A stretch of DNA of 64,000 bases from Pedobacter foliorum (lineage in GTDB: Bacteria > Bacteroidota > Bacteroidia > Sphingobacteriales > Sphingobacteriaceae): assembly GCF_013266735.1 (NCBI RefSeq), contig NZ_JABSNU010000001.1, positions 124,001-188,000 of the forward strand, read 5' to 3'. Position numbers and translations under genes: made by a program. Shown piece by piece: positions 1-64,000 of the stretch. Below the pieces are notes generated by a model that saw nothing but the letters and a program-made list of their open reading frames with translations, was not told the origin of the DNA and searched no databases. Each line of letters starts with the position of its first letter. Within the stretch, counting starts at the first letter, position 1.

Positions 1-79
1 TGGCGATCAGACTTACTTCATGAAATATCCTGGATTGGAGTGGTGTGTCAGCATTATTGCCGATCAATTGAGAATGTAG
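1..79 (+). CDS. 3' end of an unidentified protein (cut by window edge)
   Basis: An open frame enters from the left edge (codons begin at base 2) and runs 25 residues to a TAG at 77-79. The tail reads like ordinary coding sequence with aromatic residues and a WCVSIIADQLRM end. I do not recognise the family. It points towards the sulfur operon that ends at 393 on the other strand, so the two would converge. Confidence 0.4.
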   Translation, partial: GDQTYFMKYPGLEWCVSIIADQLRM

Positions 80-392
80 CCGTCTTATACCGTTAATCAT
101 CAAAAGAGTTGCCTGTTTTAAAGTAACAAATTTAATGAAATCTTATTATTCTAACTGAAGTATTAGATTCCCTGAAATATTCGTATTCATTTTATGCTGA
201 TTTTAGATCACAAAGCTCAATTTTTACTTTCCGAAAGGCTCAACATTAGAAACATGGATTGTAAAAATAAAAGCAACAAATGAGCCATATAGTAAATAAA
301 AATTGAGCCTTAGAACAAATAACAATTCAATTAAAGTGAAGAAATTTGTTGCTACAACATATTTCGCAGGATGTAAACAAACCCATGGGTTG
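80..392. other. Intergenic stretch, no gene seen
   Basis: About 313 AT-rich bases lie between a gene fragment on the plus strand and the 3' end of the minus-strand sulfur operon. The only structure I see is an 11-bp inverted repeat, GCTCAATTTTT at 215-225 and its complement at 298-308, with a spacer of about 70 bases. That is too far apart to be a simple terminator. No RNA gene is recognised. Confidence 0.5.
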
Positions 393-806
393 TTAATGAG
401 GTAGTTTATTTTTTATTACACCGTAGCCGTAAGTCCCAATCAATGCCCCAAGTACAACAATTCCCATAGACCAGTAACCGTATCCGATATTCACAAACAT
501 TGGTCCGGGACAAGCCCCAGTTAGTGCCCAACCCAACCCAAAAATTAATCCTCCTATAAGGTAACGCTTCCAGCTCTTATCCTTATCATGGAAGATGATT
601 TGGCCACCCTGGATATCTTTCAGTTTGATTTTTTTGATCAGGTACACGGTGATAAGGCCAATTACTACAGCAGTACCTATAATTCCATACATATGGAACG
701 ATTGGAAGCGGAACATTTCCTGAATTCTGTACCAGGAAATCGCTTCAGATTTTGCCATTACAATGCCAAATAGTATTCCAGTCAGTATAAATTTTATTCC
801 TTTCAT
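393..806 (-). CDS. YeeE/YedE-type transporter half, DUF6691 family
   Basis: A 137-residue inner-membrane protein, half the length of a full YeeE/YedE (TsuA-like) sulfur-compound transporter. It has about four hydrophobic segments, the SEAISWYRIQEMF stretch typical of DUF6691 after the first helix, and the GACPGP cysteine motif near residue 97 that in YeeE proteins handles thiosulfate. It starts 4 bases after the stop of the companion half (811-1368), so the two halves are probably made together and pair in the membrane. It is the last gene of the minus-strand sulfur operon. Family assignment is firm; the transported substrate (thiosulfate or a related sulfur species) is inferred from family and context. 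Confidence 0.85.
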   Translation of the reverse strand: MKGIKFILTGILFGIVMAKSEAISWYRIQEMFRFQSFHMYGIIGTAVVIGLITVYLIKKIKLKDIQGGQIIFHDKDKSWKRYLIGGLIFGLGWALTGACPGPMFVNIGYGYWSMGIVVLGALIGTYGYGVIKNKLPH

Positions 807-810
807 GTTT

Positions 811-1368
811 TTAAAATATTAATGGTAATAAAAAATGTGTCATCATCAGGCCGCCTGCAAAGAAACCAATTACTGCAATTAGGGAAGGGAGTTGTAGGTT
901 TGATAAACCACTAATGGCATGTCCGGATGTACAACCTCCCGCGTAACGGGAGCCAAAGCCTACTAAAATCCCACCAAACAATAGGATTATGATGCCCTTA
1001 GGCGAGCTGATGAATTCGTAACCGAAGATCTGCGAGGGATTTAGTTGCCCGTCAAAAGTAATGTTCAGCTTAGCTAGGTCATTAATTGTAGCTTGCGAAA
1101 GCTCAACAGGCGCTTCACTCTTGAGTAGGGTTGCCGCAATTACACCACCAATAATAGATCCAAAAAGAAACAGCAGGTTCCATTTCTGAGTCTTCCAGTC
1201 GAAATCAAAAAAAGAGTTTCTTTTTCCGGCACCAGCAATAGTACACAAGGTTCTCAGATTGGAGGAAAAGCCAAAGGATTTTCCAAAAATAAGAAGTAAG
1301 ATCATAACAAAGGCAATGGCAATTCCAGAGGCATACCATGGCCAGGGTTGTTTAAGTATTTCCAGCAT
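811..1368 (-). CDS. YeeE/YedE family transporter half
   Basis: A 185-residue membrane protein with the signature GGCTSGHAISGLS near residue 144, the second conserved cysteine motif of YeeE/YedE (sulf_transp) transporters. Helices lie near residues 12-30, 65-82, 125-142 and 163-182. It sits 6 bases downstream of the persulfide dioxygenase gene and 4 bases upstream of the DUF6691 half, so it is translated within the same operon. The two together carry both cysteine motifs normally found in one polypeptide. The likely role is moving thiosulfate or another oxidised sulfur product of the neighbouring enzyme. Direction of transport cannot be read from the sequence. Confidence 0.85.
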   Translation of the reverse strand: MLEILKQPWPWYASGIAIAFVMILLLIFGKSFGFSSNLRTLCTIAGAGKRNSFFDFDWKTQKWNLLFLFGSIIGGVIAATLLKSEAPVELSQATINDLAKLNITFDGQLNPSQIFGYEFISSPKGIIILLFGGILVGFGSRYAGGCTSGHAISGLSNLQLPSLIAVIGFFAGGLMMTHFLLPLIF

Positions 1369-1374
1369 ATTATT

Positions 1375-2799
1375 TTATTGGTTGTTCATTTTACTTGGAC
1401 AAACGTAATCGGATATTTGGAGTTTTCCCGATTCCTTGATAGCCTTAAAGCCACCTTTAACGTCGATTAGGTTATCAAAGCCACGAGCGCGAAGAATGGA
1501 GTTGAAGATCATTGATCTGTATCCCCCAGCGCAATGGACGTAATAAATCCTGTCCCTGTCAATTTTGGGCATATTTTCATTAATGTTGTCCAGTGGTACA
1601 TTTTTGGCATTTAATAAATGCTCAGAAAAGTGTTCAGATGGCTTACGGACATCAAGAATATTTGAACTTCCGGATTTCTCCATTCGGTCAGCCAATTGGT
1701 CTGCTGTTATGGAAATAATTTCGTCTGTTTCTCTTCCACTTTTAATCCAGGCATCAATTCCGCCTTTAAGGAAACCGATAGCATGGTCATAACCTACTCT
1801 TGATAATCTGGTCACTACTTCTTCTTCTCGTCCCTCATCGGTAATCAGTAGAATCTGCTGGCTGATGTCCGGTATCAATGCGCCCACCCATGGTGCAAAA
1901 CCACCGTCAATACCAATGTTAATTGAATTGGGAATAAAGGCTTTTGCAAACAACTGCGCATCCCTGGTATCCAGCAGTACAGCACCGGTTTCATTTGCCA
2001 GGAATTCAAAAGGTTCGGGCGTTAACGCATGAGTACCTTTTTCAAGTACCGCGGTAAAGCTGTCGTATCCTTCTCTGTTCATCTTAACGTTCATAGGGAA
2101 ATAGGCTGGGGGTGGGGTCAGCCCTTCTGTTACCTCTTTGATGAATTCTTCTCTGGTCATATCGGCTCTCAATGCATAATTGGTTAATTTCTGGTGTCCC
2201 AGGGTATCTGTAGTTTCTTTGCTCATATTTTTGCCACAGGCAGATCCGGCGCCATGTGCAGGATACACAACAACATCATCGTTTAGCGATATTATTTTTT
2301 GACGCAGGGAATCAAATAAAATGCCTGCGAGCTCTTCCTGAGTCATGTGTGCTGCTTTCTGTGCAAGGTCCGGACGACCCACATCTCCTATAAATAGCGT
2401 ATCTCCGGAGAACAATGCAGTTTCCTGGCCTTGTTCGTCAATGAGCAGGTAAGAAGTGGATTCCATGGTGTGTCCAGGGGTATGTAAAACTTTAATAGTA
2501 AGCTTACCTAGCTTAAAGATCTCTCCATCTTTCGCAACATGAGCCTGGAAAGTTGGATTGGCATTAGGACCATAAATAATCGGTGCTCCGGTTTGTTTAG
2601 ACAAATCTATATGGCCCGAAACAAAATCTGCGTGAAAATGTGTTTCAAATACATATTTAATGTTCGCTTTATTTGTAATGGCTTTTTCGATATAAGGAGC
2701 GACTTCTCTTAAAGGATCGATAATGGCAGCCTCATTTCCTGATTGGATGTAGTAGGCACCTTGTGCCAAACAGCCGGTATAAATCTGTTCTATCATCAT
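1375..2799 (-). CDS. Persulfide dioxygenase-rhodanese fusion (CstB-like)
   Basis: A three-part cytoplasmic enzyme. An N-terminal metallo-beta-lactamase fold has H54-x-H56-x-D58 and a downstream HTPGH, followed by two rhodanese domains. In the first rhodanese the active-site loop has no cysteine (ITDEG near residue 321), so it is a pseudo-domain. The second carries the catalytic loop HCAGGYRS with C423. This MBL/pseudo-rhodanese/rhodanese order is that of CstB, which oxidises low-molecular-weight persulfides and releases thiosulfate. I start at the ATG at 2799, before MMIEQIYTGCL, because homologues begin there; an in-frame ATG at 2832 would add 11 polar residues. A GGTGA-N6-TCACC palindrome lies 62 bases upstream of this start. 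Confidence 0.88.
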   Translation of the reverse strand: MMIEQIYTGCLAQGAYYIQSGNEAAIIDPLREVAPYIEKAITNKANIKYVFETHFHADFVSGHIDLSKQTGAPIIYGPNANPTFQAHVAKDGEIFKLGKLTIKVLHTPGHTMESTSYLLIDEQGQETALFSGDTLFIGDVGRPDLAQKAAHMTQEELAGILFDSLRQKIISLNDDVVVYPAHGAGSACGKNMSKETTDTLGHQKLTNYALRADMTREEFIKEVTEGLTPPPAYFPMNVKMNREGYDSFTAVLEKGTHALTPEPFEFLANETGAVLLDTRDAQLFAKAFIPNSINIGIDGGFAPWVGALIPDISQQILLITDEGREEEVVTRLSRVGYDHAIGFLKGGIDAWIKSGRETDEIISITADQLADRMEKSGSSNILDVRKPSEHFSEHLLNAKNVPLDNINENMPKIDRDRIYYVHCAGGYRSMIFNSILRARGFDNLIDVKGGFKAIKESGKLQISDYVCPSKMNNQ

Positions 2800-2860
2800 C
2801 TTTTCTGTTTTTTTAATCGTTTTGTGTTTCACAAATTTCGTTGGAAAGTCAGGCCTGGAC

Positions 2861-2876
2861 GGTGACTAAAATCACC
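2861..2876 (-). promoter_or_regulatory. Crp/Fnr-type operator before the CstB-like gene
   Basis: GGTGACTAAAATCACC is a perfect 5-bp-arm palindrome with a 6-bp centre, the geometry of CRP-type sites (TGTGA-N6-TCACA). It lies between the TauE gene and the CstB-like gene. A sister site sits before the TauE gene at 3727-3742. The likely ligand is the Crp/Fnr protein encoded at 3751-4395; this is inferred from context and its recognition helix. Confidence 0.6.
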
Positions 2877-2885
2877 TAAGCGTTT

Positions 2886-3680
2886 TTATGTTAAAATTTC
2901 TTTTACAATAATATAAATGCCCATAACCAGAACAAACCAGCCAAACCCTTTTTTCAGTTGCGCTCCAGCAATTCTTTTGCCGATAAGGTTTCCGACGAGC
3001 AGGCCCGTTACGGCAATTGCGCTAACGCTGAGTAGGAATTTCCATTGAATATCAAAATGACCAAGGTCGCCTACAAAACCAATCAGGGAATTCAGTGCGA
3101 TAACGAGCAAAGAAGTTCCGATTGCTTTTTTCATAGGAAGCTTCAATAAGAATACCAGTGCGGGAATTAATAGAAAACCTCCGCCTGCGCCTAATAGTCC
3201 AGTTACCAGTCCAATAGAAACGCCATAGCCCAGAAGTTTAAAGAATTTAATGCAGTCTTTGCAGTCCTGTTCCTGTGTATCATCATGTTTGCTTCGAATC
3301 ATGCTTATCGAGGCCATTAACATCAATACTCCGAAAAGCAACATGGTAGCTAATGAACTACTTATGGAATGGCCCGCCATAGGGAATAAATGGATTGGGA
3401 TAGCTGGAACGATAAATTTTCTGGTGACAAATACGGTTACAATGGAAGCCGCCCCAAAGAAGAAGGCGGCTTTTAGGTTCAACTGACCTCTGCGATAGTT
3501 ATTGACTGCCCCAATTAGGCTGGTCGAGCCTACTATAAAAAGAGAATAGGATGTAGCCAGTAGGGGGCTGATCCCAAAAAGATACACCAATACAGGCATG
3601 GTTAAAATCGAGCCACCTCCACCAATCAGGCCCAGAGAGATGCCAATAAATGCCGCCGCTGAATACGCAATAACTTCCAT
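2886..3680 (-). CDS. Sulfite exporter TauE/SafE family protein
   Basis: A 264-residue inner-membrane protein with two homologous halves, each opening with a glycine-rich helix (GLIGGGGSILTMPVL near residue 18 and GLLGAGGGFLLIPAL near residue 162), as in TauE/SafE anion exporters. About eight hydrophobic segments are visible, with a charged loop containing a CKDC pair near residues 139-142. In staphylococcal cst loci a TauE protein likewise accompanies CstB. The probable role here is removal of sulfite or another sulfur anion. It sits 53 bases upstream of the dioxygenase ORF, with an operator in that gap, and downstream of the regulator. Confidence 0.85.
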   Translation of the reverse strand: MEVIAYSAAAFIGISLGLIGGGGSILTMPVLVYLFGISPLLATSYSLFIVGSTSLIGAVNNYRRGQLNLKAAFFFGAASIVTVFVTRKFIVPAIPIHLFPMAGHSISSSLATMLLFGVLMLMASISMIRSKHDDTQEQDCKDCIKFFKLLGYGVSIGLVTGLLGAGGGFLLIPALVFLLKLPMKKAIGTSLLVIALNSLIGFVGDLGHFDIQWKFLLSVSAIAVTGLLVGNLIGKRIAGAQLKKGFGWFVLVMGIYIIVKEILT

Positions 3681-3726
3681 TTTTAATCTATTTTAGACAA
3701 AATTGGAAGTTCTGACAGGCGATAAC

Positions 3727-3742
3727 GGTGACTTAGGTCACT
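3727..3742 (-). promoter_or_regulatory. Crp/Fnr-type operator before the TauE gene
   Basis: GGTGACTTAGGTCACT has GTGAC and GTCAC arms around a 4-bp centre (equivalently GTGA-N6-TCAC). It lies in the 70-bp gap between the regulator stop (3751) and the TauE start (3680). It shares GGTGACTnAnnTCACY with the site at 2861-2876. Two such sites in front of two genes of one operon make chance unlikely, but binding is inferred. Confidence 0.6.
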
Positions 3743-3750
3743 CTGATGAA

Positions 3751-4395
3751 TTATTTAAGATATTCAATGTAATTTCTGTGCAGTATCACTTCTCGGCGCT
3801 GTTCCATTTTTTTCAGTAGTCTTGAAATTACCTCTCGTGAAGAATTAAGATCGTTGGCGATTTCTCCATGCGTGATGGATAATGATCTGGTTTTTAGATC
3901 ACTGAATTTTTTCTCCAGATAAAATGCCAACCGTTCATCCATACTCTTAAAAGCAATATTGTCAATCACGGTCAATAATTCCTCAAAACGACTTCTATAG
4001 GTTTCCAGTACAAAATAGTACCAGGTTTTATATTCTTTCATTAATGTATCCATCAGCGATATTGGAATCATCAATCCTATAGTTGGTTCAATGGCCCTAG
4101 CCATTACCTCGCTGGTTTCCTGTTTGGTTGCACAGATCATAGACAACGCACAGGCATTGCCTGGTTGTAGGTAATACATAAAAAACTCATTACCGTCCTC
4201 TCCTTGACGATACAGTTTAACCAGTCCCTCAACGATTAGTATTGTAGATCGCATATTTTGGCCGGTATGCATGAGCATTTCGTTTGCAGCAAAGGTCTTC
4301 AATGAGCCGTTTTCGATCAATACTTCTTTTAATTTGGGCTCAAAAGAGGGAAAAAGGGAATTTATATAGGTTTGTATAGTGGGTTCAGCATTCAT
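3751..4395 (-). CDS. Crp/Fnr family transcriptional regulator of the sulfur operon
   Basis: A 214-residue protein with an N-terminal cyclic-nucleotide-binding-type beta-roll (about residues 15-120), a long dimer helix and a C-terminal winged helix. The recognition helix reads SSREVISRLLKKM: R187, E188 and R192 have the same RExxxR spacing with which E. coli CRP reads GTGA half-sites. FNR iron-sulfur cysteines are absent, but C82 and C88 lie in the effector domain and could sense sulfane sulfur (inference). It is the first gene of the operon; the two GTGA-N6-TCAC sites lie between it and its downstream genes. No such site was seen before its own start. Confidence 0.85.
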   Translation of the reverse strand: MNAEPTIQTYINSLFPSFEPKLKEVLIENGSLKTFAANEMLMHTGQNMRSTILIVEGLVKLYRQGEDGNEFFMYYLQPGNACALSMICATKQETSEVMARAIEPTIGLMIPISLMDTLMKEYKTWYYFVLETYRSRFEELLTVIDNIAFKSMDERLAFYLEKKFSDLKTRSLSITHGEIANDLNSSREVISRLLKKMEQRREVILHRNYIEYLK

Positions 4396-4481
4396 GTCTT
4401 ACGGCCTGTTAGTACTTTGCGAAATTACTAATTAACTGCGTTAGTGCCTAATTTATCATGTTTAGCCATCTTGGGAAACCG

Positions 4482-4518
4482 GGTCTTGTTAGCTGTATTT
4501 ATTTCATCTAACAAGACC
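4482..4518 (-). terminator. Stem-loop after the hemicellulose operon
   Basis: GGTCTTGTTAG at 4482-4492 and its exact complement at 4508-4518 form an 11-bp stem with a 15-base AT-rich loop. It lies just beyond the stop of the VOC gene (4538) on the minus strand and before the regulator gene. No clear U-run follows, so it may be a processing or stabilising hairpin rather than a classical terminator. Confidence 0.5.
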
Positions 4519-4537
4519 TCTGATCTCACCGCAGATG

Positions 4538-5059
4538 TTAATTTAGCGAACCAATGATTTCCACAAAATTGCCATCAGGATCCTGAACAAGCATAAAATG
4601 CAGGTCTTTGTTCAGTGGGGTCGGGGTGCTACCCAAAAACTTGACTTTTTGTTTGGTCAGTCTTTCAATAACCGGTTTCAATGACTTTACATTGATGGTT
4701 ATATACTGCATTCCCAAATCGTCCTGAACATAAGTAGGTTTGCGATGAGCCGCCTTCTTTTCAAAACTCATCAATTTAAATTCCGTGGCCTCCGAACTGT
4801 TTTCCAATTTCAGAATTGTGATCGAAAAAGGAATGCCTCCGGAAAGTCCCGATCGTTTTGTGAAATCCTTGTCCAGGCTGAATCCGCCGGCCTTAACCAT
4901 GCCAATGCCGTTGGTATAAAAATCTAAGGCCCGGTCCAGGTCTGAGACGACCACACCGATATTGATCACTTTGCTGGAAAAATTACTTTGGGAGAAGGCT
5001 GCTTTGCTATTTATCATAATCGATAGCACCACAAGTGTTTTAAGAATAGTTTTATACAT
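4538..5059 (-). CDS. Secreted VOC (glyoxalase-fold) family protein
   Basis: A 173-residue protein with a signal peptide (hydrophobic residues 5-18, cleavage probably after AAFSQ near residue 24), followed by a single vicinal-oxygen-chelate fold: a first beta-alpha-beta unit from INIGVVVSDLDRALDFYTN and a second ending in HFMLVQDPDGNFVEIIGS, whose final Glu is the usual metal ligand. VOC proteins cover lyases, dioxygenases and resistance proteins, and an exported one is uncommon. It is the last gene of the GH29-GH10-esterase-ThuA operon (27 bases after the ThuA gene), so a role on plant-wall-derived compounds is possible but not shown. Confidence 0.78.
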   Translation of the reverse strand: MYKTILKTLVVLSIMINSKAAFSQSNFSSKVINIGVVVSDLDRALDFYTNGIGMVKAGGFSLDKDFTKRSGLSGGIPFSITILKLENSSEATEFKLMSFEKKAAHRKPTYVQDDLGMQYITINVKSLKPVIERLTKQKVKFLGSTPTPLNKDLHFMLVQDPDGNFVEIIGSLN

Positions 5060-5086
5060 TTTTTTTTGTGTTCAGGTAAGTGATAT

Positions 5087-8023
5087 TTATTGAATAACTT
5101 TCATAATTCCGTTCATAATTCTCCAATGCCCTGGGAAGGAGCAGATGTAAGGGTAATCGCCAGTAGCCATCGGCACTTTAAAACGAAGTTTATACTTGCC
5201 CTCCGGGTTAACCAGTGTGCTGGCAAATAGTACCTCGGGCATTTTAGGTACATATTGTTGATCTGCACCTTTGGGATCCTGAGCGAGTTTATCTGCCGCT
5301 GCCCCTACCTTTTCCATACTGCCTCGCTGAAGGATCAGCAAATTGTGCTGCATGAAATCTATATTAGAAAACTCCACTTCAACAGTTGTTCCTGCCTTAA
5401 CAGTGAAAGTCTTCTGTTCGAATTTCATGGCATTTACAATTGGAGTGATTTTTATGATCTGATCAGGCTTTCCCGTTGAAGCTTCCGGTTCAGCCGGTTT
5501 GCCCTTAGTCATGGCCATTTCATGCCCTTGATGAGTGCCGGCAGCTGATTTTTCATGTTTATCGAGTGCGACTTTCAGGGCCTCTTTGATCCATCTGTCT
5601 TCGTTATTCTGGCCTAGTCCGGCCATTGCCTGCAGTTCTTTGCCAAGTTCAGCAGATTCAGGTAAATCGGCTACTTTCAATATGGCTGCAAGCCTGGTGT
5701 TTAAGTTCGGATCGTTCAGCAGACCTGCCTTACTGATCGCCTGAAGTGACGCAGAGCTTGCCGGCAAAACCTGTAAAGCGGCTTTCCGCACCCCTGCGGA
5801 AGGGTGTTTCAGTGCTTCCACAGCCACGCTGAAAGCTTCTGAATCTGAACCTTCCAAAAGATTAAGGCCTTGTAATGTCCACAATGCATGAATTGCAGGG
5901 GCATTGATGCCCAGCTCGTCCACAGTTTTGTCTTTGATCAGCTTGTAAAGCTCCGGTGCTATTGCTGTATTTTTATCTTCTACAATCAGTCGCTGCGCGG
6001 TCATTCTCCAGAACATATTATCGCTGACCAAACCCAGCAGCAGGGACGCATTGTCTTTTCTGTTCAGGGATTTGATAGGGGCTGGTTTTGCGTTGTTGTA
6101 CACAACCCGATAGATCCTGCCGTGTGTTCGGTCTCTTAAGGGATTGATATAGGCGTTTCCTTTTCCGTTTTCAAATCCCTGCGGAGTAGGGTTGTGCTGG
6201 ATAATGAAGTTGTACCAGTCCAGAACCCAGACTGCGCCGTCAGGACCAACCTCGGTTTGCACAGGTCCAAACCATTCATCAGCGCTCGCTACAAAGTTCC
6301 AGCCGTCTTTTTCGGCAAAACCTGAGCCAGAAGGTTCTAATATGGCCTCGTGCACTACACGACCGGTAGGTTCATTCACAAAAGCGATTTTATTCCAGTA
6401 TCTTTTAGGGAAGTTTCTGGCGGTGTAAAGATTATGGCCTGCCGCTGCAGTAAAACCGTTGAATACGTCAACCTGACGGAGGTTTTTAGTCACTACATGC
6501 ATTGCGTAATGGCCGTCAATCTTATCGATTGATTTATCTGCCGGCTGTTTGATCCTGTCCAGGTAGCTAAAAGGGATACCCAGGAAAGCGCTGTGGGTAT
6601 TGTTGGCCGTGGATAGGAATATGTCATTGTTTTCAGAAAAACCAAGCCCCCATGTGTTGTTACTGGTGGCACCCATAAATTCAATATTTTTTCCGTCTAC
6701 ATCAAAGCGGTAGGCGCCCTGGTTGAACTTGGTAGATCCGTGAAAACCCGAATAGCCGACCGTACCCCAGATCTTATTGTCAAAGCCATAGTGCAGGCTT
6801 GACGGTCCGGCATGGGTATCATAAGTACCCCAGTTGCCCATAATCTTCTCACGAACGTCAGCTTTGTCATCACCGTCGGTATCTTTCAGGAAAATAAAGT
6901 CAGGGGCCTGGGCGATGATCACCCCGCCGTTTGCAAAAACGATGCTGGTGGGAATGTTGAATTTGTCCGCAAAGATAGTGAACTTGTCAGCCTTGCCATC
7001 ACCATCGGTATCCTCGCAGATTTTTATCCTGTCTTGTCCTTCGCCTTTTACATCCCTCACCGTGTTTGGATAATCCACCGTTTCTACAATCCACAACCGG
7101 CCGCGTTCGTCCCATGCCATGGCAATAGGCTTTAAAATATCTGGTTCTGATGCGAAAAGTTCCATTTTAAAATCTACCGGAGTCTGGGTCATCAGTTGAG
7201 ATTCATTTGGGTTCAGTGCGGCCTGTAGCTGAAAACCTCCTGGTCTTTTTTCATAGTTAGGTAATTTGGCATCAGAATAGGCAGGTATGGGTTTAGGTAG
7301 TTTATTCCACTCTTTTTTTGCAGTATTGTTTACCGCCCAAAGCAGGCCATTCTGCAACAATTTCAGAAAACCGGGGTTTCTCCAGGTACGTTCGTCATGT
7401 CCATATGCAGTGTAAAACACATTACCCTTGCCATATTTTTTTACCCAGGTGTAGGGCTCTTGGTGGTCTCCCTCTACGCGTTCTGTTAGTACGTGAATAT
7501 CCTTAGCCAGCTTATCGTGAACATAAGTCTCATCCCATGTAGTAAAATCCGTAATATCTTTCATTGCCGGATGTTTCTTGTCTGTTATGGTACTGGTGAA
7601 TTCGCCTGTACCATGTGTTTTGAATTGGCCGCCCACCATATCAATATAGGCCGGAGAATTCTGGAAGCACCAAGAGGCGCAGTGTACAGGGATGAAACCT
7701 TTACCGCTTTTCACAAAATCCAGTAAAGCTTTTTCCTGTGCAGGAGTAATCTGGTCGTGATTGGCATAAATCATTAAGCCATCATATTTGGCCAGGTTTT
7801 CCTCATTCAGATCATTTGGATCTGTGGTATAGGAAATATTGATTCCATTTTTGAAAAAATCCTGCGAGATGATCTCTGCGAATTTTTCGGAGTTGTGATT
7901 TTTACCCTGGTGGCCGAGTAATAGGATTTCCAGGCGCCGACCCTGATCTTTGCTGATTATGCTGCCTTTAAAGCTGATCATCGCGACCAGGAAAAGTGAG
8001 GCTAGTATAAGGTATTTTTTCAT
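5087..8023 (-). CDS. ThuA/beta-propeller dehydrogenase-like/HEAT/cupredoxin fusion protein
   Basis: A 978-residue exported protein with four parts. After a signal anchor (residues 1-22) comes a ThuA-type domain (about 30-240). Next is a membrane-bound-dehydrogenase-type six-bladed propeller (about 270-640) with DTDGDGKAD-like calcium motifs. HEAT-like helical repeats follow (about 660-840). A Pro/Glu-rich linker then leads to a C-terminal cupredoxin domain (about 855-978). The cupredoxin keeps the azurin-type copper ligands: His in MQHNL and Cys, His and Met in ICSFPGHWRIM. Such proteins occur in Bacteroidota and Planctomycetes next to carbohydrate genes; the reaction is not established. The copper site suggests the propeller's electrons leave through the cupredoxin (inference). 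The gene lies 28 bases after the esterase. Confidence 0.82.
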   Translation of the reverse strand: MKKYLILASLFLVAMISFKGSIISKDQGRRLEILLLGHQGKNHNSEKFAEIISQDFFKNGINISYTTDPNDLNEENLAKYDGLMIYANHDQITPAQEKALLDFVKSGKGFIPVHCASWCFQNSPAYIDMVGGQFKTHGTGEFTSTITDKKHPAMKDITDFTTWDETYVHDKLAKDIHVLTERVEGDHQEPYTWVKKYGKGNVFYTAYGHDERTWRNPGFLKLLQNGLLWAVNNTAKKEWNKLPKPIPAYSDAKLPNYEKRPGGFQLQAALNPNESQLMTQTPVDFKMELFASEPDILKPIAMAWDERGRLWIVETVDYPNTVRDVKGEGQDRIKICEDTDGDGKADKFTIFADKFNIPTSIVFANGGVIIAQAPDFIFLKDTDGDDKADVREKIMGNWGTYDTHAGPSSLHYGFDNKIWGTVGYSGFHGSTKFNQGAYRFDVDGKNIEFMGATSNNTWGLGFSENNDIFLSTANNTHSAFLGIPFSYLDRIKQPADKSIDKIDGHYAMHVVTKNLRQVDVFNGFTAAAGHNLYTARNFPKRYWNKIAFVNEPTGRVVHEAILEPSGSGFAEKDGWNFVASADEWFGPVQTEVGPDGAVWVLDWYNFIIQHNPTPQGFENGKGNAYINPLRDRTHGRIYRVVYNNAKPAPIKSLNRKDNASLLLGLVSDNMFWRMTAQRLIVEDKNTAIAPELYKLIKDKTVDELGINAPAIHALWTLQGLNLLEGSDSEAFSVAVEALKHPSAGVRKAALQVLPASSASLQAISKAGLLNDPNLNTRLAAILKVADLPESAELGKELQAMAGLGQNNEDRWIKEALKVALDKHEKSAAGTHQGHEMAMTKGKPAEPEASTGKPDQIIKITPIVNAMKFEQKTFTVKAGTTVEVEFSNIDFMQHNLLILQRGSMEKVGAAADKLAQDPKGADQQYVPKMPEVLFASTLVNPEGKYKLRFKVPMATGDYPYICSFPGHWRIMNGIMKVIQ

Positions 8024-8051
8024 TTGTTAGTGATTTGTGTGGTGTTTGGTT

Positions 8052-8909
<858 letters not shown>

Positions 8910-10013
8910 TTAAAACCTGATTACATTCCAGTAGGCAGTTTTGGGCTGCAAATCTTTATCAAATAACAGTGGATAGTTCTTGCGCCCACGAACCGGGAAA
9001 TTATCCAGCCAGCTGTAACGGTCAGAGAGGTTCCAGAAGGTTACACCTGTTACAGTTCCTTTATGTTGCCGGAAAACGCTAAAGAATTTTCCATACTGTT
9101 CTGCTTGTTGCTGTTGCAGTTCAGCGGTAAATGGGGAATTAGATGCCGCGCCAGCCTGCTCCGGAATATTCCCGTCAGTGTAAATGGAAACATCAAGTTC
9201 AGTCACTTGTACTTTAATCCCAAGTGAAGCATACTGGTTAATGGCCTGTTTGAGCATTTCTTCTGATGGATCTTTTACTGACCAATGTCCCTGAAGACCC
9301 ACCGCGTGTACAGGGACACCCGCATCCCTGAGTTTTTTCAGTAAGGTGTAAATGCGTTGTCTCTTCTCCGGATATTCTGTATTGTAGTCATTGTAAAAAA
9401 GCATTGCTTGAGGATCAGCTTGGTGGGCATATTCAAAAGCCTTTGTGATATAGTCCTCTCCGCAGATCTTGTACCATAGTGAGTTGCGTAAAAACTCCTT
9501 AGGGTTATCCGATACCGCTTCATTAACCACATCCCAGGCATAGATTTTTCCTTTGTAGCGGCCTACTACCGCATAAATATGTGCTTTTAGTCGCCCGAGT
9601 AAAACCTCTTTTGTCACCTGATTTCCCATGCTGTCAACAAACATCCATTTTGGTGCCTGAGTATGCCAGCATAAATTGTGTCCCCTTACTTTAAGGCCAT
9701 TTGCAGTAGCGAAATTAACAATGGCATCAGCGCCTTCCCAGTTGTAGCGATGTTCTTCCGGATGGATCGGCGCCATTTTCATTACATTCTCGGCTGTTAA
9801 ACTATTGAAGTGCTTCAATATAAATTTGCGTTGGGCGGAATCTTCCAACTGCCTTGGCGTCACCGCAACGCCAATCGGAAAAAAGTTCTTATAATAGTCT
9901 TTTAGCCCTTTTTTATCTTCCTTTGGTTGCTGTGCTGACAAACTCCCAGAAATGAAAAATAGCGCCAGGCTGCATACCAGAAATGAAAACTTAATTTTTT
10001 CTGATGAGTTCAT
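8910..10013 (-). CDS. Endo-1,4-beta-xylanase, GH10
   Basis: A 367-residue secreted enzyme with a signal peptide (cleavage near SLSAQ, residue 28) and one complete GH10 barrel. Acid/base Glu165 sits in WDVVNEAVSD and nucleophile Glu272 in VQVTELDVS; the WHTQAPKW and QGHW substrate-subsite motifs are present. It cleaves internal beta-1,4 bonds of xylan. No carbohydrate-binding module is attached. The gene begins 6 bases after the GH29 stop and is followed 27 bases later by the esterase, indicating one transcript. All catalytic features are intact. Confidence 0.93.
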   Translation of the reverse strand: MNSSEKIKFSFLVCSLALFFISGSLSAQQPKEDKKGLKDYYKNFFPIGVAVTPRQLEDSAQRKFILKHFNSLTAENVMKMAPIHPEEHRYNWEGADAIVNFATANGLKVRGHNLCWHTQAPKWMFVDSMGNQVTKEVLLGRLKAHIYAVVGRYKGKIYAWDVVNEAVSDNPKEFLRNSLWYKICGEDYITKAFEYAHQADPQAMLFYNDYNTEYPEKRQRIYTLLKKLRDAGVPVHAVGLQGHWSVKDPSEEMLKQAINQYASLGIKVQVTELDVSIYTDGNIPEQAGAASNSPFTAELQQQQAEQYGKFFSVFRQHKGTVTGVTFWNLSDRYSWLDNFPVRGRKNYPLLFDKDLQPKTAYWNVIRF

Positions 10014-10019
10014 TTTGTT

Positions 10020-11663
10020 TTAAACAACATTTCCATTTATTTTTAATACAAAGGCGTTCTTTCCTGGTGCCTGTTGGGGCAGGTTAACTGTCAATCCTTC
10101 AGTATTTTGTTTAAACGCAACCGCGCCCTTATGTCCAAGCAAACTAACTTTTTCTACTTTTCCGGCAGTTCTATTCAATGATTTGATGAGCGCCTTTCGA
10201 TCTTCAGGCCATCCTAATAAAGTAGCGTAGAGTATTGATCCTTTCTTTACAAACCGGATGTCTGAAGATCCGAATGGCTTGCCCTTTCCTTCGTTGAAAC
10301 CCTGGGCACTCAGTGCCGCCGCAGATTCCATGGCAGGTCCTTCACCGAATATTTTCCAAGGCCGCGTGCCGTATATGCTTTCACTGTTGATCTGCATCCA
10401 ATCCGTGATGCCTTCCACTACAGCGAGTTCCTTTTCATCCATAGAACCATCTCCTCGTAGTGGTACATTGAGCAGGAGGTTTCCATTTTTACTGACTACA
10501 TCGATGAGGGTATGGATCACCGTCTTTGCTGATTTATAATGGTTGTTCTCATACACCCTGCGGTCGTAATGCCATTGCCCGATGCAGGTATCCGTTTGCC
10601 AGGGCAGAGGTTCTATCGAGTTACTCTGGCCCCGTTCAATATCCCATACCATACATTTGCGCTGCTGTTCATCCAATATCTTTCCATTGATGACCGCCTT
10701 GAGTTTCCCGTGCTTTTTAATGCTCTTGTTATACAGGTGAGCTGCAATACGCAGACCGGCATCATCTATCGGCCATAGGGGCAGGGCAGTATCATCAAAA
10801 TAAACCAGTTCCGGCTCATATTTATCAATCAGGTCGATGGTTCTGTTGTAAAAATTTTCGCAATACGCCTTGCTCGGTGGATATACGCCGTTTCCCCAGT
10901 TCCACTGCCCGTGGATGGATCCGCCGTCGAGACTATTTTGGCTAAGCGGGTGGTTTTGCGCGTAAAGCTCTTGCGGATCATATCCCTGCCACCATTTTCC
11001 GGTTCCGTCAGCAGCGGTTAGCTTGCCGTCATAGGGAATTCCCTCCATAGGGCCCGACTTATCAGCGCGCTGCGCGGTCTCGTACCACCTCCATGCGTGA
11101 GCAGCGTGCACACTAACCCCTAACGGCAGTCCCTGTTTCTTGGCTGCTTTAGCCCAGCCCGCCATTAGGTCTTTTTTCGGGCCCACATTAGTCGAATTCC
11201 ATCGCTGGTGTTTACTATCATAGAGATCCAGATTGTCATGATGGTTGGCAAGGGCTACGAAATATCGGGCACCTGCTTTTTTATAAAGTGCTACCAGTGC
11301 CTCCGGATCCCAGTTTTCAGCCTTCCATTCATTGATTACATCTTTGAAGCCAAATTTGGAAGGGTGGCCATATTTCTTACAATGGTATTTGTATTGATCA
11401 CTGCCTTCTTCGTACATGCCGCGTGCGTACCAATCACCACGCTCAGGTTGGCATTGTGGTCCCCAATGCGCCCATATTCCAAATTTCGCATCCCTATACC
11501 ATTCCGGTACCTGGTACTGCGCCAGCGAATCCCAGCTTGGCTGGTAGGGGCCAGCTGCATTGTTTGTCAATGTATTTTGTAAAAATACGCTACCATAAGA
11601 GCGGGTTGCATACAAACTTGCCAACCCGGCAATGCCGCCTTTAATTAGTGTTCTCCGTTTCAT
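10020..11663 (-). CDS. Alpha-L-fucosidase, GH29
   Basis: A 547-residue GH29 protein. The N-terminus has a twin-arginine-like leader (KRRTLIKGGIAGL) suggesting Tat export. The fold opens with KFGIWAHWGPQCQPERGDWYARGMY. The nucleophile Asp is in ELVYFDDT (D290/D291), and a WWQGYDPQELY region follows the conserved HHDNLDLYDS histidines. It releases alpha-linked fucose, or possibly another 6-deoxy or galactose-type residue, from side chains of plant polysaccharides. It is the first gene of the minus-strand operon and is divergent from the AraC-type regulator. A GCAATCGATTGC palindrome lies 17 bases before its ATG. Confidence 0.88.
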   Translation of the reverse strand: MKRRTLIKGGIAGLASLYATRSYGSVFLQNTLTNNAAGPYQPSWDSLAQYQVPEWYRDAKFGIWAHWGPQCQPERGDWYARGMYEEGSDQYKYHCKKYGHPSKFGFKDVINEWKAENWDPEALVALYKKAGARYFVALANHHDNLDLYDSKHQRWNSTNVGPKKDLMAGWAKAAKKQGLPLGVSVHAAHAWRWYETAQRADKSGPMEGIPYDGKLTAADGTGKWWQGYDPQELYAQNHPLSQNSLDGGSIHGQWNWGNGVYPPSKAYCENFYNRTIDLIDKYEPELVYFDDTALPLWPIDDAGLRIAAHLYNKSIKKHGKLKAVINGKILDEQQRKCMVWDIERGQSNSIEPLPWQTDTCIGQWHYDRRVYENNHYKSAKTVIHTLIDVVSKNGNLLLNVPLRGDGSMDEKELAVVEGITDWMQINSESIYGTRPWKIFGEGPAMESAAALSAQGFNEGKGKPFGSSDIRFVKKGSILYATLLGWPEDRKALIKSLNRTAGKVEKVSLLGHKGAVAFKQNTEGLTVNLPQQAPGKNAFVLKINGNVV

Positions 11664-11679
11664 ATTATATTACACAATT

Positions 11680-11691
11680 GCAATCGATTGC
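11680..11691. promoter_or_regulatory. Palindromic operator candidate before the GH29 operon
   Basis: GCAATCGATTGC is a perfect 12-bp palindrome lying 17-28 bases upstream of the GH29 start. With its flanks it matches the LacI/CcpA-family pattern TGnAAnCGnTnnCA at all but the last base. No LacI gene is adjacent (the neighbour is AraC-type; a LacI gene sits at 30214), so the binding protein is unknown. Confidence 0.45.
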
Positions 11692-11754
11692 CTTTTTTAG
11701 CGTGTTTAGTCGTTTTTAACAAAACTTGCCTGGAAAGTGGTTTATATTCAGTTT

Positions 11755-11762
11755 TATCTTTG
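11755..11762 (+). promoter_or_regulatory. -7 promoter box candidate for the AraC regulator
   Basis: TATCTTTG fits the Bacteroidota -7 consensus TAnnTTTG and lies about 114 bases before the chosen ATG at 11876. No well-spaced -33 TTTG/TTG was found, so the call rests on one box and is weak. Confidence 0.35.
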
Positions 11763-11875
11763 TGCTAGTTAAAGCAGCTCGAACTCAAAAATACGTGTGT
11801 TTAGTTGTTAAAATTAGACAAAAACAGACTAATTTTTTTCTAAAACAGATTAATAGAAATTTATTACCTTGGCTT

Positions 11876-12754
11876 ATGATCAAGCGTATACTTACTCATA
11901 ATTTTTCACTGCTGAATGTGGATGCTGTGAAACTTGATTTCCGGTGGAACTATAAAAACGTTGTGAGTCCTTATCACCGCATATATTATATAGCGGGTGG
12001 GGAGGGGGAGATCTCCCATTTCGAAAAGAAACTCAAACTCGAAAGCGGATATTTATATATTATACCCAGCTTCACCTTATGTAACCTGGTCTGCAGCGGC
12101 TCGCTTGACCAGTATTTTGTGCAGTTCTTTGGGGAATCTTCTGACGGAATATCACTGTTTGCCGAAAACAGGTCTATTTTCAAGGTTCCCGCAATGGAAA
12201 TCGACATACTTAACTTCAAGCGTCTTTTGCTGATCAATCCCGGACGTGGTATTAACCGGTCTGACGATCCAAAAATTTATGAAAAGGACGTCTTTTATCA
12301 GGAATATCAGGAGCTGAACCACCAGCAGAATACCGCCCAGTTTTTGGAGACTCAAGGTATCTTACTTCAATTGATGGCAAGATTTTCAGGACCTGAAATT
12401 ATTACCCAAAGAGAGCGACAGCAAATCCCGGTAAAAATTCTGGATACCATCAGTCATATTGTGGTTAGTCTACATCTCCCGTTGTCAGTGACATCACTTG
12501 CTGCCCGGATACATCAGAATTCAGAATATTTCTCGAGGTTATTTCAGCAATATACCGGATCCCGCCCTTTAGCTTACATAACTGAAAGACGAATTGAGCG
12601 TGCCCAGTACCTGATCATGACCAGTAACGCTAAATACGCGGATATTGCACAGCAAACCGGTTTTGAAAATCTTTCTCACTTCTCCAGGACATTTAAAAAA
12701 ATCACTGGCATGAGCCCTGGTGAATATAAGAAGAAACACTCAGCCCAAACTTAA
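11876..12754 (+). CDS. AraC family transcriptional regulator
   Basis: A 292-residue regulator with an N-terminal cupin-like sensing half (HRIYYIAGGEGEISHF, about residues 30-50) and a C-terminal AraC-type double helix-turn-helix (about residues 190-285, with SVTSLAARIHQNSEYFSRLF and YADIAQQTGFENLSHFSRTFK). I start at the ATG at 11876 (MIKRILTHNFS) because the frame upstream to 11726 is AT-rich and unlike the family. It is divergent from the GH29-GH10 operon, 212 bases away, so it probably controls it in response to a released sugar. Confidence 0.85.
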   Translation: MIKRILTHNFSLLNVDAVKLDFRWNYKNVVSPYHRIYYIAGGEGEISHFEKKLKLESGYLYIIPSFTLCNLVCSGSLDQYFVQFFGESSDGISLFAENRSIFKVPAMEIDILNFKRLLLINPGRGINRSDDPKIYEKDVFYQEYQELNHQQNTAQFLETQGILLQLMARFSGPEIITQRERQQIPVKILDTISHIVVSLHLPLSVTSLAARIHQNSEYFSRLFQQYTGSRPLAYITERRIERAQYLIMTSNAKYADIAQQTGFENLSHFSRTFKKITGMSPGEYKKKHSAQT

Positions 12755-12780
12755 GGGCTTGAAGGTGCCTTCTATCACCA

Positions 12781-13782
12781 TTAATTTTTATTCAGCTTAA
12801 TGAGCCACTGTCTGATATAAATTCCGGCTGGCGTAAGCATGGTTGATGGCCATTGTCCGGAGGCCGAGGCGCCGGGTAAAAGCAGTGCAGTGGTTTCTTT
12901 TTTATCAGTTAGGTTCCAATTGGCAAAGCTTAGCTTGTGCTGTTCCATCCAATTCAGCCATTTATCACTTTTTTGCTCATCAAACACACCATTTCCATTA
13001 GATTCTCCAACACCCCATTCGGTCACCATAACAGGAAGTCCAAGATTAAGCGCATCGTCTGCTTTCTTCATCAATTTCTCCTGATGAGTAGGATCAGATG
13101 CGTAGAAATGAAATGAATAAGCAACGTTGTTGAAACCTTTAATAGGATCTTTTGCCGCTATGTCGATATCCTGATCCCAGTTGGGACTGCCAACTACAAT
13201 AATGTTTTCCTTATCATTTTTGCGTATTTCGGCGATAACTTCCAAGGCATAAGCTTTTACCTCTTGCCAGGCTATGCGCTCAGGTTCATTCCATATTTCA
13301 TAAATAACATTAGGAACACCTGAATATTTTGCCGACATCTTTTTAAAAAAGGATTTGGCTTCCTTTACATTCACATTCGCATGGTGATCGTGCCAGTCTA
13401 TTAAAACATATATCCCTTCTTTTAACGCGGCATCAATAACTGCTGTAATGAGTTTTTCCTGACCTATGGGGTCTTTCAAATACCCGTTGTCGGGCTCAAC
13501 CGCCATGGAAACCCGTAATAGATTGATGTTGAAATCTTTTTTTAACCATTGAACCACTTCGGGATTATAATATTTTCGCCCTCCCCATATACTCCACGAT
13601 AAACTTATTCCCCTCAGCTGTGCTGGTTTGTTGTGGCTGTCTAAAATTTTACCGTCCTGAACTTTTAAAGCTCCGTGTGAGTTCACTGCGTTAACTTGCT
13701 GTGCTTTGCAAAATGTTATTGACCATAACAGTAGCACAATTACTCCTGAAATTTTGATTACGTATTGTTTACTGGTTACCAT
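12781..13782 (-). CDS. Secreted cellulase / endo-beta-glucanase, GH5
   Basis: A 333-residue protein with a signal peptide (cleavage near FCKAQ, residue 28) and a single GH5 barrel. Acid/base Glu166 is in YEIWNEPE, nucleophile Glu255 in VMVTEWGVGE, and the conserved LRGISLSW, LIDWHDHHAN and FHFYASD motifs are present. It resembles GH5 subfamily 2 endoglucanases; mannan or xylan specificity cannot be excluded. It converges with the AraC gene (26 bases between stops) and has its own upstream region with a 12-bp palindrome, so it is probably a separate transcription unit of the same hemicellulose locus. Confidence 0.88.
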   Translation of the reverse strand: MVTSKQYVIKISGVIVLLLWSITFCKAQQVNAVNSHGALKVQDGKILDSHNKPAQLRGISLSWSIWGGRKYYNPEVVQWLKKDFNINLLRVSMAVEPDNGYLKDPIGQEKLITAVIDAALKEGIYVLIDWHDHHANVNVKEAKSFFKKMSAKYSGVPNVIYEIWNEPERIAWQEVKAYALEVIAEIRKNDKENIIVVGSPNWDQDIDIAAKDPIKGFNNVAYSFHFYASDPTHQEKLMKKADDALNLGLPVMVTEWGVGESNGNGVFDEQKSDKWLNWMEQHKLSFANWNLTDKKETTALLLPGASASGQWPSTMLTPAGIYIRQWLIKLNKN

Positions 13783-13804
13783 ATAAATACCTGATGAAAT
13801 GGCA

Positions 13805-13816
13805 AGATAGCTATCT
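13805..13816. promoter_or_regulatory. Palindrome upstream of the GH5 gene
   Basis: AGATAGCTATCT is a perfect 12-bp palindrome about 23 bases before the GH5 start codon. It is a possible operator; nothing identifies the binding protein. Confidence 0.3.
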
Positions 13817-13880
13817 GTCGGGATTCATTTGATAAAAAACAGACCTTGGAATGTTAATTTCACTTTGGTTTTCTAAACCT

Positions 13881-14549
13881 TCATTCTTTTATGTCTTCCT
13901 CGTGGTATTCCTTTCCTAAAGTGCCATAAACAACGCCAACATTCTTAAAGTAGTCGCTAAACAGCTGATACTTCTGTGTGCATAAAACACCAATATAAAA
14001 TTTATTGGAGCTTGGCTGATTTTGACTACATGTAAAGCAGATTTCAATGTAATCCAGTACTTTGTCGTTTGCACTCAGAAAGATAAAAGCATTTCTGGGC
14101 TCAAAACATTTTCCAAATGATTCGAAATGCATCTCATCTTTTTTCTTATAATCAGTATTGAAAATAAGCTTTGTAAGCTCATTAATCTGTTTTTTACTTA
14201 GTTGCTTTATTTCGATCAGTGTAGTTGTGTCCAATACCCCATTATTTACATATAGACCTCTTCTAGGGGATTCATCTTGTTTGCCCTCTGGTTCTTGACC
14301 AAAGCCGCGATACTTATACGATACGGCCAATACTTTTGCGGCTTTCGAAAAAGGGTATTTCGCAAGGCGTTGTTCGTTAGTATATTTATTGTAGAACGCA
14401 CAATCGCTATTCTCTTCTTTTAAATCTTTCTCCCAATTTGTAATTGACTTGGCTCTTGCCACTTTTTTCTTCGTTGATTTGGGTACTTGCGCGAATAGTG
14501 CAGAGTAGCATAAGCAGAGTAATACAATAAATGGAATTGTTTTCTTCAT
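13881..14549 (-). CDS. Hypothetical secreted protein
   Basis: A 222-residue protein of unknown family. I start at the ATG at 14549 because it gives a clean signal peptide (MKKTIPFIVLLCLCYSALFAQ); the frame can be extended 17 residues to 14600 but that removes the signal from the terminus. The mature part starts with a basic stretch (KSTKKKVARAKS) and contains four scattered cysteines, including an FTCSQ near residue 167, which could form disulfides in the periplasm. It is transcribed away from the lipoprotein gene at 14721. No function is proposed. Confidence 0.6.
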   Translation of the reverse strand: MKKTIPFIVLLCLCYSALFAQVPKSTKKKVARAKSITNWEKDLKEENSDCAFYNKYTNEQRLAKYPFSKAAKVLAVSYKYRGFGQEPEGKQDESPRRGLYVNNGVLDTTTLIEIKQLSKKQINELTKLIFNTDYKKKDEMHFESFGKCFEPRNAFIFLSANDKVLDYIEICFTCSQNQPSSNKFYIGVLCTQKYQLFSDYFKNVGVVYGTLGKEYHEEDIKE

Positions 14550-14720
14550 GGATCGATAATTGGAAATCCATTTGACTATAGTAATTTCCTGATTGATCAT
14601 GGTCAGTTCTTTTCTTATCCTACTTGTTGGCTATCCCCCGTTTTATGATATAAACAAACTAGATAAAGGAGATGTAACTTTTGGTTGATAGGTATTAAGT
14701 AATTAAATTTAACGCTGTCA

Positions 14721-15239
14721 ATGATTAGTTCCAATAACTTCAATAATTCCATTCTCGCAATAGTGCTTCTCATGGCGGTAGTATTCGGGTGTTCAAATGC
14801 AAATCAACGGTCGAAGGTGGGAGTGCTTACGCTTAAACCCGATGTAAAGGAAATGATTGCTTTTGCAAATATGAGCCACGATGAAATGATTGAATATCTT
14901 AGTGAGGGTAAAGGATTTGTTTTAGATTATTCAGATGTTATATATAAGCAACGGGTAACTGAACTTAGCCTGAGAGATTCTAACAATAGTATAGAAGTAA
15001 TAAAAACTCAATGGAAAGATCGGGATAGTCTTTTTCATAGTATTCATTACGAAGTTAGACCGTCTAAGGATATTGAAGCATTAGGTGAAAATATTACGAG
15101 CAATGGTTTTGTCTTGGTTGAGCACAATTCTCAAGCTGAAAGGGAATACTGGCTTTATCGCAAGGATAGGTATTCATTAAGCGTTTACAAATTTAATTCT
15201 AAAACTCTACCAGTTTCCGTAGAACTACATAAATATTAG
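14721..15239 (+). CDS. Hypothetical lipoprotein
   Basis: A 172-residue protein with a lipoprotein signal: a hydrophobic stretch (ILAIVLLMAVVF) followed by the lipobox cysteine in FGCSNAN (residue 24). The mature domain is soluble, mixed alpha/beta, with no motif I recognise. It stands alone, divergent from 13881-14549 and 172 bases before the SRA-HNH nuclease. Expected location is the periplasmic face of the inner or outer membrane. Confidence 0.6.
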   Translation: MISSNNFNNSILAIVLLMAVVFGCSNANQRSKVGVLTLKPDVKEMIAFANMSHDEMIEYLSEGKGFVLDYSDVIYKQRVTELSLRDSNNSIEVIKTQWKDRDSLFHSIHYEVRPSKDIEALGENITSNGFVLVEHNSQAEREYWLYRKDRYSLSVYKFNSKTLPVSVELHKY

Positions 15240-15411
15240 TTATATTACTTATAAGTAGCTGATGTGTTTTTGAAGCAAGAAGCTAAGAGGTTTATAGTAA
15301 GAAAGGGCTATAGGAGAGTGCGCGCTTAATTCAAAATATACAAAGATTTGATTTTCATTTAATAATATTGGTTAATTTAGAAATTTATTGAAAGATTAAC
15401 TATAAACGCTC

Positions 15412-16275
15412 ATGGCCGCCATACAATTTGGAGAAATAGAAGGAATTAAAGAAGGAGATACTTTTATAAGCCGGCAAGAAATGACCAATAAAGGACTTCA
15501 TCGAAATACCGTACAAGGTATAGATGGAAATGGTGAACACGGCAGTGCTTCAATCGTTTTAAATGGAGGTTATGAGGATGATAAAGACTATGGTAACTTA
15601 ATTATTTATACGGGGCATGGTGGTAATGTTAATAAAAAGCAAATCAGAGATCAATCGTGGGATGATCCTGGTAATAAGGGACTCTTAATAAGTGAAATGC
15701 ACGGTCTTCCTGTACGTGTAAGCCGTGGACCAAAACACAAATCTAAGTTTAGCCCTGAAAAGGGATATCAATATGGTGGTTTGTATATGGTTACAAGCCA
15801 TAAGTATAAGAAAGGGGCTCATGGATTTTGGGTTTGTCTTTTTAGATTAGAAAAGATATCATCAATAGTGTCTAATTCTTTTGATATAAGGGAGTTGTCT
15901 GTGGATTATAAAACAGGTGAGACTTCAAGGGTGGCTAGTACAATACTAAGGATAGTGAGAGATACTAGGCTTTCAAGAAAAGTAAAAGAGCTTTATAATT
16001 ACACCTGTCAGATCTGTGCTTTAAGAATTGAATTTAATGGTGTTGGTTATGCAGAGGCGGCACATATCCGTCCTTTGGGTAAGCCACATAATGGTAAGGA
16101 TCTTTTGAATAATTTACTATGTTTATGCCCTAATCACCATGTTATGTTTGATAAAGGACACTTTACCATCAATAATGATTTTTCGTGTGAAGGCATCTCC
16201 GAAGGTATTACTGTATTAGATGGTCACATTTTGGACCCAGATAACCTAAACTACCATAAGGAGCATCACAAATAG
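15412..16275 (+). CDS. SRA-HNH modification-dependent restriction endonuclease
   Basis: A 287-residue protein with two domains. Residues 1-150 form an SRA/YDG domain with the full signature (GDTFISRQEM, GLHR, GSASIVLNGGYEDDKDYG, IIYTGHGG), which flips and reads 5-methyl- or hydroxymethylcytosine. Residues 185-265 are an HNH nuclease with Zn cysteines C199 and C202 and downstream C237/C239, H218 in AAHIRP and NHH at 241-243. This arrangement is that of SRA-HNH enzymes such as TagI, which cut DNA carrying modified cytosine. There is no partner methylase beside it, as expected for type IV-like restriction of foreign modified DNA. All motifs look intact. Confidence 0.88.
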   Translation: MAAIQFGEIEGIKEGDTFISRQEMTNKGLHRNTVQGIDGNGEHGSASIVLNGGYEDDKDYGNLIIYTGHGGNVNKKQIRDQSWDDPGNKGLLISEMHGLPVRVSRGPKHKSKFSPEKGYQYGGLYMVTSHKYKKGAHGFWVCLFRLEKISSIVSNSFDIRELSVDYKTGETSRVASTILRIVRDTRLSRKVKELYNYTCQICALRIEFNGVGYAEAAHIRPLGKPHNGKDLLNNLLCLCPNHHVMFDKGHFTINNDFSCEGISEGITVLDGHILDPDNLNYHKEHHK

Positions 16276-16592
16276 AGCCTTTTAGCAGTAATTAAAACAG
16301 GGTGTTCATAAATTCCAAAGTCGAATCTAGTAATGAATTAACTTTGCCTTCTAGAATTTGGGTATATGGTAACAAATTTAGATTCATGACATCTATTGTA
16401 AGGCAAAACTAAGGGCTTACCTCATATTTGTCACCATTATTTGTAAGTTTTTTACTGAATATTATTGGATGCTTTGGATATTTGACAGATTGGTTGAACT
16501 TTTTTTAGTCTCTAAAACTAATGCTGTACAATAAGATAGCCTGATATTAAGTGATTTTAACGGAAAGGAATTAATTAGATAACTATAATTTT
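16276..16592. other. Intergenic stretch, nothing recognised
   Basis: About 317 AT-rich bases between the SRA-HNH gene and a small membrane protein gene. I find no open frame of coding character, no strong hairpin and no RNA gene. Confidence 0.5.
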
Positions 16593-17009
16593 ATGGTTTT
16601 AAAGCTCAGGTTTTTTTTGACAAATTGGATTAATTTCCTCTGGATCTTTGTTGTCGTTTACCTCTCCATTATTATTGCGGTTTTGAGCGAAATTTCTTCA
16701 GTAAATGATTTGGGTGATCTATTAATTTATGGATTTGTAGGTGGTTTGTTTACTATTTTTCTTTTTGGATCTTTTTTCTGGATTGGTTTTATTGCGATTA
16801 TGTTTTTTTTGGATATGATTTTACTAAATGCAAATCGAGAGTATTTATTAGGAAAATTATTCCTGGAATGGGTAATAGCAAGCAGTCCATTTATTTATTG
16901 GGGAGTTAAATATTCTGCATGGTTGTTTTTTATGGCTGTGGCAGCCTTTCTTATAGCGCAGTGGTATAGAGCAAAAGCAATTGATAAGATCATAACCTTG
17001 CATGAATAA
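16593..17009 (+). CDS. Hypothetical small membrane protein
   Basis: A 138-residue, very hydrophobic protein with about four transmembrane helices (near residues 10-32, 42-66, 68-85 and 103-122) and a short basic C-terminal tail. No family is recognised. It ends 8 bases before the YjbQ-type gene and is probably co-transcribed with it. Function unknown. Confidence 0.55.
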   Translation: MVLKLRFFLTNWINFLWIFVVVYLSIIIAVLSEISSVNDLGDLLIYGFVGGLFTIFLFGSFFWIGFIAIMFFLDMILLNANREYLLGKLFLEWVIASSPFIYWGVKYSAWLFFMAVAAFLIAQWYRAKAIDKIITLHE

Positions 17010-17017
17010 TTTAATCT

Positions 17018-17455
17018 ATGGAAATTTTTCAAACAATATTAACGCTTAGGGCAAGAAAAAGAGGGTTTCACCTGATTACTGATGAAGTAGAGATAGCCTT
17101 GCCAGAAATTAAATTACTAAAAACTGGGATCTGCCAAGTATTTATTCAGCATACTTCTGCTTCCCTTACTATTAATGAAAATGCGGATCCAACTGTTCGG
17201 AAGGATTTTGAAACTTTCTTTAGTAAGGCTGTTCAGGAAGATGATCCAGATTTTGAGCATGACTATGAAGGTTCTGACGATATGCCTGCCCATTTAAAGT
17301 CATCAATTTTGGGTAGCTCAGTAACTATACCTATTCGTAATGCAAGGTTTGCATTGGGTACTTGGCAGGGTATATATCTTTGCGAGCATCGTGATTGTGG
17401 AGGTGAAAGAACTTTGGTTATAACTGCTTGGGGCGAAAAGGTACTGGGACGTTAA
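17018..17455 (+). CDS. YjbQ/UPF0047 family protein (secondary thiamine-phosphate synthase type)
   Basis: A 145-residue single-domain cytoplasmic protein with the family marks: QHTSASLTINENADPTVRKD near residue 50, the SDDMPAHLKSS segment, and LGTWQGIYLCEHRDCGGERTL near the C-terminus. Members are about 130-145 residues, and the E. coli homologue has weak thiamine-phosphate synthase activity in suppression tests; the true role is unsettled. It follows the small membrane protein gene by 8 bases. Confidence 0.85.
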   Translation: MEIFQTILTLRARKRGFHLITDEVEIALPEIKLLKTGICQVFIQHTSASLTINENADPTVRKDFETFFSKAVQEDDPDFEHDYEGSDDMPAHLKSSILGSSVTIPIRNARFALGTWQGIYLCEHRDCGGERTLVITAWGEKVLGR

Positions 17456-17568
17456 GATTCCGTTTTTATCCCTTGTTTCATAAACTGAGCAAATGTACTA
17501 TAGTAAAATCGCTATTTGAACTGAGATCGAATTACTATATTTATGGTTTAACCAATTCTTAAATACAA

Positions 17569-18084
17569 ATGAAATCCTTTGGAACATATACTTGCTCATC
17601 CTGTGGTAAGGAACACGATAATTGGCCTGCTCTAGGTTATTCATCCCCCGCTTTTTACGATAACTTATCTTCAGAAGAAAAGGAAAAATGTGAACTTAGC
17701 GATGATTTTTGCATCACAGATCTTGAAGGACAAACTGATCGTTTTATACGCTGTACTTTGACGCAAAAGGTGAATGATCACTGTGAAGATTTGGAATACG
17801 GAATTTGGGTGTCTTTAAGTGAGGCTAGTTTTGATGACTATTATGATAATTACGATGATGGAAATCACGTGACCACATACTTCGGTTGGCTGTCTAGCAA
17901 TCTAATTGGCTACGAGGATACGTTGAGTATTCCTACTAATGTAAATACTAGAAAAGATAATAAAAGACCAGAAGTTATTCCTCATAAGGATCACGACCAT
18001 CCCTTTGTTAGGGATTATTACAATGGTATCTCAAAAGAAGAAGCGGAGCTTAGGATTAAGGAAATGATTGAACAAGTTTTATAA
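17569..18084 (+). CDS. DUF2199 domain-containing protein
   Basis: A 171-residue soluble protein that opens with a CxxC pair (TCSSCGKEHDNWPALGYSSP) and contains the EYGIWVSLSEASFDDY and FGWLSSNLIGYEDT segments of DUF2199. The acidic DDYYDNYDDG loop is family-typical. Its stop overlaps the ATG of the Imm32-like gene (TAATG at 18082-18086), so the two are translationally coupled. The role of DUF2199 is not known; the pairing suggests a polymorphic-toxin immunity context. Confidence 0.8.
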   Translation: MKSFGTYTCSSCGKEHDNWPALGYSSPAFYDNLSSEEKEKCELSDDFCITDLEGQTDRFIRCTLTQKVNDHCEDLEYGIWVSLSEASFDDYYDNYDDGNHVTTYFGWLSSNLIGYEDTLSIPTNVNTRKDNKRPEVIPHKDHDHPFVRDYYNGISKEEAELRIKEMIEQVL

Positions 18085-18359
18085 TGCTTTTCAAAAAAAC
18101 TATGGAAGTAAAAATTGAAATACCTAAATTTAGTAGAGATACGGGAATAACCTATCTATGGACTGAGGGTTTCGAGTTAAATGTAACTATAGATAACAAC
18201 GTTGTTATTATTAAAGCAAATAAGGAAGGACTTATTTCGATGGCTAATCATTTATTAAATTTAGCTCAAGACGGTATACCCAAAAACCATCATATGCATT
18301 TCGACGAATTCAGCTCATTGGAGGGAGGCTTAGAGGAGCTTATAATAGAGAAAATATAG
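18084..18359 (+). CDS. Imm32-like immunity protein
   Basis: A 91-residue protein whose C-terminal half (GLISMANHLLNLAQDG then HMHFDEFSSLEGG and ELIIEK) matches my memory of the Imm32 immunity family of polymorphic toxin systems. Two starts are possible: the ATG at 18084, overlapping the DUF2199 stop, or the ATG at 18102 (MEVKIEIPKF). I give the longer one because of the overlap. No cognate toxin gene is seen in the window. Confidence 0.6.
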   Translation: MLFKKTMEVKIEIPKFSRDTGITYLWTEGFELNVTIDNNVVIIKANKEGLISMANHLLNLAQDGIPKNHHMHFDEFSSLEGGLEELIIEKI

Positions 18360-18486
18360 TAAACATGGATTAGTTTGCTCAAAGTAAACCTAAGTAATAG
18401 TTTGTAGAGCACAAGTGATGTAACACTTAGTCTATCATAGTAACAAATGACAATTTCTAGTCATTTTTCCAATTGCCCTTAATATA

Positions 18487-18520
18487 TACTTTTGGTAACA
18501 GGATTCAAACCCTGTTAACC
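18487..18520 (+). promoter_or_regulatory. -7 box and leader hairpin before a lipoprotein operon
   Basis: TACTTTTG at 18487-18494 fits TAnnTTTG. Overlapping it, GGTAACAGG (18494-18502) and CCTGTTAACC (18511-18520) form a hairpin with one bulge around an 8-base loop, ending 9 bases before the ATG at 18530. If transcription starts near 18501 only part of the hairpin is in the mRNA; a transcript from further upstream would carry it whole. Confidence 0.35.
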
Positions 18521-18529
18521 TGTCAGCAT

Positions 18530-18874
18530 ATGAAAAAGCTAATCTACTTAATTACAGTATTCATGATTACTGTGTGCTGTAATGCGTGTAAAAAAGAAAG
18601 CAATACTCCCAAAATATTCGTCGATTACAATTGGACGGCTGGCTTAGAATATTATCACGACGAAATAGTGGGGGATATCTACTTGAATAGTGATAGGTCA
18701 ACTGTTTATGGTCCTGTAAAGGGTGGGTCGTTTGCGTACAGCTATAAGTTAGTGTCAGACGACAAAGAAAGAAAAGGCTTCTTTGTTTTAAACGCACCAC
18801 TTGAAGGGAAAAGAAGCTATTCAATTGGCATTTACAATGACAGCTTTGATGTTAAATACTTCGACCAAAAATAA
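18530..18874 (+). CDS. Hypothetical lipoprotein
   Basis: A 114-residue protein with a lipoprotein signal MKKLIYLITVFMITVCCNAC (lipobox cysteine at 20, followed by KKES). The frame can be extended upstream to 18473, but that would pass through the leader hairpin and bury the signal, so I use 18530. The mature part (about 90 residues) looks beta-rich, with a GDIYLNSDRSTVYG segment. It ends 5 bases before the propeller lipoprotein gene, forming a two-gene unit. Family not recognised. Confidence 0.6.
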   Translation: MKKLIYLITVFMITVCCNACKKESNTPKIFVDYNWTAGLEYYHDEIVGDIYLNSDRSTVYGPVKGGSFAYSYKLVSDDKERKGFFVLNAPLEGKRSYSIGIYNDSFDVKYFDQK

Positions 18875-18879
18875 ATCTT

Positions 18880-19962
18880 ATGAAAACTCTAATCTTACCT
18901 AAATCCTTCCTAATAATTATTTTTTCATTGATTCTTTTCTCATGTAAAAAAGGATCTTCAGAGGCTCCTGTATCGCCTAAAGTAGAAGAAGAGAAAGAGG
19001 TTGTAAAGGACCCTCCAAACATTTATGTGGTTGGGTATGAAACTTCACCAGCAGGTGTTGTAGATGGGCAGACTACATATTCCGCTACAATCAAATGCTG
19101 GAAAAATGGAACGAGCGTTAATCTTGGCGGCAATCTTGGCAGAGGGAATGCGATAGCAATTTCTGGTGATGACATATATATAGCTGCTACATTAAACGAG
19201 CCTGGTATTTCTTTTGGCTCTTATACTAGTAAAGCGGGATATTTTAAAAATAGTACGGCGGTAAGTATTGCTGAACCAACTTCCCGAGGAAACGGTATAG
19301 CCATAAGCAATAATGATGTATATGTTTGTGGATACGACCGACATAAAGGCGTTGTAGCTTACTGGAAAAATGGAACGATTGTAAACCTTAGCAGTACCAA
19401 AGCTACTGCAGGAACTGCACTTAGCATTTTTGTAAAAGGAACCGACGTATATGTTGCAGGTTATGAAACCACTGGCACTTACGCTATAGCTAAATATTGG
19501 AAAAACGGCGCAGCAGTTAGTCTTACCAATGGAAATAACGAAGCGTCTGCGGCATCAATTACCGTTGTTGGGACCGACGTATATGTAGCGGGATATGAAA
19601 AAGTTGGATTGACATTGATCGCCAAGTATTGGAAAAATGGCACTTCGGTAAATCTTGGAGATGGCAATAATGATTCATATGCCAATTCAATTGTTGTTGT
19701 TGGTAATGATGTATATGTTGCTGGGGGAGAAAGAACCGGATCCATAGAGACGGCGAAATATTGGAAAAACGGCACGCCTGTTGATCTTGGTAGTGGTAGG
19801 GCAAATGCTATTGCTGTACTTGGGACGGATGTGTATGTGGCGGGTGTAGATGGTGCTAAAGCTAAATATTGGAAAAATGGCACCTCAGTAAATCTTCCTC
19901 TTGGTAATAGTGCCACTAGTGGAGTAGCAAGCGGTATTGCGATTGTAGCAACTAATAAATAA
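18880..19962 (+). CDS. Seven-repeat beta-propeller lipoprotein
   Basis: A 360-residue lipoprotein (lipobox near FSCKKGS, residue 22) followed by a short acidic linker and seven repeats, each with a D(V/I)YVAGYE-type strand and, about 25 residues on, an AKYWKNGTxVxL strand. The count of seven suggests a closed seven-bladed propeller exposed outside the inner membrane. Repeats four to seven are most alike at the DNA level, which fits recent internal duplication. No catalytic residues are evident; a binding or scaffolding role is likely. It lies 5 bases after 18530-18874. Confidence 0.72.
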   Translation: MKTLILPKSFLIIIFSLILFSCKKGSSEAPVSPKVEEEKEVVKDPPNIYVVGYETSPAGVVDGQTTYSATIKCWKNGTSVNLGGNLGRGNAIAISGDDIYIAATLNEPGISFGSYTSKAGYFKNSTAVSIAEPTSRGNGIAISNNDVYVCGYDRHKGVVAYWKNGTIVNLSSTKATAGTALSIFVKGTDVYVAGYETTGTYAIAKYWKNGAAVSLTNGNNEASAASITVVGTDVYVAGYEKVGLTLIAKYWKNGTSVNLGDGNNDSYANSIVVVGNDVYVAGGERTGSIETAKYWKNGTPVDLGSGRANAIAVLGTDVYVAGVDGAKAKYWKNGTSVNLPLGNSATSGVASGIAIVATNK

Positions 19963-19965
19963 ATA

Positions 19966-20313
19966 TTATTCCATCCTAGGTGCCAAAAACAAAAATGGCA
20001 TAGCGATAATCTGTAAAGAGCAGGCTATAACACTGAGTATTCCATAAACTGGATAAGTATCAAAATCCTTTAAAACGGGTTGTAAAGCAAACACGCTTAT
20101 TACTGTGATAAAGGTGAGTACCCATTTTAACCAGTCCTTACCTAAAAGAGCAAAATACCCTAAAATAGCAATTAAGAGTGCGGTTTCAAGTACGAGATTG
20201 CCTGTGGCAATATGCTTAGCATAATGCAGAATATGATTTATTAATGTAACTGCTGATGCTGTAAAGAGTAGGTAGGCGGCAATCTTGTAATTTTTATGAA
20301 TAGGTTCTTGCAT
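19966..20313 (-). CDS. Hypothetical four-helix membrane protein
   Basis: A 115-residue protein with four predicted helices (about residues 10-28, 36-55, 60-80 and 88-110) and short loops. It resembles small uncharacterised inner-membrane proteins of Bacteroidota, but I cannot assign a family. It follows the DUF3995 gene by 31 bases on the same strand and converges with the propeller lipoprotein (3 bases apart). Confidence 0.55.
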   Translation of the reverse strand: MQEPIHKNYKIAAYLLFTASAVTLINHILHYAKHIATGNLVLETALLIAILGYFALLGKDWLKWVLTFITVISVFALQPVLKDFDTYPVYGILSVIACSLQIIAMPFLFLAPRME

Positions 20314-20344
20314 AGTAAAAGTTCCCTCTTTTTTAAGCGCGGGA

Positions 20345-20773
20345 TTACAAATATAGATAAAGGGCCAATAAGTGAGTTACACCAATGAATAGACAAAGTG
20401 GGGCGTAATATCGAGTATCCATTTTTGCAAATACGCTTTGTGTACGTCTTTTAGTAAATCCTACATTGTTAAAATTGCCAATTGCGCGAACGAGAAAAAT
20501 TGCACCAATAGCTGTAATAGCGTAATTCATTGTGTTTTTATTTAATTCAAATTTTATCAAACCGCTGTAGGCAAGGTCCGTTAGCATGAATAATAGCAAT
20601 CCTAATGCAACTATAAGTGTACCCATAACTCCAGGATTGAATAGTTTCTTACCATTGCCATTAGTCGGAACGACTGCATTTTCTCCCCATTTGCCACCTA
20701 GTGCCCAGTAGACATGAATAGCCGCAAGGCAGAAAAAAATTAGGCTATTTATAACAAGTAATATTTGAATCAT
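20345..20773 (-). CDS. DUF3995 membrane protein
   Basis: A 142-residue membrane protein with the DUF3995 start (AAIHVYWALGGKWG then AVVPT) and four helices. The family is small, uncharacterised and widespread. It starts 10 bases after the stop of the erythromycin-esterase-like gene and is followed by another four-helix protein, so the three genes are probably one minus-strand transcript. Confidence 0.75.
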   Translation of the reverse strand: MIQILLVINSLIFFCLAAIHVYWALGGKWGENAVVPTNGNGKKLFNPGVMGTLIVALGLLLFMLTDLAYSGLIKFELNKNTMNYAITAIGAIFLVRAIGNFNNVGFTKRRTQSVFAKMDTRYYAPLCLFIGVTHLLALYLYL

Positions 20774-20783
20774 TTATCAAAAG

Positions 20784-21965
20784 TTAGATACTATTTGTTT
20801 CGTCAAAATAAACAATCATATCAAAATTATTAGCTATTGATAAATTTTTATTTACTGGAAAACTTAAACCACCTATCATTCTCATTTCTTTTTGTTGCGT
20901 TAAAAAAGAACTTAATTGATTGTCAGTAATAGCTTCATGGACATCTAAAATAAAGTTTTTGTATTTGCATTGCTTAAAATAGTACTCGTAACCATTTTTA
21001 GAACTTACTTCGGGGTAGTATAAAGGTTGCCAATCAGAAATAGGTTTGTTTTTAGTAGCAGGTATTCTTACACTAACATTTCCTTTGTTTATATCAGTGG
21101 CAATTACATAATATTTATCACTGTAATCTCTATTAAGATATTCTCCCATTGGAGGTTTATTGTATAGGGAAGTTTTAGCAACGTGCCCATTGTGTGCCCA
21201 AATGATTAGTTTTTTATCATTTGTACTTTCTTTTATTGCAATTAAGTTTTCTGCCAGGTATTTATCTCTAAAACCTATTTTGCTATTAATACCAATAAAA
21301 TTGTGGTAATTGTCTATTAACTGAATCAGCATTTTGCTGTTCAAATTTTTCGGTAAACGAGTACAAACCATTCTGAAATTATCAAGGTTCTCTTTTTCGA
21401 TTTTATCAAATTGCGCGTTTTTAATTTTTAATAGAACTTCTCTATCAGGCTGATTAATATCCTTGTTTGAATCCAATATTTTATCAATCGCACCACTGAA
21501 TTCCCTTATTTCTAAGCCATACACATGTACTTTATTTTGCTCGCTCTTTGTTTTGTTGTATGCTCTTAGCCACAGAAATAGGGGTTTGTAATTAGGACTC
21601 ATAGCAGTACTATCAATCGAGCCATTTATATAATTGTCTATTATCTCTAGTGCTGTGTAATCTGCTTCAAAAGCAATGGTTTTGTAATTAAGATTAGAAA
21701 CCAAATAGCGAATTAGCCTATCCTTATAGGCATATACTTCTTTGGTTCCATGGGTAACTTCCCCAAGCGCTATTATTTCCTTTGTACTAAGGACTTTGGA
21801 TAGGAAATCAATATCAGTAAAGCTGGTATCAGGTTTTAGTGTGTTAATAGGCTTAATAACGTTGTTGAGTTTGTTAATTATTTCTATTTCTTGAGCAAAT
21901 AATTTAGAAGAAAGGAGGATGAGCAAAAGAAAGGGAACTAGTTTTTTACACTTCGGCTGTTTCAT
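20784..21965 (-). CDS. Erythromycin esterase family protein
   Basis: A 393-residue exported protein. I start at the ATG at 21965, which gives the signal peptide MKQPKCKKLVPFLLLILLSS; five extra residues are possible upstream. The body has the family marks ALGEVTHGTKEVY, AFEADY and IIWAHNGHVA, whose His and Glu residues form the active site of EreA-like and succinoglycan-biosynthesis-type enzymes. Most chromosomal members in Bacteroidota are not shown to give macrolide resistance, so the substrate is unknown. It heads a three-gene minus-strand set. Confidence 0.82.
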   Translation of the reverse strand: MKQPKCKKLVPFLLLILLSSKLFAQEIEIINKLNNVIKPINTLKPDTSFTDIDFLSKVLSTKEIIALGEVTHGTKEVYAYKDRLIRYLVSNLNYKTIAFEADYTALEIIDNYINGSIDSTAMSPNYKPLFLWLRAYNKTKSEQNKVHVYGLEIREFSGAIDKILDSNKDINQPDREVLLKIKNAQFDKIEKENLDNFRMVCTRLPKNLNSKMLIQLIDNYHNFIGINSKIGFRDKYLAENLIAIKESTNDKKLIIWAHNGHVAKTSLYNKPPMGEYLNRDYSDKYYVIATDINKGNVSVRIPATKNKPISDWQPLYYPEVSSKNGYEYYFKQCKYKNFILDVHEAITDNQLSSFLTQQKEMRMIGGLSFPVNKNLSIANNFDMIVYFDETNSI

Positions 21966-22068
21966 AGCTAAATATAACAATCTAATGGTTGGATGCTTTT
22001 ACTTTAACAGTCTTTAACAGGTTATCTGCATTGCCTTGCTAAAGGCAATGGATACATGTTTTATGGTT

Positions 22069-22160
22069 AATGCTGAGATTGTCAAATGATTTGGCATTGC
22101 AAGTATTCCTGAGAACATATTGCTGGATGAGAAACAGGAACATAGTTGCGATCAATATTT
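22069..22160 (+). pseudogene. Remnant of a TlpA/thioredoxin-like gene 3' region
   Basis: This stretch aligns with 37908-38000, part of the intact thioredoxin-like gene at 36924-38069, with most bases identical (shared runs include AAGTATTCCTG/GAACATATTGCTGGATGA and GATCAATATTT). The copy has a TGA where the intact gene has CGA (Arg) and drifts out of similarity on both sides. It is a decayed fragment, evidence of an older duplication or recombination involving the 34-38 kb segment. Confidence 0.7.
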
Positions 22161-22268
22161 ATGTTTTGTAAGGTTTTAATGCTCAATTATCATAGCTTTA
22201 AGTAACCAAATAATATTCTTATGATAATTAAATTAACTCACTCTCAGCGGTTAAAAATAATGCATGGT

Positions 22269-23552
22269 ATGAAGCATTACTTTGCCGCCCTAATCATTCT
22301 ATTCAGTCTTGAGACTAAGGCTCAAGAATCAGTGGGGATACAATTTGAAAAAAAACTTACATGGTCTCAGGTTAAAGAAAAAGCGAAAAAAGAAAAGAAA
22401 ATGATCTTTGTAGATGCGTACACAACATGGTGCGTACCATGCAAAATAATGGAAAAAAACATCTTTCCGGATAAGGAATTGGGCGCATTTTTTAATGAAA
22501 ACTTTATAAATGTTAAGGTTCAGTTCGACAAGACAAAAAAGGATCCGATTACCGTTAAAAGATGGTATAAGCAGGTGGAGGTTTTCCAGACACAATACAA
22601 TGTCGGTTCTTATCCAACGTATTTCTTTTTTAGTCCGGAGGGTACTTTAATGCATTTCATTAAAGGCGGAGGCTTAACTGCCAAAGAATTTTTGGAAAAA
22701 TCGCGCATAGCGCTGGAGCCAAAAAGTCAATACATAACCCTTAAAAACCAATATAAGAAGGGTAATAGGGACAGCACATTTCTTTTAGACCTCATCAGCG
22801 TTGCAAAGAGTGCGCGTGATTTAGACTCAACCGGTGTTTTTATTAACAGTTATCTTGCTGTAGATAGAGGCTGGCTTAAAAAGCAAAACCTTGAATTTAT
22901 TGCCATAGCCACAAGTAAGAGCTCTGATATTGGGTTTAACTTTTTACTTACTCATCAAGCAGCTATAGATTCATTGTTGGGCAAAAATAAAAGCGCTGAG
23001 CTTTTACAAGTAATTGCATACGACGAAATCGTATTGCCAATGACAAGAATTAATGGAAAGAAGACAAGTTATGGTGGTACACTTGTTCTCTACTCTGGTG
23101 AAATTATTAAGGATGTTAATTGGGCTGCGATTAAAGAAAAATTAGATATTAATTATGCGCCATTTTCGAATGAAATAATCGTAAACGCGAAGCCATTCTA
23201 TTATCAAGGCCTTAATGACTGGGGTAATTTCTGTGGATCGGTTTCTGAAGCTTTTGATGAAAAGATAATAGACTTGGAACAATTAAATAGCTACGCAAAT
23301 ACGGTTCTAGTAATGTGCCCTGATGAAAAGTATATTAAAAATGCTTTAGAATGGTCGGAAATATTGGTTGCTAAAGTAAACAAGGAAACTCCCGGGTATT
23401 ATAAAACCAATGCGCTTATACTTTATAAATTAGGACAGAAAGACGCGGCAATTAAAGCTATGAATCAATTTATTGAAAATTGTGCAGTTCCTCAAATCCA
23501 GAACGAAGCAACCCAACAACTGGAGAAAATGAAAAAAGGCGAAGCGATTTAA
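22269..23552 (+). CDS. Secreted thioredoxin-fold protein
   Basis: A 427-residue protein. I start at the ATG at 22269 for the signal peptide MKHYFAALIILFSLETKAQE; ATGs at 22260 and 22221 are alternatives. Residues 25-150 form a thioredoxin domain with active-site C55-VP-C58 in TTWCVPCKIM, a cis-Pro in GSYPTY and a KxEKK N-terminal helix as in thiol:disulfide interchange proteins. The long C-terminal half (about 280 residues) is helical, TPR-like towards the end. The probable role is periplasmic thiol reduction. It is followed by a frameshifted gene and its paralogue. Confidence 0.8.
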   Translation: MKHYFAALIILFSLETKAQESVGIQFEKKLTWSQVKEKAKKEKKMIFVDAYTTWCVPCKIMEKNIFPDKELGAFFNENFINVKVQFDKTKKDPITVKRWYKQVEVFQTQYNVGSYPTYFFFSPEGTLMHFIKGGGLTAKEFLEKSRIALEPKSQYITLKNQYKKGNRDSTFLLDLISVAKSARDLDSTGVFINSYLAVDRGWLKKQNLEFIAIATSKSSDIGFNFLLTHQAAIDSLLGKNKSAELLQVIAYDEIVLPMTRINGKKTSYGGTLVLYSGEIIKDVNWAAIKEKLDINYAPFSNEIIVNAKPFYYQGLNDWGNFCGSVSEAFDEKIIDLEQLNSYANTVLVMCPDEKYIKNALEWSEILVAKVNKETPGYYKTNALILYKLGQKDAAIKAMNQFIENCAVPQIQNEATQQLEKMKKGEAI

Positions 23553-23595
23553 ATAATACTTCTTAGGTTAAAGATATCAAATTATATGTGGTCGT

Positions 23596-24488
23596 ATGAA
23601 AGCTCTCAACTACTTTTTATTCATACTCTTATCTTCTTTTACTAGTGCATATGCTCAAAATACGTTAACGGGCAAAGTAATAAATGAAAGAACAGAGGAG
23701 GCTGTACCATTTGCTACAGTGACATTCCTTAATACAAAAAAGGTACAAATGCTGATGCTAATGGGGTCTTTAAACTTAAAAGGATCGAAAAAGGCGCGAA
23801 AGATACTTTACTATTTGTGGCAGTAGGGTATCTGCCCCTAAAGTTGGCAGTAAGTGACTTGATTGCATCATCGGAAGTTTACCTGCAAGAAGATATAAAA
23901 ACGCTAAAGGAAGTAAACATCAGCGACAAACGCAAGGAACTGATGGTTAGGAGTTACAATATCGGTACTCATTTGTATTTCAGAAATAACGGTGGGCAAC
24001 TTGCAAAAAGATTTGAAATGCCAGCCACGCATCAATATTTGAAAGAAATCTGGATTAATAGGAATTTGACTAATTTTCCTTTCTCAACTGAAACCAGATT
24101 TAGAATTAACATTTACAATGAAAATCCTGAGACTAAAGGTCCCGGAGAAAGAATCTGCCTGGATACCATTGAGGTTCATGATTTGAATAACAGTGAGATC
24201 AGAGTCGACGTTAGTAAGTACAATATTTCCATTACCAGCAATCCATTTTTTGTGGGGATTGAAACGATCCCAATTCCTTATAATGAACGGTATTATATCT
24301 CTAGATATACCATTGGAGCCGGTAGTATTGAAGAGCGTAAATCTCCTGAATATTACGAAATAATGTACCAGCCATTTGTCAGCATCGGGCGTCCAAAGGA
24401 TAACGAAGGCTGGTCATTACCACTTGTTCCGGGCTCAAAATGGATAAAAGTCAATATTGTTCCGGCGATAAAAATTGTAGTCAATTAA
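23596..24488 (+). pseudogene. Secreted carboxypeptidase-regulatory-like protein, single-base frameshift
   Basis: The first frame (23596-23826) encodes a signal peptide (cleavage near AYAQ) and the start of a carboxypeptidase-regulatory-like domain, NTLTGKVINERTEEAVPFATVTFLNTKK. From the six-A run at 23736-23741 the natural continuation (GTNADANGVFKLKR, then VAVGYLPLKL) is in another frame that runs to 24488. One extra A there (seven instead of six) would restore a protein of about 297 residues. It may be a real mutation, phase-variable slippage or a read error. The C-terminal part resembles the next gene product. Confidence 0.75.
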
Positions 24489-24490
24489 TT

Positions 24491-25162
24491 ATGAGATACC
24501 TACTATTTGTCAGCATCATGTTTAGCACTCTTGCTACGGTGGCTCAGGAAAACCTGATTCTAAATGGAATTCACAAGGATAGCGTTTGTTTTTATATCGG
24601 CTTTCAAAAGGTAAATGAACAGTTTAACTATTTACAGGCCGCACAGAAATTCAGTACTGAAAAAGCTGGCAGCATATTGCAGCAGGTAGAGCTGGGTAGA
24701 TTGATTATACCTGCTAACGTTGTGGAATCTCGAATAGTTGAACCGACTAATACAACCTTCCTGCTACATATATACGACGTTGACAGCTTGACCGGCGCTC
24801 CCGGTGCTTCATTAATTAGCGAGCCGCTGGAGGTTAAAAACCGGTCGAACCCAATTGTTAAGATTGATCTTAGGAAGTACAAAATCAGGATTCCGGGTAA
24901 AACTTTTTTCGTCAGCATTGAATGGCTAACAAACTCAATAAATCAGCGATTTATGCAATTGTCTGGAAATATTGAACTTGTTCCAGGAAAGCGTTTCAGG
25001 AAAACCGCCTTTATTTACCAACCTTTTGTTGGCATGGTAAAGAACAAGAAGACTACTTCTGATGCATGGGTTATGACGTCCGAGCGGCAATGGAAACTGT
25101 ACACACACAATATGCCTTACATGACTGATATAGCCATATCTGCACATCTCGTAAACAATTAA
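24491..25162 (+). CDS. Hypothetical secreted protein, paralogue of the preceding gene
   Basis: A 223-residue protein. I start at the ATG at 24491, 2 bases after the previous stop, giving the signal peptide MRYLLFVSIMFSTLATVAQE. The body shares a pattern with the C-terminal part of 23596-24488: FxLxIYxxxxxTxxPG, then VxIDLRKYKI-type and FFVSIEW-type strands and a YQPFVGM motif. The two are therefore tandem paralogues of a beta-rich secreted domain. Function unknown. Confidence 0.65.
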   Translation: MRYLLFVSIMFSTLATVAQENLILNGIHKDSVCFYIGFQKVNEQFNYLQAAQKFSTEKAGSILQQVELGRLIIPANVVESRIVEPTNTTFLLHIYDVDSLTGAPGASLISEPLEVKNRSNPIVKIDLRKYKIRIPGKTFFVSIEWLTNSINQRFMQLSGNIELVPGKRFRKTAFIYQPFVGMVKNKKTTSDAWVMTSERQWKLYTHNMPYMTDIAISAHLVNN

Positions 25163-25231
25163 AACTAACACAGACATGATGTTCTCAAAAATAGCTATTC
25201 ACTATTTAAAGTATTTTAGCTGGAAATAGTG

Positions 25232-25239
25232 TATTTTTG
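25232..25239 (+). promoter_or_regulatory. -7 promoter box for the MNT/HepT operon
   Basis: TATTTTTG matches the Bacteroidota TAnnTTTG -7 consensus and lies 18 bases before the ATG of the antitoxin gene at 25258, implying a very short leader. A matching -33 element is not clear. Confidence 0.45.
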
Positions 25240-25257
25240 TATAGGACGTTTAGACAT

Positions 25258-25557
25258 ATGAATCTGCTGGAAAAATATCAAAATGACATACGAGAGCTTT
25301 GCATTAAGTATAATGTGAATCAATTATATGCATTTGGCTCTGTTCTTACAGATGGATTTAAGGATTCTAGCGATATTGATCTGATAGTCAATTTTGATAA
25401 AATTAAGATTGAGGATTATGCTAACAATTATTACAATCTGAAATTTTCTCTCGAAGATATTTTTAAACGGCCAGTCGATTTATTGGAGTATAAGGCTTTG
25501 AAAAATCCTTATTTTAACAGAGAAATAGAGAAACAGCGACAATTAGTATATGGATGA
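25258..25557 (+). CDS. MNT-type nucleotidyltransferase antitoxin (MntA-like)
   Basis: A 99-residue minimal nucleotidyltransferase with the GS-X10-D-x-D motif complete: G27, S28, D39 and D41 (FGSVLTDGFKDSSDIDLIV). I start at the ATG at 25258 (MNLLEKYQND); seven extra residues are possible. In MntA/HepT systems this enzyme AMPylates the HepT toxin to neutralise it. The last 8 bases overlap the HepT gene, so the pair is translated together. Confidence 0.85.
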   Translation: MNLLEKYQNDIRELCIKYNVNQLYAFGSVLTDGFKDSSDIDLIVNFDKIKIEDYANNYYNLKFSLEDIFKRPVDLLEYKALKNPYFNREIEKQRQLVYG

Positions 25558-25888
25558 TAAAGTATATGTTTGGCTTTATGATATGCTAAACGCAATTGTG
25601 GAAATTGAAAGTTTTTTTGAAGAAGACACTGTAGAGTTTGAAATATACGAACGAGATCTGAAAACAAAAAGAGCTGTGGAGCGTAATATTGAAATCATTG
25701 GTGAAGCTATGAATCGTATACTTCAAATTGAACCGAATATATCATTAAGTAATACTAGGCAAATGGTTGATACGCGGAATAGAATTATACATGGTTATGA
25801 TACAGTCTCAGATGAAATCATATGGTCTATTGTTTTTCAGCATCTTCCTCTTCTTAAGTCTGAAATTGAAGGTTTATTAGGAGAATAA
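25550..25888 (+). CDS. HepT-like ribonuclease toxin (DUF86)
   Basis: A 112-residue helical HEPN protein. The toxin motif RX4HXY is intact (R76, H81, Y83 in RNRIIHGYD). The RAVERNIEIIGEAMN helix near residue 41 is typical of DUF86. It overlaps the MNT gene by 8 bases in the antitoxin-first order common for this family. Expected activity is RNA cleavage, blocked by AMP added to the motif tyrosine. Both genes look functional. Confidence 0.85.
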   Translation: MDDKVYVWLYDMLNAIVEIESFFEEDTVEFEIYERDLKTKRAVERNIEIIGEAMNRILQIEPNISLSNTRQMVDTRNRIIHGYDTVSDEIIWSIVFQHLPLLKSEIEGLLGE

Positions 25889-25963
25889 AAGACCTTCTTT
25901 TAATTATCGACTTTGCATACATTTTTAGGGCAGCCCAGTTTTAGGGGAGAAACACAGGTATAA

Positions 25964-26051
25964 TTAATTCTTAGCTTTAAAGATGCTGAATCGGTATTGA
26001 TAATTTAGCATAACATATCGCCTAAGTATAAGCTGTTCTTTAGTATTCAGC
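25964..26051 (-). repeat. Truncated 3' end of an outer-membrane barrel gene (direct repeat copy A)
   Basis: Bases 25965-26045 (81 bp) are identical to 34078-34158, and one mismatch extends the match to 26051. On the minus strand this is the last 26-28 codons of the barrel gene at 34077-36791, with its stop kept (TAA instead of TAG). Beyond 26051 no similarity remains. The rest of the 25889-26198 interval holds no gene that I can see. Confidence 0.9.
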
Positions 26052-26198
26052 ATCAATTATAGCTTTTCGGCAACGATTGCGTAGATTTTTATAGTCTGAT
26101 TAAGTAAAAAGGGCATTAATCTTCTTAATATCGTATTGGAATTGAAGGAGATTGTAAGTTATTACACCCTCAAGCAACTTGACCAAATATGAAGCCGA

Positions 26199-27386
26199 AT
26201 GAGATTAAATGAGTTTTTATTGCCTATTCTTTTTGTTTTAGTAGTCCCTGTTGCTACGTTTGGACAAAAAACCGCTAAAACTGACCCTGTTAAATTAAAA
26301 CTGATTACAGATGAATTGTCGCATCCAACGGCAATGGCTGTTACTAAAAAAGAGCCAAACTTACTTTTTGTTTGTGAGCAGGAAGGACGCATACGTATCA
26401 TTGAAAATGGTAAACTAATTCAAACTCCCTTTCTTGATATCTCCGGCGAAGTTCTAAAAAAGGAAGGTTACGAGGAACGCGGACTACTTGGTCTGACGTT
26501 TCACCCGGATTATGCAACCAATGGCAAATTCTATATATACTGTAGCGTTTCTTCGGCAAAAGGCAAAGGAACAGATCACCAGTCTGAGGTAAGGGAGTAT
26601 ACTGTATCTAAGACTAACGGCAGGATTGCCGATGAGACTAAAATGCGTCAAGTGCTAATTGCTGACCAACCGCAATCAAATCATAACGGTGGTTGTTTGC
26701 AGTTTGGAGCTGATGGTTTTCTTTATATCTCTATCGGAGATGGTGGTGGACAGAATGATATGCATGGGGAATATGGGAACGCACAGAACCTAACAAATCT
26801 CCTTGGTAAAATAAGTAGAATTGATGTAAATAAGGAACCTTACGCAATTCCTGCGGATAATCCATTTGTAAATGCTGCTGACGCGCGACCTGAGATTTAT
26901 GCCTATGGGTTTAGAAATCCATGGCGTTTTAGTTTTGATAGTAAAACCAATCAGCTTTTTGCCGGAGATGTGGGGCAGGATAAGTATGAGGAAGTAGACT
27001 TGGTTACAAAAGGCGGCAATTATGGCTGGCGCACTTTTGAAGGATTACATTCCTACAGGCCAAATGATCCTCAGCCTAAAGATCACATTCTTCCGATTAT
27101 GGAGTACCCGCATACAGAAGGCATAAGTATTACCGGAGGCTATGTTTATCATGGTAAGGCAATTCCATCCCTAAATGGCAAATATGTTTTTGCCGATTTC
27201 ATGGGGCCGGTGTGGAACCTTTCCAAAGGTTCTGATAACAAATGGGTACGAACAAAAATGTCAATTTCAAGGGATGCGGGATACTGGCATATCTATAGTT
27301 TTGGAGAAGACCTAAAAGGTGATATCTATATGCTTACAGTTTTGCTGGAAAGCGATAAGGGTGCCCTATATAAATTGGTTCCATAA
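26199..27386 (+). CDS. PQQ-dependent sugar dehydrogenase (soluble aldose/sorbosone type)
   Basis: A 395-residue exported protein with a signal peptide (LLPILFVLVVPVATFGQ) and a six-bladed propeller of the glucose/sorbosone dehydrogenase family. Hallmarks are EERGLLGLTFHPDY, QSNHNGGCLQFGADGFLYISIGDGG, GFRNPWRFSFD and AGDVGQDKYEEVDLV. These enzymes oxidise aldoses using PQQ and pass electrons to an acceptor. It is the first gene of a sugar locus that continues with GH2, LacI, propeller and GH39 genes. Whether this strain makes or takes up PQQ cannot be told from the window. Confidence 0.88.
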   Translation: MRLNEFLLPILFVLVVPVATFGQKTAKTDPVKLKLITDELSHPTAMAVTKKEPNLLFVCEQEGRIRIIENGKLIQTPFLDISGEVLKKEGYEERGLLGLTFHPDYATNGKFYIYCSVSSAKGKGTDHQSEVREYTVSKTNGRIADETKMRQVLIADQPQSNHNGGCLQFGADGFLYISIGDGGGQNDMHGEYGNAQNLTNLLGKISRIDVNKEPYAIPADNPFVNAADARPEIYAYGFRNPWRFSFDSKTNQLFAGDVGQDKYEEVDLVTKGGNYGWRTFEGLHSYRPNDPQPKDHILPIMEYPHTEGISITGGYVYHGKAIPSLNGKYVFADFMGPVWNLSKGSDNKWVRTKMSISRDAGYWHIYSFGEDLKGDIYMLTVLLESDKGALYKLVP

Positions 27387-27403
27387 TCTTTGAATTTAAC
27401 ATC

Positions 27404-30163
27404 ATGAAACGAATTATTCTATCTGCTTTATGTCTTATAGGTGTGTTTGCTGTCAAGGCTTCTGCACAACAAAGCAAACTTATCTACTTATCAGGGATTG
27501 ATAAAGATCATACTGTTAACTGGGAATTCTTTTGTACCAAAGGAATGAATAGTGGCAAATGGACCGAAATAGCTGTTCCATCTCAATGGGAACTGCAAGG
27601 ATTTGGCGGTTATAATTATGGCCATGATAAGAAAAAATCCGATGAGCAGGGATTGTACCGTCATCATTTTAAAGCAGATAAATCATGGTCAGATAAGGAG
27701 ATTCAGCTCGTTTTTGAAGGGGTGATGACTGATGCCGAAGTCAAGATTAATGGTCAACTGGCTGGCGCTATACATCAGGGTAGCTTTTATCGTTTCAATT
27801 ATCCTGTAAGTAATTTATTGAAATTTGATGCCGATAATGTACTGGAAGTAACGGTAAGTAAGCAGAGCGCTGATGCTACTGTAAATAACGCTGAGCGTGA
27901 AGGCGATTTCTGGGCATTTGGGGGTATTTTTCGCCCTGTTTACCTGAAGGTAATGCCCAAGACATTTATAGACCGTGTTGCAATTGATGCCAGGGCTGAT
28001 GGCAATTTTGGAATAGACGTGTTTACCGCTAAGGTCCAATCGGGCGATAAAGTTTCGGTTCGCTTGTCAACATTAAAAGGGGCTGCATTTGGTTCCCCAT
28101 TAAGTTATAACATAAGTAAACCTGCTGATTCTATAAGATTGACTGGCAAGTTTAGTAAACCTGTACTTTGGAATCCTGAATTTCCAAATCTTTACATGGC
28201 GCAAGTGAGCATAATGAGGAAGGGACGCATTGTACATGTGTTAAACCAGCGCTTTGGATTCAGAACCGTAGAGGTGAGGAAGTCAGATGGGATTTATGTA
28301 AATGGGACAAAGATTCTAATAAAGGGAGTAAATCGCCACAGCTTTTGGCCGGAAAGTGGCAGAACGTTAAGTAGAAATGTACATCTTCAGGATATTATGC
28401 TCATGAAAGAAATGAACATGAACGCGGTACGTATGTCTCACTACCCACCTGACGCTGAATTCTTAGATCTTTGTGATTCTATAGGCTTATTTGTAGTTGA
28501 TGAACTAACCGGTTGGCAACAACATTATGGTACTCCAGTTGGGCGAAAGCTGGTTAAAGAACTGATTGTTCGAGATGTAAACCATCCAAGTATTCTATTT
28601 TGGGCCAATGGAAATGAAGGAGGATTTAACTTTGACCTAGATAATGACTATGCACTTTATGACCCTCAAAAACGGGTAGTGATTCACCCCTGGAGTAATT
28701 TTAACAATATAGATACGAAACACTATCCGGAATATAGTTACATCGAAAATGCTGCAAAAAAGCAGGATATCCTGCTACATACAGAAATGATCCACGGCCT
28801 TTATGACGGAGGGCATGGGGCAAGTCTGGATGACAATTGGAAGCTCATTCGTCAAAATCCAAGGCATGCTGGCGGTTTTCTGTGGGCTTTAACAGATGAA
28901 GGGGTTGTTAGAAGAGATAAAAAGGACAGTATAGATACCGATGGAAACCATGGGGCAGATGGTATTGTTGGGCCTCACCGAGAAAAAGAGGGAAGTTTCT
29001 ATACTATAAAGGAGGTTTGGAGTCCTGTACAGATAAAAAAACCTGATTTCAGTTCGAGAAACGTGGTTGTCGAGCTAGAAAACACCTATTTATATACCAA
29101 TCTTTCTGAGTGCAACTTCAGCTGGCAATTGGTTAAATTCCCCTTGGCAGGGGAGAAGAAGAATGGATTTATTCCAATTTCTTCCGGTAAGTTATCAGCG
29201 GAACTGGCACCTGGAAAAAAAGGTAGTTTCAAGCTAGGTCTTACTCCCAATTGGAAAGATGCAGATGCATTGCGTTTTATTGCTACTAACAAGGAGGGAA
29301 GAGAAATTTATACCTGGGCCTGGCCAATTAAAACTACGGCTCAGATTGCACAAAAGAATTTGAGTAGGCTTGATAAAGAAAAAAGCAGCATTACGGATTC
29401 GGAAAAGGAGAATGTCTATGTTGTCACGCAAAATGGTATAATTTACACTTTTGATACGCAAACTGGTTATTTAAAGACTGTTGAAAATAGCAAAGGGGTG
29501 GTTTCTTTTGGCAATGGTCCAAAGCTTGCCGGTGTAAATCAGACACTACAAAGTTTTAAGCATATGAAAACTGCAGATGGAGGAATCATAGTGGAAAGCA
29601 CTTATACAGGTGAATCAACTTTGAATGCCAAATGGCTATTTGTTTTGGGGAAACCGGTATGTCTGGAGTATGACTATACACAAACGGGAACAGCTAATTT
29701 TTATGGGATTACATTTGATATCGATGAATCTAAAATAACAGGGATGCGCTGGTTGGGCGATGGGCCGTACAGAACCTGGAAAAACAGGTTAAAAGGGGTG
29801 AACACAAGCGTTTGGGAAAAGAGTTACAATAATACGATAACTGGTGAGACTTTTGTTTACCCAGAATTTAAAGGCTATCATGCCAATTTATATTGGGCAG
29901 AAATAGCAGCTAGTAACGCTTCATTTAGGGTATATACCGATAAATCAGACCTGTTTTTGCAAATGTTGAAACCCGATAAGCAACGTACCTCATTCATTGC
30001 TCATGTAAATCCACCTTTTCCGGAAGGAAACTTAGGTTTTTTAAATGCAATCGCTCCTATTGGTAATAAATTTACGAAGGCAGACCCCATGGGGCCTCAG
30101 AGTCAAAAAAACATAGCGTTAAATTCAAAGGTTATAGGAAAGCTTTGGTTTGATTTCTATTAG
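27404..30163 (+). CDS. Glycoside hydrolase family 2 protein (beta-galactosidase-like)
   Basis: A 919-residue secreted enzyme with a signal peptide (cleavage near KASAQ). The order is a jelly-roll sugar-binding domain (about 30-190), an immunoglobulin-like domain (about 200-290) and a catalytic barrel (about 295-560) with KGVNRHSFWPESGR, acid/base E405 in GNEGG and nucleophile E461 in LHTEMIHG. About 300 C-terminal residues form a further beta-rich region. The substrate is probably a beta-galactoside or beta-glucuronide side group; the sequence alone does not decide. It begins 17 bases after the dehydrogenase gene. Confidence 0.88.
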   Translation: MKRIILSALCLIGVFAVKASAQQSKLIYLSGIDKDHTVNWEFFCTKGMNSGKWTEIAVPSQWELQGFGGYNYGHDKKKSDEQGLYRHHFKADKSWSDKEIQLVFEGVMTDAEVKINGQLAGAIHQGSFYRFNYPVSNLLKFDADNVLEVTVSKQSADATVNNAEREGDFWAFGGIFRPVYLKVMPKTFIDRVAIDARADGNFGIDVFTAKVQSGDKVSVRLSTLKGAAFGSPLSYNISKPADSIRLTGKFSKPVLWNPEFPNLYMAQVSIMRKGRIVHVLNQRFGFRTVEVRKSDGIYVNGTKILIKGVNRHSFWPESGRTLSRNVHLQDIMLMKEMNMNAVRMSHYPPDAEFLDLCDSIGLFVVDELTGWQQHYGTPVGRKLVKELIVRDVNHPSILFWANGNEGGFNFDLDNDYALYDPQKRVVIHPWSNFNNIDTKHYPEYSYIENAAKKQDILLHTEMIHGLYDGGHGASLDDNWKLIRQNPRHAGGFLWALTDEGVVRRDKKDSIDTDGNHGADGIVGPHREKEGSFYTIKEVWSPVQIKKPDFSSRNVVVELENTYLYTNLSECNFSWQLVKFPLAGEKKNGFIPISSGKLSAELAPGKKGSFKLGLTPNWKDADALRFIATNKEGREIYTWAWPIKTTAQIAQKNLSRLDKEKSSITDSEKENVYVVTQNGIIYTFDTQTGYLKTVENSKGVVSFGNGPKLAGVNQTLQSFKHMKTADGGIIVESTYTGESTLNAKWLFVLGKPVCLEYDYTQTGTANFYGITFDIDESKITGMRWLGDGPYRTWKNRLKGVNTSVWEKSYNNTITGETFVYPEFKGYHANLYWAEIAASNASFRVYTDKSDLFLQMLKPDKQRTSFIAHVNPPFPEGNLGFLNAIAPIGNKFTKADPMGPQSQKNIALNSKVIGKLWFDFY

Positions 30164-30213
30164 TACTATAGTAGTTTTTTAGTACATTCATCATGTTTTA
30201 GCCAGCGTGTTTT

Positions 30214-31242
30214 ATGTATAAACCTATAACTTTAAAAGATATTGCATTGGCACTCGACCTTTCACCTTCTACGGTCTCCAGAGCGTTACGCGATTCTTAT
30301 GAAATTAGTAAAAAGACCAAAAAAATAGTGAATGATTACGCTGCGGGTGTAAATTATCAATCCAATCCAATGGCTGCGGGACTGAGGAGCAAAAAAAGTA
30401 AGTCCATTGGCATAGTTGTTCCTGATTTAGCGAATAGTTTCTTTTCACAGGCAATATCAGGAATTGAATCAATAGCAGACAAAGAGGGGTATCATACAAT
30501 AATCTCGCAAACTAAGGATTCCTATCATAAGGAAATTGAAGTGGTTAACCATATGGCCAACCGCTCTGTTGATGGCCTGATTATTACCATGTCATCTAAC
30601 ACAACAGAATATACACATCTTCAGCAAATGCATAAAAGTGGACTGCCTATTGTTTTCTTTGACAGAATTGTAGATGAGATAGATACTTATAAAGTGATCT
30701 GCAATAATTTTGAAAGTTCCTATAAGGCTATTTTGCAATTGATAGAAAATGGCAAAAAAGATATCGCTTTTTTAGCTACTGCACCACAACTGTCAATTAG
30801 TAAAGAGCGGATGAATGGATATAGAGCTGCATTAATGGATCAACATATTTTATGGCGGGATGAATTGATCAAGTTCTGTCCTTCGGGAGGGAGTGACCAT
30901 AGCGAAACTGAATTTGCAATGAAACAGTTGATGGCGCTAGATCAGCGTCCGGATGCAGTATTTGTAGCTGGAGACAGGCTGAGCATGTCATGCCTTAGGG
31001 CGCTAAAAAAGTTACAGATTGATAGTGATGAATTGTCAATTATTGGCTTTTCAAATGTAGATCTGATAGATTTACTTGAAACGCCAATTTCTCATATCAG
31101 GCAAAGGGCTTTTGAGATGGGGCAAATATCTATGACGATGCTTTTAAAGATAATTGAGGCTAAATATCCAATTACTGATTTTGATACCAAAACAATTGAT
31201 GCTGATATATTCTGGGCTGAGCATTTAGGCCTTGATAGTTAG
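30214..31242 (+). CDS. LacI family transcriptional regulator
   Basis: A 342-residue regulator with an N-terminal LacI helix-turn-helix (ITLKDIALALDLSPSTVSRALRDS) and hinge (NPMAAGLRSKKSKSIGIVVPDL), followed by a periplasmic-binding-protein-like sugar sensor. It sits in the middle of the locus, 50 bases after the GH2 gene, and its end overlaps the frame of the next gene region. It probably controls this operon in response to a released sugar. The best operator candidate nearby is the imperfect GCAACGATTGC at 26070-26080. Confidence 0.88.
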   Translation: MYKPITLKDIALALDLSPSTVSRALRDSYEISKKTKKIVNDYAAGVNYQSNPMAAGLRSKKSKSIGIVVPDLANSFFSQAISGIESIADKEGYHTIISQTKDSYHKEIEVVNHMANRSVDGLIITMSSNTTEYTHLQQMHKSGLPIVFFDRIVDEIDTYKVICNNFESSYKAILQLIENGKKDIAFLATAPQLSISKERMNGYRAALMDQHILWRDELIKFCPSGGSDHSETEFAMKQLMALDQRPDAVFVAGDRLSMSCLRALKKLQIDSDELSIIGFSNVDLIDLLETPISHIRQRAFEMGQISMTMLLKIIEAKYPITDFDTKTIDADIFWAEHLGLDS

Positions 31243-31270
31243 CTTTACCCACTTTATAACACGCTTTATT

Positions 31271-32302
31271 ATGAAATTCAAACCATCAAAATGTTCTAAA
31301 ATGTACTACGGGATTCAGTTCAGTTTAATGCTAATCTTGGTGGTTAGCATAGGTAAAACGACGATAGCTCAAACTAGTGATTCTAAAGCCGGTAATCATT
31401 TAGCTCCAAAAAAATTACCAGGAAAAGGACTTGGACAATTCGATTTCTTTTATGCCGGTGAAGCCAAAGATCGCAACATGTATATCGTGCGCGATGGTAA
31501 AATAACCTGGTCATATATAGATACAGTGGGCAGGGGAGAAATTAGCGATGCCATTTTAATGAAGAATGGCAATGTATTGTTTGCTCATCAATATGGCATT
31601 ACTTTAATCAACGCTAATAAAAAAGTACTCTGGAAATACGATACACCTGAGGGATTTGAAACGCATACCGCGCAACTTATCGGTAATGATCATGTTGTAT
31701 TTGTTCAGAATGGTAATCCAGCTAAAGTTTTGGTAATGAACATTAACAATAATAAGATTGAAAAAGAATTTAAACTACCCTTTAAAAGTGGTACTCACGG
31801 TCAAATCAGACACGCAAGGTTAACAAAAGAAGGAGCCATTCTTGTTGCTCATATGGATTTGGGTAAAGTCTGTGAGTATGATAGCAATGGCAATGAGCTT
31901 TTATCGCTGGAGGTTCCAAGTGTCTGGTCGGCCGTACAGTTAAAAAATGGCAATATACTGGTCACCAGCAATAACCGGTTCGTCAAGGAGATTTCACGTA
32001 ATGGAAAGGTTATTTGGGAGTATTTTTTAGATGAAATCCCTGATTATAAAGTATCGTCACCACAGCTTGCAACACGACTACCAAATGGCAATACACTTAT
32101 AAATAACTGGTTTAACCAGTGGGATAGTAAGTTGGATCCGGACAATGCTCCAGTTCAGGCTATAGAAGTTACTCCAACTAAAAAAATCGTGTGGGCACTC
32201 CGATCATGGACTTATCCGGTAAATCTGGGCCCATCAACTACCATTCAGTTACTTGATAACACCACTTCATTTGAGAACGTTCATTTTGGCAACATAAAAT
32301 AA
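31271..32302 (+). CDS. Secreted PQQ-like beta-propeller protein
   Basis: A 343-residue protein started at the ATG at 31271 to give the signal peptide (LMLILVVSIGKTTIAQ); an upstream ATG at 31232 overlaps the LacI gene. The mature part has repeated W-type strands such as ITWSYIDTVG, KVLWKYDTP, KVIWEYFLD and LPNGNTLINNW, as in arylsulfotransferase/PQQ-binding-like propellers. A catalytic role is not evident. It is placed between LacI and GH39 genes, so it may bind or oxidise a sugar from the same substrate. Confidence 0.72.
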   Translation: MKFKPSKCSKMYYGIQFSLMLILVVSIGKTTIAQTSDSKAGNHLAPKKLPGKGLGQFDFFYAGEAKDRNMYIVRDGKITWSYIDTVGRGEISDAILMKNGNVLFAHQYGITLINANKKVLWKYDTPEGFETHTAQLIGNDHVVFVQNGNPAKVLVMNINNNKIEKEFKLPFKSGTHGQIRHARLTKEGAILVAHMDLGKVCEYDSNGNELLSLEVPSVWSAVQLKNGNILVTSNNRFVKEISRNGKVIWEYFLDEIPDYKVSSPQLATRLPNGNTLINNWFNQWDSKLDPDNAPVQAIEVTPTKKIVWALRSWTYPVNLGPSTTIQLLDNTTSFENVHFGNIK

Positions 32303-32333
32303 AATTAGACTCAAATAAGCAACCATCGTATCA

Positions 32334-34013
32334 ATGAAAAAGATTCAATTTTTGGTAATTATATTTGGCCTAAATAGTCTAGTATATGCTCAGACTAACA
32401 AAAACAACTCGGTAAATATAGATGTTAACTTTTCAGAATCAATAACACCAATGAAACCATTATGGGCTTGGTTTGGATATGATGAGCCTAATTATACCTA
32501 TATGAGGGACGGCAAGAAACTACTTACCGAAATTGCAGCGGCAAGTCCGGTACCAGTATTTGTCAGAGCACATAGCTTATTGGTAACCGGAGATGGCGTT
32601 GCGGCTTTAAAATGGGGGTCAACCAATGCTTACACTGAAGACGCCAATGGAAATCCAGTTTATAACTGGTCCATTATTGACAGTATTTTCGATACTTATA
32701 TCAAAAGAGGGATGAAACCTCTGGCTCAAATTGGCTTTATGCCCGAGGCGCTGTCCAGTAAACCTGTGCCTTACAAGCATAGCTGGAAACCTGGCGACAA
32801 GTACAGTGATATTTTCACTGGCTGGGCATATCCTCCTAAGGACTACAATAAGTGGGCAGAGCTTATTTATCAATGGGTAAAGCATAGTGTTGAACGTTAT
32901 GGAAAGGAGGAAGTAGAAAGCTGGTACTGGGAACTTTGGAACGAACCTGATTCACAATATTGGAAAGGAACGCAGCAGGAGTTTTTTAAACTATATGATT
33001 ATTCTGCTGAGGCAGTTAAGCGGGCTTTGCCGACGGCAAAAATAGGAGGGACTGACATCACTGGAGGTGCTATGAAATTTCAAGATGCTTTTATAAAACA
33101 TTGTCTGTTCGAAACCAATTATGCAACAGGAAAAATAGGTGCACCGCTTGATCTTCTTCTATTTCATGCCAAGGGATCACCTAAATTAGAAAACGGGAGG
33201 GTTGTCATGGGGATCCGCAATCAGCTTCGCAACATTAATGACAATTTAAAGGTTATTGCGGGCTATCCGCAGTTAAAAGACCTTCCAGTAGTCATCGGCG
33301 AGTCGGACCCTGAAGGTTGTGCTGCTTGCGGTATGGCTACGGATCCTCAAAATGCTTATCGTAATGGAACCATGTATTCCAGTTACACTGCTGCATCATT
33401 TGCCCGAAAATATGAACTTGCCCATTTATTGAAATCTAACCTGATCGGTGCGGTTACCTGGGCATTTGAATTTGAAAATCAACCCTGGTTCTATGGTTTC
33501 AGGGATTTGGCAACCAATGGTGTAGATAAACCTGTATTGAATGTGTTTAGGATGTATGGATTTATGGGAGGAAATTTAGTTAAGGTTGATGCCAACAGAA
33601 TGTATACTCTTGATAGTGTTTTAGCCTCAGGTATTCGTGGTGCTCAAACAGATATTGGTGCATTGGCATCAAGAGATAATAAATCTGCCGCAGTTATGGT
33701 GTGGAATTATCACGATGCTGATGAAAAGGGCAACGTTGAAAAAGTTAACATTCAGCTTAAGGGATTGCCTTCCCAAACCGTTCAGCTAAAGCATTACCGC
33801 ATTGATGATGCGCATAGCAATTCGTATGAAGTGTGGAAAAAAATGGGTTCGCCTGTAAGTCCAACAGCTTTACAAATCAAGCAGCTTGAAAAAGCTGGTC
33901 AACTAACCTTGCTCGAAAAGCCTTCCATACTTAAAATTAAAAATGGAGCTGCGAATCTAGAAATACTTTTACCCAGACAGGGTGTTTCTTTACTGTACCT
34001 TGCTTTTAAGTAG
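32334..34013 (+). CDS. GH39-type glycosidase (beta-xylosidase-like)
   Basis: A 559-residue secreted protein (signal peptide ending near VYAQ). The barrel carries acid/base E204 in WELWNEPDS and the probable nucleophile E323 in VIGESDPEG, followed by GH39-like strands (AVTWAFEFENQPWFYG) and a C-terminal beta domain. GH39 includes beta-xylosidases and alpha-iduronidases; the match to xylosidases is better by motif, but specificity is uncertain. It is the last gene of the sugar operon, 31 bases after the propeller gene. Confidence 0.8.
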   Translation: MKKIQFLVIIFGLNSLVYAQTNKNNSVNIDVNFSESITPMKPLWAWFGYDEPNYTYMRDGKKLLTEIAAASPVPVFVRAHSLLVTGDGVAALKWGSTNAYTEDANGNPVYNWSIIDSIFDTYIKRGMKPLAQIGFMPEALSSKPVPYKHSWKPGDKYSDIFTGWAYPPKDYNKWAELIYQWVKHSVERYGKEEVESWYWELWNEPDSQYWKGTQQEFFKLYDYSAEAVKRALPTAKIGGTDITGGAMKFQDAFIKHCLFETNYATGKIGAPLDLLLFHAKGSPKLENGRVVMGIRNQLRNINDNLKVIAGYPQLKDLPVVIGESDPEGCAACGMATDPQNAYRNGTMYSSYTAASFARKYELAHLLKSNLIGAVTWAFEFENQPWFYGFRDLATNGVDKPVLNVFRMYGFMGGNLVKVDANRMYTLDSVLASGIRGAQTDIGALASRDNKSAAVMVWNYHDADEKGNVEKVNIQLKGLPSQTVQLKHYRIDDAHSNSYEVWKKMGSPVSPTALQIKQLEKAGQLTLLEKPSILKIKNGAANLEILLPRQGVSLLYLAFK

Positions 34014-34076
34014 TATAGCTGCTGGGGCTTTTTGTGCACGCATGTCAGTCATACAACGAGTGTTTTAACACTCCAT

Positions 34077-36791
34077 CTAATTCTTAGCTTTAAAGATGCT
34101 GAATCGGTATTGATAATTTAGCATAACATATCGCCTAAGTATAAGCTGTTCTTTAGTAATCAGCGCGTTCAAATTCCCATACCTGTTTACCGAAATATTT
34201 TGGTTCAGCAAGTCATAAACAGATAGCTTTAACTGGCCACGGTCTTTTTTATGTGTAAGCAAAGATAAGGCTAGGTTTACAATATGTGAGCTTTTTGGAA
34301 AACCCTGAGCAATTTGAGGGTTATACATGAATCTATACCTTGCATCAATTACAATTCGCTTAGGAAGCCTGAACGACCCGGAACTGCCCAGAATATGAGA
34401 ATAATTTAACACTTTATTGAAGTTCTGATTCATATAATCGACCAATGATCGTTGGTACATGTAGCTGAAATTGACCATCGCAACCGATTTGTAATTGACA
34501 CTAAAATCCTGGGTTATCGAAAACGTACGGAAACGCTGTTTAGCCTCGTCGTTGTTTAGGAAAACGATTCGGCTACTGTAACCACCAGATAGTGCTGTTC
34601 GCGTACCTATTTGCCAGTGTTGCGATTTCTTAAACTGCTTGCCGATTGAGCCGCCACCGTCTATCCATTTCCCACCGTCTTTATTTACGTAGGTGGCAGT
34701 AGTAAAACCTTTATCATCAATTACTGCTTTTTGGACAAAGTTATTGTCAGAAAACATTGAACTGGCATATCCGCTGATACTCAAAAGCCGTGATGTAATG
34801 TACTTATAGTAGTTGGCCCTCAAATTCCGTTGCCTGCTAGGCATTAGCTGCGGGTTTCCTACAAAAGTATATTGTGTAGAGAGTTCGCGAGTAAGCGGTT
34901 GCATATTGTAGATGGATGGAAAATCAACCCATTCGCCATAGGTCATAGAAAACCCACTGTAATCTACAGAAAATGATGGGAAGAAGACTGTGGCACGTTG
35001 TCTGATGTCGTTAACTGAAGTGTTGAACTTGTTATTTACATCCTGAATTTCCAAATCGAGCGCCACTCTGAGCCTTAGCTGATTAGTGATCTGGTAATTG
35101 AGTAGGGGCTTAAAATTTTGAAAGAACCCTGTGCGCTCAAAATCGTTGCTTTGTTCAGGACGAAACTGATCGTAATTTCCTGATGTACTGTTCATATCAA
35201 AGGTATAAAGCGGCTCGGCCCAATAGTAATACCTGCTGTTGGAGAATAGCTCGGCTGTCAATTTTTTACTTAGCGGAAGGTTGTACAGAATAGATAAGCC
35301 AGTCCCCCTGGTTTTACTGCTATTTGTGATGTAACGATCGAATAGCGACGATTCGAGCTCCGAAGAAAAAGAGCTAAGCTGGTTGTAGTTGTAGGTTTGG
35401 GTATTGCCAACGTTTAAATTTAAAAAGTTGTTAACCGTAAGAGATCTTCCTTTTTTAAATTTCTTGTAATAGGTAAAGTCGTGCGAAAAGGCATCTCTGC
35501 TGGTGGAGCTTCTGTTTCGTCCATCAGTTTCGCTTAGCGCCGGAATTTGAGAGTTGGATTGTTTAATAAAACTGGAATACCTGTTCCGTTCGGGAGAAAA
35601 GGTAAGTGCCGGACGGTACCTAATGCTCTCGGTAGTGTCTGGTTTCCATTCTACCAAGCCACCTAATGAATGGGTTGTAGCATTCCGTTTGGCCTGATCG
35701 GTTAGGAGTGAGGTGATTACAGTGTTGGTCAGAGACTGTTCATTTAAGGTTTTCGTTTCATTGTTGTTAATTGTATTCCCATAAAAATAGGCTAGGTTAA
35801 GTTTTAGCTTTTTGCCATAGTCGTTGTTGATGTTTATCCCGCCTGATTTTACATTGACAAAACCACCCGATTGTTGCCCTCCGAAGTTGCCATAATCTAC
35901 CTGGTTGGTGCCTGATCGGTTGAAGCCGCCCATGCTTTGCAGATCGTTCTGACTAAAGCCAGTACTGTTTAAATTATTGGCAGCTCCCATCAAACTAAAC
36001 TGTAGCGTATCCCTAAAACTGCTTATAATTCCGCTTGTTTCGTATCGTTCTCTTGAACCGATTCCGCCCATAAACTTACCTATGGTACTCTTTTTAACGG
36101 CGCTTTTTAATTTCAGGTTGATTACGTTTTGCAAATTGATCTCGTTTATCTTACGATCCGGGTCGTTTTCCCTATCGAGATATACCTGGATTTTGTCGAT
36201 CATCTCAGCGTCGAGGTTTCTGAGGGCAATGAGCTGGTTGGTGCCGAAGAACTCCTTACCATCAATTAGTATCCTGCTGGTGCCTTTTCCGTTAACCAAT
36301 ACTTCGCCGTTCTCATTTACCTGAACACCGGGTAACAGCCGTAGCAGTTCTTCAACCAAAGCATTTGGTCGGGTTTTAAAGGCTTCTGCATTGAACTCAA
36401 TGGTATCCTTTTTCATTACTACCGGCGATCGTTCTCCTGTGATCACAATTTCGCCAAGGCTTCTGCTGGTTAATTTAAGGAGTCCAAGGTCGAGAAGGCC
36501 TGGCTTTAAATCAATCATTCGCTTGTGAGATTCGTACCCAACATAGGATACGATAAGTTTTAAGGACCTTGTCGTCGGCAGTCGAGAGAGTTGAAATGTC
36601 CCGTCATCTTTTGTTACCGTATATGACACTAGTGAGGTATCCCGGGCATTTACGACCGCTACAGTAGAAAGGCTAAGCGGTGTTTTGGTGGCAGAGTCGA
36701 TAATTGTTCCCTTTATGGAAGCATTGTTTTGGGCATAGGATTTTAACGTTGTGCAAAAACACAGGAGCAACAGCAATAAGACATTTTTCAT
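34077..36791 (-). CDS. TonB-linked outer-membrane beta-barrel protein
   Basis: A 904-residue protein with a signal peptide (cleavage near SYAQN), a carboxypeptidase-regulatory-like domain (about residues 24-105), a TonB plug (LGEIVITGERSPVVMKKDTIEF to about residue 230, with NGKGTSRILIDGKEFFGT) and a long barrel of the OMP_b-brl_3 type ending in an aromatic strand (YQYRFSIFKAKN). No SusD partner is adjacent, so it is probably an import or peptide-type outer-membrane protein without a lipoprotein lid. Its last 27 codons recur exactly at 25965-26045. It is divergent from the thioredoxin-like gene. Confidence 0.85.
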   Translation of the reverse strand: MKNVLLLLLLCFCTTLKSYAQNNASIKGTIIDSATKTPLSLSTVAVVNARDTSLVSYTVTKDDGTFQLSRLPTTRSLKLIVSYVGYESHKRMIDLKPGLLDLGLLKLTSRSLGEIVITGERSPVVMKKDTIEFNAEAFKTRPNALVEELLRLLPGVQVNENGEVLVNGKGTSRILIDGKEFFGTNQLIALRNLDAEMIDKIQVYLDRENDPDRKINEINLQNVINLKLKSAVKKSTIGKFMGGIGSRERYETSGIISSFRDTLQFSLMGAANNLNSTGFSQNDLQSMGGFNRSGTNQVDYGNFGGQQSGGFVNVKSGGININNDYGKKLKLNLAYFYGNTINNNETKTLNEQSLTNTVITSLLTDQAKRNATTHSLGGLVEWKPDTTESIRYRPALTFSPERNRYSSFIKQSNSQIPALSETDGRNRSSTSRDAFSHDFTYYKKFKKGRSLTVNNFLNLNVGNTQTYNYNQLSSFSSELESSLFDRYITNSSKTRGTGLSILYNLPLSKKLTAELFSNSRYYYWAEPLYTFDMNSTSGNYDQFRPEQSNDFERTGFFQNFKPLLNYQITNQLRLRVALDLEIQDVNNKFNTSVNDIRQRATVFFPSFSVDYSGFSMTYGEWVDFPSIYNMQPLTRELSTQYTFVGNPQLMPSRQRNLRANYYKYITSRLLSISGYASSMFSDNNFVQKAVIDDKGFTTATYVNKDGGKWIDGGGSIGKQFKKSQHWQIGTRTALSGGYSSRIVFLNNDEAKQRFRTFSITQDFSVNYKSVAMVNFSYMYQRSLVDYMNQNFNKVLNYSHILGSSGSFRLPKRIVIDARYRFMYNPQIAQGFPKSSHIVNLALSLLTHKKDRGQLKLSVYDLLNQNISVNRYGNLNALITKEQLILRRYVMLNYQYRFSIFKAKN
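34078..34164 (-). repeat. Direct repeat copy B (3' end of the barrel gene)
   Basis: Identical over 81 bp to 25965-26045, with 86 of 87 bases matching over the full interval, and in the same orientation at an offset of 8,113 bp. This copy is the genuine 3' end of the intact barrel gene. The two copies bracket the 26.2-34.0 kb sugar locus. Confidence 0.9.
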
Positions 36792-36854
36792 GAGAGCGCT
36801 AAAAAGATATTTGGTTAGTCGGTTTAAAAATTAACTCAATATAGGTTTTTTACA

Positions 36855-36888
36855 TTAATTAACACTGATGTTAAAGATTGTTAATTAA
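36855..36888. promoter_or_regulatory. Inverted repeat in a divergent promoter
   Basis: TTAATTAAC (36855-36863) and GTTAATTAA (36880-36888) are perfect 9-bp arms with a 16-bp gap, placed between the barrel gene (starts at 36791, minus) and the thioredoxin-like gene (starts at 36924, plus). The sequence is AT-rich, so chance is possible; it could be an operator shared by both genes. Confidence 0.35.
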
Positions 36889-36923
36889 GTATTTACTGTT
36901 TTGCTATTACTTAATTTTAGTAA

Positions 36924-38069
36924 ATGAAGACATCTATATTAACGCTTATTTGTTTCGCTTTTTCAATAGTTTGCCATGGCAAACAGTTAAATGATTCTGT
37001 ATTGGTAAATGCAACATTTAACGATTCTTCTTTTCTGGATAAGAAGCCAGAACTTGTTGTTCAAAAAAATGGCGCGAACAATATAGTCCGAATTGATCCG
37101 CTGGATAAAACTGGTAGAATACTAAAGTTTAGGTTTAAAAAAGACGACTATCTGGTTGGTGGATTGATTTTTAATGATGGTAAAAGTAGGAGTTTACCTT
37201 TCTTTATATCACCTCAAAGTACTGAGATTAGCTTTGATGTAACTTTTGAAAAGGGGAGTTCTCTTGGTCGTATTGATAACTTAAAAGGTTCTAAGCTACA
37301 TGATGACTATTTGCGTTTTAATAAAGAAGGGCAAAACATACATGACTCAATTAGAATTGTACAGTCGAAAAAGTATAAGGATTTCGAGAAGAATTTCAAC
37401 CGTTTAGACATTACTAATGAACGTATGACCTTATATGATGAGGCTAATTTTAGATTCTATAAGAATGCACTAAAAAACAGCATTTATTATGCCCCAATGG
37501 TGTATTGGATATTGGTGCAATCGATAGACAATTGGAGTGTAAGTCAGTTTAAAGAACTACTTTCTGTTACCCCACCTGCAAACGCCAAAGAATATCACGA
37601 TAAATTAGTCGAATCCTTAAAGATTAAAGTGGAGGCAATGAAGAGTGAGGATTACAAAAACATCTTACTTAAGAACTCAGAACTGGCACAAGCGATAAAG
37701 AAAAGTAATAAGAAGTTTGTTTATATCTCTCTATGGGCTTCGTGGTGCGTACCCTGCAGGGCTCATAGTAAGGAGCTTTTAAAAGCAGACCTTAGAAATA
37801 TTGAAGTGATAGTTTTATCATTGGATAAAGACAATAACGCAATGAAAAAAGCTATAGAGGCAGATAAGATCGGTATATGGCAGCATATACAGTTGAAAGA
37901 GGGCTTTGATGCTGAGATTGTTAAACGATTTGGCATTACAAGTATTCCTGGAAACATATTGCTGGATGAAAACAGAAACGTGGTAGGGATCAATATTTCT
38001 GATAATGCGCTTACCTCCATTATAATTAAGAATACTGTGATATATAATAAGGCATCCAAATCGTTCTGA
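36924..38069 (+). CDS. TlpA-like thioredoxin-fold protein
   Basis: A 381-residue exported protein with a signal peptide (TLICFAFSIVCHG). The first 230 residues resemble the DUF4369-type N-terminal domain common before Bacteroidota TlpA folds. The C-terminal 130 residues are a thioredoxin domain with C275-VP-C278 in LWASWCVPCRAHSKELL and a cis-Pro in ITSIPGNILLDENRNVV. It probably acts in periplasmic thiol exchange. Part of this C-terminal region exists as a decayed copy at 22069-22160. Confidence 0.85.
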   Translation: MKTSILTLICFAFSIVCHGKQLNDSVLVNATFNDSSFLDKKPELVVQKNGANNIVRIDPLDKTGRILKFRFKKDDYLVGGLIFNDGKSRSLPFFISPQSTEISFDVTFEKGSSLGRIDNLKGSKLHDDYLRFNKEGQNIHDSIRIVQSKKYKDFEKNFNRLDITNERMTLYDEANFRFYKNALKNSIYYAPMVYWILVQSIDNWSVSQFKELLSVTPPANAKEYHDKLVESLKIKVEAMKSEDYKNILLKNSELAQAIKKSNKKFVYISLWASWCVPCRAHSKELLKADLRNIEVIVLSLDKDNNAMKKAIEADKIGIWQHIQLKEGFDAEIVKRFGITSIPGNILLDENRNVVGINISDNALTSIIIKNTVIYNKASKSF

Positions 38070-38180
38070 TTTGGTCGGTTTAAGCTACCAATTTAAGAGA
38101 TGAGTGAAGGGTAATTATGAGCATTGCTTATAATTGATCAACTAGGTTGCTTTTACTATATTAGAAGAATAAATTGCAAC

Positions 38181-38825
38181 ATGCGACATCTTATTCTTCC
38201 CACAATAGCTTTAGTAATGACGGTATTTAGCCTGACTGTGAAGGCGCAGGACACCCTATCTCGGCCTTTTGAAGTAATTAGTGGAGATTGCAAATGCCCG
38301 GAATTTGAATTTGTTAATGGAGCTTACGAACTTAAAGATATACATCAATCAGACAATGATTTGGAGATTAGGTTTTCTCAGCAACAGCCAGGTGGTTTTT
38401 TAAGTACAGTGGTATTTACTAAAAAGGAGGGGAAGTTAGCGGCAAATTACTATCACAAACGATTGGAGCAATTTAGGAGTGGTAGGCCTGATTCGGAGAG
38501 AAATAATCTGAAATGGGAAAAATATTCTTATAAAAAATTCCTTTTAAGTGAAAAGGCAGATTCAGTATTATTAGAATTATTGCATAATAACATTCTTGGT
38601 TTGCCAAATTACAACGAGTTGTACAAAGGGAAAGGACTGCTCAATGCATTCTATGTAACGTACAAAGTTAATAATCATATCAGGTCTTATTATTTTGCAA
38701 ATACTAAGGCCTTAATTGCCGAATTTCCAGATGTGAAGGAATACGGTCAATATGAATCGATCAGAGAGATTATTGCCTCGCTCATAAGGCCTTACCGTAA
38801 ACAAAGTCTCAGTAGTTACAACTAA
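38181..38825 (+). CDS. Hypothetical secreted protein
   Basis: A 214-residue protein. I start at the ATG at 38181, which gives the signal peptide MRHLILPTIALVMTVFSLTVKAQ; a longer frame from 38124 would bury it. A CKCP motif lies shortly after the signal (about residue 38), and the rest is charged and soluble. I do not recognise the family. It stands between the TlpA-like gene and a dioxygenase gene on the same strand, with 111 and 37 bases of spacing. Confidence 0.6.
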   Translation: MRHLILPTIALVMTVFSLTVKAQDTLSRPFEVISGDCKCPEFEFVNGAYELKDIHQSDNDLEIRFSQQQPGGFLSTVVFTKKEGKLAANYYHKRLEQFRSGRPDSERNNLKWEKYSYKKFLLSEKADSVLLELLHNNILGLPNYNELYKGKGLLNAFYVTYKVNNHIRSYYFANTKALIAEFPDVKEYGQYESIREIIASLIRPYRKQSLSSYN

Positions 38826-38862
38826 ATGTTAAGTATTCAAATCTATCTGTATATTCGATAGC

Positions 38863-39585
38863 ATGGTAGATGTGAATATGTACAAAGCTCAAATTGAGGA
38901 ACAAGGTTTTACCACCATTACTAATGTGTTTGCAGATGAACAGGTTGAAGAAATCCTTCAACTCATTAATCAATCTGATACTTCCAGAAAAACCTTTAGA
39001 AAGTCTGCTGATTTGTTTGCAATTAGACAGTTTTTAAAGGAAGTGCCTGCAGTAGCTCACCTTATCTTTAATGATGAATTTAAGACACTTATTAAAAGTG
39101 TTTTTGGTTCTAGATATTTTGTGATAAAGTCGATTTATTTCGATAAGCCGGAACAATCAAACTGGTTCGTTTCCTATCATCAGGATCTGACTATATCGGT
39201 TGATAAAAAGGTGGAACTGGATGATTATACTAAGTGGACGGTTAAACAAGATCAATTTTCGGTTCAGCCTCCTTTGGACATTCTAAAACAGATATATACT
39301 GTTCGCATTCATCTTGACGATACAGATGAAAATAATGGGGCATTAAGAATTGTTCCTGGTTCTCATTTAAAAGATATTTATAGGCCTGAAGATATTGATT
39401 GGAGCAAAGAGACCGAACATGTTTGTGGTGTTCCCAAGGGTGGCGTAATGATTATGAAACCTTTGTTGCTGCATAGCTCTAGTCGTACTACAAATAACAA
39501 TAAGCGTAGGGTAATCCATATTGAATTTTGCAGTCAAGAGCTGCATCCGGAATTACAATGGGTGGAACGTATAGGTTTATATTGA
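38863..39585 (+). CDS. Phytanoyl-CoA dioxygenase (PhyH) family protein
   Basis: A 240-residue cytoplasmic Fe(II)/2-oxoglutarate oxygenase. Iron ligands are H106 and D108 in SYHQDLT and H204 in LLLHSSSRT, with R208 positioned to hold 2-oxoglutarate. The NNGALRIVPGSHLKD turn is typical of the PhyH family. The substrate cannot be told; bacterial members hydroxylate a wide range of small molecules. No pathway neighbours give a clue. Confidence 0.85.
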   Translation: MVDVNMYKAQIEEQGFTTITNVFADEQVEEILQLINQSDTSRKTFRKSADLFAIRQFLKEVPAVAHLIFNDEFKTLIKSVFGSRYFVIKSIYFDKPEQSNWFVSYHQDLTISVDKKVELDDYTKWTVKQDQFSVQPPLDILKQIYTVRIHLDDTDENNGALRIVPGSHLKDIYRPEDIDWSKETEHVCGVPKGGVMIMKPLLLHSSSRTTNNNKRRVIHIEFCSQELHPELQWVERIGLY

Positions 39586-39687
39586 CACAATTTGCCCTGA
39601 CTTTTGTCATAGTTGCCCCTCATTACTAAAGCTATATTTTAAGAACTTAGTATCAATGGAACTATTCCATTATTAAAACTTAGAATC

Positions 39688-40095
39688 ATGACAGTTAAAA
39701 ACCCATTTGTCTGGACAGAAATCAGTGTAAACGACCTGGCCAGAGCTAAGAAATTCTATGAGTCGGTATTGCAGATTCAGCTATCTGAATTGGCGGCTCC
39801 AGATACAATGAAAGTGGATAAAGATGACCCTTGTTACTTTGAAATGCTTGCATTTCCTGGAGATATGATGGGGCCGGGCAGTAGTGGTACATTAGTTAAA
39901 TCAAGTATGAGTAAGCCAGGTGCTGGAGGTATAATGGTTTATTTTCATGCTGAAGATTGTGCTGTTGAACTCTCCAGAGTGGCAGCCGCAGGAGGCAAAG
40001 TAATTGCAGAAAAGATGTCTCTTGGAGAATATGGTTTCTGTGGTGTTGCCGAAGATACTGAAGGCAACCATATTGGTTTTCATTCTATGAAATAG
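39688..40095 (+). CDS. VOC family protein (glyoxalase/bleomycin-resistance type)
   Basis: A 135-residue cytoplasmic protein with two beta-alpha-beta units: FVWTEISVNDLARAKKFYESVL at the start and MVYFHAEDCAVELSRVAAAGGKVI followed by GFCGVAEDTEGNHIGFHS at the end. The family is broad. No metal-ligand set that would prove lyase activity is evident. It stands alone and is followed by a hairpin terminator. Confidence 0.82.
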   Translation: MTVKNPFVWTEISVNDLARAKKFYESVLQIQLSELAAPDTMKVDKDDPCYFEMLAFPGDMMGPGSSGTLVKSSMSKPGAGGIMVYFHAEDCAVELSRVAAAGGKVIAEKMSLGEYGFCGVAEDTEGNHIGFHSMK

Positions 40096-40100
40096 TATTT

Positions 40101-40138
40101 AAGTGCTGTCCAATTGCGGGTGGCACTTATTTCTTTTT
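40101..40138 (+). terminator. Terminator after the VOC gene
   Basis: AAGTGC (40101-40106) pairs with GCACTT (40123-40128), and a run ATTTCTTTTT follows at 40129-40138. It lies 6 bases after the stop at 40095. Confidence 0.5.
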
Positions 40139-40245
40139 ACTCTTCAATGAGAAAGCTTGGCTTTGCTCCGGGATAGGGTTTGTTTTTGTTCCAGTTTTTC
40201 TAAGGTTGGATACCATTTTAAGGGGGTAATTTCTATATTAGTACT

Positions 40246-41172
40246 ATGAAAAAAATGCTCTTCTATTTAACCCCTTTTATCTTTTTTACCGTATTGATTT
40301 CAGGTTGCGGTAACGACAAACAAATAATTAGTCTCGGGATTGGTAGTTTCGACATCACACCAGATGGAAAAAGTATTATTTACACTTTCAGGAAAAGTGC
40401 TAGAATGCTTGTGTACAAAGCCAATATTGACGGTACGCAATCTAGCTTACTCGTTGGTGATGGCGTGGATATGCAGTATTTTAATCCAAATTGCAGTAAA
40501 GATGGGAAAAAGCTAGTGTTTGTAGGAAGCAAGGGAGGAAATGTGAATTCTGCAGTATTTCTGTGTAATGTGGATGGTAGTAATTTAGAGAAATTAACTC
40601 CTGATAGTGCTTTAGTTATGGAAACGATTTTTTCTGTTAATGGGGATTCGGTGTATTTTACACAAGCCGGAGAGTATAAGAGTTATTCGCCGATAGCAAG
40701 CGAAGCACCACATAAGTTTGATATTTATAGAATCAATTTAAAAGACAAATCAATCTCCAAACGGACCAATGAAGGGGCATATTCAATGTATGGTTTGGCC
40801 GATGTGGATAGTAATAGATGGATGCTAAACTTGAACATGGAAGGATGTTACTTTTATAATAAGGATGGTTCTGGGATGGAAAAGATTATAATTGCCAATG
40901 ATACGTTGGATTATTCGAAATCTTATTCAGACCCTGTTATTATAGATGAGGACAATATTGTCGCGAGTTCATATTTTCGTTTAGTTATTGTAAATCACCG
41001 AACCAAAACGGAAAAGTTACTGACACATTTCAAAGGACAACATTTTCAAACAGTTCGGTATAACAAGATACTGAATAAGATCTTTTATACTTTAGACGAT
41101 GGTACTAATTCTATTCATTCAATAAATATGGATGGAACGGGGAAGGAAGATGTTATTATTGTAGCCCAATAA
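40246..41172 (+). CDS. TolB-like beta-propeller lipoprotein
   Basis: A 308-residue lipoprotein (lipobox LISGCGND, cysteine near residue 21) followed by WD40/TolB-type repeats: FDITPDGKSIIYTF, YFNPNCSKDGKKLVFVG, IFSVNGDSVYFTQ and others with VDGSNLEKLT- and MDGTGKED-type turns. The number of repeats fits a six-bladed propeller. No partner gene is adjacent; a role in envelope sensing or binding is a guess. Confidence 0.7.
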   Translation: MKKMLFYLTPFIFFTVLISGCGNDKQIISLGIGSFDITPDGKSIIYTFRKSARMLVYKANIDGTQSSLLVGDGVDMQYFNPNCSKDGKKLVFVGSKGGNVNSAVFLCNVDGSNLEKLTPDSALVMETIFSVNGDSVYFTQAGEYKSYSPIASEAPHKFDIYRINLKDKSISKRTNEGAYSMYGLADVDSNRWMLNLNMEGCYFYNKDGSGMEKIIIANDTLDYSKSYSDPVIIDEDNIVASSYFRLVIVNHRTKTEKLLTHFKGQHFQTVRYNKILNKIFYTLDDGTNSIHSINMDGTGKEDVIIVAQ

Positions 41173-41216
41173 TTACTTATATTTTACCTAATTGTAAATG
41201 CCTTAAAAGACAGTTG

Positions 41217-42101
41217 CTATTCCTTTTTTACACTATTATGTAGCTGAGCATAAATGTCATAAAAATCCTGCTCTCCCTTTATTGGATATTTTATCTGCTT
41301 TAGTCCTTCCTTTTGAAGTGTGATAGTAATGGTTTTGCCTTTTTCTTTATCTACCAGCAAGATAAAGAAGCCATTTGAGTCGGTTTTTCCTATGACAGTT
41401 GAATCGACCAAAACATTAACTTTTTCTATTCCCTTGTTGCTAGTATCCCATATATGGCCTATTAGGATTGCATGATTATTAAAGTCTGGTTTAGGAGAGT
41501 CATAATATTTTGCATGATCAGTCTTTAGAAATTCCTTCAGGGTAGGCATACCTATTTGCTTTCTTAAAGAATCCGACAAATGCCAGTCCTTAATAGGATA
41601 CAGATAGGAATTGCCAAGGTTATCTGTAGCTTCTTGTGTTCCATAGATTTGCGCTTTACCTTGTTTGCTTTTTAATCGATCAACAAAAAATGCATATTCT
41701 ACAGGTGTAATTTCTTTCCGCTTAAATGCAACATCCACTAAATCAGCATATTTGATTTGTGCTTGAACCTGGGCATGCTGGAGTACATAGAAGAAAGCTT
41801 TATTTGCTTTTATAGAACTATGCTTTACCGACAGCCAGCCATATTGGTCAATGATGTTAAAGACTATTTTTTGGTTTAAAGAATCTTGATAGATCAATGC
41901 CTTTCTAAATTCATCGCAGTGCATAGAGTTTGCACTGTGCTCAGAAGCACATTGATTGTAGCTTTTTCTTGTGCTTTGATCCAAATCGTAGGCTCTTTCT
42001 AATTCTGAAACTATCTTCTTACTTTCAGATCGTGTAAGTTTTTGAGCCCGTGTACCAAAACCAATTAGGATAAGTGCCAATATGACTATTATCTGTTTCA
42101 T
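41217..42101 (-). CDS. DUF6624-like secreted protein with C-terminal CarboxypepD_reg-like domain
   Basis: A 294-residue exported protein (signal peptide ending near TRAQ). The middle (about residues 90-190) has HAQVQAQIKYADLV, FVDRL and QIYGTQ, resembling DUF6624 proteins. The last 80 residues look like a carboxypeptidase-regulatory-like beta-sandwich (KVNVLVDSTVIGKTDSNGFFILL). Role unknown. A perfect 16-bp palindrome lies 38 bases upstream of its start codon. Confidence 0.62.
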   Translation of the reverse strand: MKQIIVILALILIGFGTRAQKLTRSESKKIVSELERAYDLDQSTRKSYNQCASEHSANSMHCDEFRKALIYQDSLNQKIVFNIIDQYGWLSVKHSSIKANKAFFYVLQHAQVQAQIKYADLVDVAFKRKEITPVEYAFFVDRLKSKQGKAQIYGTQEATDNLGNSYLYPIKDWHLSDSLRKQIGMPTLKEFLKTDHAKYYDSPKPDFNNHAILIGHIWDTSNKGIEKVNVLVDSTVIGKTDSNGFFILLVDKEKGKTITITLQKEGLKQIKYPIKGEQDFYDIYAQLHNSVKKE

Positions 42102-42138
42102 ATTAAGAGTGTAGTGAGAAGAGGTGATTCATTGTTTG

Positions 42139-42154
42139 TACGAATTAATTCGTA
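42139..42154. promoter_or_regulatory. 16-bp palindrome, operator candidate
   Basis: TACGAATTAATTCGTA is a perfect palindrome in the 244-bp divergent region between the DUF6624-like gene (minus, start 42101) and the methyltransferase gene (plus, start 42346). Its placement close to the minus-strand start suggests a repressor site for that gene; no regulator is next to it. Confidence 0.45.
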
Positions 42155-42345
42155 GATAAAAGTATCGATCATTTCTCTTAGTTCCAAATCTTTACAAATT
42201 ATATGTTTTATGTGTCCTTTGGGTGATTAAAGATTATCACATATTGTGATTCAATATCCTCAGTAGAGGCTTTTAATTGTGTTTGCCCATTAATTTAAGT
42301 AACTTTATTTGCAGTTAACTATCTGCGCAATAAATATTTATCCGT

Positions 42346-43191
42346 ATGGGAACACAAGCAGAAGAAATCCGCGAACAGCAAAGGATGACGTGGAACAAAT
42401 TTTCTCCCGGGTGGAAAAAATGGGATGAGTTTACTATGAATTTTCTGAAACCTATGGGCGATGCCATTATTAAGAATCTTGAGTTAAAGGATCATGATCA
42501 GGTTTTGGATGTTGCAGCAGGGACGGGGGAGCCCGGGCTTACCATAGCGGGTTTAATACCAAATGGGAAGGTAATTGGTACTGATCTGGCAGAAGATATG
42601 GTAACTATTGCTGCAGAAAATGCTGAAATGAAGGGGTTAAGTAATTATGAGATTCTAACGACTGATGTGTGTGAACTTCCTTTTGAAGAAGATACTTTTG
42701 ATGCCATTAGTTGCCGAATGGGCTTTATGTTTTTTCCTGATATGATGTTGGCGGCAAGGCAGATGTATAGAGTCTTGAAAGCAGGTGGTAAACTGTCGAC
42801 ATCCGTTTGGGATGGCCCTCAGCATAATGATTGGATTACCACAATAATGAGTGTTATTCAAAGGCATGTCGCGCTTCCTTCTCCACAGCCGGGTGCTCCT
42901 GGTATGTTTCGTTGTGCCGAACCGGATTTAATTGGTGATCTTTTTAAAAAGGTAGGCTTTAGAAGTATCGTAAGTCAAGAGGTAAGGGGTAAAGTCGATT
43001 ATCAGAGTTTCGATCGGTATTGGGAGATTATGTTGGATATGGGTGGGCCAATTGTTACTGCCTTGAGTGGCGTTGATAAAACTACAATAGCGAAAATTAA
43101 GGCTGAGGTAGCTGAATTGTTTAAGTCTAAAAATAAAGAAGGAGAGTCTACTTTAGAATATGCAGCATTAGTAATTTCGGCAGTGAAGTAG
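42346..43191 (+). CDS. Class I SAM-dependent methyltransferase (UbiE-like)
   Basis: A 281-residue cytoplasmic enzyme. Motif I VLDVAAGTGEPG (about residues 53-64), an acidic post-I residue in GTDLAEDM, motif II around FDAISCRMGFMFFPD and a VLKAGGKLSTSVW segment define a UbiE/COQ5-like fold. The substrate is unknown; it is not in a menaquinone operon, so a role other than quinone methylation is likely. It converges with the GyrI-like gene. Confidence 0.85.
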   Translation: MGTQAEEIREQQRMTWNKFSPGWKKWDEFTMNFLKPMGDAIIKNLELKDHDQVLDVAAGTGEPGLTIAGLIPNGKVIGTDLAEDMVTIAAENAEMKGLSNYEILTTDVCELPFEEDTFDAISCRMGFMFFPDMMLAARQMYRVLKAGGKLSTSVWDGPQHNDWITTIMSVIQRHVALPSPQPGAPGMFRCAEPDLIGDLFKKVGFRSIVSQEVRGKVDYQSFDRYWEIMLDMGGPIVTALSGVDKTTIAKIKAEVAELFKSKNKEGESTLEYAALVISAVK

Positions 43192-43214
43192 GTAAGGATA
43201 ATGTTCTTTACTGG

Positions 43215-43622
43215 TTAGTTTAGTCTTACCATGCATTTTATATCGGTTTGATTTGGATACATTTCTACACAATATCCTTCCATATCAATGTCTGGCTGAG
43301 CAAGCAATTCTTGAAAGGCTTTACCTACTGCAGGTAAATCTTTCATAAAGTCAGTAACTGTAATAGATAGGTACTTACCTGCTTTTATGGTGATTGTTTC
43401 TAAGCCAAGTTCAATTGCTTCTCCAGGGATCAGTTCTTCGGCTGCTGCCTTGTAAATAATACCTCCGCCTTGTTCAGGGCGTGACAACCCGAAGTAACTT
43501 CTCCTAGTAGCTTGCGGAAAAAGGGAGTGCAATTTCTGATGTGCTGCCATTACTCCATCAGGAAAAGAAGAAGCAGTAACATAGAGTAAGGAAATGTCGT
43601 TATTGATATCTACAGTCTCCAT
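43215..43622 (-). CDS. GyrI-like effector-binding domain protein
   Basis: A 135-residue protein lacking a DNA-binding domain. Its layout (an early FPDGVMAAHQKL helix, FGLSRPEQGGGIIYKAA, an IKAGKYLSITVTDF strand and a C-terminal EMYPNQTDIKCMVRL) resembles stand-alone GyrI/AraC-effector domains that bind small hydrophobic molecules. It stands alone on the minus strand. Confidence 0.65.
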   Translation of the reverse strand: METVDINNDISLLYVTASSFPDGVMAAHQKLHSLFPQATRRSYFGLSRPEQGGGIIYKAAAEELIPGEAIELGLETITIKAGKYLSITVTDFMKDLPAVGKAFQELLAQPDIDMEGYCVEMYPNQTDIKCMVRLN

Positions 43623-43673
43623 AATAAATGATTTATTATATATGCAATTTAATCATTTTTTTGAAGGTTAGAG

Positions 43674-44207
43674 CTATTTCCATTTCCAGTCCAAGTTGAT
43701 TGTATGTGGAATATTATAGTTTTTAATCATGGTATTCACCTCTTCATTTAATGCAATATTTCTTTTAGGCAATATGAATGTCGGTCCAGTGCTAATTTTA
43801 AGAAAATAGAACTCCGTGATCTCGTTAACTAAGCTGATTTCAGAGATTTTAAGATGACTGTCGCCGGTTTTGTCTGCCATTTTTATTACCCCTTCTCCGA
43901 TTTCAATCTGTACACGCTCATCAAAAATACCTTTACGAATGTTTTTTACATGACTCACATAGTGCTTTTTATGACGCCATCTTAAATAACTATTGCCAAG
44001 AATTGCAAACAAAAATGTACAGGAAATGGCATAATAAAATAAGAAGTTGTCTCCATTCAGATAACTAAACAGAATGAAGAAAAAGCCCATAGTGAGCATT
44101 ATTAGATAGCTTTTTCTACGTTTCTTTATTTTAAATGGATCAGTTGAGGCTTCGTATAATTGAAAGGTTATGTGGTCGTCTTGTTTGAGCGTTAAAGTAT
44201 GTGTCAT
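43674..44207 (-). CDS. YcxB-like domain membrane protein
   Basis: A 177-residue protein with two helices (about residues 34-50 and 54-72) followed by a soluble domain with YVSHVKNIRKG and a YFLKISTGPTFILPKRNI strand pair, as in YcxB-like C-terminal domains. These are uncharacterised inner-membrane proteins. No operon partners are evident. Confidence 0.7.
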   Translation of the reverse strand: MTHTLTLKQDDHITFQLYEASTDPFKIKKRRKSYLIMLTMGFFFILFSYLNGDNFLFYYAISCTFLFAILGNSYLRWRHKKHYVSHVKNIRKGIFDERVQIEIGEGVIKMADKTGDSHLKISEISLVNEITEFYFLKISTGPTFILPKRNIALNEEVNTMIKNYNIPHTINLDWKWK

Positions 44208-44294
44208 TTAATAATATCGCCTGTTTGGTTTTGCCCGATAAATATACAAATTACCCCATAACTATATTGACCAATGAATGGCTATTTAAATCTT

Positions 44295-45410
44295 CTAAAA
44301 ATCAATACCAAGCCTTAAGCCTGCAGAAGAAAGCTTAACGTTTTCTATTTTAGAGCTTTGCATAGGTAACTTAATGAAAGGTTCTAGGGTAATCGTTTTG
44401 TTTTTTAGTAGGGGATACCTATATCCAAAAGAAATATTGATGAAGCTTTTGTAGCTTCCTTTATCCCGGCTTTCGTCTTCAAGATCTACTACTGATCTGA
44501 CTTCACTAATAACAGTTTTATCAGAGACTTCTCCATTTGGATCTACGATGCTCTCTATATGCGAAACTGAGCTAAGGTAGGTTAACTCACCACTTTGTTT
44601 TATAGTTGCAAAGGCAGAAACCCCAACTTTAGCATACACGCGTTTATTTAAGTTATATCTTAATGCCAATGGAACTTCAATCCCGGTTAATCGAACTGCT
44701 GCTGATTCTAACTGTTTTTCATTTGAAGCACTCAAAGTTTGGCCATCGTTCTCTTTAAAGGCGGATGTTTGACGGTATCCTGCACCAAGCATTATGGTTA
44801 TTTTAGGGTTAAGTGCGTAACCTACTACTGCTTCAACTGCAAGACCTACTTTTTTTGAATTGCTAAAGTCTGTTGCCATTGCCATTCCAAGCATCCAATT
44901 ATCTGCCGTAGTTGTATGTTTTTTGGTGTTGTTTTCTGGTTGTGGATAAAATGGATATGCGGTTCTATTTTCCTTTCTGGTTGTAGGATTTGCATCGCTA
45001 CGGTCTTGTTTTGGTGTTGTTTGAGCAATCGTTGTATTTTGAGGCTCTGGCTCAGCTTTGTATTGTTCGGTAGGTATACCGGCAGCAAGTGACTTAACAG
45101 ATGGCTTTTCTTTGACTTTATAGGACTTAAATAATGGTGTTTCGTCTTTGGCTTTCTGTTGAACAGGTTTTACTTTTATCTCTGCCAGTTGAGCTTGTTT
45201 AGGTTGAGGATTATCACTCCACAAGAAAACTAAACCAATAAGGAGGAGTGAGGCTGCAATTCCGGAAATCCAGAGCCATCCAACTGGTTTATTTTTAGTT
45301 GGCTTCTGTTTAGAAAATGATTCCCATGAACCTTCTCTATAAGCTTCTTCGTTATTTTGTAAAAGCGATTTAATAACCTCTAGTCCTTTATCCGTATGTT
45401 CCATCCTCAA
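44295..45410 (-). CDS. Membrane-anchored protein with C-terminal outer-membrane-type beta-barrel domain
   Basis: A 371-residue protein with an N-terminal cytoplasmic segment of about 42 residues, one transmembrane helix (WLWISGIAASLLLIGLVFLW), a Pro/Gln/Thr/Asn-rich linker (about 65-160) and a C-terminal porin-like beta domain (VGYALNPKITIMLGAGYRQTS to LGIDF). It overlaps the ECF sigma gene by 23 bases. The topology and position are those of a sigma-factor partner, so the N-terminal segment may hold the sigma factor as an anti-sigma would (inference). A barrel joined to an inner-membrane helix is unusual. Confidence 0.7.
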   Translation of the reverse strand: MRMEHTDKGLEVIKSLLQNNEEAYREGSWESFSKQKPTKNKPVGWLWISGIAASLLLIGLVFLWSDNPQPKQAQLAEIKVKPVQQKAKDETPLFKSYKVKEKPSVKSLAAGIPTEQYKAEPEPQNTTIAQTTPKQDRSDANPTTRKENRTAYPFYPQPENNTKKHTTTADNWMLGMAMATDFSNSKKVGLAVEAVVGYALNPKITIMLGAGYRQTSAFKENDGQTLSASNEKQLESAAVRLTGIEVPLALRYNLNKRVYAKVGVSAFATIKQSGELTYLSSVSHIESIVDPNGEVSDKTVISEVRSVVDLEDESRDKGSYKSFINISFGYRYPLLKNKTITLEPFIKLPMQSSKIENVKLSSAGLRLGIDF

Positions 45411-45975
45411 CTATTAAAGATTCATTGTAAAGTTTTCTTAATTTCTGTTTAGCTCTTCCTAAGTATACTCTACAGATGTTTTCTGGTATGTTTAATGTTC
45501 TTGAAATCTCCTCATGAGAGAAACCCTCAATTTCGAACATGTTAAATATTATCCTTTGGGATTCGGGAAGCGTATTTAGTAATTTTAATATATCCTCCAC
45601 ATAAAGCTGATCTAGGGCACGACTATAAATCTGTGGGTGTTTTTCTTCTTCTACATCATCGAAATCACCGTTTATAGTTTTCTTTCTTCTGAGATAGTCT
45701 ATGCAGTTGCGTGAAGCAATCTTTGCCATCCAGCCCCTAAATGTTTTCTCAGGATCAATGGCAGATTCTAAAAGCTGAAATTGCGTAATGTGATTGAAAA
45801 TTTTGATAAAAGTATCGTTTACAAGCTCCTCAGAATCACTTCTGTTATTGATGTAGCGCATAACTACTGCCATCAGATACCCGTAATAGGTTTTATACAT
45901 AACTTCCTTCGACGCATCTTTTTGATTAGCAACGCCTGTAATGATTTCTTTAAGCTTAGGGAGTTTTCTTAGCAC
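45388..45975 (-). CDS. ECF RNA polymerase sigma factor
   Basis: A sigma-70 family protein of about 195 residues. Region 2 is seen in YINNRSDSEELVNDTFIKIF and FRGWMAKIASRNCIDYLRRKK, and region 4 in LNTLPESQRIIFNMFEIEGFSHEEISRTLNIPENICRVYLGRAKQKLRK. The frame is open to an ATG at 46053, but that ATG lies inside a hairpin downstream of the DUF4397 gene. I therefore prefer an internal start near LRKLPKLKEII, for example GTG at 45975. Its end overlaps the barrel-anchor gene, indicating coupled translation. Confidence 0.8.
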   Translation of the reverse strand: MLRKLPKLKEIITGVANQKDASKEVMYKTYYGYLMAVVMRYINNRSDSEELVNDTFIKIFNHITQFQLLESAIDPEKTFRGWMAKIASRNCIDYLRRKKTINGDFDDVEEEKHPQIYSRALDQLYVEDILKLLNTLPESQRIIFNMFEIEGFSHEEISRTLNIPENICRVYLGRAKQKLRKLYNESLIVEDGTYG

Positions 45976-46040
45976 TCTTACAGGATTAGCATATAACCAT
46001 TGTCCGCATTTCTGATGATTTAAACACAGAAGGTTTAAAT

Positions 46041-46075
46041 GGGGTTGTTGCAACCAGACAGGTTACAGCAACCCC
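46041..46075 (-). terminator. Hairpin after the DUF4397 gene
   Basis: GGGGTTGTTG (46041-46050) pairs with CAGCAACCCC (46066-46075), ten pairs with one G-T wobble, and the inner AACC/GGTT can pair too. It lies 16 bases beyond the DUF4397 stop on the minus strand. Only a weak A/T run follows, so attenuation between DUF4397 and the sigma gene is as likely as full termination. Confidence 0.5.
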
Positions 46076-46090
46076 ATAAATTACTTGTGG

Positions 46091-46804
46091 TTATTTATTG
46101 GTAAGAACCGTTAAGCCAAGTTTAGTGTCATTTGTAGCAGCTTTAATGCCTTTTGCGTAGATGGTGTATATTTTCCCTTTTTCAATTTTAACTTTTGGGA
46201 GTGTAGCAAGTACAGTTGTTTTGCCATTCTCTCTGATCTCGAAATTGATCTCGGCACCAATTTCAGTGGTATTAGCGAAATCACTAGCTTCCTTAAACGC
46301 TTTTTTAGCTAAAAGAACTTCGGTTTTTCCGGTAATAGCCAGGTCAATGCTGCCTGCATCGGGACTTAAATTGATGAAGCGGATTTTTGCTTTATCGGTA
46401 GCTGGTGCACTAAGATCATCAAGAACAACTACAAGTGCATTACCTGTTTTGTCGGCAACGAATGCAGAGTATGATTTATCAGGTGCTAATGTTAGTTCCG
46501 ACTTAACAAGAATATCGGCAACATCTTTTTTTGTTACGCTTAGTTCACGTTTACCTGAATTGATCGATTGATAATCGATTACAGTATTGTATGTTAAAGC
46601 TTTTGTGTTCTTTTTTACTTTATCAACAAAGAAAGAAAGTTCAGGAGATTCAGGTGCTGCATGGATTATAGATAAACTTGCAGCTTTAGGGGTTGGGTTC
46701 GGGTTGTCCTTGTCCTTTTTACATGAACTGAAGATACTAGTTAACGTTAGGGCGAATACTAAAGTTTTAGCAACTGGCGATAGGTAGTTTTTTGTTGTTT
46801 TCAT
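46091..46804 (-). CDS. DUF4397 domain lipoprotein
   Basis: A 237-residue lipoprotein (lipobox IFSSCKKD, cysteine near residue 27) with a DUF4397 domain: SLSIIHAAPESPELSFFVDKVK at its start and IRFINLSPDAGSIDLAITGK in the middle, each repeat forming an immunoglobulin-like unit. The family is secreted and uncharacterised. It lies directly upstream of the ECF sigma gene on the same strand, and its upstream region has a perfect 16-bp palindrome. Confidence 0.82.
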   Translation of the reverse strand: MKTTKNYLSPVAKTLVFALTLTSIFSSCKKDKDNPNPTPKAASLSIIHAAPESPELSFFVDKVKKNTKALTYNTVIDYQSINSGKRELSVTKKDVADILVKSELTLAPDKSYSAFVADKTGNALVVVLDDLSAPATDKAKIRFINLSPDAGSIDLAITGKTEVLLAKKAFKEASDFANTTEIGAEINFEIRENGKTTVLATLPKVKIEKGKIYTIYAKGIKAATNDTKLGLTVLTNK

Positions 46805-46835
46805 TTTTAAGGTTTTGTAAATTAAAATGTACTTA

Positions 46836-46851
46836 GTTAATGGCCATTAAC
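46836..46851. promoter_or_regulatory. 16-bp palindrome before the DUF4397-sigma set
   Basis: GTTAATGGCCATTAAC is a perfect palindrome 32 bases upstream of the DUF4397 start codon, in the region shared with the divergent SRPBCC gene (47006). It is a good operator candidate; the protein is unknown. Confidence 0.45.
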
Positions 46852-47005
46852 GTTATTACCCATAGAACGAGGACGAATGATAAAAAGCAACAGGTGATTT
46901 AAAATTATTTTTTAAATAGTTCAATGTGTTCATCTTTGTTCAGTCGTACCAGATATTAGAATGCTTTATTACATTTGAATTCCTTTTTTGATTAAACTTG
47001 CAATT

Positions 47006-47407
47006 ATGATAATTGAACAATCTGTTTACATTAACGCTAGCCCGGAAAAAGTTTGGCGTGTATTTATCGAGCCTGAAATTACCCGACAAATGGGGGGTGA
47101 GTATGTTTCGGACTGGAAGGCAGATAGCTTTATAGGCTGGAAAGGCAACAATGGAGCCTTATATACTCATGGTAAAATTTTGGATATTAGAACTGAGGAG
47201 TTATTGAAGCATCAGTTATTTGATGGAAAGGAAGCTAAAGCGGTGTTATCCATAATTACGTATACTCTTGAGAATAACGAAGGAAATACTGTTTTAAAAG
47301 GTGTTGAAGAGCTAAGTAAGCCCTTAGGAGAAAATGAAAGACGAGGAGTGGTCTCGGCTTGGGAATCAGCGTTAAATGCTGTGAAAAGGATTGCAGAGAA
47401 TTTATAA
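47006..47407 (+). CDS. SRPBCC (AHSA1-like) domain protein
   Basis: A 133-residue cytoplasmic protein with the START/Bet v1-like layout of AHSA1 proteins: an initial strand EQSVYINASPEKVWRVFIEP, a GWKGNNGALYTHGKIL hairpin and a long C-terminal helix (GVVSAWESALNAVKRIAENL). I start at the ATG at 47006; an upstream TTG at 46988 is less likely. Such proteins bind hydrophobic ligands. A TACATTTG -7 box lies at 46970-46977. Confidence 0.8.
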   Translation: MIIEQSVYINASPEKVWRVFIEPEITRQMGGEYVSDWKADSFIGWKGNNGALYTHGKILDIRTEELLKHQLFDGKEAKAVLSIITYTLENNEGNTVLKGVEELSKPLGENERRGVVSAWESALNAVKRIAENL

Positions 47408-47421
47408 ACAATAGGGATAGA

Positions 47422-48120
47422 TTAATTTCTATCCCTGCTGTTTACGAAAAGTAATATATAGTACAATAGTGTAGCTACTGAACTGATTGCCGCTACAACA
47501 TAAGTTCTGGCGGCCCATTTTAAAGCGTCGGCAGCTTGGTCGTGTTCGGCAGCTGTAGTCATATTGTTGTTTTCAAGCCAGCGCAAAGCACGGTTACTCG
47601 CGTCATACTCCACTGGTAGTGTAATTACAGTGAAGACAGTTGTAACCGCAAATAATACAATTCCAATTAGCAATACAGTAGGATTGGCTGCTCCGAACAT
47701 AAAGCCCAATCCAATAAGTATAATCCATTGTGACAGTTGTGAACTGATGTTTACCAGTGGAACTATCGCACTTCTGAATTTTAACATACTATATGCTGTT
47801 GCATGTTGCACTGCATGACCGCATTCGTGTGCTGCTACAGCAGCTGCAGAAACACTTCTTCCGTAATAAACATCTTCGCTAAGGTTTACGGTTCTATCTT
47901 CAGGATTGTAATGGTCGCTTAAGTGGCCTGGAGTTGAAATGACTCTTACATTATATATTCCGTTATCCTGGAGCATCTTTTCTGCAATTTCTTTACCACT
48001 TAGGCCATTACGTAATCCCACCTGACTATATTCCGCAAATTTGCTCTTCAATCGGTTGCTTACAATAAGCCCGATTACAAACATGATTCCCGCTATTAAA
48101 TAATATCCTGCTAATCCCAT
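47422..48120 (-). CDS. Zinc metallopeptidase, YugP-like
   Basis: A 232-residue inner-membrane protease of the YugP-like family. Zinc motif H98-E99-C100-G101-H102 lies in AAHECGHAVQHA, with one helix before it (YYLIAGIMFVIGLIV) and two to three after. The substrate is unknown. The gene stands alone between an SRPBCC gene (convergent) and an MFS exporter gene. Confidence 0.85.
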   Translation of the reverse strand: MGLAGYYLIAGIMFVIGLIVSNRLKSKFAEYSQVGLRNGLSGKEIAEKMLQDNGIYNVRVISTPGHLSDHYNPEDRTVNLSEDVYYGRSVSAAAVAAHECGHAVQHATAYSMLKFRSAIVPLVNISSQLSQWIILIGLGFMFGAANPTVLLIGIVLFAVTTVFTVITLPVEYDASNRALRWLENNNMTTAAEHDQAADALKWAARTYVVAAISSVATLLYYILLFVNSRDRN

Positions 48121-48216
48121 AATAGTTAATTAATTTTATAACAATTTAACTAATAGGTGTTTTTCAAGTCTCATGCCAAATGCCGGTTTTTCAATCAAAG
48201 TGCATGATTTGTATGG

Positions 48217-48243
48217 TTTTTACTGAAATATTTTCAGTAAAAA
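48217..48243. terminator. Symmetric hairpin between exporter and protease genes
   Basis: TTTTTACTGAAA (48217-48228) and TTTCAGTAAAAA (48232-48243) are perfect 12-bp arms with a 3-base loop. It lies 36 bases beyond the stop of the minus-strand MFS gene, with T-runs and A-runs at the stem ends, so it can act as a terminator in both directions. Confidence 0.55.
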
Positions 48244-48279
48244 AGAAATAATGACAGGTCGGTTAGGATGATTAGGTCA

Positions 48280-49662
48280 CTATTTCTTGTTTTTCAGATG
48301 CTTGAAAATCAAAGCAATTACTGCTAAAGTGGAACCTATGGTAATTGATGCGCTTACAGAAATTGAATGCAATACAGCAGTACTTCCGCCCACACCAATC
48401 GCTCCAAAAATTGCGACTCCAATGGCTCCGGCAGCTTGCCTTACTGTGTTCAATGCAGCTGATGCAGTGCCCGAAAGTGATTTATCTACACTGGCTAGAA
48501 TACCTGTTGTCATTGCAGGTACCGCGAGACCCATTCCCATTGGAATTATAAGGAAGGGCAGGAATAGTTGCCAATAAGGTGTGTTTTCTTTAGCTATAAA
48601 CAATCCGGCAAATCCAAGCGTAAACATGACTAATCCAACTAAAATTGGCCTTCTTATGCCATACCTATTAATGATTCGGCCACTCAAAAGATTAGAAATA
48701 ACGAACCCTACGGTTAAAGGCAGAAAAGCAAGTCCTGCATGGAGTGATGAATAATGTAGTACGTTTTGTAGGTATAAGCTTAAAGTGAAAACAGTACCAT
48801 AATAGGCCCCATTTAAAACAGCACCAAGTAAAAGGAGTACATTAAAAGTCGGGGAATCGAAAAGATGAAGTGGAAGCATGGGGTGCTTTACTTTTTTTTC
48901 GATTAATAGAAAGGTGATCAACATTACTGCACTGAAGAGTAAACCTCCAAATATTACAGGGTGATTAAAACCATAATTTGGCCATTCGATAATTACAGCA
49001 ATTAATGCAGTTATGGATAACATCCAGGTGATTTGACCGGCAATATCAAACCCCCTATTAACCGATACTTTACTTTGTATAAGGCGAAAACTGAAAAGGA
49101 AACCAGCCAGGCAAAGTGGTACATTAACAAAGAAAATATAGCGCCAATTGCTGATCTCAATGAGTAAGCCGCCAACAATAGGGCCTGCTGCTATTGCTGC
49201 GCTTCCAGCTGCTGTCCATAAACCTATAGCACGTACACGCTTAGCTGGATCATGTGCAAAAGCCTGATTAAGTATGGCAAGTGAACTGGGGATCATGGTA
49301 GCAGCACCTACACCTTGAAGTACCCTGAATCCAATGAGGACAGCAGCACTTCCTGCAAATCCACAACCGATTGAAGCTATTCCAAAGATGCAAATGCCGA
49401 GTTGAAATATGCGTTTTGCACCCAGAAGGTCACTTAAGTTGCCTGCCGAAAGCATTAGTACTGCAAAAGCAAGGGTGTAAGCATCAATAACCCATTGCAA
49501 AGTGCTAATACTGGCTTGATAAGTTTTGGCAATAGGCGGGAGTGCAATATTAACAATGGATACATCCAGCTGGGCAACTACAAAGGCCAAACTGGTTATC
49601 CCAACGATCCATCCGAATGGAATTGTATGATTAGGTGAATTTGATGGTTGGGATAAACTCAT
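48280..49662 (-). CDS. MFS transporter, DHA2 (EmrB/QacA-like) family
   Basis: A 460-residue inner-membrane protein with about 14 helices, the DHA2 count. Motifs: LDVSIVNIALPPIAK in helix 1, the GNLSDLLGAKRIF loop (motif A), and GVGAATMIPSSLAILNQAF near helix 4-5. The probable role is proton-driven efflux of drugs or other hydrophobic compounds. It is divergent from the LysE-type exporter and has no adjacent regulator or membrane-fusion partner, so a single-component pump is likely. Confidence 0.87.
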   Translation of the reverse strand: MSLSQPSNSPNHTIPFGWIVGITSLAFVVAQLDVSIVNIALPPIAKTYQASISTLQWVIDAYTLAFAVLMLSAGNLSDLLGAKRIFQLGICIFGIASIGCGFAGSAAVLIGFRVLQGVGAATMIPSSLAILNQAFAHDPAKRVRAIGLWTAAGSAAIAAGPIVGGLLIEISNWRYIFFVNVPLCLAGFLFSFRLIQSKVSVNRGFDIAGQITWMLSITALIAVIIEWPNYGFNHPVIFGGLLFSAVMLITFLLIEKKVKHPMLPLHLFDSPTFNVLLLLGAVLNGAYYGTVFTLSLYLQNVLHYSSLHAGLAFLPLTVGFVISNLLSGRIINRYGIRRPILVGLVMFTLGFAGLFIAKENTPYWQLFLPFLIIPMGMGLAVPAMTTGILASVDKSLSGTASAALNTVRQAAGAIGVAIFGAIGVGGSTAVLHSISVSASITIGSTLAVIALIFKHLKNKK

Positions 49663-49773
49663 GTTTTTTTTTGCAGTCGCAAAGGTGCGCAGAAAGGATG
49701 ATTTTTTCTTAATATTTTCAGTTTCTTACTTTATTTTAGCGAAATCCTTTTAAGAACACCAAATCTTTTGATT

Positions 49774-50406
49774 ATGACCGGTATCGATAATTTCAGCGCT
49801 TTTATATTATCCGCAATAATTATAATTATTACGCCGGGAATTGATACCATATTGGTTTTAACAAGAAGTATTTCTGGCGGCAAAAAAGCAGGTATATATT
49901 CTGCTATAGGAGTTAGTATGGGGCTTTTGGTACATACCTTTGCTGCTGCATTTGGCCTGTCGTTAATACTCGCAAAATCTGCTTTGGCATTTATGGTTGT
50001 TAAGTATTTGGGAGCTGCTTATTTAATTTATATGGGGTACAAGGCGCTTTCGAGCAAAACTGAGCCTACAGAATTAAAATCAGCTCCGGTTCAATATGCC
50101 GGGATAGGGAAGATGTTTTGGACCGCTTTTTTGAGCGATGTATTGAACCCTAAAATTGCTATATTTTTTCTGGCTTTTCTTCCTCAGTTTATCTTGATTT
50201 CCGCAAGACATAATCCAATTCCATACCTTATTCTGGGAGTAGCAATCTTTCTAATTGCACTGATCTGGTGTTTTTTTCTTGCCCTGATGGGAGGCCGCGT
50301 TGCCAAATTGTTCAACCGTAATGCTAATGCTGAAAACTGGTTAAACAAAATCTCAGGTGCAGTATTTGTAATTTTAGGCATTAAGGTCGCATTAACAAAG
50401 GCCTAA
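49774..50406 (+). CDS. LysE family amino-acid exporter
   Basis: A 210-residue membrane protein with six helices, the TPGIDTILVLTRSISGGKKAGI motif after helix 1 and the FLSDVLNPKIAIFFLAFLPQF segment in the middle, both typical of LysE/RhtB translocators. I use the ATG at 49774; a TTG at 49768 is also in frame. It probably exports amino acids or related metabolites. It is divergent from the MFS gene. Confidence 0.85.
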   Translation: MTGIDNFSAFILSAIIIIITPGIDTILVLTRSISGGKKAGIYSAIGVSMGLLVHTFAAAFGLSLILAKSALAFMVVKYLGAAYLIYMGYKALSSKTEPTELKSAPVQYAGIGKMFWTAFLSDVLNPKIAIFFLAFLPQFILISARHNPIPYLILGVAIFLIALIWCFFLALMGGRVAKLFNRNANAENWLNKISGAVFVILGIKVALTKA

Positions 50407-50556
50407 GCTTTTTACAAATTAAAATGATCTTGTTGAGGGGAAATCGCGATTGTTAACAATTTTTTAATATTAGTTTAACGATTTGTTGAGAGGAATTTCG
50501 AATTTAAATTCATAGTTCGATTTTTTTTGGATGCCTTTGGATTCCCTCACTCATGT

Positions 50557-50596
50557 TTTTAATCCGGTTTTAATCTCGTTTTAATTTAGTATTAAT
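50557..50596 (+). promoter_or_regulatory. Four 11-bp-phased TTTTAAT repeats before the TonB receptor
   Basis: TTTTAAT occurs at 50557, 50568 and 50579, and TATTAAT at 50590: exact 11-bp spacing, each of the first three preceded by G or T-run. They lie about 78-117 bases before the receptor's ATG. Direct repeats with an 11-bp period are the usual binding pattern of OmpR/PhoB-type response regulators. The binding protein is not known. Confidence 0.5.
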
Positions 50597-50673
50597 TCCA
50601 CTACATATTAATGTGAATTTAATATTAACATCATGTTGTGTCTCGTTTTTTGTAGAAAAATAAGATCAACAGA

Positions 50674-53600
50674 ATGAACACAAAACTTATTACTCAACTG
50701 AAGTGCCTAACCCTACTATTACTTGTGTGTGTGGGACTTGGCGTTAATGCTCAGGTTACCACATCAAGTGTGAATGGAAAAGTTCGTGATGCCAATGGCA
50801 TTCCAATTCCTGGTGCAAGTTTATTGATTATACATGTGCCAACAGGAACAAAATATGGTGTTGTAACCAGTGAGGAGGGGGCTTATAGAATAAATAACTT
50901 AAATCCTGGCGGGCCGTATAAAGTTACGGTGAGTTACATTGGATATACTAAACAGGAAAAGAATAACATCAATCTTAGTTTGGGCATTGATCAGCGACTT
51001 GATTTCACATTGCAAGATGAGGGCCAACAATTAGCAGAAGTAATGATTTCCGGAAGTCGTGGCGGAACAAAAATAGGTACGGGAACGCATATCGGGGAAG
51101 AGCAAATAAAGACGCTGCCGACTGTAAGCAGGAGCTTGACAGATGTAACCAGATTGACACCGCAAGGCAGTAAGGATAACTCATTTGTAGGTACTAATTT
51201 CAGGTATAACAATGTAACAATTGATGGTGCTATTAATAATGATGCCATAGGCTTTAGTCCATCTTTGGGGGGGCAAAGTGGTAGTTCGGGTATGCCGGGA
51301 AGTAGCACGAGAACCAATCCGGTTTCTATAGATGCTATTCAGGATGTACAAGTTTTATTGGCTCCGTATGATGTGAAGATCGGTAATTTTACAGGCGGGA
51401 GCGTAAACGCAGTAACCCGTTCGGGGACTAACGATGTTTCCGGATCTGTTTATGGTTATGGCCGTAATGCCTCATTAATTGGCAGAAATAAAATTGGTGA
51501 CAATTCTAAAGAACCCTCATCATTTCACGATTACCAGACCGGTTTCAGGTTGGGTTTGCCATTAATTAAAGATAAATTGTTCTTTTTTACCAATGAGGAA
51601 TTAACCCGACGTCAGGATCCTGTGATTTTGGGGGCAGGTTCATCTGATATGAAAGTAATTAGTGCCGGTGAAGCTGCATTAATTACTGATTACATGAAAA
51701 ACAATTACGGTGTTGATGCCGGCTCTTCGGATGCGTATAATATTTATGCAAAATCCAATAAATTCTTTAATCGTTTGGATTGGAATATCAATGATAAAAA
51801 CCAGTTAACAATCCGTAACAACACCATTACTTCTAATGCTACAAATCTGGAGCGCGATCAGGCAAACTTTAGATTTGGCGGAATAGATTATAAGCAAACC
51901 AATAACCAGAGCTCGACTGTTGCTGAACTAAAAAGCAGACTTTCAAATGATGCTTCGAATAGCTTAGTGATCGGATATTCAAGTATTCATGATTTTAGAG
52001 ATCCGACTTCAAATCCGGCTCTTCCTCAAATTGAAATAGGAGGGCATGCAGGTGGTACTATATTTTTGGGTACCGACCGTGAAGCGAGTATCTTCAATAT
52101 GAAGCAAAAAACCTTTGAATTTACGGATAACTATACCTTTACTAAAGGAAAACATACCTTTACTATCGGTACGCACAACGAGTTGTATAACATCACTTAT
52201 GGTTTTGTAAACTCTTGGAACGGTCGTGTTGCTTATGCAAACATTGATGATTTTTTAAATAATAGACCGAAACGTGTCCGTACCAATTACAATTACGCAA
52301 ACAATACCAGAGATTACATTCTAAATAATCCTCCGGCACAATTTAAGCTGAATATGTTTAGTTTATACGGAGAGGACCAATTTCAGGTTACAGATAAGTT
52401 TAAATTAACTTATGGTCTGCGTTTTGATCTGGCTGATTTACCAAACAAACAGTCGTTAAGTGATAAAACTACAAATGCGCCGGTTGATCCGAATTATGGA
52501 ACAACTTTTACTTATACCAAGCCTAAAGACATTAAAAATGACTACTTAGGCCAGGTTCAGGTTTCTCCACGAGTAGGGTTCAATTACGATATTAACGGAG
52601 ACCAAAAAATGGTGTTGCGTGGTGGTAGTGGATTATTTACCGGTCGTGTTCCCTTTGCATGGTTAGGCTATGCTTATTATAACAATGGAACAACTTATGG
52701 TGCTCAGGATTTTAATAGTTACAATTACAAATCTAATCCTCCAGTTGCTCCAGCACCCGGGTCTGATCCAATTAGAGATGCATTAACTGGAATTGGTGAA
52801 GCAGGTTATGCCGCAAAACAACCAGGTGTGAATGTAAATGATCCTAATGGTAAAACTCAGGTAGATTTAATTGACAACAATTTTAAAATGCCTAAAACCT
52901 GGAGAACAAGTTTAGCATTTGATTATAAGACAGACAATCAGTGGAAGTTTACTGTTGAGGGTATTTATACTAAGGTAATCCATGATTTGAAATTCCAACA
53001 GGTGAATTATGTGGATAATGCGTTCTATTATCCCTATGATGTAAATCATGAACAGCCTATTTATACCAAGGCAGCGATTAACCCTAGTTACAGTAACGCA
53101 TATTTGTTGTCAAACACCAATCAGGGATACCGTTACAGTATCACGGGTCAAATCAGCAAATCATTCCCTGTGGGATTAGATGTAATGGCGGCTTATACTT
53201 ATGGAAATTCGAAAGACATCACCAATGGTATCCGAAATTCTATGGAGTCTAACTGGCAGCTGAATCAAGCATTAAATCCTAATAACCCTGGATTGGCTTA
53301 TTCTAACTTTGATATTCGTAACCGCATAGTTTCTACAGTTAATTATAGGCATGCATGGGATTCAAAAAACAAGTATGTCTCTAATTTTTCTCTATTTTTT
53401 AGTGCACAATCAGGTTCTCCTTATTCTTACGGATTCTTGAATACAACGATAGATGGAACTGCCCAGAATGTTAGTTTGGTTTATGTTCCTAAAGCTGGCG
53501 AGACATCTAAGTTTATTGTAAGTGATTTACCGGCTGTAGCAGCTACGGCTACTACACCTGCCAGACCAGCTGTTTCAGCTGCAGACCAAATTGCTGCCTT

Positions 53601-53991
53601 TGATGCATTCATTGATGGCGACAAATATTTGAAGACCAGGAGAGGTCAGTTTACAGAGCGTAATGGAGCACGTACACCATGGAATGTGCAGGCGGACTTC
53701 CGTTTCTCTCAGGATATTATTGTTGTGGGGAATGGCGCTAAAAAGCAAACGCTTACTTTTACTTATGATATTGTTAACTTAACTAACTTGTTAAATAAGA
53801 ACTGGGGTGTTCAATATTTCTCACCTAATACTTATAATTCAATGGCAAGTGTTGGTTTGATCAATGCTAAAACTGGTTCAGCAAGCGCTTATCCAACCTA
53901 TAATTTCGATCAAAATAATACAAGTACATATTCTAAAGACTTCTTTGCGTCACGTTTTCAGATGCAGTTTGGTTTAAGATATAGTTTTTAA
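50674..53991 (+). CDS. TonB-dependent receptor, Oar-like
   Basis: A 1105-residue outer-membrane receptor. Signal peptide (cleavage near GVNAQ), a carboxypeptidase-regulatory-like domain (about 30-115), a TonB plug (about 125-260, with EVMISGSRGGTKIGTG and NVTIDGAINNDAIGFS) and a large barrel to the terminal aromatic residue (FGLRYSF). This is the Oar-like layout with no SusD partner. The substrate is unknown. The gene stands alone; phased repeats lie upstream and a strong hairpin follows. Two Ala/Thr/Pro-rich insertions near residues 955-975 are probably an extracellular loop. Confidence 0.87.
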   Translation: MNTKLITQLKCLTLLLLVCVGLGVNAQVTTSSVNGKVRDANGIPIPGASLLIIHVPTGTKYGVVTSEEGAYRINNLNPGGPYKVTVSYIGYTKQEKNNINLSLGIDQRLDFTLQDEGQQLAEVMISGSRGGTKIGTGTHIGEEQIKTLPTVSRSLTDVTRLTPQGSKDNSFVGTNFRYNNVTIDGAINNDAIGFSPSLGGQSGSSGMPGSSTRTNPVSIDAIQDVQVLLAPYDVKIGNFTGGSVNAVTRSGTNDVSGSVYGYGRNASLIGRNKIGDNSKEPSSFHDYQTGFRLGLPLIKDKLFFFTNEELTRRQDPVILGAGSSDMKVISAGEAALITDYMKNNYGVDAGSSDAYNIYAKSNKFFNRLDWNINDKNQLTIRNNTITSNATNLERDQANFRFGGIDYKQTNNQSSTVAELKSRLSNDASNSLVIGYSSIHDFRDPTSNPALPQIEIGGHAGGTIFLGTDREASIFNMKQKTFEFTDNYTFTKGKHTFTIGTHNELYNITYGFVNSWNGRVAYANIDDFLNNRPKRVRTNYNYANNTRDYILNNPPAQFKLNMFSLYGEDQFQVTDKFKLTYGLRFDLADLPNKQSLSDKTTNAPVDPNYGTTFTYTKPKDIKNDYLGQVQVSPRVGFNYDINGDQKMVLRGGSGLFTGRVPFAWLGYAYYNNGTTYGAQDFNSYNYKSNPPVAPAPGSDPIRDALTGIGEAGYAAKQPGVNVNDPNGKTQVDLIDNNFKMPKTWRTSLAFDYKTDNQWKFTVEGIYTKVIHDLKFQQVNYVDNAFYYPYDVNHEQPIYTKAAINPSYSNAYLLSNTNQGYRYSITGQISKSFPVGLDVMAAYTYGNSKDITNGIRNSMESNWQLNQALNPNNPGLAYSNFDIRNRIVSTVNYRHAWDSKNKYVSNFSLFFSAQSGSPYSYGFLNTTIDGTAQNVSLVYVPKAGETSKFIVSDLPAVAATATTPARPAVSAADQIAAFDAFIDGDKYLKTRRGQFTERNGARTPWNVQADFRFSQDIIVVGNGAKKQTLTFTYDIVNLTNLLNKNWGVQYFSPNTYNSMASVGLINAKTGSASAYPTYNFDQNNTSTYSKDFFASRFQMQFGLRYSF

Positions 53992-54027
53992 ATATTTTTT
54001 CTGAGACCAATTAAATAGTCGTCGTCT

Positions 54028-54071
54028 AAAGTTCTTAAACATGTTCTGTATTAATCATGTTTAAGAACTTT
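54028..54071 (+). terminator. Strong stem-loop after the TonB receptor
   Basis: AAAGTTCTTAAACATG (54028-54043) and its exact complement (54056-54071) form a 16-bp stem with a 12-base loop, 37 bases after the receptor stop. The stem ends in a T-run on the 3' arm. It is suited to termination or mRNA 3'-end protection. Confidence 0.6.
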
Positions 54072-54205
54072 AAATATAAAGTAGTGATAAAGGAGGAAGT
54101 TTAATGGGCCCGCTTAAGGCCCCATTGGGCTTTGGTCTTGAAGGACCAGATTTGTCTATACAAGATCAGAAAGAAGCCCTTAAAGCTTTTAACATTATAA
54201 TTGAA

Positions 54206-54727
54206 TTAGGACTTTCTATTGGTATTAAAGTTTGAGCAGTTCTCTTTTGTAAGGTTAACATTTATACTGAAATAATTGTTCCCTCCATCAGTAATTACTA
54301 TGATGTCCTTTTTCCAGTAATCTTGTTTACTTACAGATTCTTTGGTAAAACAGTTTAAAAGAATGGTTTTTTCACCCTGCTTGTTTTTGTATCCAACGTA
54401 TTGCCTGATGTATTGGGAGGGTGACTTAATTATAGTTGAATCTATTTGGCTGCCGTCTTTAGCTGGAGTGCTTCCTGTTAAGCATTTCTTAAAGATGGAT
54501 TCTGCTTTAAAGATGTCTTGTATAGATGGCATGAATTGAGTGTCTGTTTGGGTATTAGCCATCGTATCTGGAGCGATGATCACTCCGGTAAATTCGTTAG
54601 TAATTAGGTAAAGATTTTTGCTGCCTTCAACATGTGTTATAGTATATTGTGGGGTTTCGGTTGATTTGTTTTTAGACTCACAACCAGCAAAAATTACAAG
54701 CAAGGTCAGAATTGATAAAATTCTCAT
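54206..54727 (-). CDS. Hypothetical lipoprotein
   Basis: A 173-residue protein with a lipoprotein signal (MRILSILTLLVIFAGCESK, lipobox cysteine at 16). The mature domain is soluble, with three further cysteines. I do not recognise the family. It stands alone, converging with the TonB receptor's 3' region. Confidence 0.6.
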   Translation of the reverse strand: MRILSILTLLVIFAGCESKNKSTETPQYTITHVEGSKNLYLITNEFTGVIIAPDTMANTQTDTQFMPSIQDIFKAESIFKKCLTGSTPAKDGSQIDSTIIKSPSQYIRQYVGYKNKQGEKTILLNCFTKESVSKQDYWKKDIIVITDGGNNYFSINVNLTKENCSNFNTNRKS

Positions 54728-54859
54728 AGTGATTGTTTTAAAAAAGTAGGTTTAATGCGGTTTTTGATTAGTTTAATTATATTAGTACCTATAAATTTAA
54801 ACAATTTTAATGTTTAGAGGTATAGTTTTGAAATTACAGATTCTTTAGGATATATCAGT

Positions 54860-55460
54860 ATGAGCGCTCTAGAAGTACTTTTATCTAAAAAAAATGATAA
54901 TCAGTTAATGTACTACATTAACAATCCAAAAACATACCGAAGAAGCGGTTCGATTAGCATTTGATGAATTGCAAAAGAGGAATGTTGAACTTCCAGCAAA
55001 TACTTTAGCTAACCTTGAAGTAGTATTTAAAGAAGTTCACAATCGAAAAGTAGAAGAATTATCTAATCCATGGACTGTTAATATAGAGGATGATGTCAAT
55101 GCCCCGGCTTATTACACACAAAACACGATATACATTTTCTCAATTCTATTTTCTGTTTTTTTTGGATCTTTCATGTTGGCTTCGAATTGTAAAGATGCTG
55201 GTGGAAAAGGCTGGCTAGTTATATTAACTGGCTTCATTTATACATCTGCATCTTGGTTTGCTATGGACTATTTTTCTGGAGGAATGCCGCTAACATATAT
55301 AATTAATGCCTTAGGGGTGCTGATCACGTATGAATTGTTTTGGAAACGGAATATCAAGCCGGATAAAAAATACAGGGCAAAACCCATTTGGAAACCACTA
55401 ACTATAGCTGCTGTTATTTTTGTACCATTGATATTTTTGTTGATTAGTCAGATTAGTTAA
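54860..55460 (+). pseudogene. Hypothetical membrane protein, single-base frameshift
   Basis: An ATG at 54860 opens a frame (MSALEVLLSKKNDNQLMYYINNP) that stops at 54964. After the A-run at 54928-54932 the sequence continues sensibly in the next frame (KHTEEAVRLAFDELQKRNVEL), which stays open to 55460. Removing one A would give a protein of about 199 residues: a soluble N-terminal helix pair followed by about four transmembrane helices (from residue 90). No family is recognised. It converges with the double-glycine peptide gene. A read error is possible. Confidence 0.65.
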
Positions 55461-55472
55461 ATATCTGAAACA

Positions 55473-55517
55473 AAAAAAGACCGGACAATTTAATGCTTAA
55501 ACATTTAATCGTCCGGC
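55473..55517 (-). terminator. Terminator of the double-glycine peptide gene
   Basis: On the minus strand CCGGAC (complement of 55512-55517) pairs with GTCCGG across an AT stem of about 15 pairs with two mismatches, and a run of seven T (complement of 55473-55479) follows. This is a classical rho-independent terminator 22 bases after the peptide gene's stop. Confidence 0.75.
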
Positions 55518-55538
55518 CCTTCAACTATTAAACTCCCC

Positions 55539-55745
55539 CTATAGAGTACGGATTAAACTAAAAACAGTAGCTAGTTGCTTAGATAAAAACTGAGAAGTAT
55601 CACCAAGAACTGAGTTAACTGTTGCGCCAACGTTACCTAATAAAGCACCTAATGAGCTCCATAATATACCGCCGCCTTCAGTTTTTGTCATTTCAACTGA
55701 GTTCATTTCTTGAACACCTAAATTGTTTAGTTCTAACTTTTTCAT
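55539..55745 (-). CDS. Double-glycine-leader peptide (bacteriocin-like precursor)
   Basis: A 68-residue precursor. Residues 1-25 form a typical Bacteroidota double-glycine leader (KLELNNLGVQEMNSVEM then TEGG, cleavage after G25). The 43-residue core starts GILWSSLGALLG and is rich in Gly, Ser, Leu and Val with two small hydrophobic patches, as in membrane-active or signalling peptides. It has its own strong terminator. No C39-peptidase ABC exporter is in the window, so export would need one encoded elsewhere. It could be a class II bacteriocin or a signalling peptide. Confidence 0.75.
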   Translation of the reverse strand: MKKLELNNLGVQEMNSVEMTKTEGGGILWSSLGALLGNVGATVNSVLGDTSQFLSKQLATVFSLIRTL

Positions 55746-55888
55746 ACTTGTTTACAATAAGATAATCTCCTTACTCATTAAAGGCTTTTCAGGTTACGCC
55801 TAAATGCTTTAAAAGCACTGGAACTAATTTAATAATTATTCAAGTTTAGGTGTTTATTCAATTTGTTCAGTATTAGGAGTTCAGAACA

Positions 55889-56338
55889 CTAAATATCCAA
55901 TAAGCGCCTGTGGTAGTTGATCTGGCCCAAATGATATGCCAGATGAGAACTTAGATAGATAAGCATGTATTTTACAGATCTATCATCTTCTAAAACCTTC
56001 ACTTCGGGATAATCTTTTTCAAGATCTTCTTGATTCAATTGATCAATTGAATCAATGACCACTTGAATGGTTTCATCAAGTTGTTTTATTAACTCACTTC
56101 TAGGTACATCTTTTAAGGAAAATTCTAAATCTCTATTTCTGATGTAACCAGTCTTACCTAGTTCTGCTCCAATAAACGTTTTCAGGTTTCCTACAAGGTG
56201 AAGGCATAAATTGCCAGCCGAATTAGATACCGAGTTTTCGACGCGCCAAATGTTTCTGTCATTCTGATATTGTTCAATTTCAAACTTAACCTTGTTTAGA
56301 TCTCTGGTTAAGAGTTTTTTTAGAGATTCTTTTAGCAT
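55889..56338 (-). CDS. DinB family protein
   Basis: A 149-residue helical-bundle protein. The first helix (SLKKLLTRDLNKVKFEIEQYQ), a central NSAGNLCLHLVGNLKTFIG with the metal His, and the C-terminal LSSHLAYHLGQINYHRRLL give the three-His metal site typical of DinB/YfiT-like enzymes. Such proteins include thiol-dependent transferases. The gene is 24 bases downstream of the alpha/beta-hydrolase gene on the same strand and may be co-transcribed. Confidence 0.82.
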   Translation of the reverse strand: MLKESLKKLLTRDLNKVKFEIEQYQNDRNIWRVENSVSNSAGNLCLHLVGNLKTFIGAELGKTGYIRNRDLEFSLKDVPRSELIKQLDETIQVVIDSIDQLNQEDLEKDYPEVKVLEDDRSVKYMLIYLSSHLAYHLGQINYHRRLLDI

Positions 56339-56362
56339 AAATAAAGCTATCTAATTATCGTT

Positions 56363-57019
56363 TTATATTAAATTCAATTTGATTGTGATCAATTTAGAAA
56401 TAGCATCTGCATTAGCGTAAACCATGAAATGACCACCTCCTTCTATAATAATGTCAGGATTGTTATATCTGATGGGCAATATGTTATCTGTAGTGCCATG
56501 TATATGAGTTAAATTTTGTGGTCTTTCATTATTTTTCCAATTTAAAATACACGTTAATGCCCATTTGATAAAAATGGGATCACTGTCTGCAACAAGTTGT
56601 TTTAATAGTGTAGTTTCTTCTTTGGTTTTGGCTCCCAAGAATTTTAGGCCAATGTTGTTGCCATGTTTTAACAAACTAACAGGTACAATCTTCTGCAGGT
56701 TTAAACTACCTGCCATTCTATAATACCAGGGCAATTCCTTAAATATGGGAGTACTTGATATTATAAAAGTGTGCAAAGGTTTGAGCTTTTTTGCGATTTC
56801 AGTAGCAAGCATGCCTCCGAAGGATAAACCTATTAAATAAAATGGAGTTGAGGTATCGATAGAAAGAGCAAGTCTATCGGCGTAAGATTCAAGACTTTCG
56901 TTTTTTATAGCAGTTATCCAATCTAAATGAATTAATTCACAGTCTAACGGAAATACAAGCCTTTTAAAAGCGCGTCTATCAGCACCTAAGCCACTAATGA
57001 AATATATCTTTTTAGACAT
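56363..57019 (-). CDS. Alpha/beta hydrolase
   Basis: A 218-residue protein started at the ATG at 57019 (MSKKIYFISGLGADRRAF); a longer frame from 57088 would overlap the divergent gene. Nucleophile Ser lies in LIGLSFGGMLA (about residue 77) and the catalytic His in EGGGHFMVYANA near the C-terminus, with an Asp in THIHGTTDNILP. Substrate unknown. It is divergent from the YjbR-type gene with starts about 50 bases apart. Confidence 0.82.
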   Translation of the reverse strand: MSKKIYFISGLGADRRAFKRLVFPLDCELIHLDWITAIKNESLESYADRLALSIDTSTPFYLIGLSFGGMLATEIAKKLKPLHTFIISSTPIFKELPWYYRMAGSLNLQKIVPVSLLKHGNNIGLKFLGAKTKEETTLLKQLVADSDPIFIKWALTCILNWKNNERPQNLTHIHGTTDNILPIRYNNPDIIIEGGGHFMVYANADAISKLITIKLNLI

Positions 57020-57068
57020 TTGCAATAAAGGTAATAAGAAGATTATTACTTCTGTTATCTTTATATAC

Positions 57069-57413
57069 ATGAAGGCTATTAATTTCAACCCTGCGGATTT
57101 TGAATCTGTAAGACAAATTGCGTTGCAATTTCCAGATTCTTCAAATAGTCTATCCCATTACGATACGCCTTCAATAAAGATTAAGAAAAACCTACTTTGT
57201 AGGCTGCATGAAAATGGCGAATGGCTTGCAGTCCGCACAGATTTTGAAAGTAGAGCAGCTTTTCTGGAAAAGTATCCTGAGAGCTGTTTCATTACCCCTC
57301 ATTATAAAGCATATCCTTACATCTGCCTATATGTTAACAGCTATACTACGGAATTGCTTAGAGAAGTTCTTGAAACTGGTTATAAAGCCATTATTGAGCC
57401 TAAGAAAAAATAG
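57069..57413 (+). CDS. MmcQ/YjbR family DNA-binding-fold protein
   Basis: A 114-residue single-domain protein started at the ATG at 57069 (MKAINFNPADFESVRQIALQFP). It has the MmcQ/YjbR layout: FxSVRQIALQFPDS start, PSIKIKKNLLCRLH strands, a WLAVRTDFESRAAFLE helix and a C-terminal LLREVLETGYKAI helix. Function of the family is unsettled. It is divergent from the hydrolase gene. Confidence 0.8.
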   Translation: MKAINFNPADFESVRQIALQFPDSSNSLSHYDTPSIKIKKNLLCRLHENGEWLAVRTDFESRAAFLEKYPESCFITPHYKAYPYICLYVNSYTTELLREVLETGYKAIIEPKKK

Positions 57414-57496
57414 GAATCGGTCGATTTTTACTATGCATGTGTACGTCATTAATTTAATTTCGGGTATTAAAGTGGCGTGAATTTAAATGACATCTC

Positions 57497-57580
57497 ATGA
57501 GTACCTATATCTGGTTTAAGGCCGTTTTTATCATCCTTGTTTTAACCTGCATTGCGGTTGTTTTAAGTTTAAGCCTATAG
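57497..57580 (+). CDS. Possible 27-residue single-span membrane peptide
   Basis: ATG at 57497 opens a short frame ending in TAG at 57578-57580. The product has a few polar residues (MSTYIWFK) and one hydrophobic span (AVFIILVLTCIAVVLSLSL). It sits alone in the gap between the YjbR gene and the DUF2461 gene. Small hydrophobic peptides of this form exist, but no conservation evidence is available here. Confidence 0.3.
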   Translation: MSTYIWFKAVFIILVLTCIAVVLSLSL

Positions 57581-57692
57581 TTATAGCCTATATACTTTTT
57601 TGTTATTTCAAGAATGGGCTTACTAATTATAGGATTTATCGGTTAATTAAATATGCTGAGCAAAAAGTTTGTAATTAAATTAACTTTGCAAA

Positions 57693-58391
57693 ATGGCAAA
57701 GCTTCCTACAAAACCTCAGATATATGATTCAAGTTTTGATTTTTTAAATCAAGTAAAAGACAACAACAATAGAGAGTGGTTTAGCTTGCGTAAAGAAGAG
57801 TTTCAAAAAGAACAGGGTCTTATTGAGGATTTTGCGGAAGGTTTATTGAAAGAACTTAATGTCAATGATGTAATAGAAACTCCATCGGGTAAGAAAAGTG
57901 TGTACCGTATTTATAGAGATACACGGTTTTCTAAGGATAAAACACCTTACAAAACGTATTGGAGTGGAAGCTTTAGACGTGCAACGAAATATCGCAGAGG
58001 CGGATATTATTATCATATTGAGCAGGGCAACAGCTTTATTGCGGGTGGATTTTGGGGGCCTTCTGCACAGGATTTAAAGCAAGTAAGGGAGCATATTGCT
58101 TTTGACGCCGCGCCTTTGAGGGAAATACTGATTAGTGATTCATTTGTTGCAACTTTCAAATCTTTGAAAGGAGAGCAATTAAAAACTGCGCCTAAGGGCT
58201 TCAGTGCAGATCATGAAAATATTGATCTGTTGAGGTATAAACAGTTCTTATTGGTAAGGCATTTTACTGATGAGGAAGTTCTAAAAGAAAACTTCCTTGA
58301 AGAAGCAGTTCGAACTTTTAAGAATATGCGACCCTTTTTCGATTATATGAGTGAGGCATTGACTACCGATATCAACGGAATAGAGGTGTAG
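57693..58391 (+). CDS. DUF2461 domain-containing protein
   Basis: A 232-residue cytoplasmic protein of the DUF2461 family. Marks are FLNQVKDNNNREWFSLRKEEF near the start, YRIYRDTRFSKDKTPYKTYWSGSFRR and the GGYYYHIEQGNSFIAGGFWGP segment. The role is unknown. A TAACTTTG -7-like box (57681-57688) lies directly before the ATG and may be coincidental. Confidence 0.87.
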   Translation: MAKLPTKPQIYDSSFDFLNQVKDNNNREWFSLRKEEFQKEQGLIEDFAEGLLKELNVNDVIETPSGKKSVYRIYRDTRFSKDKTPYKTYWSGSFRRATKYRRGGYYYHIEQGNSFIAGGFWGPSAQDLKQVREHIAFDAAPLREILISDSFVATFKSLKGEQLKTAPKGFSADHENIDLLRYKQFLLVRHFTDEEVLKENFLEEAVRTFKNMRPFFDYMSEALTTDINGIEV

Positions 58392-58434
58392 AACAGAATT
58401 CCCGTATTTTTAAAAAAAAAATCTACCTCCTCCC

Positions 58435-58452
58435 TGTGCAAAGCATTGCACA
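58435..58452. promoter_or_regulatory. Small hairpin/palindrome upstream of the EPS locus
   Basis: TGTGCAA (58435-58441) and TTGCACA (58446-58452) form a 7-bp inverted repeat with a 4-base centre, 140 bases before the Wza gene. It could be an operator or a weak terminator for 57693-58391; there is no U-run. Confidence 0.35.
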
Positions 58453-58592
58453 TGTATGTGAAATTAACTGTGAAATATTTACAATATCATTCACAACTAG
58501 TTAAAGTATGATTCATAGATTATAATTAGTATGTAAATTCATATCATAGTATTTAATCAAACATTTATTGTGTTTAACTTAAATTACATTTT

Positions 58593-59357
58593 ATGAATCT
58601 AAAATACGTCTTATGTTACTTAGTGGCAATAACATTAAGTAGTTGTTCCAGACAAAGGAATTTAGTCTATTTCAGTGATCTGAAAGGAACAAATGAAAAT
58701 ACTTCACAAGTTTTAGATGCAGGGGAGCCTACCATTCTTAAAAATGATATACTCGGCATTACAGTAAATAGCACCAGTCCCGAATCCAATCTTCTGTTTG
58801 CATCTGTTCCAAGTAACCCCACAATTAATGGAGTATATGAAAGAGAAGGATATAGAGTGAGTAGTGATGGTGTTATAAAATTTCCGGTACTTGGCCAGGT
58901 TAAACTTGAAGGTTTAACAATAGGTCAGGCGCAAGCGCTAATGGAGAAGGAACTTAGTAAGTACGTTAAGAATGCGATTGTAAATATAAAGTTTATGAAT
59001 TTCAGAGTTACGGTTATAGGTGAAGTTAATCATCCATCCACATTTACTGTAACGAATGAAAAGATAAATCTGCTAGAAGCACTTGGTTTAGCTGGTGATA
59101 TGACTCCTTACGGAAAACGAGAAAATGTTTTGCTAATAAGAGAAGTTGATGGAACTAGAAAGATGGAACGCGTAAATCTGAATAGTAAAGAAGTTCTTAA
59201 TTCCCCATACTTCTACTTAAAGCAAAATGATGTGATTTATGTAGAGCCTGACAAGGCAAAATCTGTAGAGGTTAGTAATAATAATCGATTAATGCCACTT
59301 ATAGTTGCTGCAATATCTGCCGTCGCTGTTTTGGCTACAACATTTTTGAACAAGTAG
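58593..59357 (+). CDS. Polysaccharide export outer-membrane lipoprotein, Wza-like
   Basis: A 254-residue lipoprotein (lipobox TLSSCSRQ, cysteine near residue 18) with a polysaccharide-export (Poly_export) domain: LKNDILGITVNSTSPESN, GYRVSSDGVIKFPVLGQVKLEGLTIGQAQ, then an SLBB domain starting FRVTVIGEVNHPSTF and LLEALGLAGDM. A C-terminal helix (LIVAAISAVAVLATTFL) may form the outer-membrane span. It opens the EPS operon, 31 bases before the Wzc gene. Confidence 0.9.
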   Translation: MNLKYVLCYLVAITLSSCSRQRNLVYFSDLKGTNENTSQVLDAGEPTILKNDILGITVNSTSPESNLLFASVPSNPTINGVYEREGYRVSSDGVIKFPVLGQVKLEGLTIGQAQALMEKELSKYVKNAIVNIKFMNFRVTVIGEVNHPSTFTVTNEKINLLEALGLAGDMTPYGKRENVLLIREVDGTRKMERVNLNSKEVLNSPYFYLKQNDVIYVEPDKAKSVEVSNNNRLMPLIVAAISAVAVLATTFLNK

Positions 59358-59388
59358 TAGGTAGTGTAAATCATTAAAACTTATTGTG

Positions 59389-61683
59389 ATGGCTTATAAT
59401 AAACAAATTCCGACAAACAACCAAGACTTAAAGATACAGGTTATGAAATATGCCAAGTATTGGTATTTCTTTGGGCTGGCACTTGTTTTAGGCCTTGGAG
59501 GAGCCTGGCTTTATCTTCAAGCTACTGTATCTAAATATAAAGTAACGAGTACATTGCTGGTGCAGGACGATTCAAAAGGAGATGGTCTTTTAAAAGGGAC
59601 TGCTTTTAGTGATCTTAATATGTTTAGGACTTCTAAGACTGTTGATGATGAGATGGAGGTTATGCGGTCCAGAGATTTGATTTATAAAGTGTTATCTGAT
59701 CTCAAAATGAATGTAAGCTACTCTTATAAACTTCCACTTAAAAAACAGGAGTTGTACGGTAAAACTTTACCAATGGAAGTAGTTGTAAATAAACTCAATG
59801 ATAATGCTTACAAATTAAAACTTACTTTAAAGGCACTAAATGAGAATCAATTTATTCTTGGCGAAAAAGATAAGATGACCATTTACAGATTTGGCAGTAC
59901 GATTACCCGCCCTCAGTTTAGTATCGTAGTTACAAAGGGACCAAATTTTGAGGTTTCAGATAAAACTGTAAATGTTGGTTTTGTCAATCTGTATGGCCTG
60001 GCTCAGGCTTACAGTTCAAGTGGTCTTGTTATTTTACCGGTTATCAAGGATGCCAATACTGTTGTGATGAGTGTTTTAGATGCTATACCTCAACGTGGTG
60101 TAGATTTGCTAAACACACTTATATATAGGTATAATATGGAGAATGTGAGCAATAAAAATATAATGGCGTTAAATACCATTAAGTTTATAGATACTAAACT
60201 GAAAATGTTAACCAGTAATTTATCTGGAGCTGAGCATGATGTAGAGAATTATAAAAGAGATAATAGGATTACGGAACTGAGTGCGGATGCACAGATGAAC
60301 TTACAATCATCGGGCAGCTATAATGAACAGCTTTCTACAAGTGAGGTACAGTTGAGCTTAATTCAATCTATAATTTCTTACTTGAAAAATGCTGATAGTG
60401 AATTTGAATTGGTGCCAAGTACATTGGGATTAAAGGATCCTACTTTATTGAGCCTTACTGAGAAGTATAATAATTTACAGATTGAAAGACAAAGATTGTT
60501 AAAAAATAGCAGTCTAAGTAATCCTTTGGTTGTGAATCTTACAGACCAATTGACCAGTTTAAAATCTAATTTGTTAGAGAACCTTAACATGATAAGAAGG
60601 GGGTTAACTTTAGAGAAAAATAAATTGAACAGCAAAAGTTCCCAGTTTGCGGCAAAGTTAAGCAGCGTTCCGGTTATAGAACGTGGACTTTTGGAGAGAA
60701 ACAGAGAGCAAAGTGTTAAGACTACTCTTTATCAGTATTTACTTCAAAAAAGAGAAGAAACAGAACTTTCTTTATCAGCAACGATACCTACTTCTCAAAT
60801 CATCGATAGGCCTGCTTATGATCCGAATCCCGCTAAGCCTAAAGTGCAGTTAATTTATATGCTTGGCATGGTGGCAGGTCTTTGTATTCCCTTTTCAGTA
60901 ATCTATGTTAAGGATAAAATGAATAATAAGATTAAAGATATATACGATATCGAATACATTGCAATGAACGGTAAAATTCTTGGAGAACTTAGTCATAAAG
61001 CAATAGGTGAGTCTATTGTGGTTCATAAAGATAAGAGTACTACGATCTCTGAGCTGTTCAGGTACATCCGTTCTAACCTGCAATTTATGAATACCAGCAG
61101 GAGCAATAAGGTTCTGCTGGTAACCTCCACCACAAAGGGTGAGGGCAAGACATTTTTCAGTATCAACCTGGGCATCACTTTATCATTAGTTGAAAAAAAG
61201 GTAGTGATACTTGAGTTTGATTTACGCAAACCTGATTTGCTGAATAATATGAATTTAAAAGCAAAAGTAGGACTATCGGAGTATCTGAAATCAGAAAGCA
61301 TTCACTTTGATGATATTTTAGTAAAGGCACCTCAATCAGATAATTTATATGTGATTGGTTGCGGTGAGATCTCAGATAGCCCATCAGAGATTCTAATGAG
61401 TCATAAGCTGAGGATACTGTTTCATGAGCTTAAAAAGCGGTTTGATTATATTATTGTGGATACCTCTCCAGTTGGTCATGTTGCTGATGCTTTTACCTTG
61501 GCAGAATATGCTGATTCGAGTATTTACCTGGTTAGGTACAATTATACCAATAAAAATGACCTGGCGATATTTGAAGAGATCTGTGAGAATAGGAGGTTGG
61601 TGAACCCAATGATTGTGTTTAATGATGCAAAAAAAGAGAACAGAAATGCCTATAGGTATGGTGGCTACGCTTATCCGGCTTAG
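59389..61683 (+). CDS. Polysaccharide co-polymerase/tyrosine autokinase, Wzc-like
   Basis: A 764-residue inner-membrane protein started at the ATG at 59389 (GTG at 59386 is in frame). Residues 20-45 form the first helix and about 495-515 the second, with a long coiled-coil periplasmic region between. The C-terminal cytoplasmic kinase has Walker A (TSTTKGEGKTFFSINL, near residue 577), Walker A' (LEFDLRKPDLL), Walker B (YIIVDTSPVGHVADA) and a short Tyr-containing tail (NAYRYGGYAYPA). It sets chain length and export of polysaccharide with the Wza partner. Confidence 0.9.
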   Translation: MAYNKQIPTNNQDLKIQVMKYAKYWYFFGLALVLGLGGAWLYLQATVSKYKVTSTLLVQDDSKGDGLLKGTAFSDLNMFRTSKTVDDEMEVMRSRDLIYKVLSDLKMNVSYSYKLPLKKQELYGKTLPMEVVVNKLNDNAYKLKLTLKALNENQFILGEKDKMTIYRFGSTITRPQFSIVVTKGPNFEVSDKTVNVGFVNLYGLAQAYSSSGLVILPVIKDANTVVMSVLDAIPQRGVDLLNTLIYRYNMENVSNKNIMALNTIKFIDTKLKMLTSNLSGAEHDVENYKRDNRITELSADAQMNLQSSGSYNEQLSTSEVQLSLIQSIISYLKNADSEFELVPSTLGLKDPTLLSLTEKYNNLQIERQRLLKNSSLSNPLVVNLTDQLTSLKSNLLENLNMIRRGLTLEKNKLNSKSSQFAAKLSSVPVIERGLLERNREQSVKTTLYQYLLQKREETELSLSATIPTSQIIDRPAYDPNPAKPKVQLIYMLGMVAGLCIPFSVIYVKDKMNNKIKDIYDIEYIAMNGKILGELSHKAIGESIVVHKDKSTTISELFRYIRSNLQFMNTSRSNKVLLVTSTTKGEGKTFFSINLGITLSLVEKKVVILEFDLRKPDLLNNMNLKAKVGLSEYLKSESIHFDDILVKAPQSDNLYVIGCGEISDSPSEILMSHKLRILFHELKKRFDYIIVDTSPVGHVADAFTLAEYADSSIYLVRYNYTNKNDLAIFEEICENRRLVNPMIVFNDAKKENRNAYRYGGYAYPA

Positions 61684-61724
61684 GCAGAGGTAGCCGTGTT
61701 GTAGTGCGTTGGGTGTAGTGGAAG

Positions 61725-61741
61725 ATCGGTAAATGTCCGAT
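61725..61741 (+). promoter_or_regulatory. Small hairpin in the leader before the UpxY gene
   Basis: ATCGG (61725-61729) pairs with CCGAT (61737-61741) across a 7-base loop, in the 182-bp gap between the Wzc and UpxY genes. UpxY-type factors act on leaders of their operons, so this gap may be a regulatory leader; the hairpin is short. Confidence 0.3.
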
Positions 61742-61865
61742 ATGTATTCAAAAAATGAACGGTGAGTAACAGGATTTTTCTTAAAAGCTACTAAATATCA
61801 TGTAAGTGAGGTAGCGAAGCTATACCCGGCCATACTTCTCTGGTTAATTTTCTCAAACAAACGAT

Positions 61866-62393
61866 ATGGAAAACCTATCCACTATTAAAACTAATATGCC
61901 ACGCAGATGGTATGTGATTTACACTCGCCCAAGATGGGAAAAAAAGGTTGATGAGTTACTTAAACTACAAGGCATCAATAGCTATTGTCCAGTAAGAAAG
62001 GTGAAAAATAAGTGGGCTGATAGAGTGAAAGAGGTGGAGTTACCTCTTTTTAATTCGTATGTATTTGTATTTATAAACCCACGGGAGGAACTTAAAGTAA
62101 GAGTTACTCTTGGCGTAATGAACTTTGTGTATTACATGGGGAAACCGGCACAGGTGAGAGATCGTGTTATAGAAGAGATAAAACATTGCCTCGAAGTATT
62201 TCCCGATACCGAGGTTATGAGTTTTCAGCACCTTGAAGTTGGTGATAGAGTTAAAATTAAAGAGGGTTTTATGAACCTTAAAGAGGGGCATGTTATTAAA
62301 GTTCAAGAAAGTACAGTGATTGTTGTAATTGATAGTTTGAACTGCGTTTTAACTACAAAAGTAGCGATAAATAGCCTAGAACTAATTAACTAA
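61866..62393 (+). CDS. UpxY family transcription antiterminator
   Basis: A 175-residue NusG-like protein. NGN domain from RRWYVIYTRPRWEKKVDELL (residues 14-33) to about 110, and a KOW domain with VGDRVKIKEGFMNLKEGHVI near residue 120. UpxY proteins keep RNA polymerase reading through long capsule or EPS operons of Bacteroidota. It lies third in the locus, after Wza and Wzc, and precedes the acyltransferase and flippase genes by 44 bases, so it probably controls the distal part of the operon. Confidence 0.88.
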   Translation: MENLSTIKTNMPRRWYVIYTRPRWEKKVDELLKLQGINSYCPVRKVKNKWADRVKEVELPLFNSYVFVFINPREELKVRVTLGVMNFVYYMGKPAQVRDRVIEEIKHCLEVFPDTEVMSFQHLEVGDRVKIKEGFMNLKEGHVIKVQESTVIVVIDSLNCVLTTKVAINSLELIN

Positions 62394-62437
62394 ACGAGGT
62401 CTGAGAGCGACCAAAATGACTAAAAATTTTAAGAATT

Positions 62438-63439
62438 ATGGTACGCTTGAAAGAACTGGATGTTTTAAGGGGAATCGCTGCGCTCAATGTAGTTGTATTT
62501 CATTATACATCTAAATTCAGACTAAATTTTGGTCATGATTATCCTGCAAAGTTCGATTGGGATATTGGTCGTTATGGTGTAGAGCTATTTTTTATGATCA
62601 GTGGCTTCGTAATCTTCATGTCACTTCAGGGAAAAACTTCAATAGAGGATTTTGCTTACAAGAGGTTTTCAAGATTATATCCAACGTATTGGATTTGTGT
62701 ATGCTTAACTTTTTTAATCGTAAACATTTCTCAGGATCCTAAAATGGAATCTAACAGCATCTCCGTGCTCTTAATGAATTTTACGATGATCCAGGGAGTT
62801 TTTAACATAAAAAGTGTAGATGGAGCTTATTGGTCGTTGATACCTGAGTTATTCTTTTACGCTTTTATGGGCGTTTTGTTTCAAATGAAATTGCTAAGTA
62901 AAATGCGAACGATTGCGCTGGTATGGCTTAGCCTGATGATCAGCAATAGTTTGTTTACGCTTCCATTTGGAGCTTACTTTCTGAATTTACAGTATGGAAT
63001 GTTTTTTCTGGCGGGGATTCTTTTTTATAAGATAAAGTACGATAAGGGAGATTGGCATGAGCATGTATTGATAGGGCTTTGTTTCTTAGCAGGCGTGGTA
63101 GAGAACCCAACCTTAATCTGCTTTGGTGTGTTTCTGTTCATATTCTGCTTGTTCTATTTATTTGTTTATGGGAAATTGGAGATGTTTACCTGGAAACCTT
63201 TCGTGTTTCTTGGTTACATATCTTACCCATTATATCTGTTGCATCAAAACATAGGTTTTGTGCTGATGAGAAAGTTAGGTCAGTACATTTCTAACGAATT
63301 CCTGGTAATTTTTATAGGCATCATTTCTATGATAGGGGTAGCCTGGCTGGTAACCCGCTTTTTGGAGAAACCAATACTTCATTTTTTAAGGAATTACAGA
63401 TTCCACAAACAGGGGTATTCTGGCTCATTTCAAAAATAA
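62438..63439 (+). CDS. Membrane acyltransferase family 3 (OafA-like)
   Basis: A 333-residue integral membrane protein with about ten helices. It starts with the family motif RLKELDVLRGIAALNVVVFHY (catalytic His near residue 23) and has FFMISGFVIF and YKRFSRLYPTYW (R-x10-H-type region) as in acyltransferase_3 proteins. It probably adds acetyl groups to the sugar or lipid intermediate of the surface polysaccharide. It ends 10 bases before the flippase gene. Confidence 0.87.
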   Translation: MVRLKELDVLRGIAALNVVVFHYTSKFRLNFGHDYPAKFDWDIGRYGVELFFMISGFVIFMSLQGKTSIEDFAYKRFSRLYPTYWICVCLTFLIVNISQDPKMESNSISVLLMNFTMIQGVFNIKSVDGAYWSLIPELFFYAFMGVLFQMKLLSKMRTIALVWLSLMISNSLFTLPFGAYFLNLQYGMFFLAGILFYKIKYDKGDWHEHVLIGLCFLAGVVENPTLICFGVFLFIFCLFYLFVYGKLEMFTWKPFVFLGYISYPLYLLHQNIGFVLMRKLGQYISNEFLVIFIGIISMIGVAWLVTRFLEKPILHFLRNYRFHKQGYSGSFQK

Positions 63440-63449
63440 ACCTTTTATC

Positions 63450-64000
63450 ATGTCCTTAAGAAAAAAAACAATCTCTGGATTAATCTGGAATTTTACGCAG
63501 CAATTTAGTGTGCAATTAATTGGTTTCTGCATAACAATCATACTAGCCAGGATTTTGTTGCCAGCCGAGTTTGGTCTTGTTGCAATGTTAACTGTATTTA
63601 TTGCCGTAGGAAATTCTCTTTTAGAAAGTGGTTTAGCCTCGTCATTAATACGCTCGTCTGATTTAGGACAGGATGACTACTCAACAGTATTCTTTTTTAA
63701 TCTGGCAGGAAGTATAATTTTATATGGTATAGTTTACCTATGCGCTCCTTTGATATCGTCATTTTACCATCAGGATGTACTGACGTTGATTCTTAGGATT
63801 TATGCATTAGACTTTATCATTAATGCTTTTTTTGGCGTGCAGAATGCTCGACTGACAAAGGAGATGAATTTTAAAATTCAAATGAAAATTCAAATTCCTG
63901 CAGTATTAATTGGAGGATTATTGGGCGTTTTTTTAGCATTAAAGGGCTACGGTGTTTGGAGTTTGGTTTGGATGGGTTTATTTCAGTCTTTCCTATCCAC
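63450..64000 (+). CDS. Polysaccharide flippase, Wzx-like (partial, cut by window edge)
   Basis: An ATG at 63450 opens a frame that is open to the end of the window (183 codons). The product begins MSLRKKTISGLIWNFTQQF and has ARILLPAEFGLVAMLTVFIAVG, FFFNLAGSIILYGIVYL and an FGVQNARLTKEMNFK loop, typical of the WzxC branch of the MOP flippase superfamily. It would turn lipid-linked oligosaccharide units across the inner membrane. The rest of the gene and of the EPS locus lies beyond 64000. Confidence 0.85.
   Translation, partial: MSLRKKTISGLIWNFTQQFSVQLIGFCITIILARILLPAEFGLVAMLTVFIAVGNSLLESGLASSLIRSSDLGQDDYSTVFFFNLAGSIILYGIVYLCAPLISSFYHQDVLTLILRIYALDFIINAFFGVQNARLTKEMNFKIQMKIQIPAVLIGGLLGVFLALKGYGVWSLVWMGLFQSFLS

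Follow-up and report, generated by a model that had tools for sequence, protein, structure and literature searches.

Genomic islands that are integrated in the 3′-end of a gene leave this gene end duplicated at both borders. In homology-facilitated illegitimate recombination, as outlined in PMC3240628, incoming linear DNA is joined through one homologous and one illegitimate side. Sequential displacement has been described for the T6SS effector/immunity modules of Vibrio cholerae, where, according to the account in PMC5361080, a new module is placed 3′ of a conserved gene and the old 3′-end is shifted behind it. Tandem duplications made by transformation, in which direct repeats border the segment after unequal exchange, were reported for Streptococcus pneumoniae (PMC3784515).

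The window analysed here is the whole 64,000-bp stretch at positions 124,001 to 188,000 of contig NZ_JABSNU010000001.1 of Pedobacter foliorum. In this window, a block of sugar genes is bracketed by two direct copies of the 3′-end of one gene, of which the right copy belongs to the intact gene. Unlike the islands integrated in gene 3′-ends, the block contains no recombinase among the enclosed genes, and the native flank lies beside the intact gene. We tentatively interpret the arrangement, with a probability of roughly 0.38, as the scar of a one-ended, homology-anchored recombination, which set the locus beside the gene and displaced the old 3′-end of the latter. If this reading is right, the locus resembles homology-facilitated illegitimate recombination as presented in PMC3240628 in combining a homologous and an illegitimate side, and differs from it in being deduced from one final sequence without the parental joints. 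It is similar to the modules outlined in PMC5361080 in that the new DNA lies 3′ of a conserved gene and the old 3′-end behind it, whereas the displaced part is an 88-bp gene fragment and the cargo a sugar locus instead of an immunity gene array. The direct repeats bordering the segment recall the pneumococcal duplications as described in PMC3784515, from which the present case differs by a single remaining unit of the segment. Neither a mobile element nor any new mechanism has to be assumed, and the case adds to the rearrangements of a known type, in a chromosomal region that varies among close relatives. The features are listed below, where G104 denotes Pedobacter sp. B4-66 (NZ_JAFVME010000003.1) and G002 Pedobacter sp. 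V48 (NZ_AWRU01000013.1), both belonging to the genus of the window, and G139 is a further genome.

25237..25888, plus strand: MntA/HepT-type (MNT-HEPN) toxin-antitoxin pair (25237-25557 and 25550-25888), above the Pfam cut-off
25964..26051, minus strand: left copy, the last 88 bp (stop TAA) of a CarboxypepD_reg gene, 86/88 identical to 34077-34164
26052..34053, no strand assigned: block between the copies, with recognisable homology to other Pedobacter from 26065
26065..26142, plus strand: non-coding stretch upstream of the GSDH gene, conserved in G139 and G002 (85-86% identity)
26199..27386, plus strand: GSDH family gene (PQQ-type glucose/sorbosone dehydrogenase), profile match
27404..30163, plus strand: GH2 family gene, profile match
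30214..31242, plus strand: LacI-family regulator gene, profile match
31232..32302, plus strand: beta-propeller protein gene (Mala_s_1-like / PQQ_2), profile match
32334..34013, plus strand: GH39 family gene, profile match
34057..34076, no strand assigned: native 3′ flank of the gene, common to G104 and absent beside the left copy
34077..34164, minus strand: right copy, 3′-end (stop TAG) of the intact gene 34077-36791
34077..36791, minus strand: intact 904-codon gene with an N-terminal CarboxypepD_reg domain (Pfam)

The exact 81-bp direct repeat reported in the preliminary description (25965-26045 = 34078-34158) was recovered with the same coordinates and lengths, and it is part of a longer homologous stretch of 88 bp (25964-26051 versus 34077-34164), in which 86 bases are identical. 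On the inner side, 26046 is T and 34159 is A, after which the match resumes up to 26051/34164, while at the other edge the last base of the stop codon differs, T at 25964 giving TAA in the left copy and C at 34077 giving TAG in the right one. The copies are in direct orientation and 8,113 bp apart, and recombination between them would remove 8,113 bp, as had been proposed. A chance repeat was rejected, because only about 3e-38 exact 81-mer pairs are expected in the window. All 62 exact direct 20-mer pairs of the window are explained by the 88-bp repeat, and no other exact direct repeat of at least 20 bp was found in it. A multi-copy repeat element was also rejected, as the 6.08-Mb genome (43 contigs) contains two copies, both on the same 872-kb contig, and only one of 58 other genomes gave a match, which represented a single gene end with 83% identity. 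Comparison of the first 448 kb of the contig with itself (exact word 20, length at least 50, identity at least 85%) revealed three pairs, of which the other two were only 86% and 85% alike, thus the 88-bp pair is unusual for this stretch of the chromosome; these settings are blind to pairs without a common 20-mer (the 87% pair of 22067-22163 was missed), while near-identical pairs should show. The 88-bp pair is probably of recent origin, and an assembly error behind it is unlikely since a long single contig contains both copies.

The left copy is a gene fragment, in agreement with its earlier description as a truncated gene end. It starts exactly at a working stop codon with unrelated sequence beyond, and the MntA/HepT pair is located directly to its left. 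At its inner side the join creates an ATG, preceded by TTG, which opens a 30-codon reading frame on the minus strand (25964-26056) ending in the final 28 residues of the gene with one change, Ile to Asn. This frame is probably accidental and nothing suggests its expression.

The intact gene had been regarded as preserved, which proved correct. Its label as a "barrel gene" was not supported by the profiles used, and no barrel match was found for its product by Pfam, NCBIfam, and PDB sequence searches: Pfam gave the N-terminal CarboxypepD_reg domain only, while NCBIfam and the PDB sequences gave nothing. Relatives of the protein at E ≤ 1e-100 occur in 79 of 145 Pedobacter genomes (own genome included), and most of the matches listed for it in Pedobacter genomes show 31-50% identity. 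G104 is colinear with the window, gaps included, on both sides (window 17007-22018 and 42230-58546), and its gene lies between the colinear flanks with 92.4% identity over 34054-36853; the 39 kb fetched contain a single 3′-end of it. Immediately after the stop codon, 17 of 20 bases are the same in G104 and beside the right copy (binomial 7.5e-8), whereas beside the left copy the number is 8 of 20 (0.13), which is the chance level; the agreement is short, since over 40 bases only 20 agree on the right and 13 on the left. As the 3′ flank of G104 is found beside the right copy and not the left, the right copy is the orthologue in its normal surroundings and the left one the fragment. The native flank (34057..34076) holds GAGTGTT-TT-AACACTC, a possible hairpin read by eye.

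The stretches fetched from V48, P. panaciterrae O48, and a further genome, G133, each contain a single 3′-end of the gene. These genes are 79–82% identical at the DNA level and stand among different neighbours, and that of G133 is split into two overlapping pieces. In G104, V48, P. panaciterrae, and G133, none of the repeats of at least 40 bp (seed 14) in the stretches fetched involves the 3′-end of the gene. Within the 88-bp stretch, the left copy can be told from the right one by two positions and from G104 by four, and the right copy from G104 by two; the C at 25975/34088 is common to both copies and absent from all four relatives. The left copy therefore derives from this lineage or a very near one. 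The identity of the gene to G104 varies between 88 and 99% per 100 bp along the gene without a step; thus no switch point between donor and resident sequence is visible, and a mosaic gene was rejected. The scar is real, was found here but not in the relatives examined, and lies in an exchange-prone region. In P. panaciterrae O48, a 189-bp tandem repeat of three copies (100, 96, and 66%) was observed about 10 bp past the gene end (L074:12725-13276).

The gene content given earlier for the block (LacI, PQQ, GH2, and GH39) was confirmed, the five genes being GSDH, GH2, LacI, a PQQ-like propeller, and GH39. The five genes match V48 in the same order (G002:C1:32678-40743, 83–86%), where the orthologous block sits in a larger polysaccharide-utilisation locus containing SusC, SusD, FecR, GH92, and GH28 genes, at a location without the CarboxypepD_reg gene. 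The sugar block therefore exists elsewhere without this gene. No SusC/SusD pair is present among the five genes enclosed here, and they do not make up a complete polysaccharide utilisation locus. G139 carries four of the five genes (82–83%), with GH39 not found in the 20 kb fetched, and the sequence of its upstream neighbour is nearly the same as in V48. In both genomes the homology to the window starts at 26065, which in V48 is 13 bases past the end of the GH92 gene. Since this upstream neighbour is missing here and the 88-bp fragment stands in its place, the block is an excerpt, including the 26065-26142 stretch, which might, as a guess, act as promoter or operator. In another genome, G093, a GH39 gene 84% identical to 32337-34014 was found and the other four genes were absent in the 20 kb fetched. 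The GSDH stretch was matched in 17 of 399 family genomes (own included), among which only G139 reached 80%; V48 is outside these 17, presumably not having been drawn among the 399 genomes. The base composition of the block overlaps that of the adjoining intact gene.

The MntA/HepT pair, whose NCBIfam matches are below the curated cut-offs, belongs to a stretch matched in 29 of 399 family genomes (own included). No CarboxypepD_reg gene is near its places in G153, G160, G118, and G097 (in the last the match ends at the contig end), and the gene surroundings fetched from G104, V48, P. panaciterrae, and G133 contain no such pair. In the 22018-42230 interval, the DNA common to the window and G104 is restricted to the CarboxypepD_reg gene and a glyoxalase-type gene (39583-40144), the latter lying to the right of the 904-codon gene here and to the left of it in G104, and the interval is largely replaced by other genes in G104, including SusC and SusD genes past the 3′-end of the 904-codon gene, one of which is only about 150 bp away. 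The V48 region C15:83000-118000, which has relatives of both flanks, does not contain the CarboxypepD_reg gene. These differences in gene content and order in G104 and V48 indicate that the 22018-42230 interval is exchange-prone. The glyoxalase-type gene adjoins a relative of window 16564-17008 in V48, and in G133 a distance of 7 kb separates it from relatives of other genes of the left flank.

According to the preferred reading, the gene would formerly have ended at the present left copy with TAA as its stop codon, and the MntA/HepT flank would have come next. The incoming DNA, from a close relative, would have comprised the 3′-end of this gene with the sequence that normally follows it, as well as the sugar genes; one side would have been anchored by homology within the gene, while the other end would have been joined illegitimately inside the resident gene, 88 bp short of its end. 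The gene would thereby have stayed intact with a 3′-end of incoming origin (right copy), next to which would lie the sugar locus and then the former 3′-end, moved aside (left copy). From this outcome we infer the donor, the one-ended mechanism, and the order in which the events took place. A single event would yield the direct orientation, the intact gene, the position of the left copy at the stop codon, and the arbitrary inner break, and displacement of the resident gene end with its flank in one step would explain the exact start of this copy at a functional stop codon. The G104-type flank of the right copy, the correspondence of the block to part of a larger locus of another Pedobacter, and the replacement of most of the 22018-42230 interval in G104, with a SusC/SusD pair close to the gene 3′-end, are in line with such an event, and the same logic was proposed for displaced gene ends in Vibrio (PMC5361080). 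The arrangement is consistent with homology on one side of the insert only. G002 and G139 match the window only from 26065. The donor and resident parents were not found, as no genome searched has the sugar locus (donor) or the MntA/HepT pair (resident) adjoining the gene. Several points weigh against this reading. The private C and the closer similarity of the left copy to the right one than to G104 fit a duplication within one lineage at least equally, the Ile to Asn change of the left copy is expected in a decaying copy, and the gene shows no donor/resident switch point. Moreover, because G104 has the right-hand flank at the same place, parsimony assigns this flank to the resident as well. 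In favour of the reading, the left–right difference (2/88) equals that between the right copy and G104, so that two different source strains are possible.

Nearly the same scar would be expected from a tandem duplication of which only a remnant is left, or from a templated insertion. In the former case, an 8,113-bp unit consisting of the sugar locus, the flank, and the 3′-end would have been doubled and the first unit mostly lost, so that its last 88 bp remained joined to the start of the second. The 26051/26052 joint does resemble the end point of a duplication, the right copy retains the native flank and the copies share the base missing in four relatives, and such duplications during transformation are documented in pneumococcus (PMC3784515), but at least three steps are needed, the later deletion must end at the stop codon by chance, and the window holds no other block repeat (at least 30 bp, seed 16) that would be a further trace of the first unit left of the fragment; we consider this course unlikely. 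Rather more doubtful is that about 88 bp were copied as filler from the gene end 8 kb off while the block was being joined to the MntA/HepT flank. This would be one local event that leaves the source gene intact and accounts equally for the shared base, yet only by coincidence would the copied stretch begin right at the stop codon, and no copying signature can be read without the parental joints. A Campbell-type insertion of a circle on which the gene 3′-end was present together with the sugar locus and right-hand flank, with the crossover within the 3′-end, would lead to an identical arrangement (left flank, 3′-end, locus, right-hand flank, gene); it is quite improbable, since the circle must already have carried the 26051/26052 joint, the homology is just 88 bp, and 25900-34200 has no near match in the plasmid collection. 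This search also led us to reject a plasmid origin, in a collection in which only near matches were sought and records very near the genome of the window may be left out. An integrative element using the gene 3′-end as attachment site would account for the direct repeat of this end at both borders, but it is extremely unlikely: insertion into the 3′-end should leave the old downstream sequence at the left copy and element DNA at the right, and the opposite is seen (17/20 on the intact gene side versus 8/20 on the left), none of the five enclosed genes (GSDH, GH2, LacI, propeller, GH39) is a recombinase, and no second 3′-end lies near the gene in the stretches of four relatives. The proposal that the locus had arrived or been rearranged through the gene 3′-end thus holds in part: the orthologous block without the gene in V48 speaks for it, while integration of the element type is not supported, in view of the flank and the lack of a recombinase. 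In the search for an empty site, the stretches fetched from four relatives showed a single 3′-end each, and the left-hand flank did not adjoin it in any of them. A tRNA attachment site was discarded, as no tRNA was found in the window, and so was a transposon, in the absence of inverted repeats of at least 30 bp (seed 16) in the window and of a transposase among the 20 proteins scanned with Pfam (19966-42101).

The case shows how a partial sugar-degradation locus with its conserved upstream stretch can become part of a chromosome without a visible mobile-element gene within its borders, while the adjacent gene is left whole. The repeat could also serve to remove the 8.1-kb block again. It is a long shot that the 3′ side of the gene serves as a recurrent, integrase-free anchor for the exchange of whole carbohydrate loci in Pedobacter, with an old gene end displaced at every exchange, of which the 88-bp fragment and the SusC/SusD genes of G104 would both be outcomes.

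Some further sequences were observed in and near the variable interval. At its left edge, 22067-22163 is a degenerate TlpA/thioredoxin-like fragment (with an in-frame stop and a frameshift), 87% identical to part of 36924-38069 on the same strand and present at two places in the genome. Two ORFs of 223 and 240 codons with a 49-base overlap (23817-25162) gave no Pfam or NCBIfam match. A gene encoding an SRA domain and an HNH nuclease (15412-16275), which might act on modified DNA, lies near the interval. The ORF at 18880-19962, for which Pfam gave no match, contains several diverged internal repeats with copies of 31–55 nt, a spacing of 108–267, and a YWKNGT-like motif.
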